This document shows positions 1 through 43,388 of a stretch of DNA of 43,388 bases, in pieces. This DNA is from Ignavibacteriota bacterium (lineage in GTDB: Bacteria; Bacteroidota; Ignavibacteria; UBA10030; UBA6906), in contig JACRFA010000108.1 in NCBI GenBank assembly GCA_016218065.1, positions 1 through 43,388 on the forward strand, read 5' to 3'. The position numbers were made by a program, and so were the translations under genes. Each line of letters starts with the position of its first letter. Positions within the stretch are counted from its first letter, which is position 1. The notes below the pieces were generated by a model that did not search any database, was not told where the DNA came from, and was given only the letters and a program-made list of their open reading frames with translations.

Positions 1-533
1 ATGATCGTGTACAGCCCTGTGATGACGACAACGAGCAGCGAACCAATCCAGAAACTATCCATGCCCATGAAGTTCATTTCCGGTAGAAGCACGGCGAACA
101 CAACGCCGCCCGCGAAAATACCCACGGCAATTTTTGTCAGCACATAAGCGACAAGAGAGATGACGGAGAGAACCGTACGGTTTGCAGGAGAGAAGCGGCG
201 CTCAAGAAACTCCGGCATCGTAAAGACCCTCGATCGCATGTAGAACGGCACCATCACCCACCCCAGCACAAGTAAGCACCACGCGTGCAGCTCATAGTGT
301 GCAAGCGCGACGCCGTCCGTTGTGCCCGAGGCGGACAAGCCGACCAGATGCTCCGAGCCGATGTTCGAAGCAAAAATCGACGCGCCGACGACGAACCACC
401 CCATCGACCTTCCGGCAAGAAAGTATGAATCGGATGTGTTCTTGAGTTTCCGCGCCGACCACCAGACGATGCCGAGGATGAGAGCAAAATATCCGGCGAT
501 GACGATCCAATCAAGTGTTTGTAAGACGCTCAT
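1..533 (-). CDS. Sodium:solute symporter family protein (SSS/SGLT-like), 3' end outside window
   Basis: The reverse strand is open from an ATG at 533 to the window edge and gives about 177 residues of a polytopic membrane protein. The first helix follows MSVLQTLDWIVIAGYF. Next come a SARKLKNTSDSYFLAGR loop and SNIGSEHLVGLSASG, which is the hallmark of the first repeat of sodium:solute symporters, especially the SGLT branch (sodium-coupled uptake of sugars or related small molecules across the inner membrane). FTMPEFLERRF also fits the family. A GGAG lies nine bases upstream of the ATG. Family members are usually 450-600 residues, so roughly the first third is present. The substrate cannot be told from this part. 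The gene runs in the same direction as the secreted-protein genes upstream, but with a 449-base gap. Confidence 0.88.
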   Translation of the reverse strand, partial: MSVLQTLDWIVIAGYFALILGIVWWSARKLKNTSDSYFLAGRSMGWFVVGASIFASNIGSEHLVGLSASGTTDGVALAHYELHAWCLLVLGWVMVPFYMRSRVFTMPEFLERRFSPANRTVLSVISLVAYVLTKIAVGIFAGGVVFAVLLPEMNFMGMDSFWIGSLLVVVITGLYTI

Positions 534-982
534 AGTTGCGTACTCCATTGTTGGTGCTTGTTATGGTGGGTTGCTGTATTTTCACAAAACCATTCTCCCT
601 TTCCATCCACGAGCTGCGTCTGGCAGCGAAGTCGGGACGGATGACGAAGAAAGCGCGGCGTGCTTGCCAAAAAAAGGGATGGTCGTAGAATGCGAGCGGC
701 TTGGCTCCCTCGAGGTCGTATGAGAGAACGACTTTCCAATGTGATTCTTTTGAGTGGTGCGGCGGGCGCCAATGCCAGCATGCAATCACGTCCGCGCCGC
801 TTGAGATGTGGACGCTTCATGATACGGATTGATCGCCACGACATCAAGATGTTTCGCAATCGCGGACTCGTCGAAAGCCTTCAAGACTTCCTTCAGGAGT
901 GATGATACCCGCGCCAGACTCCGGCTCAATTCCGCTCTGCAATACCAAGCGCCGTTACGAGAAAGCACGAGGACACATGCAC
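534..982. other. Non-coding or decayed stretch, possible gene remnant
   Basis: No intact gene is visible here. On the minus strand, two overlapping open stretches look protein-like but lie in different frames. One (about 986-786) includes KAFDESAIAKHLDVVAINPY. The other (about 830-511) includes ADVIACWHWRPPHHSKESHW and AKPLAFYDHPFFWQARRAF. A frameshift near 790-810 would join them, which suggests an inactivated gene, but I do not recognise the family. The promoter of the downstream symporter gene should also lie here; I could not single out a convincing one. Confidence 0.25.
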
Positions 983-3112
983 TCATCTCATCAAGACGAG
1001 CTTCCTCGTTGCAGTGAAGCTGCCCGATCTCAGCGTGTAGAAGTACACGCCGCTTGCCAAACCCGAACCATTGAACCTCACCTCATAACTTCCCGAGTTC
1101 AAATTCTCATGCACCAGCGTTGCGACTACTTTTCCCAACACGTCGTACACTTTCAGTACGGACGGGGCATGCCCCGTCCCTACGGGAATGGTGAATCTGA
1201 TCGTCGTGCTCGGATTAAACGGGTTCGGATAATTTTGCCCGAGCACAAACTTTTGCGGAAACGAGGGCATGAGCGTTTCAGCCACTGCAACAAGACCGCC
1301 GACTGTCGTGCTGAGGATGGTTCCGTTTTCGCCAACAACAAAGACTGCATTCGCAGGAGGAAAGCAAACACCCCAGAAGAAATACGACGTTCCGCTTGAC
1401 TGAGCGAGCCATGAGTTTCCTCCATCCGCTGTTTTCAAGATCGTTCCTACGTCGCCGACAACATAGCCGCTGCTGTTGCCGGACATCGAGACGCCGCGGA
1501 GAACGTTCGTCGTGCCGCTTACTTGGCTCAGCCAATTGCTCCCGCCATCGGTGGTTCGCAGGATTGTGCCGGCAGCTCCGACGGCAACACCATGACTAGC
1601 ATTGACGAACGAGACTCCATACAGCGTGCTCGTCGTCCCACTCGACTGAGCGCTCCACGTCATTCCTCCATCGGTCGTTCGCATGATCGTGCCTGAAGAA
1701 CCAACTGCTACAGCATCGTTTGTGTTGATGAAGGCGATGCCGTAGAGAGTATTCACGGTTCCCCTTGTTCGGTTCGTCCAAAGAGCGCCGCCATTTGTCG
1801 TGCTGAGAATTATCCCGTTTGCACCGACAGCAATTCCGTTATCAGCATTCACAAATGAGACTGCGCGTAACGCACTGCTTGTGCCGCTCGCCTGACTAAG
1901 CCATGCACTTCCGCCGTCAGTCGTCCGGAGAATCGTACCTGCAGACCCGACCGCCGTTCCGCGAGATTCGTCAGCGAACGAAACGCCATAAAGAGTATTC
2001 GTCGTTCCGCTTGTTTGCGTCGTCCATGAACTTCCGCCATTCGTTGTCCGCAGGATTGTTCCCGAAGCGCCCACTGCAGTTCCATGATTCGAGTCGGTGA
2101 AAGCGACACTTTGCAGGATCTTTGTTATGCCTCGCGTTTGATTCGCCCAGCCGCTTCCACCATCCGTTGATTTGAGCAGCGTGCCGACTAAACCCACCGC
2201 CATCGCGTTGGCGCCGCGAAACGAAACACCCCACAACTCATTCGTTGTGCCGCTCGACTGCGATGCCCACGTGGCTCCTCCGTTTGTTGTTTTGATGACG
2301 GCGCCGAAATACCCAACGGCAATTCCACTGTTCGCATCGGTGAAGGAGACTCGATAGAGATCGCTTGTGGCCGGGCTTGACGGGACGATCCACGTTGCTC
2401 CGCCATCTGTTGTTCTGCGAATCGTTCCCTCCGCACCGACCGTCGCGCCGTTGTTCGCATCCGAGAACGAAACGCTGAACAGCCACTTGGTTGTGCCGCT
2501 TGTTTGCGTCAACCACGATTGTCCGCCATCCGTTGTTCGCACAATTGTTCCGCCGATGCCAACCGCAGCACCGTTGTTGATGTTCGTGAATGAGACGCCC
2601 CAGAGCGCGTTCGTTGTCGGACTCGTCTGTTGAATCCAATCCGCTCCGCCGTTGGTTGTTCTGAGAATTCTCCCACCCGCTCCAACCACAAACCCCGTAG
2701 CGGCATCGATCATGGCAACATCATATATCCACGACGTCGTCCCACTTGACTGACTGACCCACGTCGTTCCACCATCGGTGGTTCTCAGGATTGAACCACT
2801 GGAACCAACGGCAGTTCCGTTGTCCGCATCCGAGAACGAGACCCCGGTAAGAACCTCGTCGATCCCTCTTGATTGATTGATCCATGTCGCTCCACCATCC
2901 GTTGTTCTGATGATCGTCCGATTGCCGACCGCGGTTCCGATATTCGCGTCAACAAAAGAAATACTGTAGAGCGAGTTTCCTTGCGGAACCGGGTTCTGCC
3001 ACATCCACCCTGTTTGGGTTGGTAGTTGAAGTGGGATTTGAGCTTGTGAGCCATTGACAAGTGCGAGAATGAGTATTGAGCAAAGTAATGTCACGAAGGT
3101 AGTGCGCATCAT
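983..3112 (-). CDS. Secreted Ycf48-like repeat protein with T9SS type A sorting domain
   Basis: This is a 709-residue protein predicted to be exported and then carried across the outer membrane by the type IX system. It begins with a signal peptide (MMRTTFVTLLCSILILAL, ending near SQAQ). Residues about 50-610 hold 14 tandem repeats of roughly 41 residues, of the form GTAVGxxGTILRTTDGGxxW, with the last copy truncated. These are Ycf48/BNR-like beta-propeller blades, so two stacked seven-bladed propellers are possible. The C-terminus (about 612-709) is a sorting domain with LGQNYPNPFNPSTTI and a final RKLVLMR. A good ribosome site (AAGGAAAG) precedes the ATG pair at 3112. Function is unknown; such proteins are usually cell-surface or adhesion-type. 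A palindromic DNA repeat is embedded in its sorting-domain codons. Confidence 0.9.
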   Translation of the reverse strand: MMRTTFVTLLCSILILALVNGSQAQIPLQLPTQTGWMWQNPVPQGNSLYSISFVDANIGTAVGNRTIIRTTDGGATWINQSRGIDEVLTGVSFSDADNGTAVGSSGSILRTTDGGTTWVSQSSGTTSWIYDVAMIDAATGFVVGAGGRILRTTNGGADWIQQTSPTTNALWGVSFTNINNGAAVGIGGTIVRTTDGGQSWLTQTSGTTKWLFSVSFSDANNGATVGAEGTIRRTTDGGATWIVPSSPATSDLYRVSFTDANSGIAVGYFGAVIKTTNGGATWASQSSGTTNELWGVSFRGANAMAVGLVGTLLKSTDGGSGWANQTRGITKILQSVAFTDSNHGTAVGASGTILRTTNGGSSWTTQTSGTTNTLYGVSFADESRGTAVGSAGTILRTTDGGSAWLSQASGTSSALRAVSFVNADNGIAVGANGIILSTTNGGALWTNRTRGTVNTLYGIAFINTNDAVAVGSSGTIMRTTDGGMTWSAQSSGTTSTLYGVSFVNASHGVAVGAAGTILRTTDGGSNWLSQVSGTTNVLRGVSMSGNSSGYVVGDVGTILKTADGGNSWLAQSSGTSYFFWGVCFPPANAVFVVGENGTILSTTVGGLVAVAETLMPSFPQKFVLGQNYPNPFNPSTTIRFTIPVGTGHAPSVLKVYDVLGKVVATLVHENLNSGSYEVRFNGSGLASGVYFYTLRSGSFTATRKLVLMR
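1157..1182. repeat. Palindromic repeat inside a coding sequence
   Basis: A perfect 20-base palindrome (GGACGGGGCATGCCCCGTCC, 1160-1179) is flanked by TAC and CTA. On the minus strand it reads GTAGGGACGGGG and so on, and is translated in frame as VGTGHAPSV inside the sorting domain of the Ycf48-like protein. It shares the GTAGGGAC start with the intergenic palindromes at 11638-11698, so it looks like a member of the same dispersed family. Confidence 0.75.
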
Positions 3113-3765
3113 TCGATTCTTTCCTTAGACAATTAGCATCAGAAGTGTTCGCCTCTGAATATTATTGCATTGACAGAAGACAGCGTCATGTACAGACGTG
3201 TCCGCCTCTGCCGTTTATTGTGATGGCATCTCGTTGTTGCTGGATTGTGATAGTCCCTGATCGAGTCCTCTCTGGTTAGACTTCAGATCGGAAGATCGGG
3301 AGGAGAGCCGGGAAGAGATGCGGACAATAGCACCGACGCCGCGCAATGGCAGGGTCGATGATGCTATGCTCTCCTCTCTCAAGTTAGGAAGGGGCGTGGA
3401 GAAACTCAAGGCTTGTTTTGTAGAGATTCCCCATCGGAAAGTGCACAAACATTGTCATTCTGAGCCTCGCACCCCAGAGGCGCCGTGCCTGCCGGTCTAC
3501 GACTCGTAGAGCAGGCAGGAAGAATCCACGAACCTGTTCTGGTCGATGACTCGCCTCGTCGAGATTCTTCACTCCGTCCCAACATGGAAAGCAGTTGGTC
3601 CCGACACCGTCGGGACAGAATGACAATCAAAAAACTATCAACATGTTTTCTCGGCGTTTTCGGGAATCTCTATTTGTTTTGACTTGAGGAGTCGAAAAGC
3701 CACGGCGCTCAATCCCGCATTGCGGAACTAAGCGCCGTTGAAAGAAGGTCGGAGGACAAATGTCC
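3113..3765. other. Repeat-rich intergenic region
   Basis: This 653-base gap contains no convincing gene; the short open frames seen are not protein-like. The part next to 3112 should carry the promoter and leader of the Ycf48-like gene. The rest is largely repetitive DNA: a 177-base element with 12-base inverted ends (3451-3627) and compact palindromes at 3702-3738 and 3752-3767, listed separately. Confidence 0.6.
3451..3627. repeat. 177-base intergenic element with 12-base inverted ends
   Basis: The ends are ATTGTCATTCTG (3451-3462) and its exact reverse complement CAGAATGACAAT (3616-3627). Inside are GAAGAATC and GATTCTTC words and a long stem formed by GCCTGC..TCTACGA and TCGTAGA..GCAGGC (about 3487-3519). 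The ATTCTGA..GAAGAATC arrangement resembles short non-coding palindromic repeats found in many copies in FCB-group genomes. No protein is encoded. Confidence 0.7.
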
Positions 3766-3767
3766 TC
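3702..3767. repeat. Palindromic repeat pair at the 3' end of the octaheme cytochrome gene
   Basis: ACGGCGCT (3702-3709) pairs with AGCGCCGT (3731-3738) around an inner CCGC-ATT-GCGG hairpin. A second hairpin, GAGGACA-AA-TGTCCTC (3752-3767), follows, and its outer bases overlap the TGA stop codon (3766-3768) of the cytochrome gene. It could help terminate or stabilise that transcript. No clear T-run follows on the minus strand, so a repeat origin is more likely than a classic terminator. Confidence 0.6.
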
Positions 3768-5667
3768 ACTTAATCATCAACATCTTTCGCGTTGCTGAAA
3801 ATGTTCCCACCTCAAGTCGATAAAAATACAAGCCCGAAGCAACCATCTGGCCAAAGTAATCTTTGCCATTCCAAGTCGCTTCGTATGTTCCGGCGTTGTA
3901 GTCTCCGTCCATCAGTCGAACGATCTCTTGTCCGATCACATTATAGACAATCAATTGAACCTGCCCGCGCTCAGCAACCGTAACGCTGATTTTCGTCGAC
4001 GGGTTGAATGGATTCGGATAGTTCTGTGACAACGAGTGCTTCAACGGTACGTTCCCTGCGACCGGTTTCACGCTCGTGAAGCCCCATTGACGCCAGAAGT
4101 ACCACAATGTATCGGCGAGCGCGAGATCGGTTGCTTCGCGCCAATCTGCAAGGTTCGCATCGGAACCAACGCCAAAGGACGGAACGGATGCAGTCACGCC
4201 CGACGGATTACGATGGCAACTTGCAGCGCATGTGTTGATCATGCCAAGCGAGGGCGATCCCACTGTAGAATAGCGACGCGTAGCGTTTGGCGCAATTACT
4301 CCCCACGTGTGCGTAGCAATGTCAAAAGAATTCGCGGTGACCGCTGTGAGCGTCATGTGGCACTTCGAGCATCGCCCGCCGCCGCCAGTGTTTGCAGCGT
4401 TGGTCGGATCGTACACGTTGTGTTTCGTGTGCGCATTCACGTATCTGCCGATTGAGTCTTTGAATGCAATCGGGCTGCGTACCCATGCCTTCTGCACCGA
4501 CGCGAACGGTCCGTGCGTCGCGTGACACGCAAGACAAAGCGTGTTGTCTTTGTCGCTCACCTTGAAGCGATCCGCACCAACTGTCAGTGAATCGACAATG
4601 TCCTTCTCGTTTGATGTTGGTTTGTGCGATGAATGGCAAGTGAAGCAGCTCATCTCAACAAATGAGTTCGTGTAGTGCGCAGATCCCATCATGTCGTGAT
4701 ACTGCTGATGATGCTGACGAGGAACGTTGGTATCAACCCACGTGCCGCGCCCGCCGCCTGCATTTGGCGCGAGGCCGAAGTTCATAAACTGGTCGAGTCG
4801 CTTCGTTGTGTCGGCCGGATTGAAGTACGTGTCGTTCGATTCGTTGCGGTTGAATTCGTGCGTGCCGACCAATCCTGCGCCTCGCCACGATGACGCTCTG
4901 TTGTGGCATTGTCCGCACACTTCCATCTTTGATCGCTTGCTGAGCAACTTCGACGGGTTCATCTGGTGGTTCGGTCCGGCGCCGCCTGTTGAAGGACCGT
5001 GGCATGCTTCGCAACCAACCGTGAGATTGATCTCCGAGTTGTTGCCGGCCCATCGCGCCACCCACTGTGTATCGGCCCCTGCCACGACGGTCGAAACTCT
5101 TCCGCCTGTGAGATGGCAGCCCATGCAGTTCTTGTCCCACGACTTCTTTCGGAAGTAGATCGAGTCCGTTCGAATCGCTGCGCCACTGCTCTTGAACCAC
5201 GTGTTCGGATTGTATGTCACCCACGAGCCGGTGCTGTTGTCGAGGTACTTCTTAAGATTCCATTGAATCGGAAGAATGTAGTAGCTCGTATCAATCTTCA
5301 CGAGATAGCGTTGCTTGTAGCCCCAACCGTACGTGTAGGCAACCTTGTAGTTCGGTCCGCCGGCGCCGACGCGAGCATAGTAGTCGCTGCCGACTTTGCT
5401 CAAATAGACTTTTGCATTGCCGTAGCTCGCGCCCATCGACACGCTGTCGCCGTTTTGAAATTTCTGCCACGTGCGCATGGAGACCGTGTCGGGCTTCAGG
5501 TGGATCTTGGCATGAAGACTATTCTGCCAATGACTATACTGGTTGCCAAACACACCTGAGTGACAGGTCTGGCAGTACTGCGAACCCTGATATGTTTGTG
5601 CATCGACACTCGCTTGCACGAACACTATCAGGAACGCAAGCGTCAGAAAAAGTACAACTGCTTTCAT
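3766..5667 (-). CDS. T9SS-sorted multiheme (8-heme) cytochrome c
   Basis: This 633-residue protein starts at the ATG at 5667, chosen because it is preceded by AAAGGAAC and opens a signal peptide (MKAVVLFLTLAFLIVFVQAS). The frame is open further upstream, but without a signal sequence. Seven CxxCH heme motifs lie at residues 32, 181, 219, 251, 341, 378 and 433. A CX3CH motif (CAASCH, 480-485) makes eight. Extra histidines that could serve as distal ligands are frequent. The last 90 residues are a T9SS sorting domain (QNYPNPFNPSTKI) ending RKMLMIK. The product should therefore be a periplasmically matured, T9SS-exported electron-transfer protein on the cell surface. The N-terminal YQGSQYCQTCHSG with a later W..S.H resembles cytochrome c554-type multihemes. 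Substrate or partner is unknown; an extracellular electron-transfer role is inferred from the MtrA/MtrB-like genes nearby. Confidence 0.9.
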   Translation of the reverse strand: MKAVVLFLTLAFLIVFVQASVDAQTYQGSQYCQTCHSGVFGNQYSHWQNSLHAKIHLKPDTVSMRTWQKFQNGDSVSMGASYGNAKVYLSKVGSDYYARVGAGGPNYKVAYTYGWGYKQRYLVKIDTSYYILPIQWNLKKYLDNSTGSWVTYNPNTWFKSSGAAIRTDSIYFRKKSWDKNCMGCHLTGGRVSTVVAGADTQWVARWAGNNSEINLTVGCEACHGPSTGGAGPNHQMNPSKLLSKRSKMEVCGQCHNRASSWRGAGLVGTHEFNRNESNDTYFNPADTTKRLDQFMNFGLAPNAGGGRGTWVDTNVPRQHHQQYHDMMGSAHYTNSFVEMSCFTCHSSHKPTSNEKDIVDSLTVGADRFKVSDKDNTLCLACHATHGPFASVQKAWVRSPIAFKDSIGRYVNAHTKHNVYDPTNAANTGGGGRCSKCHMTLTAVTANSFDIATHTWGVIAPNATRRYSTVGSPSLGMINTCAASCHRNPSGVTASVPSFGVGSDANLADWREATDLALADTLWYFWRQWGFTSVKPVAGNVPLKHSLSQNYPNPFNPSTKISVTVAERGQVQLIVYNVIGQEIVRLMDGDYNAGTYEATWNGKDYFGQMVASGLYFYRLEVGTFSATRKMLMIK

Positions 5668-5811
5668 GTTGTTCCTTTCGTTTTGAATGTTGGATTGTGA
5701 GTGGTAAGCCCCATGAATACACGCCCGCATACATTCGGCGTGTCTTGTCTTCGGCACGGGGAAGTTCTTGCTTATGATTGTTCTTGGCGACATCTCTTCG
5801 CATCAAAATTA

Positions 5812-6498
5812 TTATGGAACCGATCGCTCTCCCAACGTGACGCTCTTCCCATCCGGCAGTACAACAGTCCCAACTCCGGTCAGGTAGGCCAAACCTTTTC
5901 CCTTGATCACGCCGAAGTAGATCGGCTCATCGCTTGCGCTCTCGACGAGCAAGTCAGATCTCGTGAAGGGAAACGTCAATCCGTTTGTCTGAATGGCGAT
6001 GATAGATCCATCTCCGGTTGGGCAAGCAAGCAGACCCATTTCATCCGGGGGAAAGTCTTTGAGTCCGCGGGTCTGACCTCCGGAGAGAGGTTCGGGTGAG
6101 AAGCAACCGTATTCGCTATCTTGCCGCACATTGTCATCGATCACGACAGAAACCGATTTGGCAAAATATCCGATTGCGCCTTTCTGTGGATTGACCGACC
6201 GCCACAGATTCCATTTCTCTCCGAGAATGTTTAACGGGATGATGAAACCGGATTCACGACGTCCGAGTCGGCTCATCATCTCTTGCAACTTCATCGCAAG
6301 CTTTGCTGATCCGGCGAACTTTCCTGAAGGAAACCTGGCGAGAAAGATTTTGAGTGAGGATCGGTCGAGCGAGTTCACATCAGCCCATGCCCTCTGCTCT
6401 GAATCCGCAGCCATTGTTCTTGCAGGCTCGGTCTGGCCGAACAGTGGGCAGCTAAGCAAGACGGACGCCGCGATCTGAATAAGAATACGCCTCTTCAC
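5812..6498 (-). CDS. Secreted hypothetical protein, GTG start
   Basis: A 228-residue protein of unrecognised family. It begins at GTG (6498), supported by a GAGGAGAG ribosome site about ten bases upstream. The signal peptide is MKRRILIQIAASVLLSCPLFGQ. A short segment, DRSSLKIFLARFPSGKFAGSA, resembles the helical hairpin seen in TPR-type outer-membrane assembly proteins. The rest has beta-rich character with a C-terminal DGKSVTLGE strand. No heme motif and no sorting domain are present, so it probably stays in the periplasm or is lipid-free in the outer envelope. It lies 144 bases upstream of the 8-heme cytochrome on the same strand and may be co-transcribed with it. A triple CTKAAG-type repeat sits 75 bases upstream of its start. 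Confidence 0.72.
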   Translation of the reverse strand: MKRRILIQIAASVLLSCPLFGQTEPARTMAADSEQRAWADVNSLDRSSLKIFLARFPSGKFAGSAKLAMKLQEMMSRLGRRESGFIIPLNILGEKWNLWRSVNPQKGAIGYFAKSVSVVIDDNVRQDSEYGCFSPEPLSGGQTRGLKDFPPDEMGLLACPTGDGSIIAIQTNGLTFPFTRSDLLVESASDEPIYFGVIKGKGLAYLTGVGTVVLPDGKSVTLGERSVP

Positions 6499-6572
6499 GT
6501 TGTTCTCTCCTCGAACAATCCTGATGCAAAATTCAACGTGAGGAATTTGAGAAGAAATGTCGCGGCTTACAA

Positions 6573-6599
6573 CTGAAGTTTGTCTTAAGAGTGATTAAG
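6573..6599. promoter_or_regulatory. Triple direct repeat, likely OmpR-family operator (site B)
   Basis: CTGAAG (6573-6578), CTTAAG (6584-6589) and ATTAAG (6594-6599) are spaced 11 and 10 bases start to start, preceded by CAA. The same order and spacing recurs at 8509-8535 and 21092-21118. Direct repeats one helical turn apart are how PhoB/OmpR-type response regulators bind DNA. This copy is 75-100 bases upstream of the GTG at 6498. Confidence 0.55.
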
Positions 6600-6629
6600 G
6601 ATGCGGGAAAACCCTTCCTTCTCGGAACC

Positions 6630-6672
6630 AAAAAACAAAACCCCGGCTCCACTTGTAGAAAAGGAGCCAGGG
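6630..6672 (-). terminator. Intrinsic terminator of the decaheme T9SS cytochrome gene
   Basis: On the minus strand, CCCTGGCTCC pairs with GGAGCCGGGG around a 12-base loop (one bulge). It is followed at once by TTTTGTTTTTTGG, a good T-run. It lies about 45 bases beyond the stop codon at 6716. Confidence 0.8.
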
Positions 6673-6715
6673 TCTTTCGATTGAATGGGCGTTCAGCTCA
6701 ATTCAAAGCAATGGA

Positions 6716-8266
6716 TCACTTCACGAACAACATTTTTTTCGAGGCGATGTAGGAACCCGCCTCTATTCTATAGAGGTACACACCGCTTGCGACAGCTGAG
6801 CCGGCGTGATCAATACCATCCCAGTAAACCTTGTACGTTCCAGGCTCAGTGAGTTCGTTGGCAAGAGACGTCACATACTTCCCGAGCATGTCATACACCG
6901 CGATCTTGACATGAGCTTTTGCAGGAACCGCAAAGCGAATTGTGGTTGATGGATTGAAGGGATTGGGGAAGTTCTGCTCGAGCGCAAACTCCCGCGGCGC
7001 AACCCTCGACACCGGAACGCTGTTGATGATCGACGCGCCGATCAGATTTCCCTGATAGTGACACTTGCTCGCACACACCGAATGCGTGTCGGGCTTTACA
7101 ATCTGATGCGGATACCAGTTGATCGCCTCATTGTACTTCATAATCAATGGTCGCACGCGGTTATTCTGAAGCGGCCATCGCCACGTATCATGCGCGATCT
7201 GTCCCTTCGATCTTCCGAAGCCGGTGAAGTGACAGGAAATGCAATCAACGGTCGTATGCTGCGGATAGTGATTCGTCATCGTGTGGCATGTCTGGCACTT
7301 CACGTCACCTTCATCCTGCCAGTTGTGGCGTCTGCCGGGATACGCGTGAACGTTCGAATGGCATTGTGCGCATTTCTTTGATGAGTGATTCGCGCTCAGC
7401 GCGTTCTCTTGAATTTGCGGATGGCGACGAATGTTCGTGCCCCATGCCTTGGGGTACGGCGGATCTTCCGAGAGGAAGCCGTTCATCGGCGGCTTGTAGT
7501 AGCCGATGTGGCAAGACTGACAAACAGCGTTCGATGCACGCAAACTATCGCCTGTATCGATCGTATGCGACGCGACATTTACCGTCCAGTCCATTGAGTA
7601 CTCGGTCATCTTCCCGACACGGGCAAGCGAGCCGCCATCGCCAAACTGTTGCAGACTATCCCAGATCGCGAGCACGTTGCCAGTACTCGCCTGAATCTTG
7701 TTGGATTTGAAATGGCACGTCGCGCACGACGTATGACAACGGTTGCAGTCGTTGTTCACGTATGCTTCGCCGACCGACTCGCCGTTCACCGTTCGCACGT
7801 GTGCTTGTCGTTGTCGCCAGGTAACATGATGCGTTGAAGAATCGAAGCCGGCGTGCTGGGCATGACATCCATTTTTATTGCACGACATTGCCGCCGCGGT
7901 ATAGTAGTTTCTTGTGCGCTCGCCGCCCGGCGTGATTGTGTCGTTCTTTGCGGAGAACCGCGCCCATCCGCCGTAATGCTTTACCAAGGAATTGGCGCCA
8001 GTGTGAGTGAACAGATTGCTTTGTGTGATGTCGGTGTGGCATTGCACGCAGAGCAAGTTGCGATGCTTGCTCATGTTGTACTTCAGAGAATCGACGAACA
8101 GCGGAATCGTCTCCGTCGTGCCGTTCGAAAGCGTGATCGTCTTGCTCAGTGATGCATTCGAATGGCAGAGGTAACATTGCTGTCGCGTAATCTGCGCATG
8201 AAGCGAGAGCGTGACAAGCAATGTTGCTGATACTGCAAGTATGGAAAGCCGTAAACGTTTGAACAT
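6716..8266 (-). CDS. T9SS-sorted multiheme (10-heme) cytochrome c
   Basis: A 516-residue secreted cytochrome. A strong AAGGAGAT site precedes the ATG at 8266, and the signal peptide is MFKRLRLSILAVSATLLVTL, cut near LHAQ. Eight CxxCH motifs occur at residues 31, 73, 174, 181, 249, 299, 324 and 342. There is one CX4CH (CNKNGCH, 129-135) and one CX3CH (CASKCH, 398-403), for ten possible hemes. The pair CNRCHTSCATCH (174-185) puts two hemes almost in contact. Residues about 425-516 form a T9SS sorting domain (QNFPNPFNPSTTI, ending KKMLFVK). The protein is thus expected on or outside the outer membrane. It is divergent from the PadR/MtrAB-like operon, sharing a 450-base regulatory region, which supports joint control. 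Its direct electron partner is unproven. Confidence 0.9.
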   Translation of the reverse strand: MFKRLRLSILAVSATLLVTLSLHAQITRQQCYLCHSNASLSKTITLSNGTTETIPLFVDSLKYNMSKHRNLLCVQCHTDITQSNLFTHTGANSLVKHYGGWARFSAKNDTITPGGERTRNYYTAAAMSCNKNGCHAQHAGFDSSTHHVTWRQRQAHVRTVNGESVGEAYVNNDCNRCHTSCATCHFKSNKIQASTGNVLAIWDSLQQFGDGGSLARVGKMTEYSMDWTVNVASHTIDTGDSLRASNAVCQSCHIGYYKPPMNGFLSEDPPYPKAWGTNIRRHPQIQENALSANHSSKKCAQCHSNVHAYPGRRHNWQDEGDVKCQTCHTMTNHYPQHTTVDCISCHFTGFGRSKGQIAHDTWRWPLQNNRVRPLIMKYNEAINWYPHQIVKPDTHSVCASKCHYQGNLIGASIINSVPVSRVAPREFALEQNFPNPFNPSTTIRFAVPAKAHVKIAVYDMLGKYVTSLANELTEPGTYKVYWDGIDHAGSAVASGVYLYRIEAGSYIASKKMLFVK

Positions 8267-8414
8267 AGTGACTATCTCCTTTTTGTCGCGTTAGAGCAAC
8301 GCAGCAATGTGATTGAATGGAAAGAACAACGGCAGGTGTGTTTTGGGGTGAAGTGTGTACAGCCGATGAACCTATCGTCACCTTCTGTAAGCACAGAACA
8401 CGCGGCCAGCCAAC

Positions 8415-8473
8415 GCAATCAGTGCAACTCTCATTCGCTTCAAAGACTCGCACGAAAGTGAGCGACTGATTGC
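8415..8473 (-). other. Inverted repeat, possible structured leader RNA
   Basis: GCAATCAGT (8415-8423) and ACTGATTGC (8465-8473) are exact 9-base inverted repeats, 41 bases apart, with further short complementary words between them. If transcription of the decaheme T9SS cytochrome starts upstream of 8473 on the minus strand, this could fold as a branched leader. I do not recognise it as a known riboswitch. Confidence 0.25.
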
Positions 8474-8508
8474 ACATGCAAATTGGTGGGAATTGTTCAG
8501 GAGTTCAA

Positions 8509-8535
8509 CTTAAGAGTTCCTTAAGATCGCTTAAG
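8509..8535. promoter_or_regulatory. Triple CTTAAG direct repeat, likely OmpR-family operator (site C)
   Basis: Three perfect CTTAAG words at 8509, 8520 and 8530 (11 and 10 bases apart), preceded by CAA. This is the cleanest of the three full copies in the window. It lies between divergent genes, 243 bases from the cytochrome start at 8266 and about 180 bases from the PadR start, so it could serve either promoter. Confidence 0.6.
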
Positions 8536-8627
8536 TGGAAGAATGCAACACTCAGATTAAGACGATTGCTCTTCCAACAGCCGCGGCGTACGTGAGGTAA
8601 TTCCTGATTTTCGGTTTTGGAATGACC

Positions 8628-8643
8628 CTGAAGAGTGCTTCAG
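8628..8643 (+). promoter_or_regulatory. Partial CTKAAG repeat upstream of the PadR promoter (site D)
   Basis: CTGAAG (8628-8633) and CTTCAG (8638-8643) keep the 10-base spacing and share CTGAAGAGTGCTT with site A at 21103-21115. A degenerate TTGGAA sits where the third half-site would be (8617). The site ends 15 bases before the -35 box, a suitable place for an activator. Confidence 0.45.
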
Positions 8644-8658
8644 GAAAGCATTGTGTTA

Positions 8659-8687
8659 TTGACAAACCCTCGCCCCGCGATTATATT
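8659..8687 (+). promoter_or_regulatory. Near-consensus sigma70-type promoter of the PadR operon
   Basis: TTGACA (8659-8664), a 17-base spacer and TATATT (8682-8687). The start of transcription would fall near 8694, leaving a leader of about 23 bases before the ATG at 8717, which has no clear Shine-Dalgarno sequence. Confidence 0.65.
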
Positions 8688-8692
8688 GGAAC

Positions 8693-8713
8693 CCGATAAC
8701 GAAATCCGATAAC
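8693..8713 (+). promoter_or_regulatory. Direct repeat CCGATAAC at the transcription start
   Basis: CCGATAAC occurs at 8693-8700 and again at 8706-8713, 13 bases apart, between the -10 box and the ATG of the PadR gene. A repressor bound here would block the promoter, so self-control by PadR is one option. Known PadR sites are usually inverted rather than direct repeats. Confidence 0.4.
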
Positions 8714-8716
8714 ATT

Positions 8717-9010
8717 ATGGTTCGAGACTTTTTTCTTGGCTTCATCAAGGTGCACATCCTTCATCACGCCGCGCAAGTACCAATCTATGGCTTGTGGATC
8801 AAGGATGAGCTTGCCCATCACGGTTATAACCTGAGCCCGGGAACGTTGTATCCGATTCTTCATTCGCTGGAGGAACAAGGTCTTCTCAAGTCGTACTCAG
8901 AGACGGTGGATGGAAAGGTTCGGAAGTACTATGAAACGACCCCGAAAGGAACGAACGTGCTCACCGGGGCAAAGGGGAAGATCAAAGAACTCTTGGATGA
9001 AGTAATGTGA
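8717..9010 (+). CDS. PadR family transcriptional regulator
   Basis: A 97-residue winged-helix DNA-binding protein. The sequence FIKVHILHHAAQ..IYGLWIKDEL followed by SPGTLYPILHSLEEQGLL is the core PadR signature; the wing is KVRKYYETTPKG. The length matches the short PadR subfamily that lacks the large C-terminal dimerisation domain. It is the first gene of a plus-strand unit and ends 19 bases before the membrane iron-sulfur protein gene. It is probably a local regulator of this operon and perhaps of the divergent cytochrome gene. The effector is unknown; PadR members sense phenolics, drugs or other stresses, and none of that can be read from this sequence. Confidence 0.9.
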   Translation: MVRDFFLGFIKVHILHHAAQVPIYGLWIKDELAHHGYNLSPGTLYPILHSLEEQGLLKSYSETVDGKVRKYYETTPKGTNVLTGAKGKIKELLDEVM

Positions 9011-9029
9011 AGAAGGCGAAGGCAAGGTT

Positions 9030-10421
9030 ATGAGGGAGGTCGAATTCGATTTGCTGAGCGTGAGGCCGCTGAAGACTCTGATTCTATGGCGGGGATTCCC
9101 GTACGTATTTCAGGCGTTGACGCTGATAGCATTCCTCCTGCTTGCCTACATTGGATTTGGCGTGTTCCCGACAGAAGGTATCAACGCCAAGCTCTTTGCC
9201 AAATCAAATCTCGTCACGCTCGTGATTTGGGGATTGTGGTGGCCCGCGATGATTTGGACTGCGGTGTTGGCCGGCCGTGCATGGTGCATGATATGTCCAC
9301 TTGAGTTTGTCTCGAATCTCTCAGAACGGCTTGCGCGCCGGCTTGGAATCGAGCAACGCTCGCTCGGTCAATGGCTCCGCTCCGGCGCGCTGATGGTTCT
9401 GCTCTACTTCGCCATTCAAATGCTCGTGTCAGGTGTTGGTCTCCATCGTGTTCCTGCGTACACATCATTCTTCCTCATCGGATTGCTTGCCTCGGCAATC
9501 GTTGTTGGGTTCGTGTTTAAGGATCGAGCGTTCTGTCGCGCGTTTTGTCCCGTGGGATTGCTCCTCAATGCCTACGGAAGAGGCGGGATGCTTGCCGTAC
9601 GTCCCGGATCAAGTGCTGCGTGTTCCAGCTGTGCTGATAAGGGTTGTCTGATCGCGAGCAATCGGAATAAGGTTGATGGTCGAAGCTGCCCGAGTCTTCT
9701 CAACCCTTCGCGGTTGAACAGCAACAAAGATTGTCTCGTCTGCGGACAGTGCATCAAGTCGTGCGCGCCGGACAATATGCAACTGGTGTTGCGGCAGCCA
9801 TTTCCCGAAAAGGACGCGCGCGAGCCGCTTGCATCATGGCCGCTCACATTGTTCATCATGCTTGCGTCCGGCTTCGTCACTTCCGAGCTGACGGCAGAGT
9901 CGAGCATTGCGCAAGCTGCGTTCGTCTGGATTCCAGAACACATTGCAGACATCTTGCGGCTCTCCCACTATCTCGGATGGCTTGAGGGAATCTGGGCCCT
10001 TGTATTATTCCCGGCTGTGCTGTGGCTGCTGCTGGGAGGAATGATTGCTCTGTTTAGACGCACGAGCATTGGCGATGCGTGGAGGAGACTGGCGCTACCG
10101 ATCGCAGTTATTGTTTCCGCCGCACACATGAGCAAAGCGCTTGCGAAGTTCACGTCGTGGGCTGGATTTTTTCCGCACGCGCTCACTGATCCCTTGGGGA
10201 CGAAGACTGCCATGGACATTGCATCGCACGCCGTTCCTTCACCCGAACCGTTGGTGAATATTCACGTTGCATCAGGAATTGCATTCGGTCTTCTCCTCGT
10301 CGGAACGCTGCTAGCATTGCGAGAAGTGCGCCTCGCAAATCCGACGTATCTCCGCGTGCATGCGGCGCCGAAGTTTGCATTGGCGGGATTGTTTGTCATT
10401 ATCATAATGGCGTGGGGTTGA
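9030..10421 (+). CDS. NapH/NosR-like membrane 4Fe-4S protein (putative quinol-oxidising electron carrier)
   Basis: A 463-residue inner-membrane protein with several hydrophobic helices at both ends. Between them lie the marks of the NapH/NosR/CcoG family: C86MIC89P and C169RAFC173P after membrane segments, then two ferredoxin-like cluster sites, C198xxC201xxxxC206 with C220P, and C235LVCGQCIKSC245. Family members pass electrons from the quinol pool, or between membrane and periplasm, through these clusters. In this operon, with a small periplasmic cytochrome and, after a gap, a decaheme/MtrB-like pair, it is a good candidate for the entry point of electrons, doing the job CymA does in Shewanella. 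That role is inferred. An AAGG-rich stretch precedes the ATG. It is not a textbook NapH: the C-terminal membrane half is longer. Confidence 0.82.
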   Translation: MREVEFDLLSVRPLKTLILWRGFPYVFQALTLIAFLLLAYIGFGVFPTEGINAKLFAKSNLVTLVIWGLWWPAMIWTAVLAGRAWCMICPLEFVSNLSERLARRLGIEQRSLGQWLRSGALMVLLYFAIQMLVSGVGLHRVPAYTSFFLIGLLASAIVVGFVFKDRAFCRAFCPVGLLLNAYGRGGMLAVRPGSSAACSSCADKGCLIASNRNKVDGRSCPSLLNPSRLNSNKDCLVCGQCIKSCAPDNMQLVLRQPFPEKDAREPLASWPLTLFIMLASGFVTSELTAESSIAQAAFVWIPEHIADILRLSHYLGWLEGIWALVLFPAVLWLLLGGMIALFRRTSIGDAWRRLALPIAVIVSAAHMSKALAKFTSWAGFFPHALTDPLGTKTAMDIASHAVPSPEPLVNIHVASGIAFGLLLVGTLLALREVRLANPTYLRVHAAPKFALAGLFVIIIMAWG

Positions 10422-10549
10422 TTTCGTTCTGAACGAAGCGAAGCCCTGGTGGGTGAGCGTAGTGAAGGGTTAGTTTGGGATTCTTCTCCAAAGGGGTCCT
10501 TCGGACAGTTCGTCACGTTGTTCTTTCAAATCACTACTGGAGATGTCTC
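10422..10549. other. Intergenic gap with degraded repeat-like sequence
   Basis: This 128-base spacer between the iron-sulfur protein and small cytochrome genes contains words such as TCTGAACGAAGCGAAG and GGGATTCTTC, like the repeats in this type of genome. No terminator with a T-run is obvious, so read-through to the cytochrome gene is possible. Confidence 0.4.
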
Positions 10550-11074
10550 ATGCAACCACACCATTTCTCATTGCGTCATCCTCTCATTCGCATCTCCACT
10601 ACTCTTCTTCTCTGCTTTTTCTGTCCCACATGTGCGGAACCTGCGAAGGACTCCGCTTCTCCTGATTCTGTTTGGCTGAAGGGAACCTCCGACGAGAAAT
10701 TTCATACCGTCGCCCGCCAACTTCGCGGCTTCGACATGGCGATGATGGAAACCGCTCATCGCTATACGGAGTTATACTGGGCAGGGCGCGACGGGAACTG
10801 GCAGTACGCGAAGTATCAGGCCGAGAAAATTCGCACTGCGATTGAAAACGGCTTGCAGCGACGGCCGAAGCGTGCTGCCTCTGCACAGACGTTTCTGACA
10901 TTTGTGCTGCCGGAAATGCTCACGGCGATAGAGAAGCAGGATTCGTCACTGTTTTGGAATCGCTTCGGAGCGTTAACTTCCACCTGCAACGCGTGTCACG
11001 AAGCAGAGAAGGTTGCATTCATCAACGTGGCGCCGCCTGAAACGCGGCTGTCGCCTGCGCATCTCTTCAAATAG
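10550..11074 (+). CDS. Small secreted monoheme cytochrome c
   Basis: A 174-residue protein starting at ATG 10550, which follows a GGAG. The same frame is open upstream, but that part has no ribosome site and would hide the signal peptide (RISTTLLLCFFCPTC). The mature part is mostly helical (HTVARQLRGFDMAMMETAHRY.., KYQAEKIRTAIENG..). It ends with one heme-binding motif, TC146NACH150, near the C-terminus, as in cytochrome c'-like four-helix proteins. It should act in the periplasm as a one-electron carrier. Position between the membrane iron-sulfur protein and DoxX genes, upstream of the decaheme pair, suggests it shuttles electrons within this pathway. The exact family is not certain. Confidence 0.8.
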   Translation: MQPHHFSLRHPLIRISTTLLLCFFCPTCAEPAKDSASPDSVWLKGTSDEKFHTVARQLRGFDMAMMETAHRYTELYWAGRDGNWQYAKYQAEKIRTAIENGLQRRPKRAASAQTFLTFVLPEMLTAIEKQDSSLFWNRFGALTSTCNACHEAEKVAFINVAPPETRLSPAHLFK

Positions 11075-11088
11075 AAATAGGAATACCC

Positions 11089-11547
11089 ATGCACCAATCC
11101 GTGCTCTTCAAGCTCACGAGCAAGGAATCCTACGACACGGTTGTTCCTCTCATTCGATTGATGGTCGGCGCAGTCTTTCTCTCAGAAGGAATCCAGAAGT
11201 TTCTCTTCTCCGAATCGCTCGGCGTCGGTCGGTTCATCAAGATTGGAATTCCCGCCCCGGAAATCCTGGCGCCGTTCGTCGGGGTTGCCGAGATTGTGTG
11301 CGGCGCGTTGTTGCTGCTCGGTCTCTTCACGCGGCTCGCTGCCATTCCGCTCATCATCAACATGCTCGTCGCAATCTCAACTACAAAGATCCCAATTCTC
11401 GTTGAAAAAGGATTCTGGGCGATGGCACACGATGCGCGCACGGACTGGTGTATGCTTCTCGGCTCGATTGTTCTTTTGATTATTGGCGGCGGTCGTTGGT
11501 CAGCGGATTCGTTGTTAGTGCGTCGGGGAAAAAGGCGGACAGACTAA
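11089..11547 (+). CDS. DoxX family membrane protein
   Basis: A 152-residue protein with four hydrophobic helices. LIRLMVGAVFLSEGIQKFLF, the glycine-rich GRFIKIGIPAPEILAPFVGV and EIVCGALLLLGLFTRLAAIPL are typical of DoxX/DoxD-like proteins. An AGGAA site precedes the ATG, and only 14 bases separate it from the cytochrome gene, so the two are surely co-transcribed. DoxX proteins accompany thiosulfate:quinone oxidoreductase and various redox or stress-response complexes. Here it could be a membrane partner of the electron-transfer chain, but its function in this setting is unknown. Confidence 0.88.
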   Translation: MHQSVLFKLTSKESYDTVVPLIRLMVGAVFLSEGIQKFLFSESLGVGRFIKIGIPAPEILAPFVGVAEIVCGALLLLGLFTRLAAIPLIINMLVAISTTKIPILVEKGFWAMAHDARTDWCMLLGSIVLLIIGGGRWSADSLLVRRGKRRTD

Positions 11548-11584
11548 ATGCCCGCATCGTTCTAACTCAAGTTACAGGGCATTT
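11546..11584 (+). terminator. Stem-loop at the DoxX stop codon
   Basis: AAATGCCC (11546-11553), overlapping the TAA stop, pairs exactly with GGGCATTT (11577-11584) across a 23-base loop. No long T-run follows, so it is a weak terminator candidate. It may instead attenuate read-through into the decaheme/MtrB genes. Confidence 0.35.
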
Positions 11585-11637
11585 GGTAACCCACAAAATG
11601 ACGCCTGAACGAGCGATCGATTCTTTCTTGAGAGGTT

Positions 11638-11698
11638 GGACACGGCAGAGCCGTGTCCCTACACCCCAAAAAGGTAGGGACACGCCTCCGGCGTGTCC
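11638..11698. repeat. Composite palindromic dispersed repeat
   Basis: Two perfect 9-base-stem, 3-base-loop hairpins sit side by side: GGACACGGC-AGA-GCCGTGTCC (11638-11658) and GGACACGCC-TCC-GGCGTGTCC (11678-11698). The sequence between them can form a third stem, GTCCCTAC with GTAGGGAC. The unit GTAGGGACACGSC is a common intergenic palindrome family in bacteria. A related copy lies inside the gene at 983-3112. Confidence 0.75.
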
Positions 11699-11775
11699 TG
11701 CCCTTGTTTCGAAATCGGATTTTCTGCAAATAGCAACTTTGCTAACATCAGTCAACCAATCGAAGGGAAAGGCAA

Positions 11776-12678
11776 ATGAAAAAACCAGCTATCATTTTGC
11801 TCTCTGCCTGCGTCGTAGGTCTTTCTGTCGCGATTCCTCTGCTGGCGCAACGGGGCACTGACAAAGTGGATTGGGCAAAGCTCAATCCCGCGTTCAAAGG
11901 CGCGACGTTCGTGAAGGATAAAGAAGCGTGCCTCACTTGCCATGAAGAGTCGGGCAAGAAATATCTCACCACAACACATGGACGCCTCTTCGGGAAGAGT
12001 ATGGCAGGCGCCGACTGCGAGACCTGCCACGGTCCGCGTAGCAAGCACGTCGAGGAACCGGACTCCAGCTTGGCGTTGTCCGTCGAGCAGTACTCGGAAG
12101 TCTGCATGCAATGCCATCAGGATGGGAACCGTATGTATTGGCAAACCAGCTTGCACAAGACAACCGGTGTTGGGTGCGTGTCGTGTCATACGGTGATGGA
12201 GAATCGCAGTCACACGGCGTTACTCGCCAAGGCAAATCAATTCGCGGTTTGCTCCAGTTGCCACGAGGATGTCAAGGCGATGTTGAGCCGGACTTCACAT
12301 CACCCGATCCAAGAAGGCAAAGTGGATTGCTCATCCTGCCACAACATGCACGGAGCGCCGGGGCGCGCGATGCTGGCGAAAGGCGAAGTCAACGAGACAT
12401 GCTTCGGTTGTCATCAGGAGAAACGCGGTCCCTTCCTCTGGGAACATCCGCCGGCGCTCGAAGACTGCTTGACCTGTCATCAACCGCACGGTTCAAACAA
12501 CAGAAGTCTCTTGGTCACCCAGAACGCATCGTTGTGCGTAACGTGCCATCAGTACGGCGGGCACGTCAATCAATTTCGCTACAACCGTGTGAGCACACCA
12601 TACGGAAATGGCTGCGTTAACTGCCACATGATGGTACACGGCTCCAACCATCCATCCGGCGCACGATTCACGAGATAG
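11776..12678 (+). CDS. DmsE/MtrA-family decaheme c-type cytochrome
   Basis: A 300-residue periplasmic decaheme cytochrome. AAGGGAAAGG precedes the ATG, and the signal peptide is MKKPAIILLSACVVGLSVAI. Ten CxxCH motifs begin at residues 52, 81, 110, 134, 159, 185, 209, 231, 254 and 280, evenly spread as in MtrA/PioA/MtoA/DmsE. Length and ending (VNCHMMVHGSNHPSG) match the family. These proteins form a heme wire that plugs into an MtrB-type barrel and carries electrons through the outer membrane. The barrel gene follows after 12 bases. Whether the flow is outward (metal or electrode reduction) or inward cannot be decided from sequence. Confidence 0.95.
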   Translation: MKKPAIILLSACVVGLSVAIPLLAQRGTDKVDWAKLNPAFKGATFVKDKEACLTCHEESGKKYLTTTHGRLFGKSMAGADCETCHGPRSKHVEEPDSSLALSVEQYSEVCMQCHQDGNRMYWQTSLHKTTGVGCVSCHTVMENRSHTALLAKANQFAVCSSCHEDVKAMLSRTSHHPIQEGKVDCSSCHNMHGAPGRAMLAKGEVNETCFGCHQEKRGPFLWEHPPALEDCLTCHQPHGSNNRSLLVTQNASLCVTCHQYGGHVNQFRYNRVSTPYGNGCVNCHMMVHGSNHPSGARFTR

Positions 12679-12690
12679 GGAGAATAGAAA

Positions 12691-15225
12691 ATGAAAAAGT
12701 CAATTTATACCACGATAGCGTTTCTGCTCAGTTCGATCATAACTGTCCGAGCATCAGCACAAGATGATCTCCAAGTCTCCGGAGAACAAACGCCGGGCGT
12801 CCGTCAGATCGGACTGAACTCCAATTCGAGCAAGTTCAACGAGTACCGCGATCTGCGCGACGGTTTCTTTATGGAAGGTCTGCGGCTCGACATCTTACAA
12901 CCGGAAAGCGGTTGGTTTCTGGATTTCAAGGGAGAGAGATTGTTGTTGGATGATCAGAATATTTTCGCCCGGTTCGGTAATCTCAACAGCCGTTGGAATA
13001 TCGTGATCAATCACAACGAAACTCCGCATCGCCTCAGCAACAAAGCGATGACGCCGTACATCGATCGGGGCGGCGGGCTGTTCACTGTGCCCGCGCAGGT
13101 CGGCATCATCAAGGACACGAGTGTCGCCAACGGCACGCCCTCGCTCGTGCCGACAGCCGCTCAGATGGCAGTCAATGATGCGCTCATCGCGGCGTATTTG
13201 GCAACGTATCTCCGTCCGCTCAGCCAAAGTACGCAGCGCGAACGCACGAAAGCGACACTGAATGTATCGGATGTCGGCGCATTCAATTTTCATCTCACAT
13301 ATTTGAACGAGCTTCAGAACGGTATGCGAAGAACGTATGGCACCATTGGCGATAGACCGCCGCGGACGCTGAACATTCAACTTCCCGAACCGATTGACTA
13401 CACGACTCGCGAGGTGCAAGCCGGAGCGGAATATTCCGGTAACACGATTCAGGCACAACTCGAGTATCACTTCTCGTCGTTCGAGAACAGAATCGATGTC
13501 TTGCGTTGGGAAAATATTTATTTTGATCCTGATGCGGGACGCGACTACGTCTCCACGCTTGCCGGCACCCCGCGCAATGTTTCAAGCTTCGGGCAGCGCT
13601 CACTCGCTCCGGATAATTTCTCGCACAGTGTTTCGCTTTCTGCCGGTATTGATCTCCCAATGGAAAGCCGACTCACATCCACTGCCGCCTTCACTCTCAT
13701 GCGGCAGAATGAAGTGCTGCTTCCGTACAGCGCCAGCACACTTGGCAGAGACCTATCAGTAGATAGTCTTGCATGGAATAATCCTCGCAAACTTCCGCGT
13801 GAGCGTGCAGATGCAAAAATTCAAACTTTGAGATTCGATCTGGAATATTCTATCAATCCTATCAACCTCCTGAACGTGCGACCCTACGTCAGCTACTTTA
13901 AGTTGGACAACAAAGGCGTGACTGCGCAGTGGCGATATGTCACTCAGGATGTTGCAGGCACCAACGGCAGTGTCGCGATCGTCAGCAAGGTGCGCAATCT
14001 TCCGTACGCGTTTGACAAACTCAAATTCGGACTTGACCTGAGGCACTACGTTCCCTTCTGGCGAACGACGCTCCGGGCAGGATATGCACGAGAGAGCATC
14101 AACCGGGATTTCCGTGAAGCAAAAACCGACGAGAACATCTTCGAGGCTTCTGTGCGAACGCGCCCAATCAACCGGCTGACTTTTTCGGCGGCGTTCCTGT
14201 ACGGCGATCGCAAAAGCGATGGGTACAACTACAAGGTTACCAGCGAAGCTTTCTGGTACACCTTTCAGGAAGGCGCCAATGATGTGGACAATCCACAATT
14301 CCTCTTTGCCAATCATCCCGATCTTCGCCGCTATGATGTTTCTGATCGCAAGAGGAATGAGCTGAAGCTGTCGGCTGCATTCATCGCTCTAGAAGATCTC
14401 GACGTGTCGGCTTCGTATCGCTATCGCAACGATGACTTCGCTTCGGATGTTGTGCCGGTCGCTCCTCTGGCAGGAACAACAGTCCCACTGCCTACTCCGT
14501 CTGATGCGAACGCGCTGACGCCCGGGCAGCAACTCGGGTTGCTGCGCGATAAGCGACAGAATGTTGGTCTCAATATTCAATTCGTACCCGCAGAACATTG
14601 GACGTTCATCGCGTTTTTCGATCGCGAGTGGACTGCTTCCGATCAACGCGGGATGGTGTTCAACGAGGGGTTCAGGAATGAGCCGAGCGAACCCACGATT
14701 CAAGGTCCTACTGCTCTCGGTCCTTGGACTGATCCCGGCGGCATTTACAATTCCAACATCAAAGATGTCACGAACACTGTGGGCGCAGGCATCGGCTACG
14801 AAATCATTCCCGACAAACTCCGGCTTCTTACCGACTTCAGCTTATCTGCCACCACCACAGATCTTTCATACACGGGCTTCGGGTCTGATCCTGCATTGAT
14901 CGGACGTGCGTGGGAGACTTTTGATTTTGGATTCAACAGCCCGCGGACAGTCAAGTTCAATCAGTCTGTCGTAAACGCTTCGCTGGAGTACAATGTGTTA
15001 CAGAATCTGATTCTCGGTCTGCATTATCTCTTCAATCATTACCGTATTGAGGATTGGATGCAGGAACCCGTTGGTCCGTGGGTTGAGCAGGTTGGCAGCG
15101 AGTTTTATTTGCGCGACACATCGCGAGACAATCGCTGGGGCAACCGCTTGGTCGCGTTCGGCAGCTACTTGGCGCCGAGCTTTGACGCGCATGTCGGGTA
15201 CTTGACGATGACGTACAAGTTCTGA
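12691..15225 (+). CDS. MtrB/PioB-family outer-membrane beta-barrel
   Basis: An 844-residue protein with a signal peptide (MKKSIYTTIAFLLSSIITVRASAQ) and a GGGAG ribosome site. The rest is alternating polar/apolar strands separated by long loops. It ends VGYLTMTYKF, the C-terminal aromatic expected of barrels inserted by the BAM complex. The N-terminal region (FARFGNLNSRWNIVINHNETPH) and placement directly after a decaheme cytochrome mark it as MtrB/PioB-like, the sheath around the MtrA-type heme wire. It is somewhat longer than Shewanella MtrB. There is no MtrC/OmcA-like lipoprotein gene next to it. The T9SS-sorted multihemes at 3766-5667 and 6716-8266 are the obvious candidates for an outside partner. 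Confidence 0.9.
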   Translation: MKKSIYTTIAFLLSSIITVRASAQDDLQVSGEQTPGVRQIGLNSNSSKFNEYRDLRDGFFMEGLRLDILQPESGWFLDFKGERLLLDDQNIFARFGNLNSRWNIVINHNETPHRLSNKAMTPYIDRGGGLFTVPAQVGIIKDTSVANGTPSLVPTAAQMAVNDALIAAYLATYLRPLSQSTQRERTKATLNVSDVGAFNFHLTYLNELQNGMRRTYGTIGDRPPRTLNIQLPEPIDYTTREVQAGAEYSGNTIQAQLEYHFSSFENRIDVLRWENIYFDPDAGRDYVSTLAGTPRNVSSFGQRSLAPDNFSHSVSLSAGIDLPMESRLTSTAAFTLMRQNEVLLPYSASTLGRDLSVDSLAWNNPRKLPRERADAKIQTLRFDLEYSINPINLLNVRPYVSYFKLDNKGVTAQWRYVTQDVAGTNGSVAIVSKVRNLPYAFDKLKFGLDLRHYVPFWRTTLRAGYARESINRDFREAKTDENIFEASVRTRPINRLTFSAAFLYGDRKSDGYNYKVTSEAFWYTFQEGANDVDNPQFLFANHPDLRRYDVSDRKRNELKLSAAFIALEDLDVSASYRYRNDDFASDVVPVAPLAGTTVPLPTPSDANALTPGQQLGLLRDKRQNVGLNIQFVPAEHWTFIAFFDREWTASDQRGMVFNEGFRNEPSEPTIQGPTALGPWTDPGGIYNSNIKDVTNTVGAGIGYEIIPDKLRLLTDFSLSATTTDLSYTGFGSDPALIGRAWETFDFGFNSPRTVKFNQSVVNASLEYNVLQNLILGLHYLFNHYRIEDWMQEPVGPWVEQVGSEFYLRDTSRDNRWGNRLVAFGSYLAPSFDAHVGYLTMTYKF

Positions 15226-15227
15226 TT

Positions 15228-15968
15228 ATGCAAGACGGGAAGTCCTTCTTGACGGAACTGCGTTGGTCTTCCTCAAACTCGGCACAATCGGTTTCGGCGG
15301 TCCCGCCGCGCATATTGCTATGATCGAAGAAGAAGTCGTGAAACGAAGGCAGTGGCTCACGCATGAACACTTTCTCGATCTCCTCGGCGCAACGAACCTC
15401 ATTCCGGGACCGAACTGCATCTTCATTGCCGAACGGAGTTGCGACAGATGCCACACTCACGAATCTTGGTCTCTTCTTTCTGAAAATCGGTGCGATACTT
15501 TACGGCAGCGGCTACGTGCTTGTTGCCTTCCTGCAAGGCGGACTGGTAGATGCACGGCATTGGCTCACGCAATCGCAGCTGCTCGATGCTATTGCGGTGG
15601 GACAGTTCACTCCCGGCCCCGTACTTTCAACCGCGACGTTCATTGGCTACGTGATACTCGGTTTCCCCGGCGCCGCGGTTGCGACGACGGGAATCTTTCT
15701 GCCGTCGTTTATCTTCGTCCTCGTCAGTAGTCCGCTTATCCCGAAGCTCCGGAAGTCGCCGCTGGCGAGCGGCTTTCTGAACGGCGTGAACGCTGCGTCG
15801 CTTGGATTGATGCTCGCGGTCAGCATTACACTCGCGATGTCTGCGTTGTCGAGTGTGAGCGCATGGATAATTTTCGCCCTTGCGGCTATAGTCGTTTTGG
15901 TTTGGAACACAAACGCCGCGTGGGTTGTTGTAGGCTCTGCGTTGCTGGGATGGATACTGGCGGGGTGA
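15228..15968 (+). pseudogene. chrA: Chromate transporter (ChrA-like), frameshifted and internally deleted
   Basis: Pieces of a CHR-family transporter appear in different frames. ATG 15228, two bases after the MtrB-like stop, reads MQDGKSFLTEL. A one-base loss near 15261 moves the frame to VFLKLGTIGFGGPAAHIAMIEEE..LIPGPN. There the match stops, and the rest of the first CHR half (about 130 residues in a normal ChrA) is missing. A third frame then gives TLTNLGLFFLKIGAILYGSG and QFTPGPVLSTATFIGY through to the stop at 15968, which is the second half. An intact two-domain ChrA is about 390 residues. The second half alone could in principle be made as a one-domain protein, but it has no good start, so decay is more likely. 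Confidence 0.85.
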
Positions 15969-16059
15969 TGTCTTCGCCTTATGATAGGAACGTCGTGTCA
16001 AGGCATTCTCACGCCCAAGCTTTGAGCGACAATTCCTTCCAATAGAAAATCCTGCAAAG

Positions 16060-16080
16060 AATAGATATTTGTTCTATATT
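16060..16080. promoter_or_regulatory. AT-rich imperfect inverted repeat, candidate ArsR operator
   Basis: ATAGA (16061-16065) and TCTAT (16073-16077) flank a 7-base spacer in the AT-rich stretch upstream of the ArsR gene. ArsR/SmtB-family repressors commonly bind such elements over their own promoter. The match is short. Confidence 0.35.
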
Positions 16081-16118
16081 GTTGCGCACTTTCTAAACTC
16101 ATAAACCGTGAAACAGTG

Positions 16119-16445
16119 ATGGCAACCAGCAACGAGATATTCGGTCTCCACGCAGAAGTCTGCAAGACACTTTCCCACCCGAAGCGGTTGGAGATACTCA
16201 GCATCTTGCGCGATGATGAAATGGCTGCAGGCGACATCGTCAACAAAATGAAAATCTCGAAGGCGAACGTTTCGCAGCACCTCACACTCATGCGAAACGC
16301 GGGCATTCTCGAAGCCCGTCGTGATGGAGTCAACATCTATTACCGCATCTCCAGTCCGAAGGTGATTCAGGCGTGCGACCTGATGCGCGAGGTGCTAATG
16401 GACAATCACACGAAGAAAGAGAAACTCTTTCGGAAAGCGGGATAA
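16119..16445 (+). CDS. ArsR/SmtB family regulator, possibly sulfide/persulfide-sensing
   Basis: A 108-residue winged-helix repressor. CKTLSHPKRLEILSIL and SKANVSQHLTLMRNAGILEARRDG are the family's DNA-binding core; NIYYRISSPKVIQACDLM is the end. A GTG directly before (16116) is an alternative start. The metal-binding ELCVCDL motif of arsenic sensors is replaced by EMAAGDIV, so it is not an ArsR-type metal sensor. Only two cysteines occur, Cys15 and Cys86. Persulfide sensors of the SqrR/BigR group also use a cysteine pair, though at different positions. It overlaps no gene but ends five bases before an SQR-like flavoprotein gene, which it very likely controls. Confidence 0.88.
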   Translation: MATSNEIFGLHAEVCKTLSHPKRLEILSILRDDEMAAGDIVNKMKISKANVSQHLTLMRNAGILEARRDGVNIYYRISSPKVIQACDLMREVLMDNHTKKEKLFRKAG

Positions 16446-16450
16446 ACGAT

Positions 16451-17692
16451 ATGAACGGAAAGACCATTCTGGTTCTTGGCGGTGGCGTTGGGGGCATTGT
16501 CGTCGCCAACGAACTGCGACGCAAGCTTTCTGCGTCCAACAAAATCATTCTTGTCGAAAAGAATAGAGACCACGCGTTCGCCCCATCCTTCCTCTGGCTC
16601 ATGACCGGAGACCGCCAGCCGCAAAAGATCATAGCTCCGTTGCGTACGCTCGTCCGCAAGGGAGTTGAGATCGTGTACGGCAACGCCATTGCCATTGATG
16701 TGATAAATCGAGAAGTGAGAACGACGGAAGGATCGTTCGGCTACGATTATCTTGTGATCGCGCTCGGCGCCGAGCTTGCGCCGGAAACGATTCCGGGATT
16801 GAAGGAGACCGCGTATTCGTTCTACTCTTTCGATGAAGCGCAAAGGCTGCGAGACGCGCTCAGGCAATTCAAGGGCGGAACAGTCGCCGTGGTTGTGAGC
16901 GCGCTTCCGTACAAATGTCCGGGCGCGCCGCATGAAGCCGCAATGCTTGTCGCCGATTTCTTCCGGAAGGGTGGACTCAAGGAAAAAGTTTCGCTGCACT
17001 TGTACACGCCCGAACCGCAGCCGATGCCTGTGGCAGGACCGCAGCTTGGCGATGCAGTCAAGCAGATGCTTGCGTCGAAAGGAATTTCGTTCCATCCTCT
17101 TCACAAGCTTGCTTCGGTGAAGTCTGAGAACAGCGAGCTTCTGTTTGACGAAAAGGAATCGGTCCGGTTCGATCTGTTGATTGCTGTTCCACCACATCGT
17201 GCGCCGCGGATTGTTCGTGATGCCGGACTGGCAAACGAAGCCGGCTGGGTTCCCGTTGATCGCTTCACGCTGCGAACAAAACACGAACGCGTGTTTGCCG
17301 TCGGCGACATCACTGCGATCAGCATCCCGGGTCGGTGGAAATCGGATGTGCCGATGATGTTGCCGAAAGCCGGCGTGTTCGCGCACACGCAAGCGGAGAT
17401 CGTCGCCGAGCGCATCAGCGACGAGATCGCTGGACGCGTTCCACATGCTCAGTTTTGCGGCGAAGGCTATTGCATGCTCGAAGCAGGAGAGGGACTCGCC
17501 GGCTTTGCGTACGGAGATTTCTTTGGCGACCCGAATCCGCGGCTCGAACTGCGAAACATGGGTCGAGCGTGGCATCTCGGCAAAGTGTTGTTCGAGCAAT
17601 GGTGGCTTGCGCCGTTCGGGATTCGCAAGTCCGTTCTGCACTCCGCGTTATCTCTTGGCGCGAAAACTCTCAAGATTCCTGTGAGCGTATGA
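16451..17692 (+). CDS. SQR/FccB-like FAD-dependent oxidoreductase
   Basis: A 413-residue flavoprotein. ATG 16451 was chosen over the longer open frame because it begins the nucleotide-binding fold directly (KTILVLGGGVGGIVVANELRR). A second family mark is VFAVGDITAI near residue 282. Cys156 lies in PYKCPGAPHEAAML, and Cys336 and Cys341 in QFCGEGYCML. In sulfide:quinone oxidoreductases and flavocytochrome c sulfide dehydrogenase, cysteines at about these places form the redox-active disulfide. The first of the three SQR cysteines (near residue 124) is absent, as in FccB. The likely reaction is oxidation of sulfide or persulfide with electrons passed to quinone or a cytochrome. ArsR and DsrE-like neighbours support a sulfur role. 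Confidence 0.85.
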   Translation: MNGKTILVLGGGVGGIVVANELRRKLSASNKIILVEKNRDHAFAPSFLWLMTGDRQPQKIIAPLRTLVRKGVEIVYGNAIAIDVINREVRTTEGSFGYDYLVIALGAELAPETIPGLKETAYSFYSFDEAQRLRDALRQFKGGTVAVVVSALPYKCPGAPHEAAMLVADFFRKGGLKEKVSLHLYTPEPQPMPVAGPQLGDAVKQMLASKGISFHPLHKLASVKSENSELLFDEKESVRFDLLIAVPPHRAPRIVRDAGLANEAGWVPVDRFTLRTKHERVFAVGDITAISIPGRWKSDVPMMLPKAGVFAHTQAEIVAERISDEIAGRVPHAQFCGEGYCMLEAGEGLAGFAYGDFFGDPNPRLELRNMGRAWHLGKVLFEQWWLAPFGIRKSVLHSALSLGAKTLKIPVSV

Positions 17693-17734
17693 TCGCTCTC
17701 GTTGTCGTTCTATCAAACAATCCAAGGAAACAAA

Positions 17735-18088
17735 ATGAGCATTCTCATTCTTATTAACGATGCACCTTATGGCACTGAAAAAGCATACAATGGACTTCGG
17801 TTGGCGATGACGCTGCAAAAGGAACATCCGACAGTTCAGGTAAATGTGTTTCTCATGGCCGACGCGGTTGGCTGTGCACTTCCCAATCAGAACACGCCGC
17901 AAGGTTACTACAACATCGAACGAATGCTGAAGTCCGTTCTCGCGAAGGGAGGAAAAGTAAAAGCATGCGGCTCGTGCGCCGATGCGCGTGGAATCCGACC
18001 GCTATCCATCATCGAAGGGGTGGAGATGAGCAACATGTCGGAGCTGGCGCAATGGACGGTCGATGCAGAGAAGGTGTTCACGTTCTGA
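17735..18088 (+). CDS. DsrE family protein
   Basis: A 117-residue small alpha/beta protein starting at ATG 17735 behind AAGGAAA; the frame is open a little further upstream without a ribosome site. ILINDAPYGTEKAYNGLRLA and the cysteine-bearing loops GC47ALPNQ and KAC78GSC81ADARGI identify the DsrE/TusD-like group, whose cysteines carry or transfer persulfide sulfur. It lies 42 bases behind the SQR-like gene and is probably in the same transcript. A role as sulfur acceptor or carrier for the flavoprotein is the simplest reading, inferred from neighbours and family. Confidence 0.85.
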   Translation: MSILILINDAPYGTEKAYNGLRLAMTLQKEHPTVQVNVFLMADAVGCALPNQNTPQGYYNIERMLKSVLAKGGKVKACGSCADARGIRPLSIIEGVEMSNMSELAQWTVDAEKVFTF

Positions 18089-18631
18089 TCCCTAACATCT
18101 GTCAGTCGCCTCTTCAGGAATTCATGGACACTGCTTGACCGCGGAAATCCATGAACGCTTTCTCAAGTTCTCTGCTCGCGACGCATACTCGACGCTCGTA
18201 CTCAAGTTTTTACTTGATTCCAGTCATCCATTTACTTTATTTGTTGCGGCAAAAAGAAATCTTCACGTTATCCTGCCCCAAGCCGGGGCGCCTATTCATA
18301 GACGACGCTCCGCGCCAAGAAAAAAAGCTATTCGTCCAATAATCACATTGCCGTGTTGGAGCCTGCAAACACGTTGCAATCAATCCTGAGCAAGACGAAG
18401 AATTTTGAAGCCTCCAATTTCACGACCGGCAGCAGCAACGACATCACCAGCACATCATAGACATTTGCAGTAAACTCAGAAGAGCCTGATCCAGATGAAG
18501 CGAAGAGTCTGTTGTCTCCGAACAGACGACTCTGCAAGTGGATATAGCCAATCGCGAAAAAGCACAGAAAGCAAATGCACAACTCAATCGGGTTTGTGCA
18601 AATCAATCACTCACACTCAAGGGGACTATCT
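18089..18631. other. Long intergenic region, no supported gene
   Basis: This stretch of 543 bases has no coding sequence I can support; a minus-strand frame at 18343-18606 is not protein-like. An 8-base inverted repeat (TTCATGGA 18121-18128, TCCATGAA 18148-18155) may end the DsrE transcript. A short GCCCC-AAGC-GGGGC hairpin lies near 18275. The right end must contain the promoter of the T9SS-sorted protein gene. Confidence 0.45.
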
Positions 18632-20839
18632 ATGAATTCACCGTTGTTGCGTACCGCTCTGCTTTTCGCTGTTGCAATGCTTCTCCGGACTACTGCCTCT
18701 ACGCAGTATGCCACTCCGACCATTGATGGCGCCATTGGAGCGGGGGAATATGGAACTCATACCGACGGACAGAACCAGCAAACCAGCGGCGGGCAGGTCT
18801 GGTACATGACGTGGGACGCGGACAATCTTTATGTTGGGATAACCAATGCCAATGTCGATGAGGGGGCTGTCATCTATGTTGACAAGACACCCATATTTCC
18901 TATTAACGGCCGCACCGATGCCGCAGGCACGCTTGTCGGACAGGGCTATGATGGACAGAACTTCGAGGCGCTACAGTTGAGAGCCGGCATCGTCATGTAC
19001 GTGAAGAACGGATATCGGGAATATCGGACATCGAATGGCAGCAACGGCTGGTCAGACGCAACGACAAACTTCGGCTCGTTTGCGTCGAGCGGCTCAAACC
19101 GGGAATTCTCACTCCCCTGGAGCGCCCTCGGCGGCAGACCAAACAGCTTCGCATGGTTCGGACTACTTGTGTACGCCGGCGGGACGTACGGACAGGTCCC
19201 GACCGAAAACAGCGGCAGCGGCGCCGCGCAGCGTTACTCTCGGTACTACCACATCAGCTCCACCGCGAATTCCAGCAGCGCAAAACCCTTTTCCGCGAAC
19301 TCGTATGTGTTCAATCAAACGACGGACGAGACGAACCTGGGCGCATTGAACGTGTTTGAATTCACGATGAACAGTCCGGGACGAACCATTACCCGCGGCA
19401 CGGGCGCTTGGGTCATAGCGAGAAATCTTGTCGTCACTGCCGGATTGGTCAACTTTGGCTCATGCCCCGACGCAGCCACAGTCGGCGGCAGCGTTCTCAT
19501 CTCCTCCGGCGCGACCATTACCCTCTCATCGGTTTCGGGCGGCAACCTCAATCTGAATGCTACATGGAGCAATAACGGTACGTTCAATGCATCCGGTCGA
19601 GCTGTGGGTTTCAACGGCACGGCACTTCAGAGCGTCGTCGGGACGACGACATTTGACAACATGAGCGTTAACAACCCGGCGGGGATCAAGTTGAATAATC
19701 CAATGGTCGTCAACCAGACTCTCACGCTCACAAACGGCAAAGTGGATCTTCTCGCCTCCACTCTGACGGTCGGAGCGATTTCCGGCGCCTCGTCGTCGAA
19801 CTATGTTGTCACCAGCGGCGCTGGGTCGCTGAAACACAGTGTGACCGGCGGAAGCAGTTTCCAGTTTCCGGTCGGTCCCTCGGCAACATCGTACAACCCG
19901 GTGACGATTGAACTGCAAAGCGGCGATCCGGCAGAGACGTTTTCGGTACGCGTCATCGGCAGTGTCAGCCCCTCTTCCCCCGACAATACACTCTGCGTCC
20001 AGCGCACCTGGGACATCGGCGAAACAACTGCCGGAGGGAACCATGCTACTCTCACGTTCCAGTGGGCGCAAGCGGACGAAGGCGCAAACTTCGCACGTGC
20101 GCTCTCATCAACATTCCATTACAATTCAGGATTGAGCCGCTATGATGAAGTTGCGCTCAATACCCCGGCAAGCGGGTCGAATCCGTATTCAACCACACAA
20201 GCGTCACCGTATCAATGCACCGAATTTTCTTCCTATGTCCTCGGGCAATCAGGCGGACTCCCAGTCCAACTCTCCTCTTTCACCGGCTCCTTCGTCAATA
20301 CTCGTGTCGAGCTTGATTGGCGGACGACGAGTGAAGTAAACAACTACGGATTCAATGTGCAGCGCAAAGCTGCGGCCGGCGAATGGAGTGTACTCGGATT
20401 TGTTGCGGGACATGGAACAACGAACTCCCCTCAGCACTACACGTTCTCCGATACAGCTCCTCTCGTTGGGACCTCGCAGTACCGGCTTGAGCAGGTGGAT
20501 TTGGACGGCACACTCCATTACTCCGATCCCATCCAGATCGAGAATGTAACGAGCGTGCGCGAGATTGCTCCCGTGAGATTTTTGTTGGGACAGAATTACC
20601 CCAACCCGTTCAATCCCTCCACGGAGATCAAATTCTCTGTAGAAGTGACGGACCATGCTTCGCTTGAGGTATTCAATACACTGGGACAAAAGGTTGCGAC
20701 TCTATTCGATGATATGGCAGAGGCAGGGTACACGTACAAAGTGCAATTCAGGGCAAGCACATTGGCAAGCGGTACATATTTTTACAAGCTGCAATCTGGA
20801 AAGAAGAGTGAACTCAAAAAGCTTTTACTTCTGAAGTGA
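18632..20839 (+). CDS. T9SS-sorted secreted protein with CBM9/DOMON-like N-terminus
   Basis: A 735-residue protein. ATG 18632 follows AAGGGG and opens a signal peptide (MNSPLLRTALLFAVAMLL). Residues about 22-210 (TIDGAIGAGEYG, then VWYMTWDADNLYVGI) resemble CBM9/DOMON-like sugar- or heme-binding beta-sandwiches. The middle is low-complexity and beta-rich. Residues about 560-640 (VELDWRTTSEVNNYGFNVQR) form a module common in secreted Bacteroidota proteins, and the last 90 are a sorting domain (LGQNYPNPFNPSTEI, ending KKLLLLK). It is expected on the cell surface. Function is unknown; the first domain suggests ligand binding rather than catalysis. It is convergent with the two-component genes. 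Confidence 0.85.
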   Translation: MNSPLLRTALLFAVAMLLRTTASTQYATPTIDGAIGAGEYGTHTDGQNQQTSGGQVWYMTWDADNLYVGITNANVDEGAVIYVDKTPIFPINGRTDAAGTLVGQGYDGQNFEALQLRAGIVMYVKNGYREYRTSNGSNGWSDATTNFGSFASSGSNREFSLPWSALGGRPNSFAWFGLLVYAGGTYGQVPTENSGSGAAQRYSRYYHISSTANSSSAKPFSANSYVFNQTTDETNLGALNVFEFTMNSPGRTITRGTGAWVIARNLVVTAGLVNFGSCPDAATVGGSVLISSGATITLSSVSGGNLNLNATWSNNGTFNASGRAVGFNGTALQSVVGTTTFDNMSVNNPAGIKLNNPMVVNQTLTLTNGKVDLLASTLTVGAISGASSSNYVVTSGAGSLKHSVTGGSSFQFPVGPSATSYNPVTIELQSGDPAETFSVRVIGSVSPSSPDNTLCVQRTWDIGETTAGGNHATLTFQWAQADEGANFARALSSTFHYNSGLSRYDEVALNTPASGSNPYSTTQASPYQCTEFSSYVLGQSGGLPVQLSSFTGSFVNTRVELDWRTTSEVNNYGFNVQRKAAAGEWSVLGFVAGHGTTNSPQHYTFSDTAPLVGTSQYRLEQVDLDGTLHYSDPIQIENVTSVREIAPVRFLLGQNYPNPFNPSTEIKFSVEVTDHASLEVFNTLGQKVATLFDDMAEAGYTYKVQFRASTLASGTYFYKLQSGKKSELKKLLLLK

Positions 20840-20882
20840 GTGATCAACCTCTTCTTCATTTTCGCTTCGTGTGCCGCTGACA

Positions 20883-20951
20883 ACAAAAACCCCAATCCCG
20901 ACTTACCTCGAGATTGGGGCCGAAAGGGAGCAACCTGCTGGCCGGTTGCTC
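20883..20951 (-). terminator. Intrinsic terminator preceded by a second hairpin
   Basis: On the minus strand, GAGCAACC and GGTTGCTC (20928-20951) form an 8-base stem. Then CCCCAATC and GATTGGGG (20890-20919) form another, followed by TTTTTGTTG. It lies about 190 bases past the histidine kinase stop. It could end that transcript or a separate short one. The plus-strand side has no T-run, so it probably does not serve the convergent gene. Confidence 0.7.
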
Positions 20952-21060
20952 AACATGAAACGCTACATCGCCAGCAATTCGCTTGGCGCGACAATTCCCT
21001 GAGTCTCAGCAGTGAATCTCGCGCAGTCGGCTATGAAAGTGAAATGCCAACCAGACTTAG
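20883..21060 (-). ncRNA. Possible small RNA between the kinase gene and its terminator
   Basis: No protein gene is visible here. Three stem-loops in a row (about 20970-20987, 20928-20951 and the terminator stem at 20890-20919) lie downstream, on the minus strand, of a promoter-like stretch (TTGACT near 21060) and of a full triple CTKAAG operator (21092-21118). The layout is that of a regulated small RNA of about 150 bases. It could equally be the long 3' end of the kinase mRNA. Confidence 0.25.
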
Positions 21061-21091
21061 TCAAGGTGAAAAGAAAGTGCGGCTATCTCAA

Positions 21092-21118
21092 CTGAAGAAT
21101 TTCTGAAGAGTGCTTAAG
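21092..21118. promoter_or_regulatory. Triple CTKAAG direct repeat, likely OmpR-family operator (site A)
   Basis: CTGAAG (21092-21097), CTGAAG (21103-21108) and CTTAAG (21113-21118), with the 11 + 10 spacing of sites B and C and the same CAA before the first word. The last word overlaps the TAA stop of the histidine kinase gene. Read on the minus strand, the sequence beyond the site (CAGTTG, then AGCCGC and TTTCTT) also matches that beyond site B. Confidence 0.5.
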
Positions 21119-22499
21119 GCTGGTCGTACTTTGGAAGAGTGATGTGAAATGTTGCGCCGGATTGTTCTCCATCGGTCATGGCGATCATTCCTCCGTTCGC
21201 CTCTACCGCCCATCGGGCAATCGCGAGTCCAAGTCCCGCTCCGCCGGCGGCAGCGTTCTTCACTCGATAGAACCGATCGAAGACTTTTTCGCGTTCTTCC
21301 TTGGGGATGCCCGGCCCGGAATCACTCACGTCAATAAAAACATGTCGCTCGTCCACCTCGCCGACACGAATGACAATGGTGCTTTGGGGAGGAGAAAACT
21401 TCACCGCGTTGTCGATCAAATTGAGGAGTGCTTGTGTCAGGAGCGTGCGATCGACGGAGACGATGACTCCAGTCTCCCCATTCACCGCGAGTTGCTGTTG
21501 TTTCTCCTCGGCAAGAACGTCCATCAATGCGGCGATGCTGAGGGCAAAATCCAGGATGTCCAGTTGCTCACGATGCAGCTCTCGCGACCCCGAGTCGGCC
21601 CTCGACAACACGAGAAGACTATCGACCAGCCGCGTAAGCCGGTTAGTCTCTTCGAGCATGCTGCCGATAACTTCCCGGTACTCATCGGCGGAACGTTCGC
21701 GCTGGAGTCCCACTTCACCAACGCTGCGCATCGCTGTGAGGGGCGTCCGCAACTCATGAGATGCATCGGCAGTGAAGCGCTTCAGCTGATTGAAGCTTCC
21801 CTGCACACGCGCGAGCAGATCGTTCAACGCCAACGCGAGGCGCCCCAACTCATCATCAGGATTCTTCACAGGAATTCGCTCGCGCAGATCCTTGGTGCTA
21901 ATGCGCCTGGCCGTGGCAACCATGAGGTCGACAGGCGTTAACGCCCGCCGCACCAACACATACGCGCTAACGGCGACGAGCACTAATCCAAGCGGGATTC
22001 CCACCAGCACAACCACGAGGAAGTCGCGGATATACGAGAAGTACTCCTCTTCATCGACGGAGAGTCTGATGATTTTATGTGGATGAGATGAGGTGTGACG
22101 CGTCGTCGCCACACGCAGACGAGTGCCGTCGGAAAGCGTTACGGAATGGATACCCTTCGCCAGTTCGGTTGAGTCGGGAACATGCCCTATCACCCGATCG
22201 CCAAGGGTCTTGCTCCGATAGATCATCTCGCCATCGGCGTTCCAGATTTCCAGAAAGCGTTCGAGATGACCTGCCTCTTCTTCATGCGTATCGATGAGGA
22301 TCTCGCCGCCCGGTGTGTTGAGCGCCATCTGGTCAACAAGCTCAAGGTCTTCCTTCAGACTCGCATCGAGTTGATGGTTCAAGGTATTCAAGAAAAACAG
22401 CGCGGTCCCCACGGCGTAGAGAACGAGGATGCCGCCGAAGACGAGGATGTTCCAGAGCGTGAGGTGTGCCCGGATGTTGTGCACGCGAAAGAACTTCAT
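21114..22499 (-). CDS. Sensor histidine kinase
   Basis: A 461-residue inner-membrane kinase. A transmembrane helix at about 14-37 and another at about 161-184 bracket a periplasmic sensor of some 120 residues. Then come a HAMP linker (RRALTPVDLMVATARRIS), the phosphorylation box DASH248ELRTPL, the N box NLIDNAVKFS, DSGPGIP, FDRFYR and GAGLGLAIA. This is a complete class I kinase of the CusS/PhoR type. Its ATG overlaps the stop of the response regulator gene by four bases, so the pair is translationally coupled. The signal is unknown: the sensor domain has no heme or metal motif I recognise. It stands at the end of the long beta-glucan locus. Confidence 0.93.
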   Translation of the reverse strand: MKFFRVHNIRAHLTLWNILVFGGILVLYAVGTALFFLNTLNHQLDASLKEDLELVDQMALNTPGGEILIDTHEEEAGHLERFLEIWNADGEMIYRSKTLGDRVIGHVPDSTELAKGIHSVTLSDGTRLRVATTRHTSSHPHKIIRLSVDEEEYFSYIRDFLVVVLVGIPLGLVLVAVSAYVLVRRALTPVDLMVATARRISTKDLRERIPVKNPDDELGRLALALNDLLARVQGSFNQLKRFTADASHELRTPLTAMRSVGEVGLQRERSADEYREVIGSMLEETNRLTRLVDSLLVLSRADSGSRELHREQLDILDFALSIAALMDVLAEEKQQQLAVNGETGVIVSVDRTLLTQALLNLIDNAVKFSPPQSTIVIRVGEVDERHVFIDVSDSGPGIPKEEREKVFDRFYRVKNAAAGGAGLGLAIARWAVEANGGMIAMTDGEQSGATFHITLPKYDQP

Positions 22500-23179
22500 G
22501 GCCGTTCCTTGCCGAGAACGAATCCGACGCCGCGCAAGGTGTGAAGCAGTTTTGGTTCAAACGGCGCGTCGATCTTTCGACGAAGGTGGGCGATATGCAC
22601 GTCGATCACGTTGTCAAGCGGCGTTGCGCGAGCGGTCTCGCGCCACACATCGCGCGCAAGCATCTCCCGCGAAACGATTGTGTTCTTGTTGCGCAAGAAG
22701 TATTCGAGCAGTTCAAGCTCCCGCGCAGTGAGTGTGAGCGGTTGCGAGCTTCTGGCGGCTCGGCGCGTCGTCAGATCAAGTTCCAGATCCTCAAGAACGA
22801 GTCGGGTCTCCTGAACCTGTTGACTGCGGCGCAGCAACGCGTGAATGCGCGCGAGCAGCTCAGGAAAGGCGAACGGCTTCACAAGGTAATCGTCAGCTCC
22901 GCTCTCAAGTCCCTGAACCCGGTCTTCGATCGTATCACGCGCCGTGAGAATCAACACGGGCACGTTGAGCTTCTTCGCCCGAATCGCTTTCAATATCTCC
23001 AGGCCATCGCGCTTCGGCAGGCCGAGATCGAGAATCACAAAATCGAAATGCTGGGAGTTGAGGAGGAAGAACCCTTCTTCTCCATCCGCCGCGAGGGTAA
23101 CGCCAAACGACTTCCGACGCAAGCCTTCTTCAAGCGCCTGCGCAACCTTCCTTTGGTCTTCGATGACGAGAATGTGCAT
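22496..23179 (-). CDS. OmpR/PhoB-family response regulator
   Basis: A 227-residue two-domain regulator. The receiver has Asp8-type acidic residues (VIEDQ), phosphorylated Asp51 (FVILD51LGLP), LILTARD and DDYLVKPF. The winged-helix output domain contains LTARELELLEYFLRNKNTIVSRE and VDVHIAHLRRKID-like sequence, ending RGVGFVLG. ATG 23179 was chosen because it opens directly into the receiver; the frame extends 17 codons upstream without family similarity. A perfect 14-base palindrome sits one base before the ATG. Proteins of this class bind direct repeats one helical turn apart, matching the triple CTKAAG sites in the window, so those are its possible targets. Confidence 0.93.
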   Translation of the reverse strand: MHILVIEDQRKVAQALEEGLRRKSFGVTLAADGEEGFFLLNSQHFDFVILDLGLPKRDGLEILKAIRAKKLNVPVLILTARDTIEDRVQGLESGADDYLVKPFAFPELLARIHALLRRSQQVQETRLVLEDLELDLTTRRAARSSQPLTLTARELELLEYFLRNKNTIVSREMLARDVWRETARATPLDNVIDVHIAHLRRKIDAPFEPKLLHTLRGVGFVLGKERP

Positions 23180-23180
23180 G

Positions 23181-23194
23181 TTGCAATATTGCAA
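23181..23194. promoter_or_regulatory. Perfect palindrome before the response-regulator start
   Basis: TTGCAATATTGCAA is its own reverse complement and lies between an AGGAG and the ATG at 23179. As RNA it can form a five-pair hairpin that brings the otherwise distant AGGAG (18 bases away) close to the start. As DNA it could be an operator. Confidence 0.45.
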
Positions 23195-23241
23195 AAACTC
23201 CTGTATGAACCAAATCGGAGCGATGATCACTGGCTACGATT

Positions 23242-24459
23242 TCATTTGATGTTCACTCCTAGTGCACGCAGGTAGCCATTGTTTGGTCGGCAATTTTTGA
23301 ACTTGCAGTTCTCGAGAAATTCGGCCAGCGCCTTTCGCACTTTCGCGATGTCCGGTCGAATCTTGCGCAGCTCTTCAAATGAATGTCTCGGCTTCTCCGC
23401 AAAAGCAATGATCTCAGCAAAGTCTTCAGGCTGGTCGAATGTGACAGGTCCCCTCGTTGCATTCATTTTCTTGTAGGGCCAGAAGCACCAGCCAATGGCG
23501 TTGTTGTCAAGGGCTACGCGAAACGTGTCAATCCATCCATCCGTATTCTCTCCCGATTCCCCCATCCATAGCGGAACATCACGCGTGGCGCGGAAGTCAA
23601 TGTAATCCTGAATTCCGGCCTCCGTCGGATCGCTCCAGTATTTGTGAAATGTATAGACAAGTTTTTCGTCGAACGGCGGCCCGAACACTTTGAAGTTCGT
23701 GTCCCATTGCGCGCCACCGAGAAACACGATATGGTTTGTGTCAATCGTACGGATTGCAGACGTGATGCGTTTGTACAACGGCTCCAGGAATCGGTTCAGG
23801 TGGTTCGTGTCGTAGAAATGCGGAATCGGTTCGTTGAGCAGATCGTAGCCGATAACAATTGTTTCATCCTTGTAGCGTTCGGCAATCCTTTTCCAGATCT
23901 CGATCGTCAGCCTTTCGGCCTCAGGACTTTCAAAAAGAAACGGATATCCATAGCTGTCATCGATGTCATCGCCGGTTTGTCCGCCCGGAGCGCAGTGCAT
24001 ATCGAGAACGACATACAGGCTTTCTTCCTTGCACCATTGCACAACACGGTCAAGCATTTCAAAACCCGTTGGCAACCAGACGTTGGGATGTTCCTCCAAC
24101 ACAAAAAGCCGCGAGTTGAACGGAACCCGGACAGAGTTCAGGCCAATACTTTTGATGTAGTGAATGTCGTCGCGTGTAATGTACGAATCACGATACTCCT
24201 TCCAGAACCTGTTCGCCTCTTCAGGTCCGATCAACTGGTTCATCACTTGCTCAATTCGGCGCGGCGACGATGCTTTATCGAACTTGAACATATACCCCTC
24301 CGGAACAAGCCAGTTGCCGAGGTTGATTCCCCTGAGATGAAGCGGCTTGCCGTCCGGCGCAACAATATTCTTCCCATCAACACCAACAAAACGCTCCGTC
24401 TGACCGTGAAGGGCCAAAGGCACAAACACAAGAGCAAGCAGAACGCGCATCATATTCAT
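23242..24459 (-). CDS. Glycoside hydrolase family 5 protein
   Basis: A 405-residue secreted glycosidase with signal peptide MMRVLLALVFVPLALHGQ. The N-terminal LHLRGINLGNWLVPEGYMF and GLNSVRVPF fit the exo-beta-1,3-glucanase-like end of GH5. Glu210 in GYDLLNEP is the acid/base, and Glu301 in LWMGESGEN the nucleophile; both catalytic residues are present. WCFWPYKK is the conserved tryptophan strand. No sorting domain is present, so it is probably periplasmic. ATGs at 24459, 24453 and 24450 are all possible starts; no strong ribosome site decides. With the GH16 and GH3 genes it suggests breakdown of a beta-1,3- or mixed-linkage glucan. Confidence 0.9.
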   Translation of the reverse strand: MNMMRVLLALVFVPLALHGQTERFVGVDGKNIVAPDGKPLHLRGINLGNWLVPEGYMFKFDKASSPRRIEQVMNQLIGPEEANRFWKEYRDSYITRDDIHYIKSIGLNSVRVPFNSRLFVLEEHPNVWLPTGFEMLDRVVQWCKEESLYVVLDMHCAPGGQTGDDIDDSYGYPFLFESPEAERLTIEIWKRIAERYKDETIVIGYDLLNEPIPHFYDTNHLNRFLEPLYKRITSAIRTIDTNHIVFLGGAQWDTNFKVFGPPFDEKLVYTFHKYWSDPTEAGIQDYIDFRATRDVPLWMGESGENTDGWIDTFRVALDNNAIGWCFWPYKKMNATRGPVTFDQPEDFAEIIAFAEKPRHSFEELRKIRPDIAKVRKALAEFLENCKFKNCRPNNGYLRALGVNIK

Positions 24460-24476
24460 AATTCACAATGTGCCAC

Positions 24477-25802
24477 TTATGCCGGGACAGTCTTGAATGT
24501 GTGAACGTGTCCCTTCAATCCGTAATACGCGATGAACACATAGCAAAGTACGGGGAGGAAGAACGCATGTTGAATGCCTATTTGATCAGCGAACATTCCT
24601 TGTACGACCGGAATGATCGCGCCGCCAACAATTGCAACGCAGAGAATTCCTGATCCCTGTCCCGTGTGTTTACCCAAGCCGTCGATAGCAAGAGTAAAGA
24701 TTGTCGGGAACATGATGGAGTTGAACAAACCGACGGCAAGAATTGCCCACATCGAGATATTTCCCGTTGCAAGCATCGCAATAATGACCAGCGTTGCAGC
24801 CGCAATGGCATTAAAGGTAAGAGCAACGCCCGGCTTGATTTTTTGCATAACGGCAGCGCCGATGAAGCGGCCGACCATCGCTCCACCCCAATAGAACGAA
24901 AGGTATCGTCCGGCTTCGCCAGCCGTCAGACCGGCGATTTCCGGTTGACCCATAAAATTCACAAGGAAACTTCCAATGGCAACTTCACCGCCGACGTACA
25001 CGAAGATTGCGACAGCGCCGAGAACGAGATGTTTGTATTGCCACGCATTCTTGTGCATATCATCGTGACTCTGTCCCGAGGCTGCATCGACGGAGCTTGC
25101 TTGCGCTTCAATAGTGGGCAGCTTGATCATTGCAATGATTGCCGCAATAATGAAAAGCGCCGCGGCAAGCCAAAGGTACGGCACTTGTACAGACGCTGCT
25201 TCGGTGAGACTGTACGCCGCCAACTGGTCGGGCGTGAGTGCGCCAAGTTCATCCGCCGTTTTTGCGACGATGTCAAGAATAAGAAGTGAGCCGAACATCG
25301 GCGCGATGGTAGTTCCGAGCGAGTTGAATGCTTGCGTGAGTGTAAGCCGGCTTGATGCTGTTTCGCGTTTACCGAGAACTGCGACATACGGATTGGCGGC
25401 AACCTGCAAAAGCGTTATGCCCGAAGCAAGAACGAACAGCGCTCCGAGGAACAATGGATATGATCGCGTTCCCGCCGCCGGATAGAACATTAAACATCCG
25501 ATACCTGCTGCGACAAGCCCGATGACGATGCCGCGTTTGTAGCCAATCTTCTCCACAAGAAATCCGGATGGCAACGACACTATTGCATACGCCGTGAAGA
25601 ACGTAAACTGAATCAACATCGCCTGTGTATAATTGAGCGAGAAGATCGCTTTCAGGTGAGGAATGAGAATGTCGTTCAGACATGTAATGAATCCCCACAT
25701 GAAGAATAGTGAGGTTAACACGGAGAGCGCAAACGTGTAGTTGGTCTCTCGTCCGTTGATCACGTTTCTGTTGATTGCTACTGTCGCCGTTCCGCTGGCC
25801 AT
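24477..25802 (-). CDS. FucP/GluP-type sugar MFS transporter
   Basis: A 441-residue inner-membrane transporter with twelve hydrophobic segments. ATG 25802 is preceded by AAGGGAAC; the frame is open 27 codons more upstream, into the end of the GH3 gene, without similarity. [19 protein letters not shown] is the hallmark start of the FucP group. [22 protein letters not shown] and [16 protein letters not shown] also fit. These proteins take up fucose, glucose, galactose or similar monosaccharides with protons. Placed between GH3 and GH5 genes, it most likely imports glucose set free by them. Confidence 0.93.
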
Positions 25803-25845
25803 TGTTGTTCCCTTGCTGATTGTGAAGGTGAAGCTCACCTTTGAA

Positions 25846-28128
25846 TTAGTTGGTACCTTTCCCACTTCCGTTTTCGAGCACAAACTCAGTTGAGAGCTTG
25901 TCGATCATAATCTTAAACGAACCCGGCTCGACAATGCGCTTGTTGGCGACGCCAATAAAAGATAAGTCGTGCTGCCTCAAGACGAAATCGACTTGCCTTT
26001 CTTCACCGGGCTGCAACATGACTTTCGCAAAGCCCTTGATCTGTTTGTTGGGACGTGATACCGAGCCGTACATATCACAAAGATACAACTGCACGACTTC
26101 TTTTCCCGCGACTTTTCCTGTGTTCTTTACTTTCACCGAAACGCCGACGCTGTCGTCGTTCGTAATGGATTTCTTCGACACCGAAAGATCGCTGTAGGCA
26201 AATGTCGTGTAACTCAAGCCGAATCCAAATGCCCATTGCGGGTCATACGAATTTATGTCTGCGAACTCCAGCGGCTTGTAGTCGTAGGTGGTGAATCCAC
26301 TGGGATGACGCGGATACGTGAATGCCAATTTCCCTGATGGATTTGCGTCGCCGAACAGAACGTCGGCAAGAGCACGACCGCCTTCCATGCCCGGCAGCAT
26401 TGCAACCAGGATTGCCGATGCATCGCCTACGATGCTGTTGATAACACGCGGCCTTCCCTCAAGCATCACCACCACAACGGGTTTCCCCGTGCGCGCGATT
26501 GCAGATGCGAGGTCGAGTTGCGCTTTGTTAAGCGTCAGATCGTTGATGTTCCCTGGTGTTTCGCAATACGCACCTTCACCCAGACACACAACTGCCACAT
26601 CGGCCTTCTTGGCTGCTTCAACCGCGGCAGGAATATCGATCGGCACACTGAGTGTTGTTCCTGGTACGTACGTTACATTCGCCGGGCCAATTTCTTTCTG
26701 AATCGCCTGCAACACAGTCGGCTTGTCTTTCGGATACAGATCCTCACGATCCCCCTGCCAGGTAATCGTCCAGCCACTGTTCATCGCGCTGAGACTGGTT
26801 GCCGTTGGACCGGTCACAAGGACCTTCATGGTTTTCGCAAGCGGCAGAAGACCCTTGTCATTCTTCGTCATCGTGATGCATTCGCGTGCCGCGTCGAGGT
26901 TCGCCTGTGCGAATTCCTTGCCGGCGAATTGCGCTTTCAGTGTTTTGTCGGGATAGGGGTTTTCAAAGATACCGAGTTGATACTTCACTGTGAGAATGCG
27001 CGACACCGCATCGTTGATTCGTGACATGGGGACAACGCCATCCTTCACACATTCAAGAAGCAAATCATAGAAGCTAAAATCAAGCGGCACCATGCTCATG
27101 TCGATTCCCGCCATCACCGCCATGCGGACGGCGTCCTTCGGTGATGTTGCAACGCGGTCGCGCGTATACAAACGCCTGATATCCTCCCAGTCCGATACGA
27201 CGAAACCATTGAACTTCATTTCGCCTTTCAACACTTCCGTGAGAAGATGGTAGTTTGCATGGCCGGGAATACCATCAATCTCCGAAGAGTTCACCATCAC
27301 GGTGGGCGCCCCTGCAGCCACAGCGGCTTCAAACATCGGAAGGAAATATTCGCGCAATGTCCGCTCGGACATCCATGCGGGCGTGCGGTCTTTGCCGTTC
27401 AATGGAAAACTGTATCCGACATAGTGCTTCAAACACGTCGCACCTTTCGTCGGCGCGCTGATATCGGCGCCTTGATGACCTTCGATGTACATCCTTCCCA
27501 TCGCAGTCGCCAGAAACACATCCTCGCCATACGTTTCCCAGAATCGCGCCCAGAGCGGCTGGCGTCCGATATCGAGCACAGGATAAAAATTCCAGGGAAT
27601 GCCCGATGCGCGCATTTCGCATGCAGTGATTTCGCCTTCACGTTTCGCAAGGTCGATATTCCATGTGGAAGCGAGTGCAATCGCCTGAGGGAACAGTGTT
27701 CCGCCGTGCGTGTAGTTGACGCCATGGATCGCATCGATGCCATAGAGAATAGGAATCTTCAGGCGGGTCTTCTGTGTCGCAACGTCCTGAATTGCCGTAA
27801 TGACTTCGTACCAGTGCTCAAGTGTGTACGCCTGAGGTCCGACGTTGATGAGAGAACCAAGATGGCGGTCGATGATTGCGTGCTCAAGTTTCTTCATGTC
27901 GAGTGCATGCGGCTCCTGACGACCATCGGAGCCTGCCGACACAACATCAATGGTCACCTGCGTCATCTGCCCGACCTTTTCTTCGAGCGTCATTTGCGCA
28001 AGCAGGCTTTTCACTTTCTGCTCTGTGGACGCGGACTGTGGATCGAGCGGCGATGAACCAAGAAATGCGAGTCCCAAAGTTGCGATGAGAATACTACGGC
28101 AAGGTGTTGTTTTCATTATTTCTTTCAT
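25846..28128 (-). CDS. bglX: Glycoside hydrolase family 3 beta-glucosidase (BglX-like)
   Basis: A 760-residue exported enzyme. The N-terminal catalytic barrel contains [30 protein letters not shown] and the nucleophile Asp313 in [10 protein letters not shown]. The second domain follows ([32 protein letters not shown]). An FnIII-like domain with [12 protein letters not shown] and VVQLYLCDM ends it. Length matches BglX. It should remove terminal beta-linked glucose from oligosaccharides in the periplasm. ATG 28116 (four codons later) gives a more compact signal peptide and is an equally good start. It lies 43 bases upstream of the sugar transporter gene, so the two are probably co-transcribed. 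Confidence 0.93.
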
Positions 28129-28166
28129 GTTTGTAGAGCGAATGCGTCAGGTGTTGTCTCGCAGCT

Positions 28167-30092
28167 TTATTTCCAATCGTCCGTTCGAAATGGAATAGCG
28201 GGAAAGCCGTCTCTGTTGAAGAGATTTGCTTCCATTGGACTATCGGCCCAAGCATAGCGTACGGCGACAGGCTTCTGCACCTGCTTACTCGACACAACGA
28301 TTTGATTCCCTTTCACCACAGCATCGGCCCAGACAAACCTCTTGTCTGCACCGGCAATAGCAAAGTGCTTTAACCGCTTTCCTTTTACCCTCAACCCATG
28401 TTCTGCATTACTGAATGTGATGATAACTTGATGACCCCGCACCGTATAGTTTTTCAACTGCGGTCCACTGCTCACGCGGTTTGGCTCTCCATAAACGATT
28501 TTCATCGCGCCCGCTGCTAATCTGTCGCCTACTTCTTTCTTTTTCTGTGGATGAACATTTGCAGAGTCGCCGATATCAACTGTCACCGCCATTGCAGTAT
28601 TCGGGAGTGAAAGCGTTTGTGTTTGCGCTTCGCGTAGCTCAGCCCAGTTGCTTTGCGAGGGCACAGTATCAATTGCTCCAAAGGACGCTAGCTGCACAAA
28701 CAGAAATGGAAACTCACCTTGTCCCCACCGGTTGCGCCAGTCCTTTATCAAGGCAGGAAACAGCGTTCTGTATTCGTATCCGTTGCCGGCATTGCTCTCG
28801 CCCTGATACCAGATGACACCGCGTATGGAAAGCGGCAACAGCGGCGCAATCATTGCATTGAATACCACGGCCGGCTGACGATCAATCGCGCCGAAGCCTC
28901 CCGTAATATCTTCGAGCACTGCAACAATGCTATACTTTGCTTTTCCCGCGAGTGGAATTACTTTACTATTGACAACAACATTATACTTTTCTTCAGCGGG
29001 GCTGAGTCCGCCGCCTCCGCCATCATCCTGCACGAGTATGACAAGGATGTTCTTCCCGGACTTCAATACTCCCGGCGGGATCGAATACGTTCGCAATGCA
29101 TTCCACTGATTCGTGGTGCCGATGAACGTTCCGTTGATATACGTGGAGTCCATATCATCCACAGCAGGCAGATTCAGCACCGCTTCCTTTCCTGCATCAG
29201 CCTCGGCAACATCAAAGGGAATACGATACACAACCATCCCGTCGAGCGTGGGATAGCCTTGGGCTTCCCATTCTTTGGGCAGCGACATTTCATTCCACTT
29301 GCTATCGTCATAACCGGATGTCGCCGCTTCTTTGAGGAATGCAGATTTGTCCCTGATGCTTTGTAGATACTTTTCCTTGACGGCTTGCCGATGCTGATCG
29401 ATAGTGCTCAGGTCAAGTGGTTTCACTTTTTCGATGTAGGGAGTAGTGTAGTTTGGGAAATCATACAGCCCCTCGAAGCTCGTCCATGATTGCGAGAAGG
29501 AACCGCCCCAGCTTGTAACAACCAGCCCAATAGGAACCTTCAGGTTTTGATGCAGCGCTTTCGCATACCAGTACGCGACAGCAGAGCAGTCGCCAATCGT
29601 CGCGGGCGTAATAGGAGACCAGGGTTTCTCCAGCGTAACATCTTCTTGCGGAGTGTTGGCAATCGTTCTCTTGACGACAAGGTATCGGATGTTATCATTG
29701 TTGGCTGATTGCATTTCTTCCTTGTAAGGATCGCCTACCATCACCATGCTCCACTCCATGTTGCTTTGTCCGCTGCAGACCCAGACTTCGCCAGCCAGAA
29801 TATTTTTTACTTCAAGTACGTTCTCACCAGCGGCAACCGTCATCGCTCCGGCATTTCCGGCTTTCGAAGGCTCGAGAAAGACTTCCCACTTTCCCCTGCT
29901 GTCTGCAAAAGCTGAGTATTTCTTTCCGCTGAAACCAACAGTCACTAACTGCTCCGCCTTCGCCCAACCCCAGATTCGGTTGACTTTGTTTTGCTGAATG
30001 ACCATACCATCAGAAATGAATGAGGGCAACCTCAGTTGCGCGAAAACCATTTGTGCAGATAGTAACGATGCTATCAAAAGACATGTCTTCAT
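28167..30092 (-). CDS. Sialate O-acetylesterase-like SGNH esterase
   Basis: A 641-residue secreted esterase with signal peptide MKTCLLIASLLSAQMVFAQ. The catalytic serine is Ser110 in VWVCSGQSNMEW. The second family signature is GVIWYQGESNAGNGYEYR. LPSFISDGMVIQQ near the start and an inserted jelly-roll (DSTYINGTFIGTTNQWN) complete the family layout. Enzymes named sialate O-acetylesterase in such loci usually remove acetyl groups from polysaccharides, not sialic acid in particular. It is placed 38 bases upstream of the GH3 gene on the same strand and probably clears acetyl groups from the same glycan. Confidence 0.9.
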   Translation of the reverse strand: MKTCLLIASLLSAQMVFAQLRLPSFISDGMVIQQNKVNRIWGWAKAEQLVTVGFSGKKYSAFADSRGKWEVFLEPSKAGNAGAMTVAAGENVLEVKNILAGEVWVCSGQSNMEWSMVMVGDPYKEEMQSANNDNIRYLVVKRTIANTPQEDVTLEKPWSPITPATIGDCSAVAYWYAKALHQNLKVPIGLVVTSWGGSFSQSWTSFEGLYDFPNYTTPYIEKVKPLDLSTIDQHRQAVKEKYLQSIRDKSAFLKEAATSGYDDSKWNEMSLPKEWEAQGYPTLDGMVVYRIPFDVAEADAGKEAVLNLPAVDDMDSTYINGTFIGTTNQWNALRTYSIPPGVLKSGKNILVILVQDDGGGGGLSPAEEKYNVVVNSKVIPLAGKAKYSIVAVLEDITGGFGAIDRQPAVVFNAMIAPLLPLSIRGVIWYQGESNAGNGYEYRTLFPALIKDWRNRWGQGEFPFLFVQLASFGAIDTVPSQSNWAELREAQTQTLSLPNTAMAVTVDIGDSANVHPQKKKEVGDRLAAGAMKIVYGEPNRVSSGPQLKNYTVRGHQVIITFSNAEHGLRVKGKRLKHFAIAGADKRFVWADAVVKGNQIVVSSKQVQKPVAVRYAWADSPMEANLFNRDGFPAIPFRTDDWK

Positions 30093-30203
30093 TTTTCGTA
30101 TCTCACGATTGAATGGGATTTATTCTGTTCATTGACGATACACGGGGACGGACATCAAGCCCTTTTGCGTCTTGGCGGTCAAGCTTTCGTTGTGGCTGCT
30201 GAG
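30093..30203. other. Short gap with a dispersed-repeat word
   Basis: No gene. The segment CCTTTTGCGTCTTGGCGGTCAA (split around 30159-30182) resembles a short repeat often seen between genes in environmental bacterial genomes. No clear terminator for the upstream gene. Confidence 0.3.
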
Positions 30204-32723
30204 CTACTTCGTTAGTATCGCTTTCTTTGCATCGACAAAACCATCCGCCTGCATTTTGTAGATATATGTTCCGCTGCTCAACTGTGCCGCATCGAACTCC
30301 ACGGCATACTTGCCGATGGTTTTGTACTCGTTCACCAGAGTAGCCACGTCCCTTCCCAAAACGTCATACACCTTCAGTGACACGACGCCGCTTTGGGGCA
30401 CTTGGTAATTGATTGTTGTCGATGGGTTGAACGGGTTGGGGGAATTTTGCATGAGTTCATAGTTCGTCGGAACAGCGCCGTGTTCGTCGGCGCCGGTTCG
30501 TACGTTGAACATTGTTGCATTCGACCAATTGCTCCACCGCAGATTGTGGTCGCGATATTTCACTCTGTAGTAGTATGCAGTGTCACGGGGAAACACTGAC
30601 GCATTCAACGAAAGGCTTGTCAAGTCAATGCCCGCGTTCAGGTCAATCGGATTGAAGCTTGCATCAGCGCCATATACATTTTTCCAGTTGACCATCGTAT
30701 CGATCAATAGTCCGGTAAACCCGGCATTGTCGGCTATCTGCATCCTCACGGTCATCAGCGAATCGCTTCCGCTGTACGCCGAAGTGTGGAAGGTGAAGGT
30801 GTTTTGAGTACGCGTTGGCGCAGCGGTTGTCGGCGTTGCAGGCGCACTCTGATTCAATTTACGATACCACCGGTCCATCAATTCAGTATTCCGTGCTCTG
30901 CTTGAATTGCCAAGGCTGTACATCGACGCTTCCAATGATTTATTCGCGACGTCAATCTCCATCAACTGGAAAAAATAGTGATCCATCGTGACATGAATCT
31001 GGGGGAAATCGAAGTTTGTGTATTCTCCCCACCTGTCCGTATTGCCACCGCCCCCGCCATTGCAGACTATCCTGAAATCACCCGCGTCGCCATTGGATTC
31101 AATCGTTCCCCGTTCGAAACCATGAGTGTGCCCGTAGGTCATCTGTTGGACTTTTGAAAAGTTCTTGAGAATAGGCAACAGTTCGTTGTTGACATACGCA
31201 GGCCCATTGTCAAACGTCATTCCCTCACCCCAGAGTTCGGTGACGGGGAAATGATGGAAGTGCAGCAAAACAAAATCAATCGCAGGATTGTTTTCCGCTT
31301 CCTGAAGTTTTGACTGCAACCACGTTTTCTGCGCAAGGCCCGATTGCGTCACGATGTTAGTATTCAATCCGATGATCATCGTGTTGGCAATCGTGAACGA
31401 CCAGATTCTCTCATTCAGTGTGCTGGGTGCAGGAAACGCGGAAACGTCATCGTACTTCACATACTTGTAAAAATTGGAATGCTCTCCCTCATGGTTGCCA
31501 GCCGTGATCATGCACGGAACGTACGGCGAAAGAGGCGCCATCGGACGGAAGAACTGGTCGGTATAGTGGTCAATGGTACTGCCGCTGACGACGATATCGC
31601 CCGAATGAAGAATGACATTGAGCTGATTCTGCAAATCGCTTCCGTACAGTTCAGAGACTTTCTGCTTTGCCGCTCTGATGACTTTGCCCGCCATCGTGGT
31701 ATCGCTTGCATGCGTATCACTCAACAGGATGAACCGAATTTTACCTGTGTATCCCGCCGCGGGCAGCGTCTTGAACGAATAGACGTTCGATGAGCCGCTA
31801 CCACTCGTTGCCCGATAGAAGTACTCGGTGTTGGGCTGCAATCCGGTGAGCTTCACAGAATGCCATCGATAGGCGCCAGCTACTAATTCGCTGCTACCGA
31901 GTGTTGATTGTCCTAGGGTTGGCGTCGTTCCGTATGCAACACTGGTAGCGGTTGCCAACGTATCATGCCAGCAAACAAAAATGGAATTGGTTGTCGGAGT
32001 TTGCAGAAAAGGAACGAGTATGAGTTGGCGCGTCGTCTCCACAAGATGACCGTACCCACCAAGCTGCGATACTTCCGCCGCGGTTAACGCGCGATTCCAA
32101 ATCGCCAATTCCGCGCAATCGATCTCGCCATCTTCTCCGTTCTCATCGGCAAAAATCAACAGCGGATTCTCTATCGAGAATCTTCCGTCGATAGGCTGAA
32201 CGTTTCCGGTCAATAAGAGTTGCCCGTCCAGGTAGAGGTTGTACTGGTTTCCATTCTTTACAGAGATGAAGAGTCTGTACCATTCATTCGGTCGCACTGG
32301 GTATGTTGAATATCCAGTCGCGGCAACGCCGATGTTTCCCGTTGGATTGACGAAGCACTCTCCGTCATTTGCATTCGTTGGACTCGTTTGAAAGAATGTG
32401 TGCCAAATGTTGAGCGTCGGGACACGAAAGTCAAACTGCAGCGTGTATTCATTGACGAAGGAACCACCGCCGTTCGGGGGAATGCCGTGTGTCATTCTAT
32501 AATAACTGCCGACTCCGATCTTGACGGCTCCATTGCCCGCGGCAGGTCCTGAGATCGCCTGATGCGAACCGACCAATCCAAGATTTGTCCCGATTGTTGC
32601 GACGAGCAAATTAGTCGGATCGTCAAATTTCCAAACGCCAACAGGAGTTTGCGAGAGCCCCGGTTCCGCAATGATCAGAAGAAGAATGGAGATGACCGAG
32701 AGAAGATGCAGAGAGAATTTCAT
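30204..32723 (-). CDS. LamG-like domain fused to a metallophosphoesterase, T9SS-sorted
   Basis: An 839-residue surface protein. A signal peptide precedes a LamG/concanavalin-like module (about 27-235: VGVWKFDDPTNLLVATIGTN, then EWYRLFISVKNGNQYNLYLDG). Next comes a purple-acid-phosphatase-type FnIII domain (about 240-325: GLQPNTEYFYRATSG). The metallophosphoesterase core follows with LLSDTHASD, LHSGDIV, TAGNHEGE, LLHFHHFP and YGHTHGFERG, so all five metal-binding blocks are intact. The C-terminus has another FnIII-like stretch and a sorting domain (QNSPNPFNPSTTI, ending KKAILTK). It likely hydrolyses phosphate esters outside the cell, with LamG helping binding. Its LamG module is closely related to two copies in the protein encoded at 33769-36693. 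Confidence 0.88.
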   Translation of the reverse strand: MKFSLHLLSVISILLLIIAEPGLSQTPVGVWKFDDPTNLLVATIGTNLGLVGSHQAISGPAAGNGAVKIGVGSYYRMTHGIPPNGGGSFVNEYTLQFDFRVPTLNIWHTFFQTSPTNANDGECFVNPTGNIGVAATGYSTYPVRPNEWYRLFISVKNGNQYNLYLDGQLLLTGNVQPIDGRFSIENPLLIFADENGEDGEIDCAELAIWNRALTAAEVSQLGGYGHLVETTRQLILVPFLQTPTTNSIFVCWHDTLATATSVAYGTTPTLGQSTLGSSELVAGAYRWHSVKLTGLQPNTEYFYRATSGSGSSNVYSFKTLPAAGYTGKIRFILLSDTHASDTTMAGKVIRAAKQKVSELYGSDLQNQLNVILHSGDIVVSGSTIDHYTDQFFRPMAPLSPYVPCMITAGNHEGEHSNFYKYVKYDDVSAFPAPSTLNERIWSFTIANTMIIGLNTNIVTQSGLAQKTWLQSKLQEAENNPAIDFVLLHFHHFPVTELWGEGMTFDNGPAYVNNELLPILKNFSKVQQMTYGHTHGFERGTIESNGDAGDFRIVCNGGGGGNTDRWGEYTNFDFPQIHVTMDHYFFQLMEIDVANKSLEASMYSLGNSSRARNTELMDRWYRKLNQSAPATPTTAAPTRTQNTFTFHTSAYSGSDSLMTVRMQIADNAGFTGLLIDTMVNWKNVYGADASFNPIDLNAGIDLTSLSLNASVFPRDTAYYYRVKYRDHNLRWSNWSNATMFNVRTGADEHGAVPTNYELMQNSPNPFNPSTTINYQVPQSGVVSLKVYDVLGRDVATLVNEYKTIGKYAVEFDAAQLSSGTYIYKMQADGFVDAKKAILTK

Positions 32724-32810
32724 AAAGCTTGGAGATTGAGTGGAACTGTTTTCATCGGCTTGATGGTACTCGACAGATCAGAGATCATGCAACTGGATAG
32801 ACTCTGCTCT

Positions 32811-33674
32811 TCAATTCGCTTTCCTGTACACTCGCACGTAGTCCACGTACATCATTTGCGGAAACACCGTTGATGCGTCGGGACTGCCCGGCCAATTGCC
32901 GCCGATGGCGAGATTGAGAAGAATGTGGAACCGCTGATCGAACGGGGATCCCATGCTCGTTGAGAAGAAATGAATCCCGTCAGCGTACCACTTGAAACCC
33001 GTCGAATCCCATTCGGTCGCGAATGTGTGATAACTATCGGCGAACGTTCCGCTCGTCAACGTATCGGTGCCGCCGCTTTGCTGATGATAGGGCGCGCCCC
33101 AATGAATTGTACCATACGTTATGGTTGTCTCATGGCCGAGCACTTCCATCACATCAATCTCTCCGCTCAGCGGCCAGCCGCCATACACCCAATCGGTTGG
33201 CAGCATCCAGAATGCAGGCCACATGCCTTTGCCGAGAGGCAGTTTCATCCGTGCTTCGAAGCGACCGTATTTCCAATCGCCCTTGTTCTTCGTCCGCATT
33301 CTCGCCGATGTGTACTGCTTGCCAAGATAATTTTCTTTGATTGCTCTGATGACAAGCTTTCCGTCTTCAATGAACGAGTTTAACGACGACGCGGTGTAAT
33401 ATTGCAGCTCGTTGTTCCCACCACCATCGCCATTCACTTCCCATCCCCATTTCGTTGAGTCAATCATCGGGCCGCTGAACTCGTCGTTCCACACCAGCGT
33501 CCATCCGGGAACCGCGGGAAGTGAATCTGTTGGCGTCTGTGCAATTCGAGTTGCGGCGCTGTCGCTCATGCAACTCATTCCATCCAACACCCAAAATGCG
33601 GTCAGGATGAGGACGAGGACGGTAGTTCGCACTACGATCTTCATGGTTCTTAGTTCAGATTTGTGTTTGGACAT
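32811..33674 (-). CDS. Glycoside hydrolase family 16 beta-glucanase
   Basis: A 287-residue secreted enzyme of the laminarinase group. The catalytic motif GE172IDVME177 (E-x-D-x-x-E form) is intact. WTLVWNDEFSG and NNELQYYTASSLN at the N-side and HILLNLAIGGNWPG with YVDYVRVYRK at the end match GH16. The ATG at 33674 has an AGGA upstream; ATG 33644 would give a shorter signal peptide (MKIVVRTTVLVLILTAFWVL) and cannot be excluded. No sorting domain is seen. It would cut internal beta-1,3 (or 1,3-1,4) bonds, giving oligosaccharides for the GH3 and GH5 enzymes. Confidence 0.92.
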   Translation of the reverse strand: MSKHKSELRTMKIVVRTTVLVLILTAFWVLDGMSCMSDSAATRIAQTPTDSLPAVPGWTLVWNDEFSGPMIDSTKWGWEVNGDGGGNNELQYYTASSLNSFIEDGKLVIRAIKENYLGKQYTSARMRTKNKGDWKYGRFEARMKLPLGKGMWPAFWMLPTDWVYGGWPLSGEIDVMEVLGHETTITYGTIHWGAPYHQQSGGTDTLTSGTFADSYHTFATEWDSTGFKWYADGIHFFSTSMGSPFDQRFHILLNLAIGGNWPGSPDASTVFPQMMYVDYVRVYRKAN

Positions 33675-33700
33675 CTCTCGAATTCCTCACAGTAGATACA

Positions 33701-33735
33701 GTCGGACCGGCATCGCTTTTTGATACCGGCCCGAC
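33701..33735 (-). terminator. Hairpin between the LamG and GH16 genes
   Basis: GTCGGACCGG (33701-33710) pairs with CCGGCCCGAC (33726-33735), one mismatch, with three further inner pairs. It lies just beyond the LamG protein stop at 33769. The T-run on the minus side is weak, so it may reduce rather than stop transcription into the GH16 gene. Confidence 0.55.
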
Positions 33736-33768
33736 TCTTTATTGTGTTTCGGATTACTTACGCTGATC

Positions 33769-36693
33769 TCACTTTAGCACGATCATCTTCTTCGACTTCT
33801 CAAACCTGCTTCCATCCACGCCGTTGGCAATGAGACGATAGAAGTACACGCCGCTTGCAAGATTGCTCGCGTTGATTGCCACCGTCTTGTAGCCGGCCTT
33901 TTCAAAACCATTGACAAGTGTTGCAACTTCACGACCGACTATGTCATACACTTTGAGCGTCACGAAATTGTCAACCGGCAATTGATACTTGACCGTCGTG
34001 ACCGGGTTGAACGGATTCGGGTAATTGTCCGCCAGCTGATACACCATTGGCAGCGACGCGACATCTTTCACACTCACAATGATCAAACCACCGAGCGGAG
34101 ATGTCGTGAGGTTTCTTGAACCCACGGTGTAATACCCTTGCGACAACGAGAAGCCGCTGAACGTGATTCTATCTCCGCTGACGGTTACTCGCGCGGACGT
34201 TACGGCAAATGGACCGGCGATAGTTGCGGCCTTCAAGAGAACATAGTTCGTTGTGTCGCCCGCGTTGCCCGATCCACCGAGATCGCTGAGATCGAATGTC
34301 ATGCTTGCGCCGCTCACGGCAGTTTCCGTGACATCGAAATACCACACACGCCGGACCCGCGCTTGCACGCCGGCGGGAACGCCGTTGGTGGTGGCATTCG
34401 CCAGATTGTTGTGTGCGAACACCGCAAACGGATTGTCGAGCGAGGTCAGAAGATGATCAACCTGACCGGGCAACGGAGCGAGTGGAGCAAACATCGTCGG
34501 GTACGGGAAATCGCCGGTCGCGGTCACTGCGCCGCTTGTACTGGCACTATCGCCGCCCCAGATTGTCGCGATGCCGGTCAGCGTTTGCACAATGCTGTCT
34601 CCAAGTGCTGCAAAGGAAACCAATCGCCGCGGCGAACCAAAGAGTTTCGCATGATGTCCACGAGGACTCCCATCGTACAGCGTATCGCCCGAGACTTCGT
34701 TGAACTTCCAATACCCCACGAGAGTACTCCAGTTGGGGTGTGTTGCGTTGATGTCTCTGCTCTGCCATGCGAGCAACGCCTGCGGGTCAATTGCCACGCC
34801 CTTCCAGATTCGCAGCTCGTCAACAATCGCGGGCGTCGGCGGACCATCGGAGTAGTGCTCGGTGCCATCCTGCGCGATGCACACCGGCATCGATGTATTG
34901 ATATTGCCGACTTGGAAGAACGAACCGCCGCTCGTCTGCCATGCGCTGACGGAATCATCCGTAATTAGCTTGACGCCGCTATCCTCGCGCGCAATGACTG
35001 CCAGATAGTGCCAGTTCCCATCATTGATCTTTGGACCGTATGCATTGCACGAGACTCTCCCCGTATCCGCCATATTGAATCTCCAATCGTTCGCGAACGG
35101 TCGGACGGAAATCACCCAGCCGGGGTTCGAACCTGACGCCCAGTTCTTGTCAGAAACTAACGCCGGATCAGAGGCGAAGTTGAAATCGGGTTTGACCCAC
35201 GTTTCGATCGTGAAGTTGCCGTTCCCGAAATCGAAATCGCTATTGGATTTCGTGATGCGCGCGTATTTATTGTCCGTATCGGTTCCATCGAAGTACACTG
35301 CTTTCTTCGCGCCGGTGACTTCCGTGGTGGGCGGTATGTGTGCAAAGCCGCCAAGATTCGTGATCTCCGTCTTGGTCAGAACTCGATTATAAAACGTTAC
35401 GTTGGCAATATCGATTACGCCATCATCACCATCGTTGTCACCAAACAGGATGACCTTGTTTGCACCTACTCGCGGCTGAATTGCAAGACGACCATCCACC
35501 ACCTGCGCGCCGCCTACGCGAATCTGTTTTCCATCAAGATAGATCCCTACAGAATCGCCGAGGTTGCACGCGAGAACGAGACGATACCATTCGCCTGCAA
35601 CAACAGCCGAATCAGAATATCCGGTGAGACCCACTCCGATTTTCCCCGAAGGGTTGATGAACAACTCGCCGTCACTCGCGTTCGCAGTGTCGGTTTGCAG
35701 AAATGTGTACCAACTCCCCAGCGCCGGAATTTTGAAATCCACAACCAGTGAATATTCGTTGACAAGATTGCCGCCGCCGTTTTTCACCATGTCGTGGTGT
35801 GCAATGTAGTGGCTTCCCACCGGAATGCGTGCCGCTCCGTTGGCCGGCGAAGGACCAGGCACCGCTGTGTGTGTTCCGACGAGCGTGAGATTTCGCCCGG
35901 CCGTTGCAAGCAACAGATTGGACGCGTCGTCGAACATCCAGTTGCCGACAGGCGGCCCATACGAAATCGCATGGCCGTATCCGCCCATCGTCCAGATTTC
36001 CTCGGCGGTGAGCGCACGGTCGTACACGCCAAGCTCGGCAATCCTGATCGGCGCATCATCGCCATCATTGTCGCCGAACAGCATGAGTTGATTTGCGCCG
36101 TTCAGTGAGGGAAGTGACAACCGGCGATCCACGGAATCCGGTCCGCCATTCTGCGCAAGCTGACCGTCGAGATAGTATTTGTATGATGTGCCGAGATCAG
36201 CCGCGATTACCAGCCGATGCCATTCCAAAGCGGGTGTGCTGTATTGAGAATATCCTGTTCGGAAAAGCCCGACCTTGCCTTGCGTGTTGATGAAACTATC
36301 CCAGTCGCTGTGCATAGGATTGCCATCGTTGTCCGACGCATGAAACGTGTACCACACATTCGGTACAGGTAGATAGTAATCAATGACGAGAGTGAAACGA
36401 TTCACTCGTGTTGCGCCAACAGGACCGTTCGGATCGAAATCCATATTCAAGCGGTAGAAGCTTCCCGTTCCGATTTCCACGGCGCCGTTTCCCGCTACGG
36501 GACCTGCGACTGCCGTGAACGTTGGTGTCGCACCTGTTAAGTTTCCGCGGACGAGATTATTGCCGATGGTTGCCAATTCCAAATTGGCTGCATTGTTGAA
36601 GAGGAAATGATGCCGCAGTCCGGTCGGCGGCAATTGCGCCAGCGCGCCGCTAACTGCCAACAGCAAGAGGAAAGTAGTTCGAAGCATCTTCAT
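33769..36693 (-). CDS. T9SS-sorted protein with tandem LamG-like modules
   Basis: A 974-residue secreted protein. ATG 36693 is fixed by a strong AAGGAGAC and the signal peptide MLRTTFLLLLAVSGALAQ; the longer open frame overlaps the upstream gene. Residues about 20-235 and 240-450 are two copies of a LamG-like module (NLELATIGNN.., NLLLATAGRN.., each with EWYRLVLA or EWHRLVIA and YLDG). Residues about 455-640 are a different LamG_3-type domain (NGNFTIETWVKPDF). A beta-rich region with VWYFDVTETA follows, then the sorting domain (DNYPNPFNPVTTV, ending KKMIVLK). No catalytic motif was found. A glycan-binding surface role fits its place in the glucan locus. Confidence 0.88.
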   Translation of the reverse strand: MKMLRTTFLLLLAVSGALAQLPPTGLRHHFLFNNAANLELATIGNNLVRGNLTGATPTFTAVAGPVAGNGAVEIGTGSFYRLNMDFDPNGPVGATRVNRFTLVIDYYLPVPNVWYTFHASDNDGNPMHSDWDSFINTQGKVGLFRTGYSQYSTPALEWHRLVIAADLGTSYKYYLDGQLAQNGGPDSVDRRLSLPSLNGANQLMLFGDNDGDDAPIRIAELGVYDRALTAEEIWTMGGYGHAISYGPPVGNWMFDDASNLLLATAGRNLTLVGTHTAVPGPSPANGAARIPVGSHYIAHHDMVKNGGGNLVNEYSLVVDFKIPALGSWYTFLQTDTANASDGELFINPSGKIGVGLTGYSDSAVVAGEWYRLVLACNLGDSVGIYLDGKQIRVGGAQVVDGRLAIQPRVGANKVILFGDNDGDDGVIDIANVTFYNRVLTKTEITNLGGFAHIPPTTEVTGAKKAVYFDGTDTDNKYARITKSNSDFDFGNGNFTIETWVKPDFNFASDPALVSDKNWASGSNPGWVISVRPFANDWRFNMADTGRVSCNAYGPKINDGNWHYLAVIAREDSGVKLITDDSVSAWQTSGGSFFQVGNINTSMPVCIAQDGTEHYSDGPPTPAIVDELRIWKGVAIDPQALLAWQSRDINATHPNWSTLVGYWKFNEVSGDTLYDGSPRGHHAKLFGSPRRLVSFAALGDSIVQTLTGIATIWGGDSASTSGAVTATGDFPYPTMFAPLAPLPGQVDHLLTSLDNPFAVFAHNNLANATTNGVPAGVQARVRRVWYFDVTETAVSGASMTFDLSDLGGSGNAGDTTNYVLLKAATIAGPFAVTSARVTVSGDRITFSGFSLSQGYYTVGSRNLTTSPLGGLIIVSVKDVASLPMVYQLADNYPNPFNPVTTVKYQLPVDNFVTLKVYDIVGREVATLVNGFEKAGYKTVAINASNLASGVYFYRLIANGVDGSRFEKSKKMIVLK

Positions 36694-36739
36694 ACGATGT
36701 CTCCTTGTGAGTGAAGTAGTGTTTGATGACGCATTGTAG

Positions 36740-38230
36740 TTACTGCAAAGTCCATACGGGATCGACGACGGGAAATGCCGGACGATTTGTGCCGGCGCGA
36801 AATATCTGGAATGTCGCAAGCTTCGACTTCTCCGTCTCATCGATGCGAACGGTGTCGAGCACGTTGCTGTAAATCGTAATGCTGTTCTTTTCCGAAAGGA
36901 ATCTTGCCTTCGCAAGCATGAGCGCCGGAATTGCCTTCGCATCGTTCTCGTCCCGCGCTGTTCCCGATTTTATATCACGGACAAGAGAGTTCATGAACTC
37001 CTCGCATACCCACTTGTCGCGCCACGTCGTGAGAGTCTTTTGAATGTGCGTGTCCCGGGCGTACCCTCGCTGAGCTGCCTCGCGAGTCAAGAATTCATCG
37101 CGCAGCGAGATGGCGATCCTCTCATTGATTTGTCGCTCGCGCCGCATTACGCTCTCCATGTCAGGCTTCAGCTCATTCACTTTCAGAAAACGTAGAAGCT
37201 CGCGTAACTTCAGCTCGCCGCCGTCATAGGTGAGCGCGACATCGTCGAGATGACCTTTCAGCGCAAAGAGCGCCGGCTGATCTTGCGTCGAGCGGTCAAC
37301 CGCTTCTGCGAAGGGAAGCGTCGCGTGTTCGTTCGTTTCTCCGTTCGGCGCAAACCATTCGGCAACACCGGCAGCGATCAGCTGCACGAACTTCCCTTTA
37401 GTTGTGAACTTTCTGGGCGTGAGCATACTGTCAACGTATGCAGTGATGGAATCGCGCAGCTTTGCATGGAAGAGTACCTTCTCGAATGTCGAGTAGCGGG
37501 TCAGGTATTCGCTCGACGTGACGGCGCTTCTTCGGATATCAACCATTTGAAAGATGAACCACTTCCCCTCGATAAGCGCCGGTTCCGGGATCGCGCCGAC
37601 GGGAATCTCCTTCAGGGCTGCGAAGATTTCCGGCGAAAGGTCCTGATGCGTGAGATAACCTGTTTCGTGCGCCGCGACGTCGATCTGTGGCTCTGCGTTT
37701 GCCCTGTTCATTGAGTTGAGCGCCGCAAGGAATCCATCCTTCACCATGATGTCGCGAACGCGCTCAGCGCGTTCCTTCGTGTACTCAGCCCAGAATCTGA
37801 ACTTGAAACTTACTTTGCTTCTGTTGATCTCTTCTTCGACTTCCTGTTTCGAAACGCTGACTCTTCCCTTCACATCAACGTCTATGAGTTTTTCTATCAA
37901 CAACTCATTCAGCAATCCTGCTTCAAGGTTCCGCACCCGCTCTGATGCGTTGAATCCCATCCGGTAGCCTTCTGTCGCAAAAAGCTTTTCGTTGATCATA
38001 TAGCTGAGATAGCGGCGCTTCCGCTCGATGGGATCGGCGAGGTTCTTCAGTCGCCCCCACCCGAATTCGTAGTTCATGCGAAAGTCCGTAACGGTAATGC
38101 CTGCGCCATTCACTTCAGCAACAAGCGTTTCACCGTCTCCTCGGCTTTGATGATCAAGAACAAGCAGCTTGATCAGATACAGTCCGAGGAGAACCAGAAG
38201 CACTATGATGAAGTAGAATTTCTTTTTCAT
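36740..38230 (-). CDS. SurA/PrsA-like peptidyl-prolyl cis-trans isomerase
   Basis: A 496-residue envelope chaperone with a single N-terminal membrane anchor (KKKFYFIIVLLVLLGLYLIKLL). The SurA-like N-domain has VNGAGITVTDFRMNYEFG and MINEKLFATEGYRMGF. A parvulin-like middle region includes AHETGYLTHQDLSPEIFAALKE.. and WFIFQMVDIR, and a second helical part follows. A GTG two codons upstream (38236) is possible. It probably helps outer-membrane or T9SS-exported proteins fold in the periplasm. It sits in the same run as a PorV-like protein, a TonB receptor and several exported proteins, which makes a dedicated chaperone plausible. Confidence 0.82.
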   Translation of the reverse strand: MKKKFYFIIVLLVLLGLYLIKLLVLDHQSRGDGETLVAEVNGAGITVTDFRMNYEFGWGRLKNLADPIERKRRYLSYMINEKLFATEGYRMGFNASERVRNLEAGLLNELLIEKLIDVDVKGRVSVSKQEVEEEINRSKVSFKFRFWAEYTKERAERVRDIMVKDGFLAALNSMNRANAEPQIDVAAHETGYLTHQDLSPEIFAALKEIPVGAIPEPALIEGKWFIFQMVDIRRSAVTSSEYLTRYSTFEKVLFHAKLRDSITAYVDSMLTPRKFTTKGKFVQLIAAGVAEWFAPNGETNEHATLPFAEAVDRSTQDQPALFALKGHLDDVALTYDGGELKLRELLRFLKVNELKPDMESVMRRERQINERIAISLRDEFLTREAAQRGYARDTHIQKTLTTWRDKWVCEEFMNSLVRDIKSGTARDENDAKAIPALMLAKARFLSEKNSITIYSNVLDTVRIDETEKSKLATFQIFRAGTNRPAFPVVDPVWTLQ

Positions 38231-38348
38231 ACGCACGAGCGCTTAAGCAGATTGTTTAAGAACTCTTATTTCTTTATCCAGGAAGTTCACGAAGGAACAC
38301 TAAAAAGTGATTTGGGCTCGCATCAGAAGAACCTTCGTGCACATTCGT

Positions 38349-38385
38349 GCCTGCACGCCGAAGTGCGTCGTTTCGGCACGCAGGC
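38349..38385. repeat. Palindromic intergenic repeat
   Basis: GCCTGC-AC-GCCGAA (38349-38362) pairs with TTCGGC-AC-GCAGGC (38372-38385), leaving one 2x2 internal loop. Surrounding words such as TTCGTGCACATTCGTGCC look like repeats often scattered between genes in this group. It may act as a weak terminator behind the PorV-like gene. Confidence 0.55.
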
Positions 38386-38425
38386 GTGATCTTCGTGGAC
38401 CGTTTCTTCCTTTTTCGACATTCTG

Positions 38426-39499
38426 TTAGAACACAATCCCCAGTGAAAAGCTCTGTGTGCTTCCGAGAATCCCCCACTCGGACCACGAGTAGTCGAACCT
38501 GAATCCGAGGTCAGAAGAATTCGTGAAGTACTCAACGCCCGCGCCGAGCGTCAACCCGCTCTCTGCAGTCTTGTCGAAGAGTCCGTTGAAGCCGCCTCGA
38601 AGGAAGCAGACATCCAGAATCCCGTATTCCATCCCGACGTTTATCGCTTCGGGTGCATTGCTCGGATGATTCAGTTCCACCGTGACCATCGGGGAGCCGA
38701 ATGATCCGAACTCCGCTTGATACGAAATGCCGACTCGGAAGAGAAGCGGAAGTGGATACGCGTTTGTCTTGTATTGCGCCGGCACCCTATCAAAATTTTC
38801 CACCTCTTCGTCGGGATCAACCGTTGTGTCGAGGTTGCGACCACCGTACGCGAGGTTGGTTCCGAAATTGCTCATGCTGAAACCGAGTCGCAGTCCGTCG
38901 AGTTGCGTGTTGTAAAAGATTCCCATGTCGATGGCAAAGGCACTCCCGCTCACGTCCCAAATTCTCGAGTTGATGTATTTGCCCGTCAACCCGACCGAGA
39001 ACCTATCCGTGATTGCCGAAGCGAATGTCAAACCAATCGCCACGTCTCGTGCGTCGTATGTTTCTCCCGTTCCTTCCGGGCGACTCACCGTGCGCACCGG
39101 CTGATCGCCAAACCCGAGCGTCACGAAACTCACGCCAACGGCTGAACTGATGGACGGGAGCGGCACAATGCCGCCGAAGAACTCGTGACTCGCGTCGAGA
39201 AACCACTCGCTGTGCATCGCTTCCACCTCGACGCGCCCTGCCCAGACAATGCCGGCAGGGTTCCAGAAAAGCGCCGAGGCATCGTTGGCAACTGCGGCGT
39301 ACGCTCCGCCCAGCGCCCGCGCGCGCGTCCCCACGCCAATTTCGAGAAAGGATGCAGCGTTCGTCCCGATGCCGTCCACTTCCGTTTTGAAGCCGATGGA
39401 AGGATCGGATTTGTTTTCTGATTGTGCGTACTGTTGCGACCGACAGGCGAGCAGGAGCAACAGGAGAATGATCGTGTATCGAACCATGTGGAGTTCCAT
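38426..39499 (-). CDS. PorV/PorQ-family outer-membrane protein
   Basis: A 357-residue barrel-type protein. The signal peptide contains LLLLLLACRSQQYAQ. AASFLEIGVGTRARALGGAYAAVANDASALFWNPAGI is, in overlapping parts, the classic start of PorV/UPF0164 proteins (related to FadL). It ends SFSLGIVF with the C-terminal Phe used for barrel assembly. PorV is the T9SS shuttle that hands cargo to the attachment complex; PorQ-like relatives have similar roles. Its ATG directly follows the TAG of the large secreted protein gene, with no gap, indicating coupled translation. ATG 39487 with a GGA nearby is an alternative. This could be a dedicated export partner for that protein. Confidence 0.86.
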   Translation of the reverse strand: MELHMVRYTIILLLLLLACRSQQYAQSENKSDPSIGFKTEVDGIGTNAASFLEIGVGTRARALGGAYAAVANDASALFWNPAGIVWAGRVEVEAMHSEWFLDASHEFFGGIVPLPSISSAVGVSFVTLGFGDQPVRTVSRPEGTGETYDARDVAIGLTFASAITDRFSVGLTGKYINSRIWDVSGSAFAIDMGIFYNTQLDGLRLGFSMSNFGTNLAYGGRNLDTTVDPDEEVENFDRVPAQYKTNAYPLPLLFRVGISYQAEFGSFGSPMVTVELNHPSNAPEAINVGMEYGILDVCFLRGGFNGLFDKTAESGLTLGAGVEYFTNSSDLGFRFDYSWSEWGILGSTQSFSLGIVF

Positions 39500-42400
39500 C
39501 TACTTAATGATTGCCAGTCTTCCGGTTTTGCTTCCGACGCCGGGCGCGTCAACGACGTAAAAATAAATTCCGGCGGAAACTTCCAGACCGTCTTTCGTTC
39601 GGAGATCCCAGGGGGCACGGGAAAGATTCGTTTGCGACTCGTGAGTAAGTACCCTGACAAGCCTTCCCGACGTGGTGAAAATTGTTATTGTGCAGCGCTG
39701 GGGGAGATTTACGAAATCAAGTCTGCGATCGCCCCTGCCTTCCGCTTCGTTGATGACCTTTCGCTCGAGTGAACTTGATCCCACATACGGATCGGGAACT
39801 GTGTAGATATTGCTCAAGTCATCTTTCGCTTTCTTGGCGCTGATGTCGTTGCCCGTCATCGCGAACCGGAAGACATCATTGCGATCAAAGGACTTCGTCG
39901 TGCGGATCTTCAGGATGTTGCCATCTGCCGGACGGAGACGTTGCAGCGAATCCAATCCCTGAGGAAATCCGAACTCGAATATCCAGAGCCGCGTCGTTGT
40001 GCTGAAGTCCGACACAAGCAAGATGCGGTCGTTCTCGCTCAACACACCTCGCAACTCAGCCGGCTCACCGACGAGGTTGGTGTATCTGTACCGCACTCTG
40101 AACGGGGTTTGCGCGTTGGTAACATCCCACACCTGGAAATTAGTCGGCTGTGCATTGACCGATGTATCGGACCCGAACGGCAGCACACGTATTTCGTAGT
40201 CGCGCGGAATTCGCAAGCCGTTGTTGTCAACCGTGCGGTCAAACAGCCGAAGCGTCGGGCTTCCCGCAGACCAAAACGTCGTATCAACTGAAACGGAATC
40301 GTTCTTGACGATGAGACGAATACCGTCGGCGACAAATTCGTCTCCATGTACGTTGCTGTCGGGATCGGCAAGACTCGCGAGCGAGATCCCGCTCTGTTCA
40401 TCCTGCAACGTGACATGAGATGTCCGTCCGGTGTACCTGGCGCTGTAGCGCGCATAAGAACTGTCGTCGAAGCATGCGAGACGGTACTGCCTGTTCGGCT
40501 GCACGCGGTTGGGATCAAAGACTTCGACAGAAATCTTTCCCGTACCATTTCCGGATACGCGCTCAATTCCCGCGGCGCCGAGTTGCGGCGTCTCCCATCC
40601 CGCGGGCGGCTCCGTGGGAACGACGATCGCCGTGTTGACGTCTGTGCTGATTGCGCGTCCCAAAAGATCTGTTTGGATAATCGCGCTGCATTCCGTGGGG
40701 GAGATGGTGAGGAGACTCTCCCGGTCCGACAACGCGGGATAGAATGAGGGATGATAGCCACGGTCGATAGAAACAACTGCGTAGTAGTACGTGCGCCCGT
40801 TGTGAACGTCGTTGTCTATGAAATAGTGCTTGACCCCGCTGTCGGTGCCCATGTTGTATGAAATCCCCAGATCGCTCTCGGGACCGATCTCGCTGCCGAT
40901 CCGCACAGGGTGAACGCCGCGCAGTCCGTTCTTGAGATCAAAAATCGCCAGCGGCTTGAACAGCAGCGGATTGCCGAACGCGTCGGTAATTGTTTTGATT
41001 TGATTAAACGTCGGGTCGGTGCTCTTGTACACGTAGTACGCTTCAAAGTCTGCACCGTAGATAGGGTCACGCGAACTCTCGGCGGCTTGGTCCCACGTGA
41101 GAATTACTTGCTTGTTTCCGCCTGACGCAGTCAATCGCGGCTTACGCGGCGGCTTGGCAAAATTATAGTCCTCATCATAAATCACCTGCATCGTTCTCTT
41201 GTTCCGCAGAATGTCCGGTTCGTCATTGCCGAAGAGAAGCGCAATAGCATAACGATGTTGTTTCTCTGTCCCCGCGAATTTCACAAAGCCGCTGCCATAA
41301 CTCCAGGCAATATCGCGCTGGTAGCCGGGACGCACGGTAAACGTCCCCGGATAAATCTCTCGCCGCCAATACAACTCATCATCCGCCATGGTGTTGTCAA
41401 CATCGCGGAGATAGAACGACGTCAAGCCAACCTGATCGGACTCATCGTTATCGGTGAAATCAAAATTCGGCTCGCCCGCGTTGGGCACACCATTCGCCTC
41501 CGTGCCGTCAGGGTCAGGACCTGTGTACTCCTCGAACTCCGGTCCCAATCCATCCGAGCCGAGGTCGTCATTCAACGGCTCGATATCAAGACGACCGTTG
41601 CCGTTGAGATCTTCTCCGGGATCCAACACGCCATTGCGATTCGCGTCTTCGTTATCCCACACACCGTTGCCATTCGTGTCCGACCATCTTCGCCAATCAT
41701 GATCGTCATCGATGAGATTGTTCTGGCTTTCGTCAACCATCCCATCGGCGTCGTTGTCGATGCCGTCATCAGAAATTCCCGGACTTTCGAGAAAAGCAAA
41801 ACCGTAGTACCCGATGGGGAGACCGTTGTTGGCAACACCGCCGTTACTGAATGCATAGGTGATGTCATCATTTGCGTCGAACCGCGCATCGTCGCCGCTG
41901 AGTGAGCCGCCAAGATCCGGATCGACGTACATCCCGACGATGGCCTTGTTGAGATCCTTTCCATTATTCTTGATGTCATAAATGGAAATGAACAAGTCTT
42001 CCGCCAAACGCGACACCCATTGGTAGTTGCGCACCTCGACCGTAAGACCGAGACCGCGTCTGCCGTTGGGCCATGGCAGACGTGAAGAGGAATCCGTGAA
42101 GGGATAATACGTGAACTCATCGTTTTCGCGATCGTCCGTTGCATAGTACGATTCCTGATCGGCGCGCACGTACGCACCGAACTCTCCGTTCCATCGTCCG
42201 GCGCGTACACTGCGAGTCGTTGAATCGCCCGGACTTCTCGTATCGCCGGGGAACGACCCCACGGGCCAATCGAGCGGCCAAGTTTCCCGCCGATGACTGA
42301 TGGAAAACCAGTTGACCGCATTGATCATGCTTCGGTCGAGCACCCCGTTCAGATTGAAATCCTCTTGTAACTGCAACACTCCATCTCCTTCTCCGAAATC

Positions 42401-42979
42401 ACCGGTGCCCGGCACACCATCAATTCCCACATCCTCGCTGATGCCGCCGATGCGCCAGTCGAGTGAGTTTGGTGAGTGTTCGTTGAAGTAGCCCGGAAGC
42501 GCGCCGAAACCGTACAGGTGAGATTGGTCGGGGGCAACTTCACCGCCCCGTCGATAGTTGTCGGAGATGATGTGAATCGTGTCGCCATGCTCATTGCGCA
42601 CCTCGGCGCCGACAAAGAACACCGCGCCATGGAGATACTCAACGGACTTCGAACCTTTGGGCCACGAGATCCTCGGCGTTCCCGAAACGTAGTGATACGA
42701 GAGAAGCCCGCTATTGAGAATTCCGCCCGTGACGAGATTTCCGTCGTGGACGGTGAACCGGAGATTTCGCGCGAGTCCCTGATTCAGCATCGCGGTCTCT
42801 TTCGAAAGACTGTAGCCGCGTGTGCCTTTACTCTGCGTTGCAATCGAGATCGCGCGATTCTTCTCGGCATCGGTCTCTTGGGAGAATGAGAAGTGAGCGC
42901 TCGTACAGAGGAGCGCCGCAAGAAGAAACACGAGCCGGCGGATATCCATGTTTCGTTGTACACACAATGCACTGATCAT
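39500..42979 (-). CDS. Very large secreted protein with calcium-binding-like repeats
   Basis: About 1159 residues. ATG 42979 overlaps the stop of the TonB-dependent receptor gene (TGATG) and has GAGG upstream; ATG 42949 would start directly at the signal peptide MDIRRLVFLLAALLCTSAHF. The middle is rich in Asp/Asn/Gly (DNDADGMVDES, DTNGNGVWDNEDANRNG, DLNGNGRLD), like thrombospondin type-3 or dockerin calcium loops. FnIII-like stretches follow (QVILTWDQAAES..). The end lacks the YPNPFNP signature but has YTVPDPYVGSSSLE and FTTSGRLVRVLTHE with GIYFYVVD, an alternative C-terminal domain of T9SS cargo in this group. It may be a surface binding protein paired with the receptor and PorV-like protein. 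Function is unknown. Confidence 0.8.
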   Translation of the reverse strand: MISALCVQRNMDIRRLVFLLAALLCTSAHFSFSQETDAEKNRAISIATQSKGTRGYSLSKETAMLNQGLARNLRFTVHDGNLVTGGILNSGLLSYHYVSGTPRISWPKGSKSVEYLHGAVFFVGAEVRNEHGDTIHIISDNYRRGGEVAPDQSHLYGFGALPGYFNEHSPNSLDWRIGGISEDVGIDGVPGTGDFGEGDGVLQLQEDFNLNGVLDRSMINAVNWFSISHRRETWPLDWPVGSFPGDTRSPGDSTTRSVRAGRWNGEFGAYVRADQESYYATDDRENDEFTYYPFTDSSSRLPWPNGRRGLGLTVEVRNYQWVSRLAEDLFISIYDIKNNGKDLNKAIVGMYVDPDLGGSLSGDDARFDANDDITYAFSNGGVANNGLPIGYYGFAFLESPGISDDGIDNDADGMVDESQNNLIDDDHDWRRWSDTNGNGVWDNEDANRNGVLDPGEDLNGNGRLDIEPLNDDLGSDGLGPEFEEYTGPDPDGTEANGVPNAGEPNFDFTDNDESDQVGLTSFYLRDVDNTMADDELYWRREIYPGTFTVRPGYQRDIAWSYGSGFVKFAGTEKQHRYAIALLFGNDEPDILRNKRTMQVIYDEDYNFAKPPRKPRLTASGGNKQVILTWDQAAESSRDPIYGADFEAYYVYKSTDPTFNQIKTITDAFGNPLLFKPLAIFDLKNGLRGVHPVRIGSEIGPESDLGISYNMGTDSGVKHYFIDNDVHNGRTYYYAVVSIDRGYHPSFYPALSDRESLLTISPTECSAIIQTDLLGRAISTDVNTAIVVPTEPPAGWETPQLGAAGIERVSGNGTGKISVEVFDPNRVQPNRQYRLACFDDSSYARYSARYTGRTSHVTLQDEQSGISLASLADPDSNVHGDEFVADGIRLIVKNDSVSVDTTFWSAGSPTLRLFDRTVDNNGLRIPRDYEIRVLPFGSDTSVNAQPTNFQVWDVTNAQTPFRVRYRYTNLVGEPAELRGVLSENDRILLVSDFSTTTRLWIFEFGFPQGLDSLQRLRPADGNILKIRTTKSFDRNDVFRFAMTGNDISAKKAKDDLSNIYTVPDPYVGSSSLERKVINEAEGRGDRRLDFVNLPQRCTITIFTTSGRLVRVLTHESQTNLSRAPWDLRTKDGLEVSAGIYFYVVDAPGVGSKTGRLAIIK

Positions 42980-43388
42980 CAGAACCTCACCTGAAATCCC
43001 AATTGAACTTTTCTCGGACTCGAATACCATTCGGCGCGGTTATCGATCTCGCCAAGCGTGAACAGATTCTCCTGAATGAGACGCTGCCGTTCGAGCTGTT
43101 CCACTTCCGGGAGCCGCGCCGGAGCGCTCGCGGTTCCTGTCGAAGCATAGACGTTGTTCTCGTTGAAGTTGTCGAGAAGGTTTTCCACTTTCAAAAACAC
43201 TGCGCAGTCAACGCCGCCGAGCTGGAACATCTTCTGCGCTTTGAGATCGATGCTCCACCGGAATGGTTTGGACGCCGCGTTCTGATATTCCTGCTCAAGG
43301 ATATCGAACTTCTCGACGAACGTGGGACTGTACGGCTGACCGCTCCAGAAAAATCCGACCACACCGACGCTCCAACTCTCAGACGCAA
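42979..43388 (-). CDS. TonB-dependent receptor, C-terminal end
   Basis: The reverse strand is open from the window edge to the TGA at 42979-42981 and gives the last 136 residues. GFFWSGQPYSPTF, then SIDLKAQKMFQLGGVDCAVFLKVENLLDNFNENNVY (seen in overlapping parts), are typical of the last strands of TonB-dependent receptors. The final VQLGFQVRF gives the aromatic C-terminus for barrel insertion. Its upstream part is outside the window. It leads the run of glycan genes, so uptake of oligosaccharides is a reasonable guess, but no SusD partner is seen in the window. Confidence 0.85.
   Translation of the reverse strand, partial: ASESWSVGVVGFFWSGQPYSPTFVEKFDILEQEYQNAASKPFRWSIDLKAQKMFQLGGVDCAVFLKVENLLDNFNENNVYASTGTASAPARLPEVEQLERQRLIQENLFTLGEIDNRAEWYSSPRKVQLGFQVRF

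Follow-up and report, generated by a model that had tools for sequence, protein, structure and literature searches.

How might a bacterium that lacks a recognised MtrC/OmcA protein place the outer end of a respiratory chain on its cell surface? The question is raised by a contig of an Ignavibacteriota bacterium (GCA_016218065.1, JACRFA010000108.1), the whole 43,388-nucleotide stretch of which is referred to here as the window. A preliminary description of the window, made from sequence alone, noted an MtrA/MtrB-like conduit on one strand and, divergently, 8-heme and 10-heme cytochromes ending in type IX secretion system (T9SS) sorting domains. It proposed that these cytochromes take the place of the surface lipoprotein cytochrome MtrC/OmcA, with electrons passing along a NapH-like protein, a small cytochrome, MtrA, MtrB and the T9SS multihemes to or from the outside. 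We find that the observation is correct, every named part being present. The interpretation is only partly supported: the pairing as worded is not conserved, but a broader claim survives, that T9SS-tailed cytochromes go with exchangeable outer-membrane conduits.

Composition of the locus

The features are collected in Table 1. Genomes of the class other than the window's own are denoted G with a number, their contigs C, and further loci compared L; the octaheme and decaheme cytochromes are called A and B.

Table 1. Features of the window, with related genes at other loci
Position	Strand	Feature	Related genes and remarks
3766..5793	-	Cytochrome A: octaheme c-type cytochrome with C-terminal T9SS type A sorting domain	likely start at the internal Met43; homologs in 31 of 391 class genomes, own included, at E 1e-60
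5812..6498	-	228-aa protein of unknown family between the two cytochromes	no relative at E 1e-8 in the 55 other loci compared
6716..8266	-	Cytochrome B: decaheme c-type cytochrome with C-terminal T9SS sorting domain	homologs in 11 of 391 class genomes, own included, at E 1e-40
8659..8687	+	promoter-like boxes TTGACA-17-TATATT ahead of PadR	consensus match only; the organism's sigma factor may differ
8717..9010	+	PadR-type regulator heading the conduit operon	homologs rare
9030..10421	+	NapH-like membrane iron-sulfur protein; candidate quinone-side partner	about 8 hydrophobic spans, one clear CxxCxxCxxxC site
10475..11074	+	small monoheme cytochrome, one CxxCH, no family	likely start the ATG at 10550; relatives beside MtrB (G089, G240) and beside Cyc2-like porins (G068, G379)
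11089..11547	+	DoxX-family membrane protein (PF07681)	relatives near B (L142, L144), beside MtrB (G089) and beside the Cyc2-like gene of G379
11776..12678	+	MtrA/DmsE-type decaheme cytochrome, 300 aa	
12691..15225	+	MtrB/PioB-type outer-membrane barrel, 844 aa	
15263..15968	+	ChrA-like transporter gene in two pieces in different frames	an unbroken relative follows MtrAB in G083; relatives near B in L142 and L144
21114..23230	-	sensor kinase (HK) and response regulator (RR)	closest relatives (RR 64-65%, HK 41-46%) beside B and the Cyc2-like porin in G068 and G048; RR 62% and HK 36% near the B homolog of a Geobacter MAG

The MtrA-type protein contains 10 CxxCH sites and scores 234.5 bits with TIGR03508 (DmsE family decaheme, cut-off 192.2); its best PDB match is 6r2q_A (E 5e-61). 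The barrel gene lies 12 bp away, and its product matches PF11854 (MtrB_PioB) at E 1e-97 and TIGR03509 with 245.5 bits (cut-off 240.05), its only PDB match being 6r2q_B (E 4e-12). The pair is therefore assigned to the MtrAB/PioAB type. The NapH-like protein reaches only 63 bits with TIGR02163 against a cut-off of 213, and is thus described as NapH-like only. The PadR regulator, the kinase and response regulator, and the broken ChrA-like gene that follows MtrB had not been mentioned in the preliminary description.

Cytochrome A has seven CxxCH sites plus one CxxxCH, and B has eight CxxCH plus one CxxxxCH and one CxxxCH. The CxxCH counts of 7, 8 and 10 in A, B and the MtrA-type protein far exceed those expected from composition (means of 2000 shuffles 0.02-0.09). 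Both A and B score 34.7 bits with the T9SS tail model TIGR04183 (cut-off 23); PF18962 (cut-off 27) is passed by B with 28.0 bits but not by A, with 22.2 bits. As to the secretion machinery, the sortase PorU was the component searched: it is present in the genome (NF033707, 732 bits, cut-off 420), as it is in 17 of 17 genomes examined, own included. At least 150 sorting tails are found in the genome. No OmcA/MtrC family protein exceeds the cut-off of TIGR03507 in this genome (best 19 bits, cut-off 209), nor in any of the 12 genomes searched, own included.

An AlphaFold model of B, built from a 12-row alignment, had a mean pLDDT of 42.6 and its heme part could not be used. Only the tail could be read, and it is predicted to adopt an Ig-like fold resembling T9SS C-terminal domains. 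Its Foldseek matches include PorU, PorZ, the RgpB CTD and T9SS-bound CTDs; however the top matches are Ig-like domains of unrelated proteases and FlgD is also among them, so the model fits T9SS without proving it. A profile search of the PDB with B gave no useful match.

Cytochromes and conduits in related genomes

Conservation of the pairing had been proposed in advance as a test of the interpretation, and the outcome speaks against it. MtrB occurs in 10 of 391 class genomes and a T9SS multiheme was seen beside it in only one of these, the window's own. Three of the other nine contigs are only 4.0-6.6 kb long, and in G046 a multiheme 2 kb downstream of MtrB is cut off by the contig end, so that its tail cannot be seen. 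Six of the ten genomes have no A or B over the search cut-offs at all. (An earlier scan of 150 genomes at E 1e-3 gave 11 with MtrB, of which 8 are taken as real; G027, G037 and G132 are weak partial hits.) MtrB and A-or-B co-occur only weakly, in three genomes with the own genome left out (P 0.04, counting the weak A homologs of G118, G127, G109 and G099; P 0.02 with the strong A homologs only; the A-or-B total, own genome counted, is 19).

In relatives B is found with a different conduit. At 5 of 12 distinct B loci it lies within 2.5 kb of a Cyc2-like fused cytochrome-porin. Among 149 relatives, with the own genome left out, B occurs in 6 (one of them cut by its contig end), the strong Cyc2-like family in 6 and both in 4, each time in the same locus (hypergeometric P 1.1e-5). 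Weak Cyc2-like hits (E 4e-14 to 9e-11), the only hits in 17 of 23 genomes, were not counted as the strong family. The Cyc2-like proteins have an N-terminal heme site followed by a PxL motif, but deviate from the published AXPXFAR[Q/K][T/Y] motif: Cyc2a reads ATSQWARKT, with S and W in place of P and F, and Cyc2b reads ANPNFSRKY, with S in place of A, and has two CxxCH. Their barrels are inferred from length and sequence only.

The exchange of conduit is seen most directly in contig C51 of G379, which carries PadR-NapH-monoheme-(Cyc2-like)-DoxX where the window has PadR-NapH-monoheme-DoxX-MtrA-MtrB. The same genome holds a T9SS-tailed B together with RR-HK, PadR, DoxX and ChrA in about 9 kb (C194). 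A second exchange is observed between G087, in which a Cyc2-like porin precedes a 13-heme/19-heme module, and G089, in which MtrB-DoxX-monoheme precedes the same module (63% and 70% identity). In G235, PadR-NapH lies next to, and convergent with, a T9SS-tailed A, and in G210 A and B are adjacent, both tailed, with RR-HK. The PadR regulator occurs six times in 38 chosen genomes, each time within 3 kb of MtrA (own, G083, G089), B (G379:C194) or NapH (G379:C51, G235); the 38 genomes searched for PadR and NapH did not include 9 genomes with weaker A homologs. On the other hand, no MtrAB or Cyc2-like gene lies alongside B at two loci with long flanks (G379, G210), and A often stands in relatives with only a regulator pair or with no recognised partner.

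The anchor of B also appears to differ between lineages. The three Geobacter and Chloroflexota B homologs compared lack the T9SS tail and have, as judged by eye, a Cys lipobox-like start; a partial homolog (L149) and weaker ones (L150-L155, E 5e-8 or weaker) were left out of this comparison. The tail of L141/L105 is of the SPNPF form.

The inferred electron path and its alternatives

We favour, as somewhat more likely than not, the view that this is a modular extracellular electron transfer locus. In this view the quinone pool exchanges electrons with the NapH-like protein, followed by the small monoheme cytochrome, MtrA plugged into the MtrB barrel, the surface cytochromes B and A, and finally an outside donor or acceptor. 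A and B would take up heme and fold in the periplasm and be exported folded by T9SS, thereby standing where the lipoprotein MtrC/OmcA stands elsewhere. The conduit would be an exchangeable cartridge, relatives using a Cyc2-like porin in the same place, and this genome seems to have received MtrAB from another lineage of the order. The sequences establish the parts, the T9SS tails, the PorU sortase, the shared set of genes, the exchange of conduit and the lipoprotein-like starts of B homologs elsewhere. Export of A and B to the surface, their contact with MtrAB, and the order and direction of electron flow are inferred from sequence alone, and we leave the direction open.

A wider reading is about as likely as not: that T9SS is a route, beside lipoprotein export, by which bacteria of the Ignavibacteria place multiheme cytochromes on the cell surface, with one cytochrome family tailed for T9SS there and lipoprotein-like in Geobacter and Chloroflexota, and with the T9SS forms working with exchangeable conduits (Cyc2-like, MtrAB, perhaps others) under a shared PadR and two-component regulation. 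How Gram-negative bacteria without MtrC/OmcA finish an electron path at the surface is an open question, above all in the Bacteroidota-Ignavibacteria group, whose members are reported in anode biofilms (PMC7399161). If T9SS carries folded multihemes to the surface, gene finders that look for lipoprotein cytochromes miss the outermost component. The exchange of Cyc2-like and MtrAB conduits in one operon type would also suggest that the two kinds are functionally equivalent parts. Stygiobacter electus 09-Me, whose record bears a strain name and no MAG mark, carries a T9SS-tailed B, so tests may be possible.

The alternative that survives best, though we hold it only as a possibility, is that MtrAB works on its own, as in PioAB or MtoAB, and that A and B are independent surface or secreted cytochromes that merely share regulation and a redox gene island. 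The premise that MtrAB needs an MtrC is indeed too strong, since the pio and mto operons are described without one (PMC10654088). The nine MtrB genomes in which no T9SS multiheme was seen beside MtrAB, and the RR-HK neighbours that A and B have of their own in many relatives, are consistent with this alternative. Against it, B is repeatedly next to a different conduit, and the conduit operon carries the same PadR, NapH, monoheme and DoxX genes with either conduit.

It is less likely that A and B are enzymes rather than wires, that is, surface multiheme reductases or oxidases for a soluble substrate (sulfur, nitrogen or metal oxyanion) fed through the conduit. A passes the Pfam cut-off of Cytochrome_C554 (22.4 bits, cut-off 20.8), a heme domain found in such enzymes, and B has a site spacing unlike MtrC; DoxX, a ChrA-like gene, a sulfide-quinone-reductase-like protein and TauE/SafE-like proteins recur nearby. 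However the Pfam families passed by A and B are general heme domains and sorting tails, no NCBIfam reductase family is over its cut-off, and none of the neighbours fixes a substrate.

Chance side-by-side placement of two unrelated, horizontally gained redox islands, with no joint function, is unlikely: MtrB groups with G046 of family f6 (100/99) while B groups with G068 of family f5 (99/97), and the congeners G001 and G002 lack both, but the same accessory genes (PadR, NapH, monoheme, DoxX, ChrA, RR-HK) occur with A/B and with the conduits in other lineages and base composition is even across the locus (0.53-0.56). An assembly chimera is also thought unlikely, although not excluded, given the even composition and the recurrence in other genomes of B with RR-HK and of PadR with NapH or MtrA.

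Relation to known systems

An MtrB-like porin-cytochrome complex of Ignavibacteria has already been reported as a first case (PMC7399161); the word secretion does not occur in the main text of that paper, so T9SS partners are not discussed there under that word. As in the T9SS type A substrates (gingipains, NucA, RemA), A and B have a C-terminal sorting domain with matching motif and fold, the fold being predicted for B only, and PorU is present; here, however, the cargo is a multiheme cytochrome. We found no paper that joins the two, in searches of open-licence papers under the spellings multiheme and cytochrome only.

The relatives' conduit resembles Cyc2 in its N-terminal heme site, its PxL motif and its barrel-like length, and differs in its motif and in sitting beside a T9SS decaheme. 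With the PioAB and MtoAB iron-oxidation conduits the window shares an MtrAB-type pair without MtrC and a small periplasmic carrier; MtoA interacts with a monoheme cytochrome, PmcA (PMC13390432). No HiPIP or CymA/ImoA-type gene was recognised in the window's operon, T9SS multihemes are divergently adjacent, and the window MtrB is only 24% identical to the MtrB of G048, which we class as PioB-like. With the MtrCAB and DmsEF conduits of Shewanella the window shares the MtrA/DmsE-type decaheme and the MtrB-type barrel, with putative surface multihemes encoded next door. It differs in that no OmcA/MtrC family member is over cut-off, in that the candidate surface cytochromes carry T9SS tails, and in having a NapH-like protein where Shewanella has CymA.

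The locus and its missing partner

The contig belongs to a 5.17 Mb assembly of 319 contigs that is 97% complete. ORF calling and family searches confirmed the gene list of the preliminary description; the observation itself holds. The plus-strand ORFs from PadR to MtrB are separated by gaps of 12-53 bp, with the exception of the 228 bp between DoxX and MtrA. Both cytochromes on the minus strand, the decaheme B and the octaheme A, end in T9SS tails (TIGR04183, 34.7 bits each, cut-off 23). The numbers of heme motifs far exceed those in shuffled sequence. The ChrA-like gene that follows is in two pieces in different frames with the middle missing; an unbroken relative follows MtrAB in genome G083, and a relative lies near B at locus L142 (G numbers denote genomes of the comparison set, L numbers individual loci). 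The flavoprotein further downstream scores 239 bits against NF049943, below the cut-off of 525, and with the small protein that follows it, DsrE-like by eye, provides a possible link to sulfur chemistry.

Features of the window and of related loci
Location	Coordinates	Strand	Feature
window	3766-5793	-	octaheme cytochrome A, T9SS tail
window		-	228-aa unknown between A and B
window	6716-8266	-	decaheme cytochrome B, T9SS tail
window	8717-9010	+	PadR regulator
window	9030-10421	+	NapH-like protein
window	10475-11074	+	monoheme protein
window	11089-11547	+	DoxX
window	11776-12678	+	MtrA/DmsE-type decaheme
window	12691-15225	+	MtrB/PioB barrel
window	15263-15968		ChrA-like transporter gene, in two pieces
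window	16373-18088		sulfide-quinone-reductase-like flavoprotein followed by a small protein
window	21114-23230		kinase and regulator
window	23242-36942		polysaccharide cluster: GH5, MFS transporter, GH3, acetylesterase, GH16 and two large T9SS-tailed proteins
L142	5586-6200		unnamed membrane protein of about 204 aa
L143	4977-5585		unnamed membrane protein of about 204 aa
L186	712-1335		unnamed membrane protein of about 204 aa
L160	4067-4840		TauE/SafE-like protein (named by eye)
L091	3727-6152		possible barrel with 11/12-heme cytochrome, next to A or B
L107	807-3157		possible barrel with 11/12-heme cytochrome, next to A or B

The PorU sortase is over its cut-off in this genome and in the 16 others searched. 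A search with the OmcA/MtrC family gave nothing over the cut-off in 12 of 12 genomes (best score in this genome 19 bits), which does not exclude a surface cytochrome of another family elsewhere in the genome.

Association of B with outer-membrane conduits

The preliminary description proposed that the T9SS cytochromes take the place of MtrC beside MtrAB. This interpretation was supported only in part, since the pairing as worded is not conserved. MtrB was found at E below 1e-8 in 10 of 391 class genomes, this genome included. The neighbourhoods of all ten were read and only the window has a T9SS-tailed multiheme beside MtrAB. We note that the contigs of G046, G240 and G067 are only 4.0-6.6 kb long and that in G046 a multiheme downstream of MtrB is cut by the contig end, hiding any tail. 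Four of the ten genomes carry A or B somewhere (this genome, G048, G067 and G096); six have neither over the search cut-offs.

B does however go with conduits. In its alignment 10 heme sites are kept, and it occurs in 11 of 391 class genomes, this genome included, and on one further contig (L142), giving 12 distinct loci, all with a T9SS tail by motif. Five of these have a Cyc2-like fused monoheme-porin 0.4 to 2.5 kb away (L138, L140, L141, L142 and L143), and one, the window, has MtrAB. At one locus cut by its contig end (L107) a 441-aa protein with a weak barrel match (PF13505, below cut-off) and an 11-heme cytochrome lie next to B; possible barrels of 441-463 aa at L091 and L107 are perhaps a further conduit type. 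Two loci with long flanks have no MtrAB or Cyc2-like gene alongside: G379, where an uncharacterised 413-aa protein is found, and G210. In the remaining three (G104, G321 and G355) the contig ends at B or about 0.5 kb upstream of it, and no conduit is seen on the other side. In 149 relatives, with this genome left out, the strong Cyc2-like family and B each occur in 6 and coincide in 4 (P 1.1e-5). This genome has no such Cyc2-like protein. The unnamed membrane protein of about 204 aa recurs beside both MtrA and B loci. The TauE/SafE-like protein recurs near B in Ignavibacteria and Chloroflexota, beside MtrAB-monoheme in G240 and near A in L179; besides L160 and L179 it was seen at L143, L147, L148 and L157. 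Further T9SS-tailed multihemes (5-9 CxxCH) lie near A homologs at L094, L096 and L177; the T9SS multiheme class is wider than A and B.

Exchange of the conduit, regulators and anchors

Genome G379, whose B contig has the ORFs of record L144 from Ignavibacteria bacterium GWC2_36_12, carries PadR-NapH-monoheme-Cyc2-like-DoxX on one strand of another contig (L185; NapH 53% and monoheme 52% identity). This is the window's operon with another conduit; the conduit gene has two CxxCH and its barrel is putative. The same genome has T9SS-tailed B with a response regulator and kinase (RR-HK), PadR, DoxX and ChrA in about 9 kb. G235 has PadR-NapH next to a T9SS-tailed A, convergent with it and not divergent as in the window, and G263 has A next to a distant NapH relative (28%). 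A second case of exchange is seen in loci L137 and L024: G087 has a Cyc2-like porin, and G089 has MtrB-DoxX-monoheme, before the same 13-heme and 19-heme genes (63% and 70%). The PadR regulator at E 1e-10 has 6 copies in 38 genomes, each within 3 kb of MtrA (this genome, G083 and G089), B (contig C194 of G379) or NapH (contig C51 of G379, and G235, the latter also near A). The 38 genomes were chosen for carrying A, B or MtrB, apart from two congeners, so this shows linkage and not frequency.

The kinase and regulator of the window are close relatives of the pair beside B and the Cyc2-like porin in G068 and G048 (RR 64-65%, HK 41-46%). They are also close relatives of the pair near the B homolog in a Geobacter MAG, where a 6-heme relative of A stands between (RR 62%, HK 36%, A 26%). 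Other B and A loci have RR-HK neighbours of lower identity (RR about 32-37%), which may be unrelated pairs. Three B homologs at about 33-35% identity, in a Geobacter MAG and two Chloroflexota MAGs, end where the T9SS tail begins and start with a Cys lipobox-like signal, judged by eye. The tailed and untailed forms are separate groups in the tree (100/100), which does not give the direction of the change.

Origin, inferred mechanism and known systems

In the trees MtrB of the window groups with G046 of family f6 (100/99) and B with G068 of family f5 (99/97), the other forks among the window-type MtrB rows being unresolved. The two congeners have no MtrB, only tail matches to A and B, and no PadR or NapH match. 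It therefore appears that the locus was assembled from two sources and gained horizontally. This cuts both ways, being consistent with a functional swap of the conduit or with chance neighbours; the shared kit favours the swap.

The genes, tails, sortase, shared kit and exchange of conduit are shown by sequence, whereas the order of electron transfer, the surface location and the contact between components are inferred. NapH-type proteins exchange electrons with quinone, and MtrA-MtrB form a heme wire through the outer membrane. T9SS exports folded proteins from the periplasm, which fits heme-loaded cytochromes. The direction of flow could plausibly be either: NapH suggests outward flow, while the likeness to Cyc2 and Pio/Mto suggests inward flow.

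A literature search for work joining T9SS and multiheme cytochromes, confined to open-licence papers and to the spellings multiheme or cytochrome, returned only one unrelated paper. An MtrB-like conduit in Ignavibacteria is already known (PMC7399161). The Cyc2 motif is taken from PMC8406198. The pio and mto operons are known without MtrC (PMC10654088), and a monoheme carrier that interacts with an MtrA-type decaheme is reported for MtoA and PmcA (PMC13390432).

Follow-up and report, generated by a model that had tools for sequence, protein, structure and literature searches.

Tandem direct half-sites that lie 10-11 bp apart beside a promoter are the layout of the OmpR F boxes, the TorR tor boxes and the multiple Pho boxes. 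In enterobacteria the PmrA (BasR) box, CTTAAK-N5-CTTAAK, consists of head-to-tail half-sites 11 bp apart and is bound by a response regulator of the OmpR/PhoB type (PMC3973317). PmrA binds CTTAAG and CTTAAT repeats head to tail (PMC3973317, PMC4660055), and its base-contacting residues are Asn188, Val192, His195, Asn196 and Arg210 (PMC4660055). The sigma-A promoter of Bacteroidota has a -33 element TTTG and a -7 element TAnnTTTG (cited in PMC7366714).

Here we analyse a repeat in a 43,388-nucleotide stretch of DNA from an Ignavibacteriota bacterium (the window), which is one whole contig (C29) of a 5.17-Mb assembly of 319 contigs that is 97.5% complete. From sequence comparisons we consider it highly probable that the repeats are operators of a two-component system whose genes also lie in this window, that two of them belong to cytochrome promoters, which its response regulator (RR) probably activates, and that the third is a relic or the promoter of a short RNA.

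Three copies of a triple-hexamer repeat

A first-pass annotation had described a direct repeat, CTKAAG-N5-CTKAAG-N4-CTTAAG, at 6573-6599, 8509-8535 and 21092-21118, with spacings of 11 then 10 bases and a leading CAA, and all of these features are as described. The copies at 8509-8535 and 21092-21118 are exact, and that at 6573-6599 has one mismatch, its last hexamer being ATTAAG. The CAA is present, but its reading changes: the functional strand is the minus strand, on which it reads TTG, as part of a -33/-35 element, and the consensus of the box is CTTAAK-N4-HTTMAG-N5-CTTMAG-TTG. Because CTTAAG is palindromic, only the CTGAAG copies and the conserved spacing speak for direct repeats.

Operator 1 (6570-6599, minus strand; CTTAAT-cact-CTTAAG-acaaa-CTTCAG-TTG) lies upstream of the genes 5812-6498 and 3766-5793, with 71 nt between its TTG and the start codon of the former. 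Direct reading of the sequence identifies a terminator-like hairpin at 6641-6672 on the minus strand (CCCTGGCTCC...GGAGCCGGGG, then a T-rich stretch), the 12-nt loop of which is beyond the loop limit of the terminator scan. This hairpin would terminate 6716-8266, so that operator 1 falls within the promoter region of the gene that follows. Operator 2 (8506-8535, minus strand; CTTAAG-cgat-CTTAAG-gaact-CTTAAG-TTG) is upstream of 6716-8266, in the divergent intergenic region that this gene shares with a padR gene. The distance from its TTG to the start of 6716-8266 is 239 nt, and that for the orthologue at locus L144 of another genome is 240 nt. A leader of about 200 nt before the cytochrome gene (8267-8505 here, 3716-3955 in L144) is conserved in length in the two genomes. 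Operator 3 (21089-21118, minus strand; CTTAAG-cact-CTTCAG-aaatt-CTTCAG-TTG) is an orphan: it overlaps the stop codon of the histidine kinase (HK) gene and lies between convergent operons with no downstream gene. The view that three of the sites precede electron-transfer genes thus holds for those at 6573 and 8509 and fails for 21092-21118. The partial copy reported at 8628-8643 is also present, as an inverted repeat CTGAAG-agtg-CTTCAG of two hexamers only, with no third hexamer and no adjoining TTG; the padR -35 element (8659) comes directly after it, and the MtrAB operon might through this site also answer to the two-component system.

The repeat is rare. In dinucleotide shuffles of the window (n = 100), 0.01 matches are expected at up to three mismatches, and four were observed, one of which is the reverse reading of the copy at 8509. 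Beyond the three window copies the 5.17-Mb genome contains no match with at most one mismatch, and a reversed-pattern control has none. At two mismatches there is one further match in the genome, and there are two for the control. The three matches are confined to less than 15 kb, none is more than 17 kb from the RR gene, and they share no homology outside the box and promoter core. A two-hexamer search of the genome gave five extra exact matches, none with a proper third hexamer, and no copies with at most one mismatch were found in 20 family relatives.

The box abuts a conserved promoter core

We compared ten order-level sites from five genomes, which are partly orthologous and so not fully independent. 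The TTG adjoins the third hexamer in all ten. It is followed 13-17 nt later by TTTCT, each base of which is conserved in at least seven sites and TTCT in at least nine, and 20 nt on by [CG]ANNNT, with C or G at position 21, A at position 22 and T at position 26 in every case. The consensus of this -7 element is CAAWTT. In the window, column conservation among the ten sites places the promoter core of operator 1 at 6544-6557 (minus strand; TTTCT, then CAAATT 20 nt after the TTG), and operators 2 and 3 have -7/-10-like elements CAATTT (8480-8485) and CACCTT (21063-21068) on the same strand. Start codons lie 46-240 nt downstream of nine of the sites; the tenth, at 21092, has the core and no gene. 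Half-sites are 10 and 11 bp apart in eight of the ten order-level sites and in all three class-level sites described below, and 11 and 11 bp apart in both sites of locus L159.

Like the Bacteroidota sigma-A promoter, these promoters have the TTG and, about 20 nt on, an A-rich element whose last base is T. They differ from it in having C or G as the first base of the -7 element (10/10) and in the conserved TTTCT that precedes the element. The core resembles a Bacteroidota promoter in which the first -7 T is replaced by C or G, and may be a weak core of the activator-aided kind. This promoter type, like the presence of T9SS (type IX secretion) proteins, suggests the Bacteroidota in a broad sense. 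As the box abuts the -33/-7 promoter, the geometry is that expected for a class-II activator.

The box tracks orthologues of the adjacent two-component system

The putative binder is the RR encoded at 22496-23179 (minus strand), with a receiver domain and a winged-helix Trans_reg_C domain whose recognition helix is DNVIDVHIAHLRRK. Its partner is the HK encoded at 21114-22499 (minus strand; HAMP, HisKA and HATPase_c domains). The two genes are the last in a minus-strand run of sugar genes (21114-30092; sialate-esterase-like, GH3, MFS sugar transporter, GH5, RR and HK), with gaps of 38, -38, 17, 62 and -4 bp along the run.

Orthologous loci were found by an order search with the octahaem cytochrome (L144 in genome G468, L145 in G472), by an order-wide search with the RR of L144 (L158 in G467, L159 in G458) and by a class-level RR search that added genomes G670, G651 and G633, which were held out. 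All four order-level loci carry the box; their RRs are 52-65% and their HKs 41-48% identical to those of the window (65% and 46% in L144, 64% and 41% in L145). With the window included, the five order-level RRs form one clade (SH-aLRT 100) and share the recognition helix DNVIDVHI[AT]HLR, which paralogues lack. Searches of the family, of a thin phylum sample and of GTDB r220 returned no RR relative above 52%.

Scanning 98 genomes of the order for CTTAAKNNNNNTTAAGNNNNNCTTMAGTTG at up to two mismatches gave ten matches, seven of them at loci with an RR orthologue, and every match with at most one mismatch adjoins an orthologue of this two-component system. The remaining three have two mismatches each: those in G354 and G190 are inside open reading frames, and that on contig C317 of the window's own genome is weak (11.9 bits). 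A reversed control gave seven matches, singly in other genomes. The overlap of box and RR orthologue at the level of genomes has a P value of about 2e-5.

A 48-column matrix was built from the seven non-window sites only and scored over 86,682 positions. Although it came entirely from other genomes, it ranked operators 1, 2 and 3 first, second and third (37.6, 30.5 and 28.8 bits), the next best score being 7.6. When the hexamers were omitted, the promoter part of the matrix still ranked the same sites 1, 15 and 3. Leave-one-out scores for the ten sites were 31-45 bits, against a best score of 15.0 at the loci of other RRs (n = 80, 1.33 Mb), and the loci of the 46-50% paralogues stayed below 9. 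The boxes of the held-out genomes G670, G651 and G633 scored 22.8, 16.5 and 10.9; in G633 (entry L177) a coding-sequence match (20.2) outranks the true box, which comes second, so that the case there is carried by the hexamers and not by the matrix.

The suggestion in the annotation that an OmpR/PhoB-type regulator at 22496-23179 binds the repeats is thus supported by the tracking of RR orthologues, by the recovery of the sites with a window-free matrix and by all three held-out loci. The annotation had named enrichment upstream of multihaem and T9SS genes as support for a regulon. No such general enrichment was found, and nothing comparable was found elsewhere in the genome apart from the weak match at C317:26671; the regulon is local and not dispersed. 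That match (C317:26671-26700 of genome G000, L160:6672-6701; 2-3 mismatches) is just upstream of a lipoprotein-like gene and is a possible distal target in the same genome.

Target genes and their counterparts in other genomes

The genes predicted to be controlled by operators 1 and 2 are all on the minus strand. That downstream of operator 2 (6716-8266) encodes an octahaem cytochrome with eight CxxCH motifs and a T9SS sorting domain, orthologues of which are found beside the two-component system in L144 (75% identity) and L145 (58%). The first gene after operator 1 (5812-6498) encodes a protein with a signal-peptide-like start that belongs to no known family. It is followed by a likely co-transcribed target (3766-5793), which from its domain and motif count is a 7-CxxCH cytochrome with a T9SS sorting domain, and which is a distant homologue (25%) of the site-controlled cytochromes in L158 and L159.

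L144, L145, L158 and L159 each have a box between 8 and 62 bp beyond the stop codon of the HK gene, in every case before an electron-transfer gene. In L144 this box, 12 bp past the stop, precedes the gene for a mono-haem CNACHTVFPRLN protein, the other (3956-3985, minus strand) being before the cytochrome gene. In L145 one box, 62 bp past the HK stop, is before the cytochrome gene and the other before a CNACH gene. In L158 the box past the HK stop is before an octahaem T9SS cytochrome gene, and in L159 it is before a NapH-like gene that is 36% identical to the window's 9030-10421, with a second box before an octahaem T9SS cytochrome gene. The targets in the relatives are accordingly octahaem T9SS cytochromes, a mono-haem CNACHTVFPRLN protein and a NapH-like protein. 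The mono-haem family (L144:6425-7744, L145:10952-12235) has the sequence ATSQWARKTGMxCNACHTVFPRLN near its N terminus and no Pfam match; it is present in 4 of 98 order genomes.

Sites are also found before the regulator gene. L144, L145 and L158 have two-hexamer N4 sites upstream of the RR gene, and in G670, G651 and G633 the sequence CTTAAA-N4-ATTAAG-N5-YTTAAG-TTG is just upstream of it (3/3), an arrangement that suggests autoregulation. The window, unlike most relatives, has no box upstream of its own RR gene.

Alternative binders and modes of action

A padR-type gene (8717-9010) lies about 180 bp from operator 2. It heads a plus-strand run (8717-18088) of genes for PadR, a NapH-like protein, a hypothetical protein with one CxxCH, DoxX, an MtrA-like decahaem cytochrome, an MtrB/PioB porin, a chromate transporter, a sulfide-dehydrogenase-like flavoprotein and DsrE. 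If the boxes were PadR operators, they should accompany this cluster; however, PadR-MtrA-MtrB is conserved in G439 (PadR 63% identical) with neither the two-component system nor the box, whereas L144, L145, L158 and L159 have boxes and no PadR orthologue nearby. We reject PadR as the binder, a role that is highly improbable, also because its own conserved upstream element is a different one. This element (8681-8711; TTATATTGGAACCCGATAACGAAATCCGATA), which contains CCGATAAC repeats, is identical at 27 of 31 positions to that of the G439 orthologue (L130) and is likely to be the PadR operator. The MtrAB genes were likewise discarded as the conserved partner of the box, since MtrB relatives (L044-L047, L129-L132) are found without the two-component system and without the box. 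Close MtrB orthologues (64-78%) are restricted to four other genomes within the order, all from another family, a distribution that suggests horizontal transfer. Another OmpR/PhoB regulator from this genome could instead bind the boxes, with the neighbouring two-component system only a linked target. RRs are numerous in the genome (127 first-look candidates), and the RR-HK genes of the three class-level genomes have the box in front of them, as a target would. A regulator encoded elsewhere should, however, leave sites elsewhere, and among the 98 genomes there is no site with at most one mismatch outside the loci of this two-component system; the nearest paralogue (C294, 49%) differs in its recognition helix, and no box lies near its gene. 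We regard this explanation as very unlikely.

Even with the adjacent RR as the binder, the overlap of box and -33/-35 element, with the third hexamer abutting TTG in all ten sites, would allow the RR to act as a repressor that occludes RNA polymerase. PmrA- and PhoB-type boxes that adjoin the -35 element usually activate. Furthermore, the -7 element departs from consensus, with C or G in its first position at every site, as expected of activator-dependent promoters, and repression therefore seems unlikely. The idea that the repeats arose by chance, or are mobile or structural elements that regulate nothing, draws on the fact that short A+T-rich palindromic hexamers are common and that a few exact two-hexamer matches exist elsewhere in the genome. 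It has a negligible probability and was rejected on the shuffles, on the restriction of all three genome-wide matches to one 15-kb stretch and on the finding that a matrix made from other genomes picks them out, the copies having nothing in common beyond box and core.

The orphan operator

Operator 3 retains its box and promoter core, and is followed by a strong intrinsic terminator (20888-20921, minus strand; 14 pairs and a T-rich tail) that would end both the HK mRNA and any transcript from the operator. One possibility, to which we give some but lesser weight, is that a small regulatory RNA is transcribed from it, about 170 nt long and running from about 21056 to 20888 on the minus strand. 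No convincing open reading frame is seen by eye after the operator, there is no pseudogene trace of the relatives' genes, and a 175-nt RNA from this position folds to -69.8 kcal/mol (z -3.3). However, the fold without the terminator hairpin is ordinary (z -1.3), the window has no Rfam match, and no homologue of the 175-nt RNA was found among the compared loci. A relic promoter is also the simpler explanation given that relatives have a protein gene at this position.

We favour the relic. The search for a pseudogene remnant after operator 3 returned none (best E 0.006, to unrelated proteins), and the relatives' CNACH protein has no homologue elsewhere in the window's genome. A relic, as opposed to a short RNA, may have come about through a rearrangement that brought the MtrAB operon against the two-component system. 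The missing box upstream of the RR gene and the position of the two-component system at the end of a GH3-MFS-GH5 run, behind a 62-bp gap, would fit the same rearrangement.

Proposed mechanism

The operator model is based on sequence, genome-wide rarity, conservation with the two-component system and a conserved promoter architecture. From these we infer RR binding, its dependence on phosphorylation, activation rather than repression, and a signal. On such a signal, the HK would phosphorylate the RR, which would then bind the two or three direct hexamers CTTAAK/HTTMAG/CTTMAG as head-to-tail subunits. With the promoter-proximal hexamer abutting the TTG of the -33/-35 element, and a weak -7 element [CG]ANNNT 20 nt further on, the bound RR would contact RNA polymerase and overlap or replace the -35 contact. 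It would thereby turn on 6716-8266 and, from operator 1, 5812-6498 with 3766-5793. Operator 3 may mark the place where an ancestor had one more target promoter, the gene of which was lost here, leaving a relic or the promoter of a short RNA that extends to 20888-20921. The regulon is local and specific to one pathway, with two or three transcripts and one orphan promoter, and is very likely controlled by the adjacent two-component system. The fullest version, in which an undescribed two-component system controls T9SS-exported surface multihaem cytochromes of this phylum through a triple-hexamer operator and an unusual TTTCT-N3-[CG]AAWTT core and in which one promoter is now, in this genome, that of a small-RNA gene where the kinase gene ends, is doubtful as a whole.

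With the regulator, operator, promoter geometry and targets named to the base, one can look directly for the signal behind the induction of T9SS-exported cytochromes, and the conserved operator marks the regulon elsewhere too, even in genomes with a different cytochrome partner. In the open-access literature searched, we found no paper that links a response regulator to multihaem cytochromes and type IX secretion, and none on OmpR-type regulators of extracellular electron transfer. How extracellular electron transfer is switched on in this bacterial group is apparently undescribed in that literature.

Comparison with known systems

The operator shows what is typical of OmpR/PhoB-type sites, namely half-sites about one helical turn apart, a co-occurring regulator with receiver and Trans_reg_C domains, and a position at the promoter. 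In its tandem half-site layout it is like the OmpR F, TorR tor and Pho boxes, from which it differs in sequence, regulator clade and targets.

Among the heavy-metal two-component systems, CopRS, CusRS and CzcRS provide the best NCBIfam matches of the RR and HK, both of which fall below the respective cut-offs (RR to TIGR01387, CopR/CusR/CzcR, 225.9 bits against 279.2; HK to TIGR01386, 272.2 bits against 292.55). The helix of the window RR reads VHIAHLR where the closest Pseudomonas matches have VAIRRLR, and no metal efflux genes are under the box.

The resemblance to PmrA is found in both the site and the protein. The half-site CTTAAG/CTTAAT is the same, and the second and third hexamers of the window box are likewise 11 bp apart. 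Solved PmrA/BasR structures (4s04, 8jo2) match the window RR over its full length (E about 5e-43). The RR scores 200.9 bits against the NCBIfam PmrA/BasR equivalog NF007928, below the cut-off of 330. In our own alignment with the PmrA contacts, the window RR keeps the equivalents of Asn188, Val192, His193 and the wing Arg, whereas His195 is replaced by Ala and Asn196 by His. The window box differs in having three half-sites (10 and 11 bp), CTGAAG/CTTCAG variants, an adjoining TTG and a Bacteroidota-like -7 element, and its targets are cytochromes where those of PmrA are lipid A genes. In summary, the kind of operator (OmpR/PhoB-type, PmrA-box-like) is known, and the two-component system, the operator itself and the regulon appear not to have been described before.
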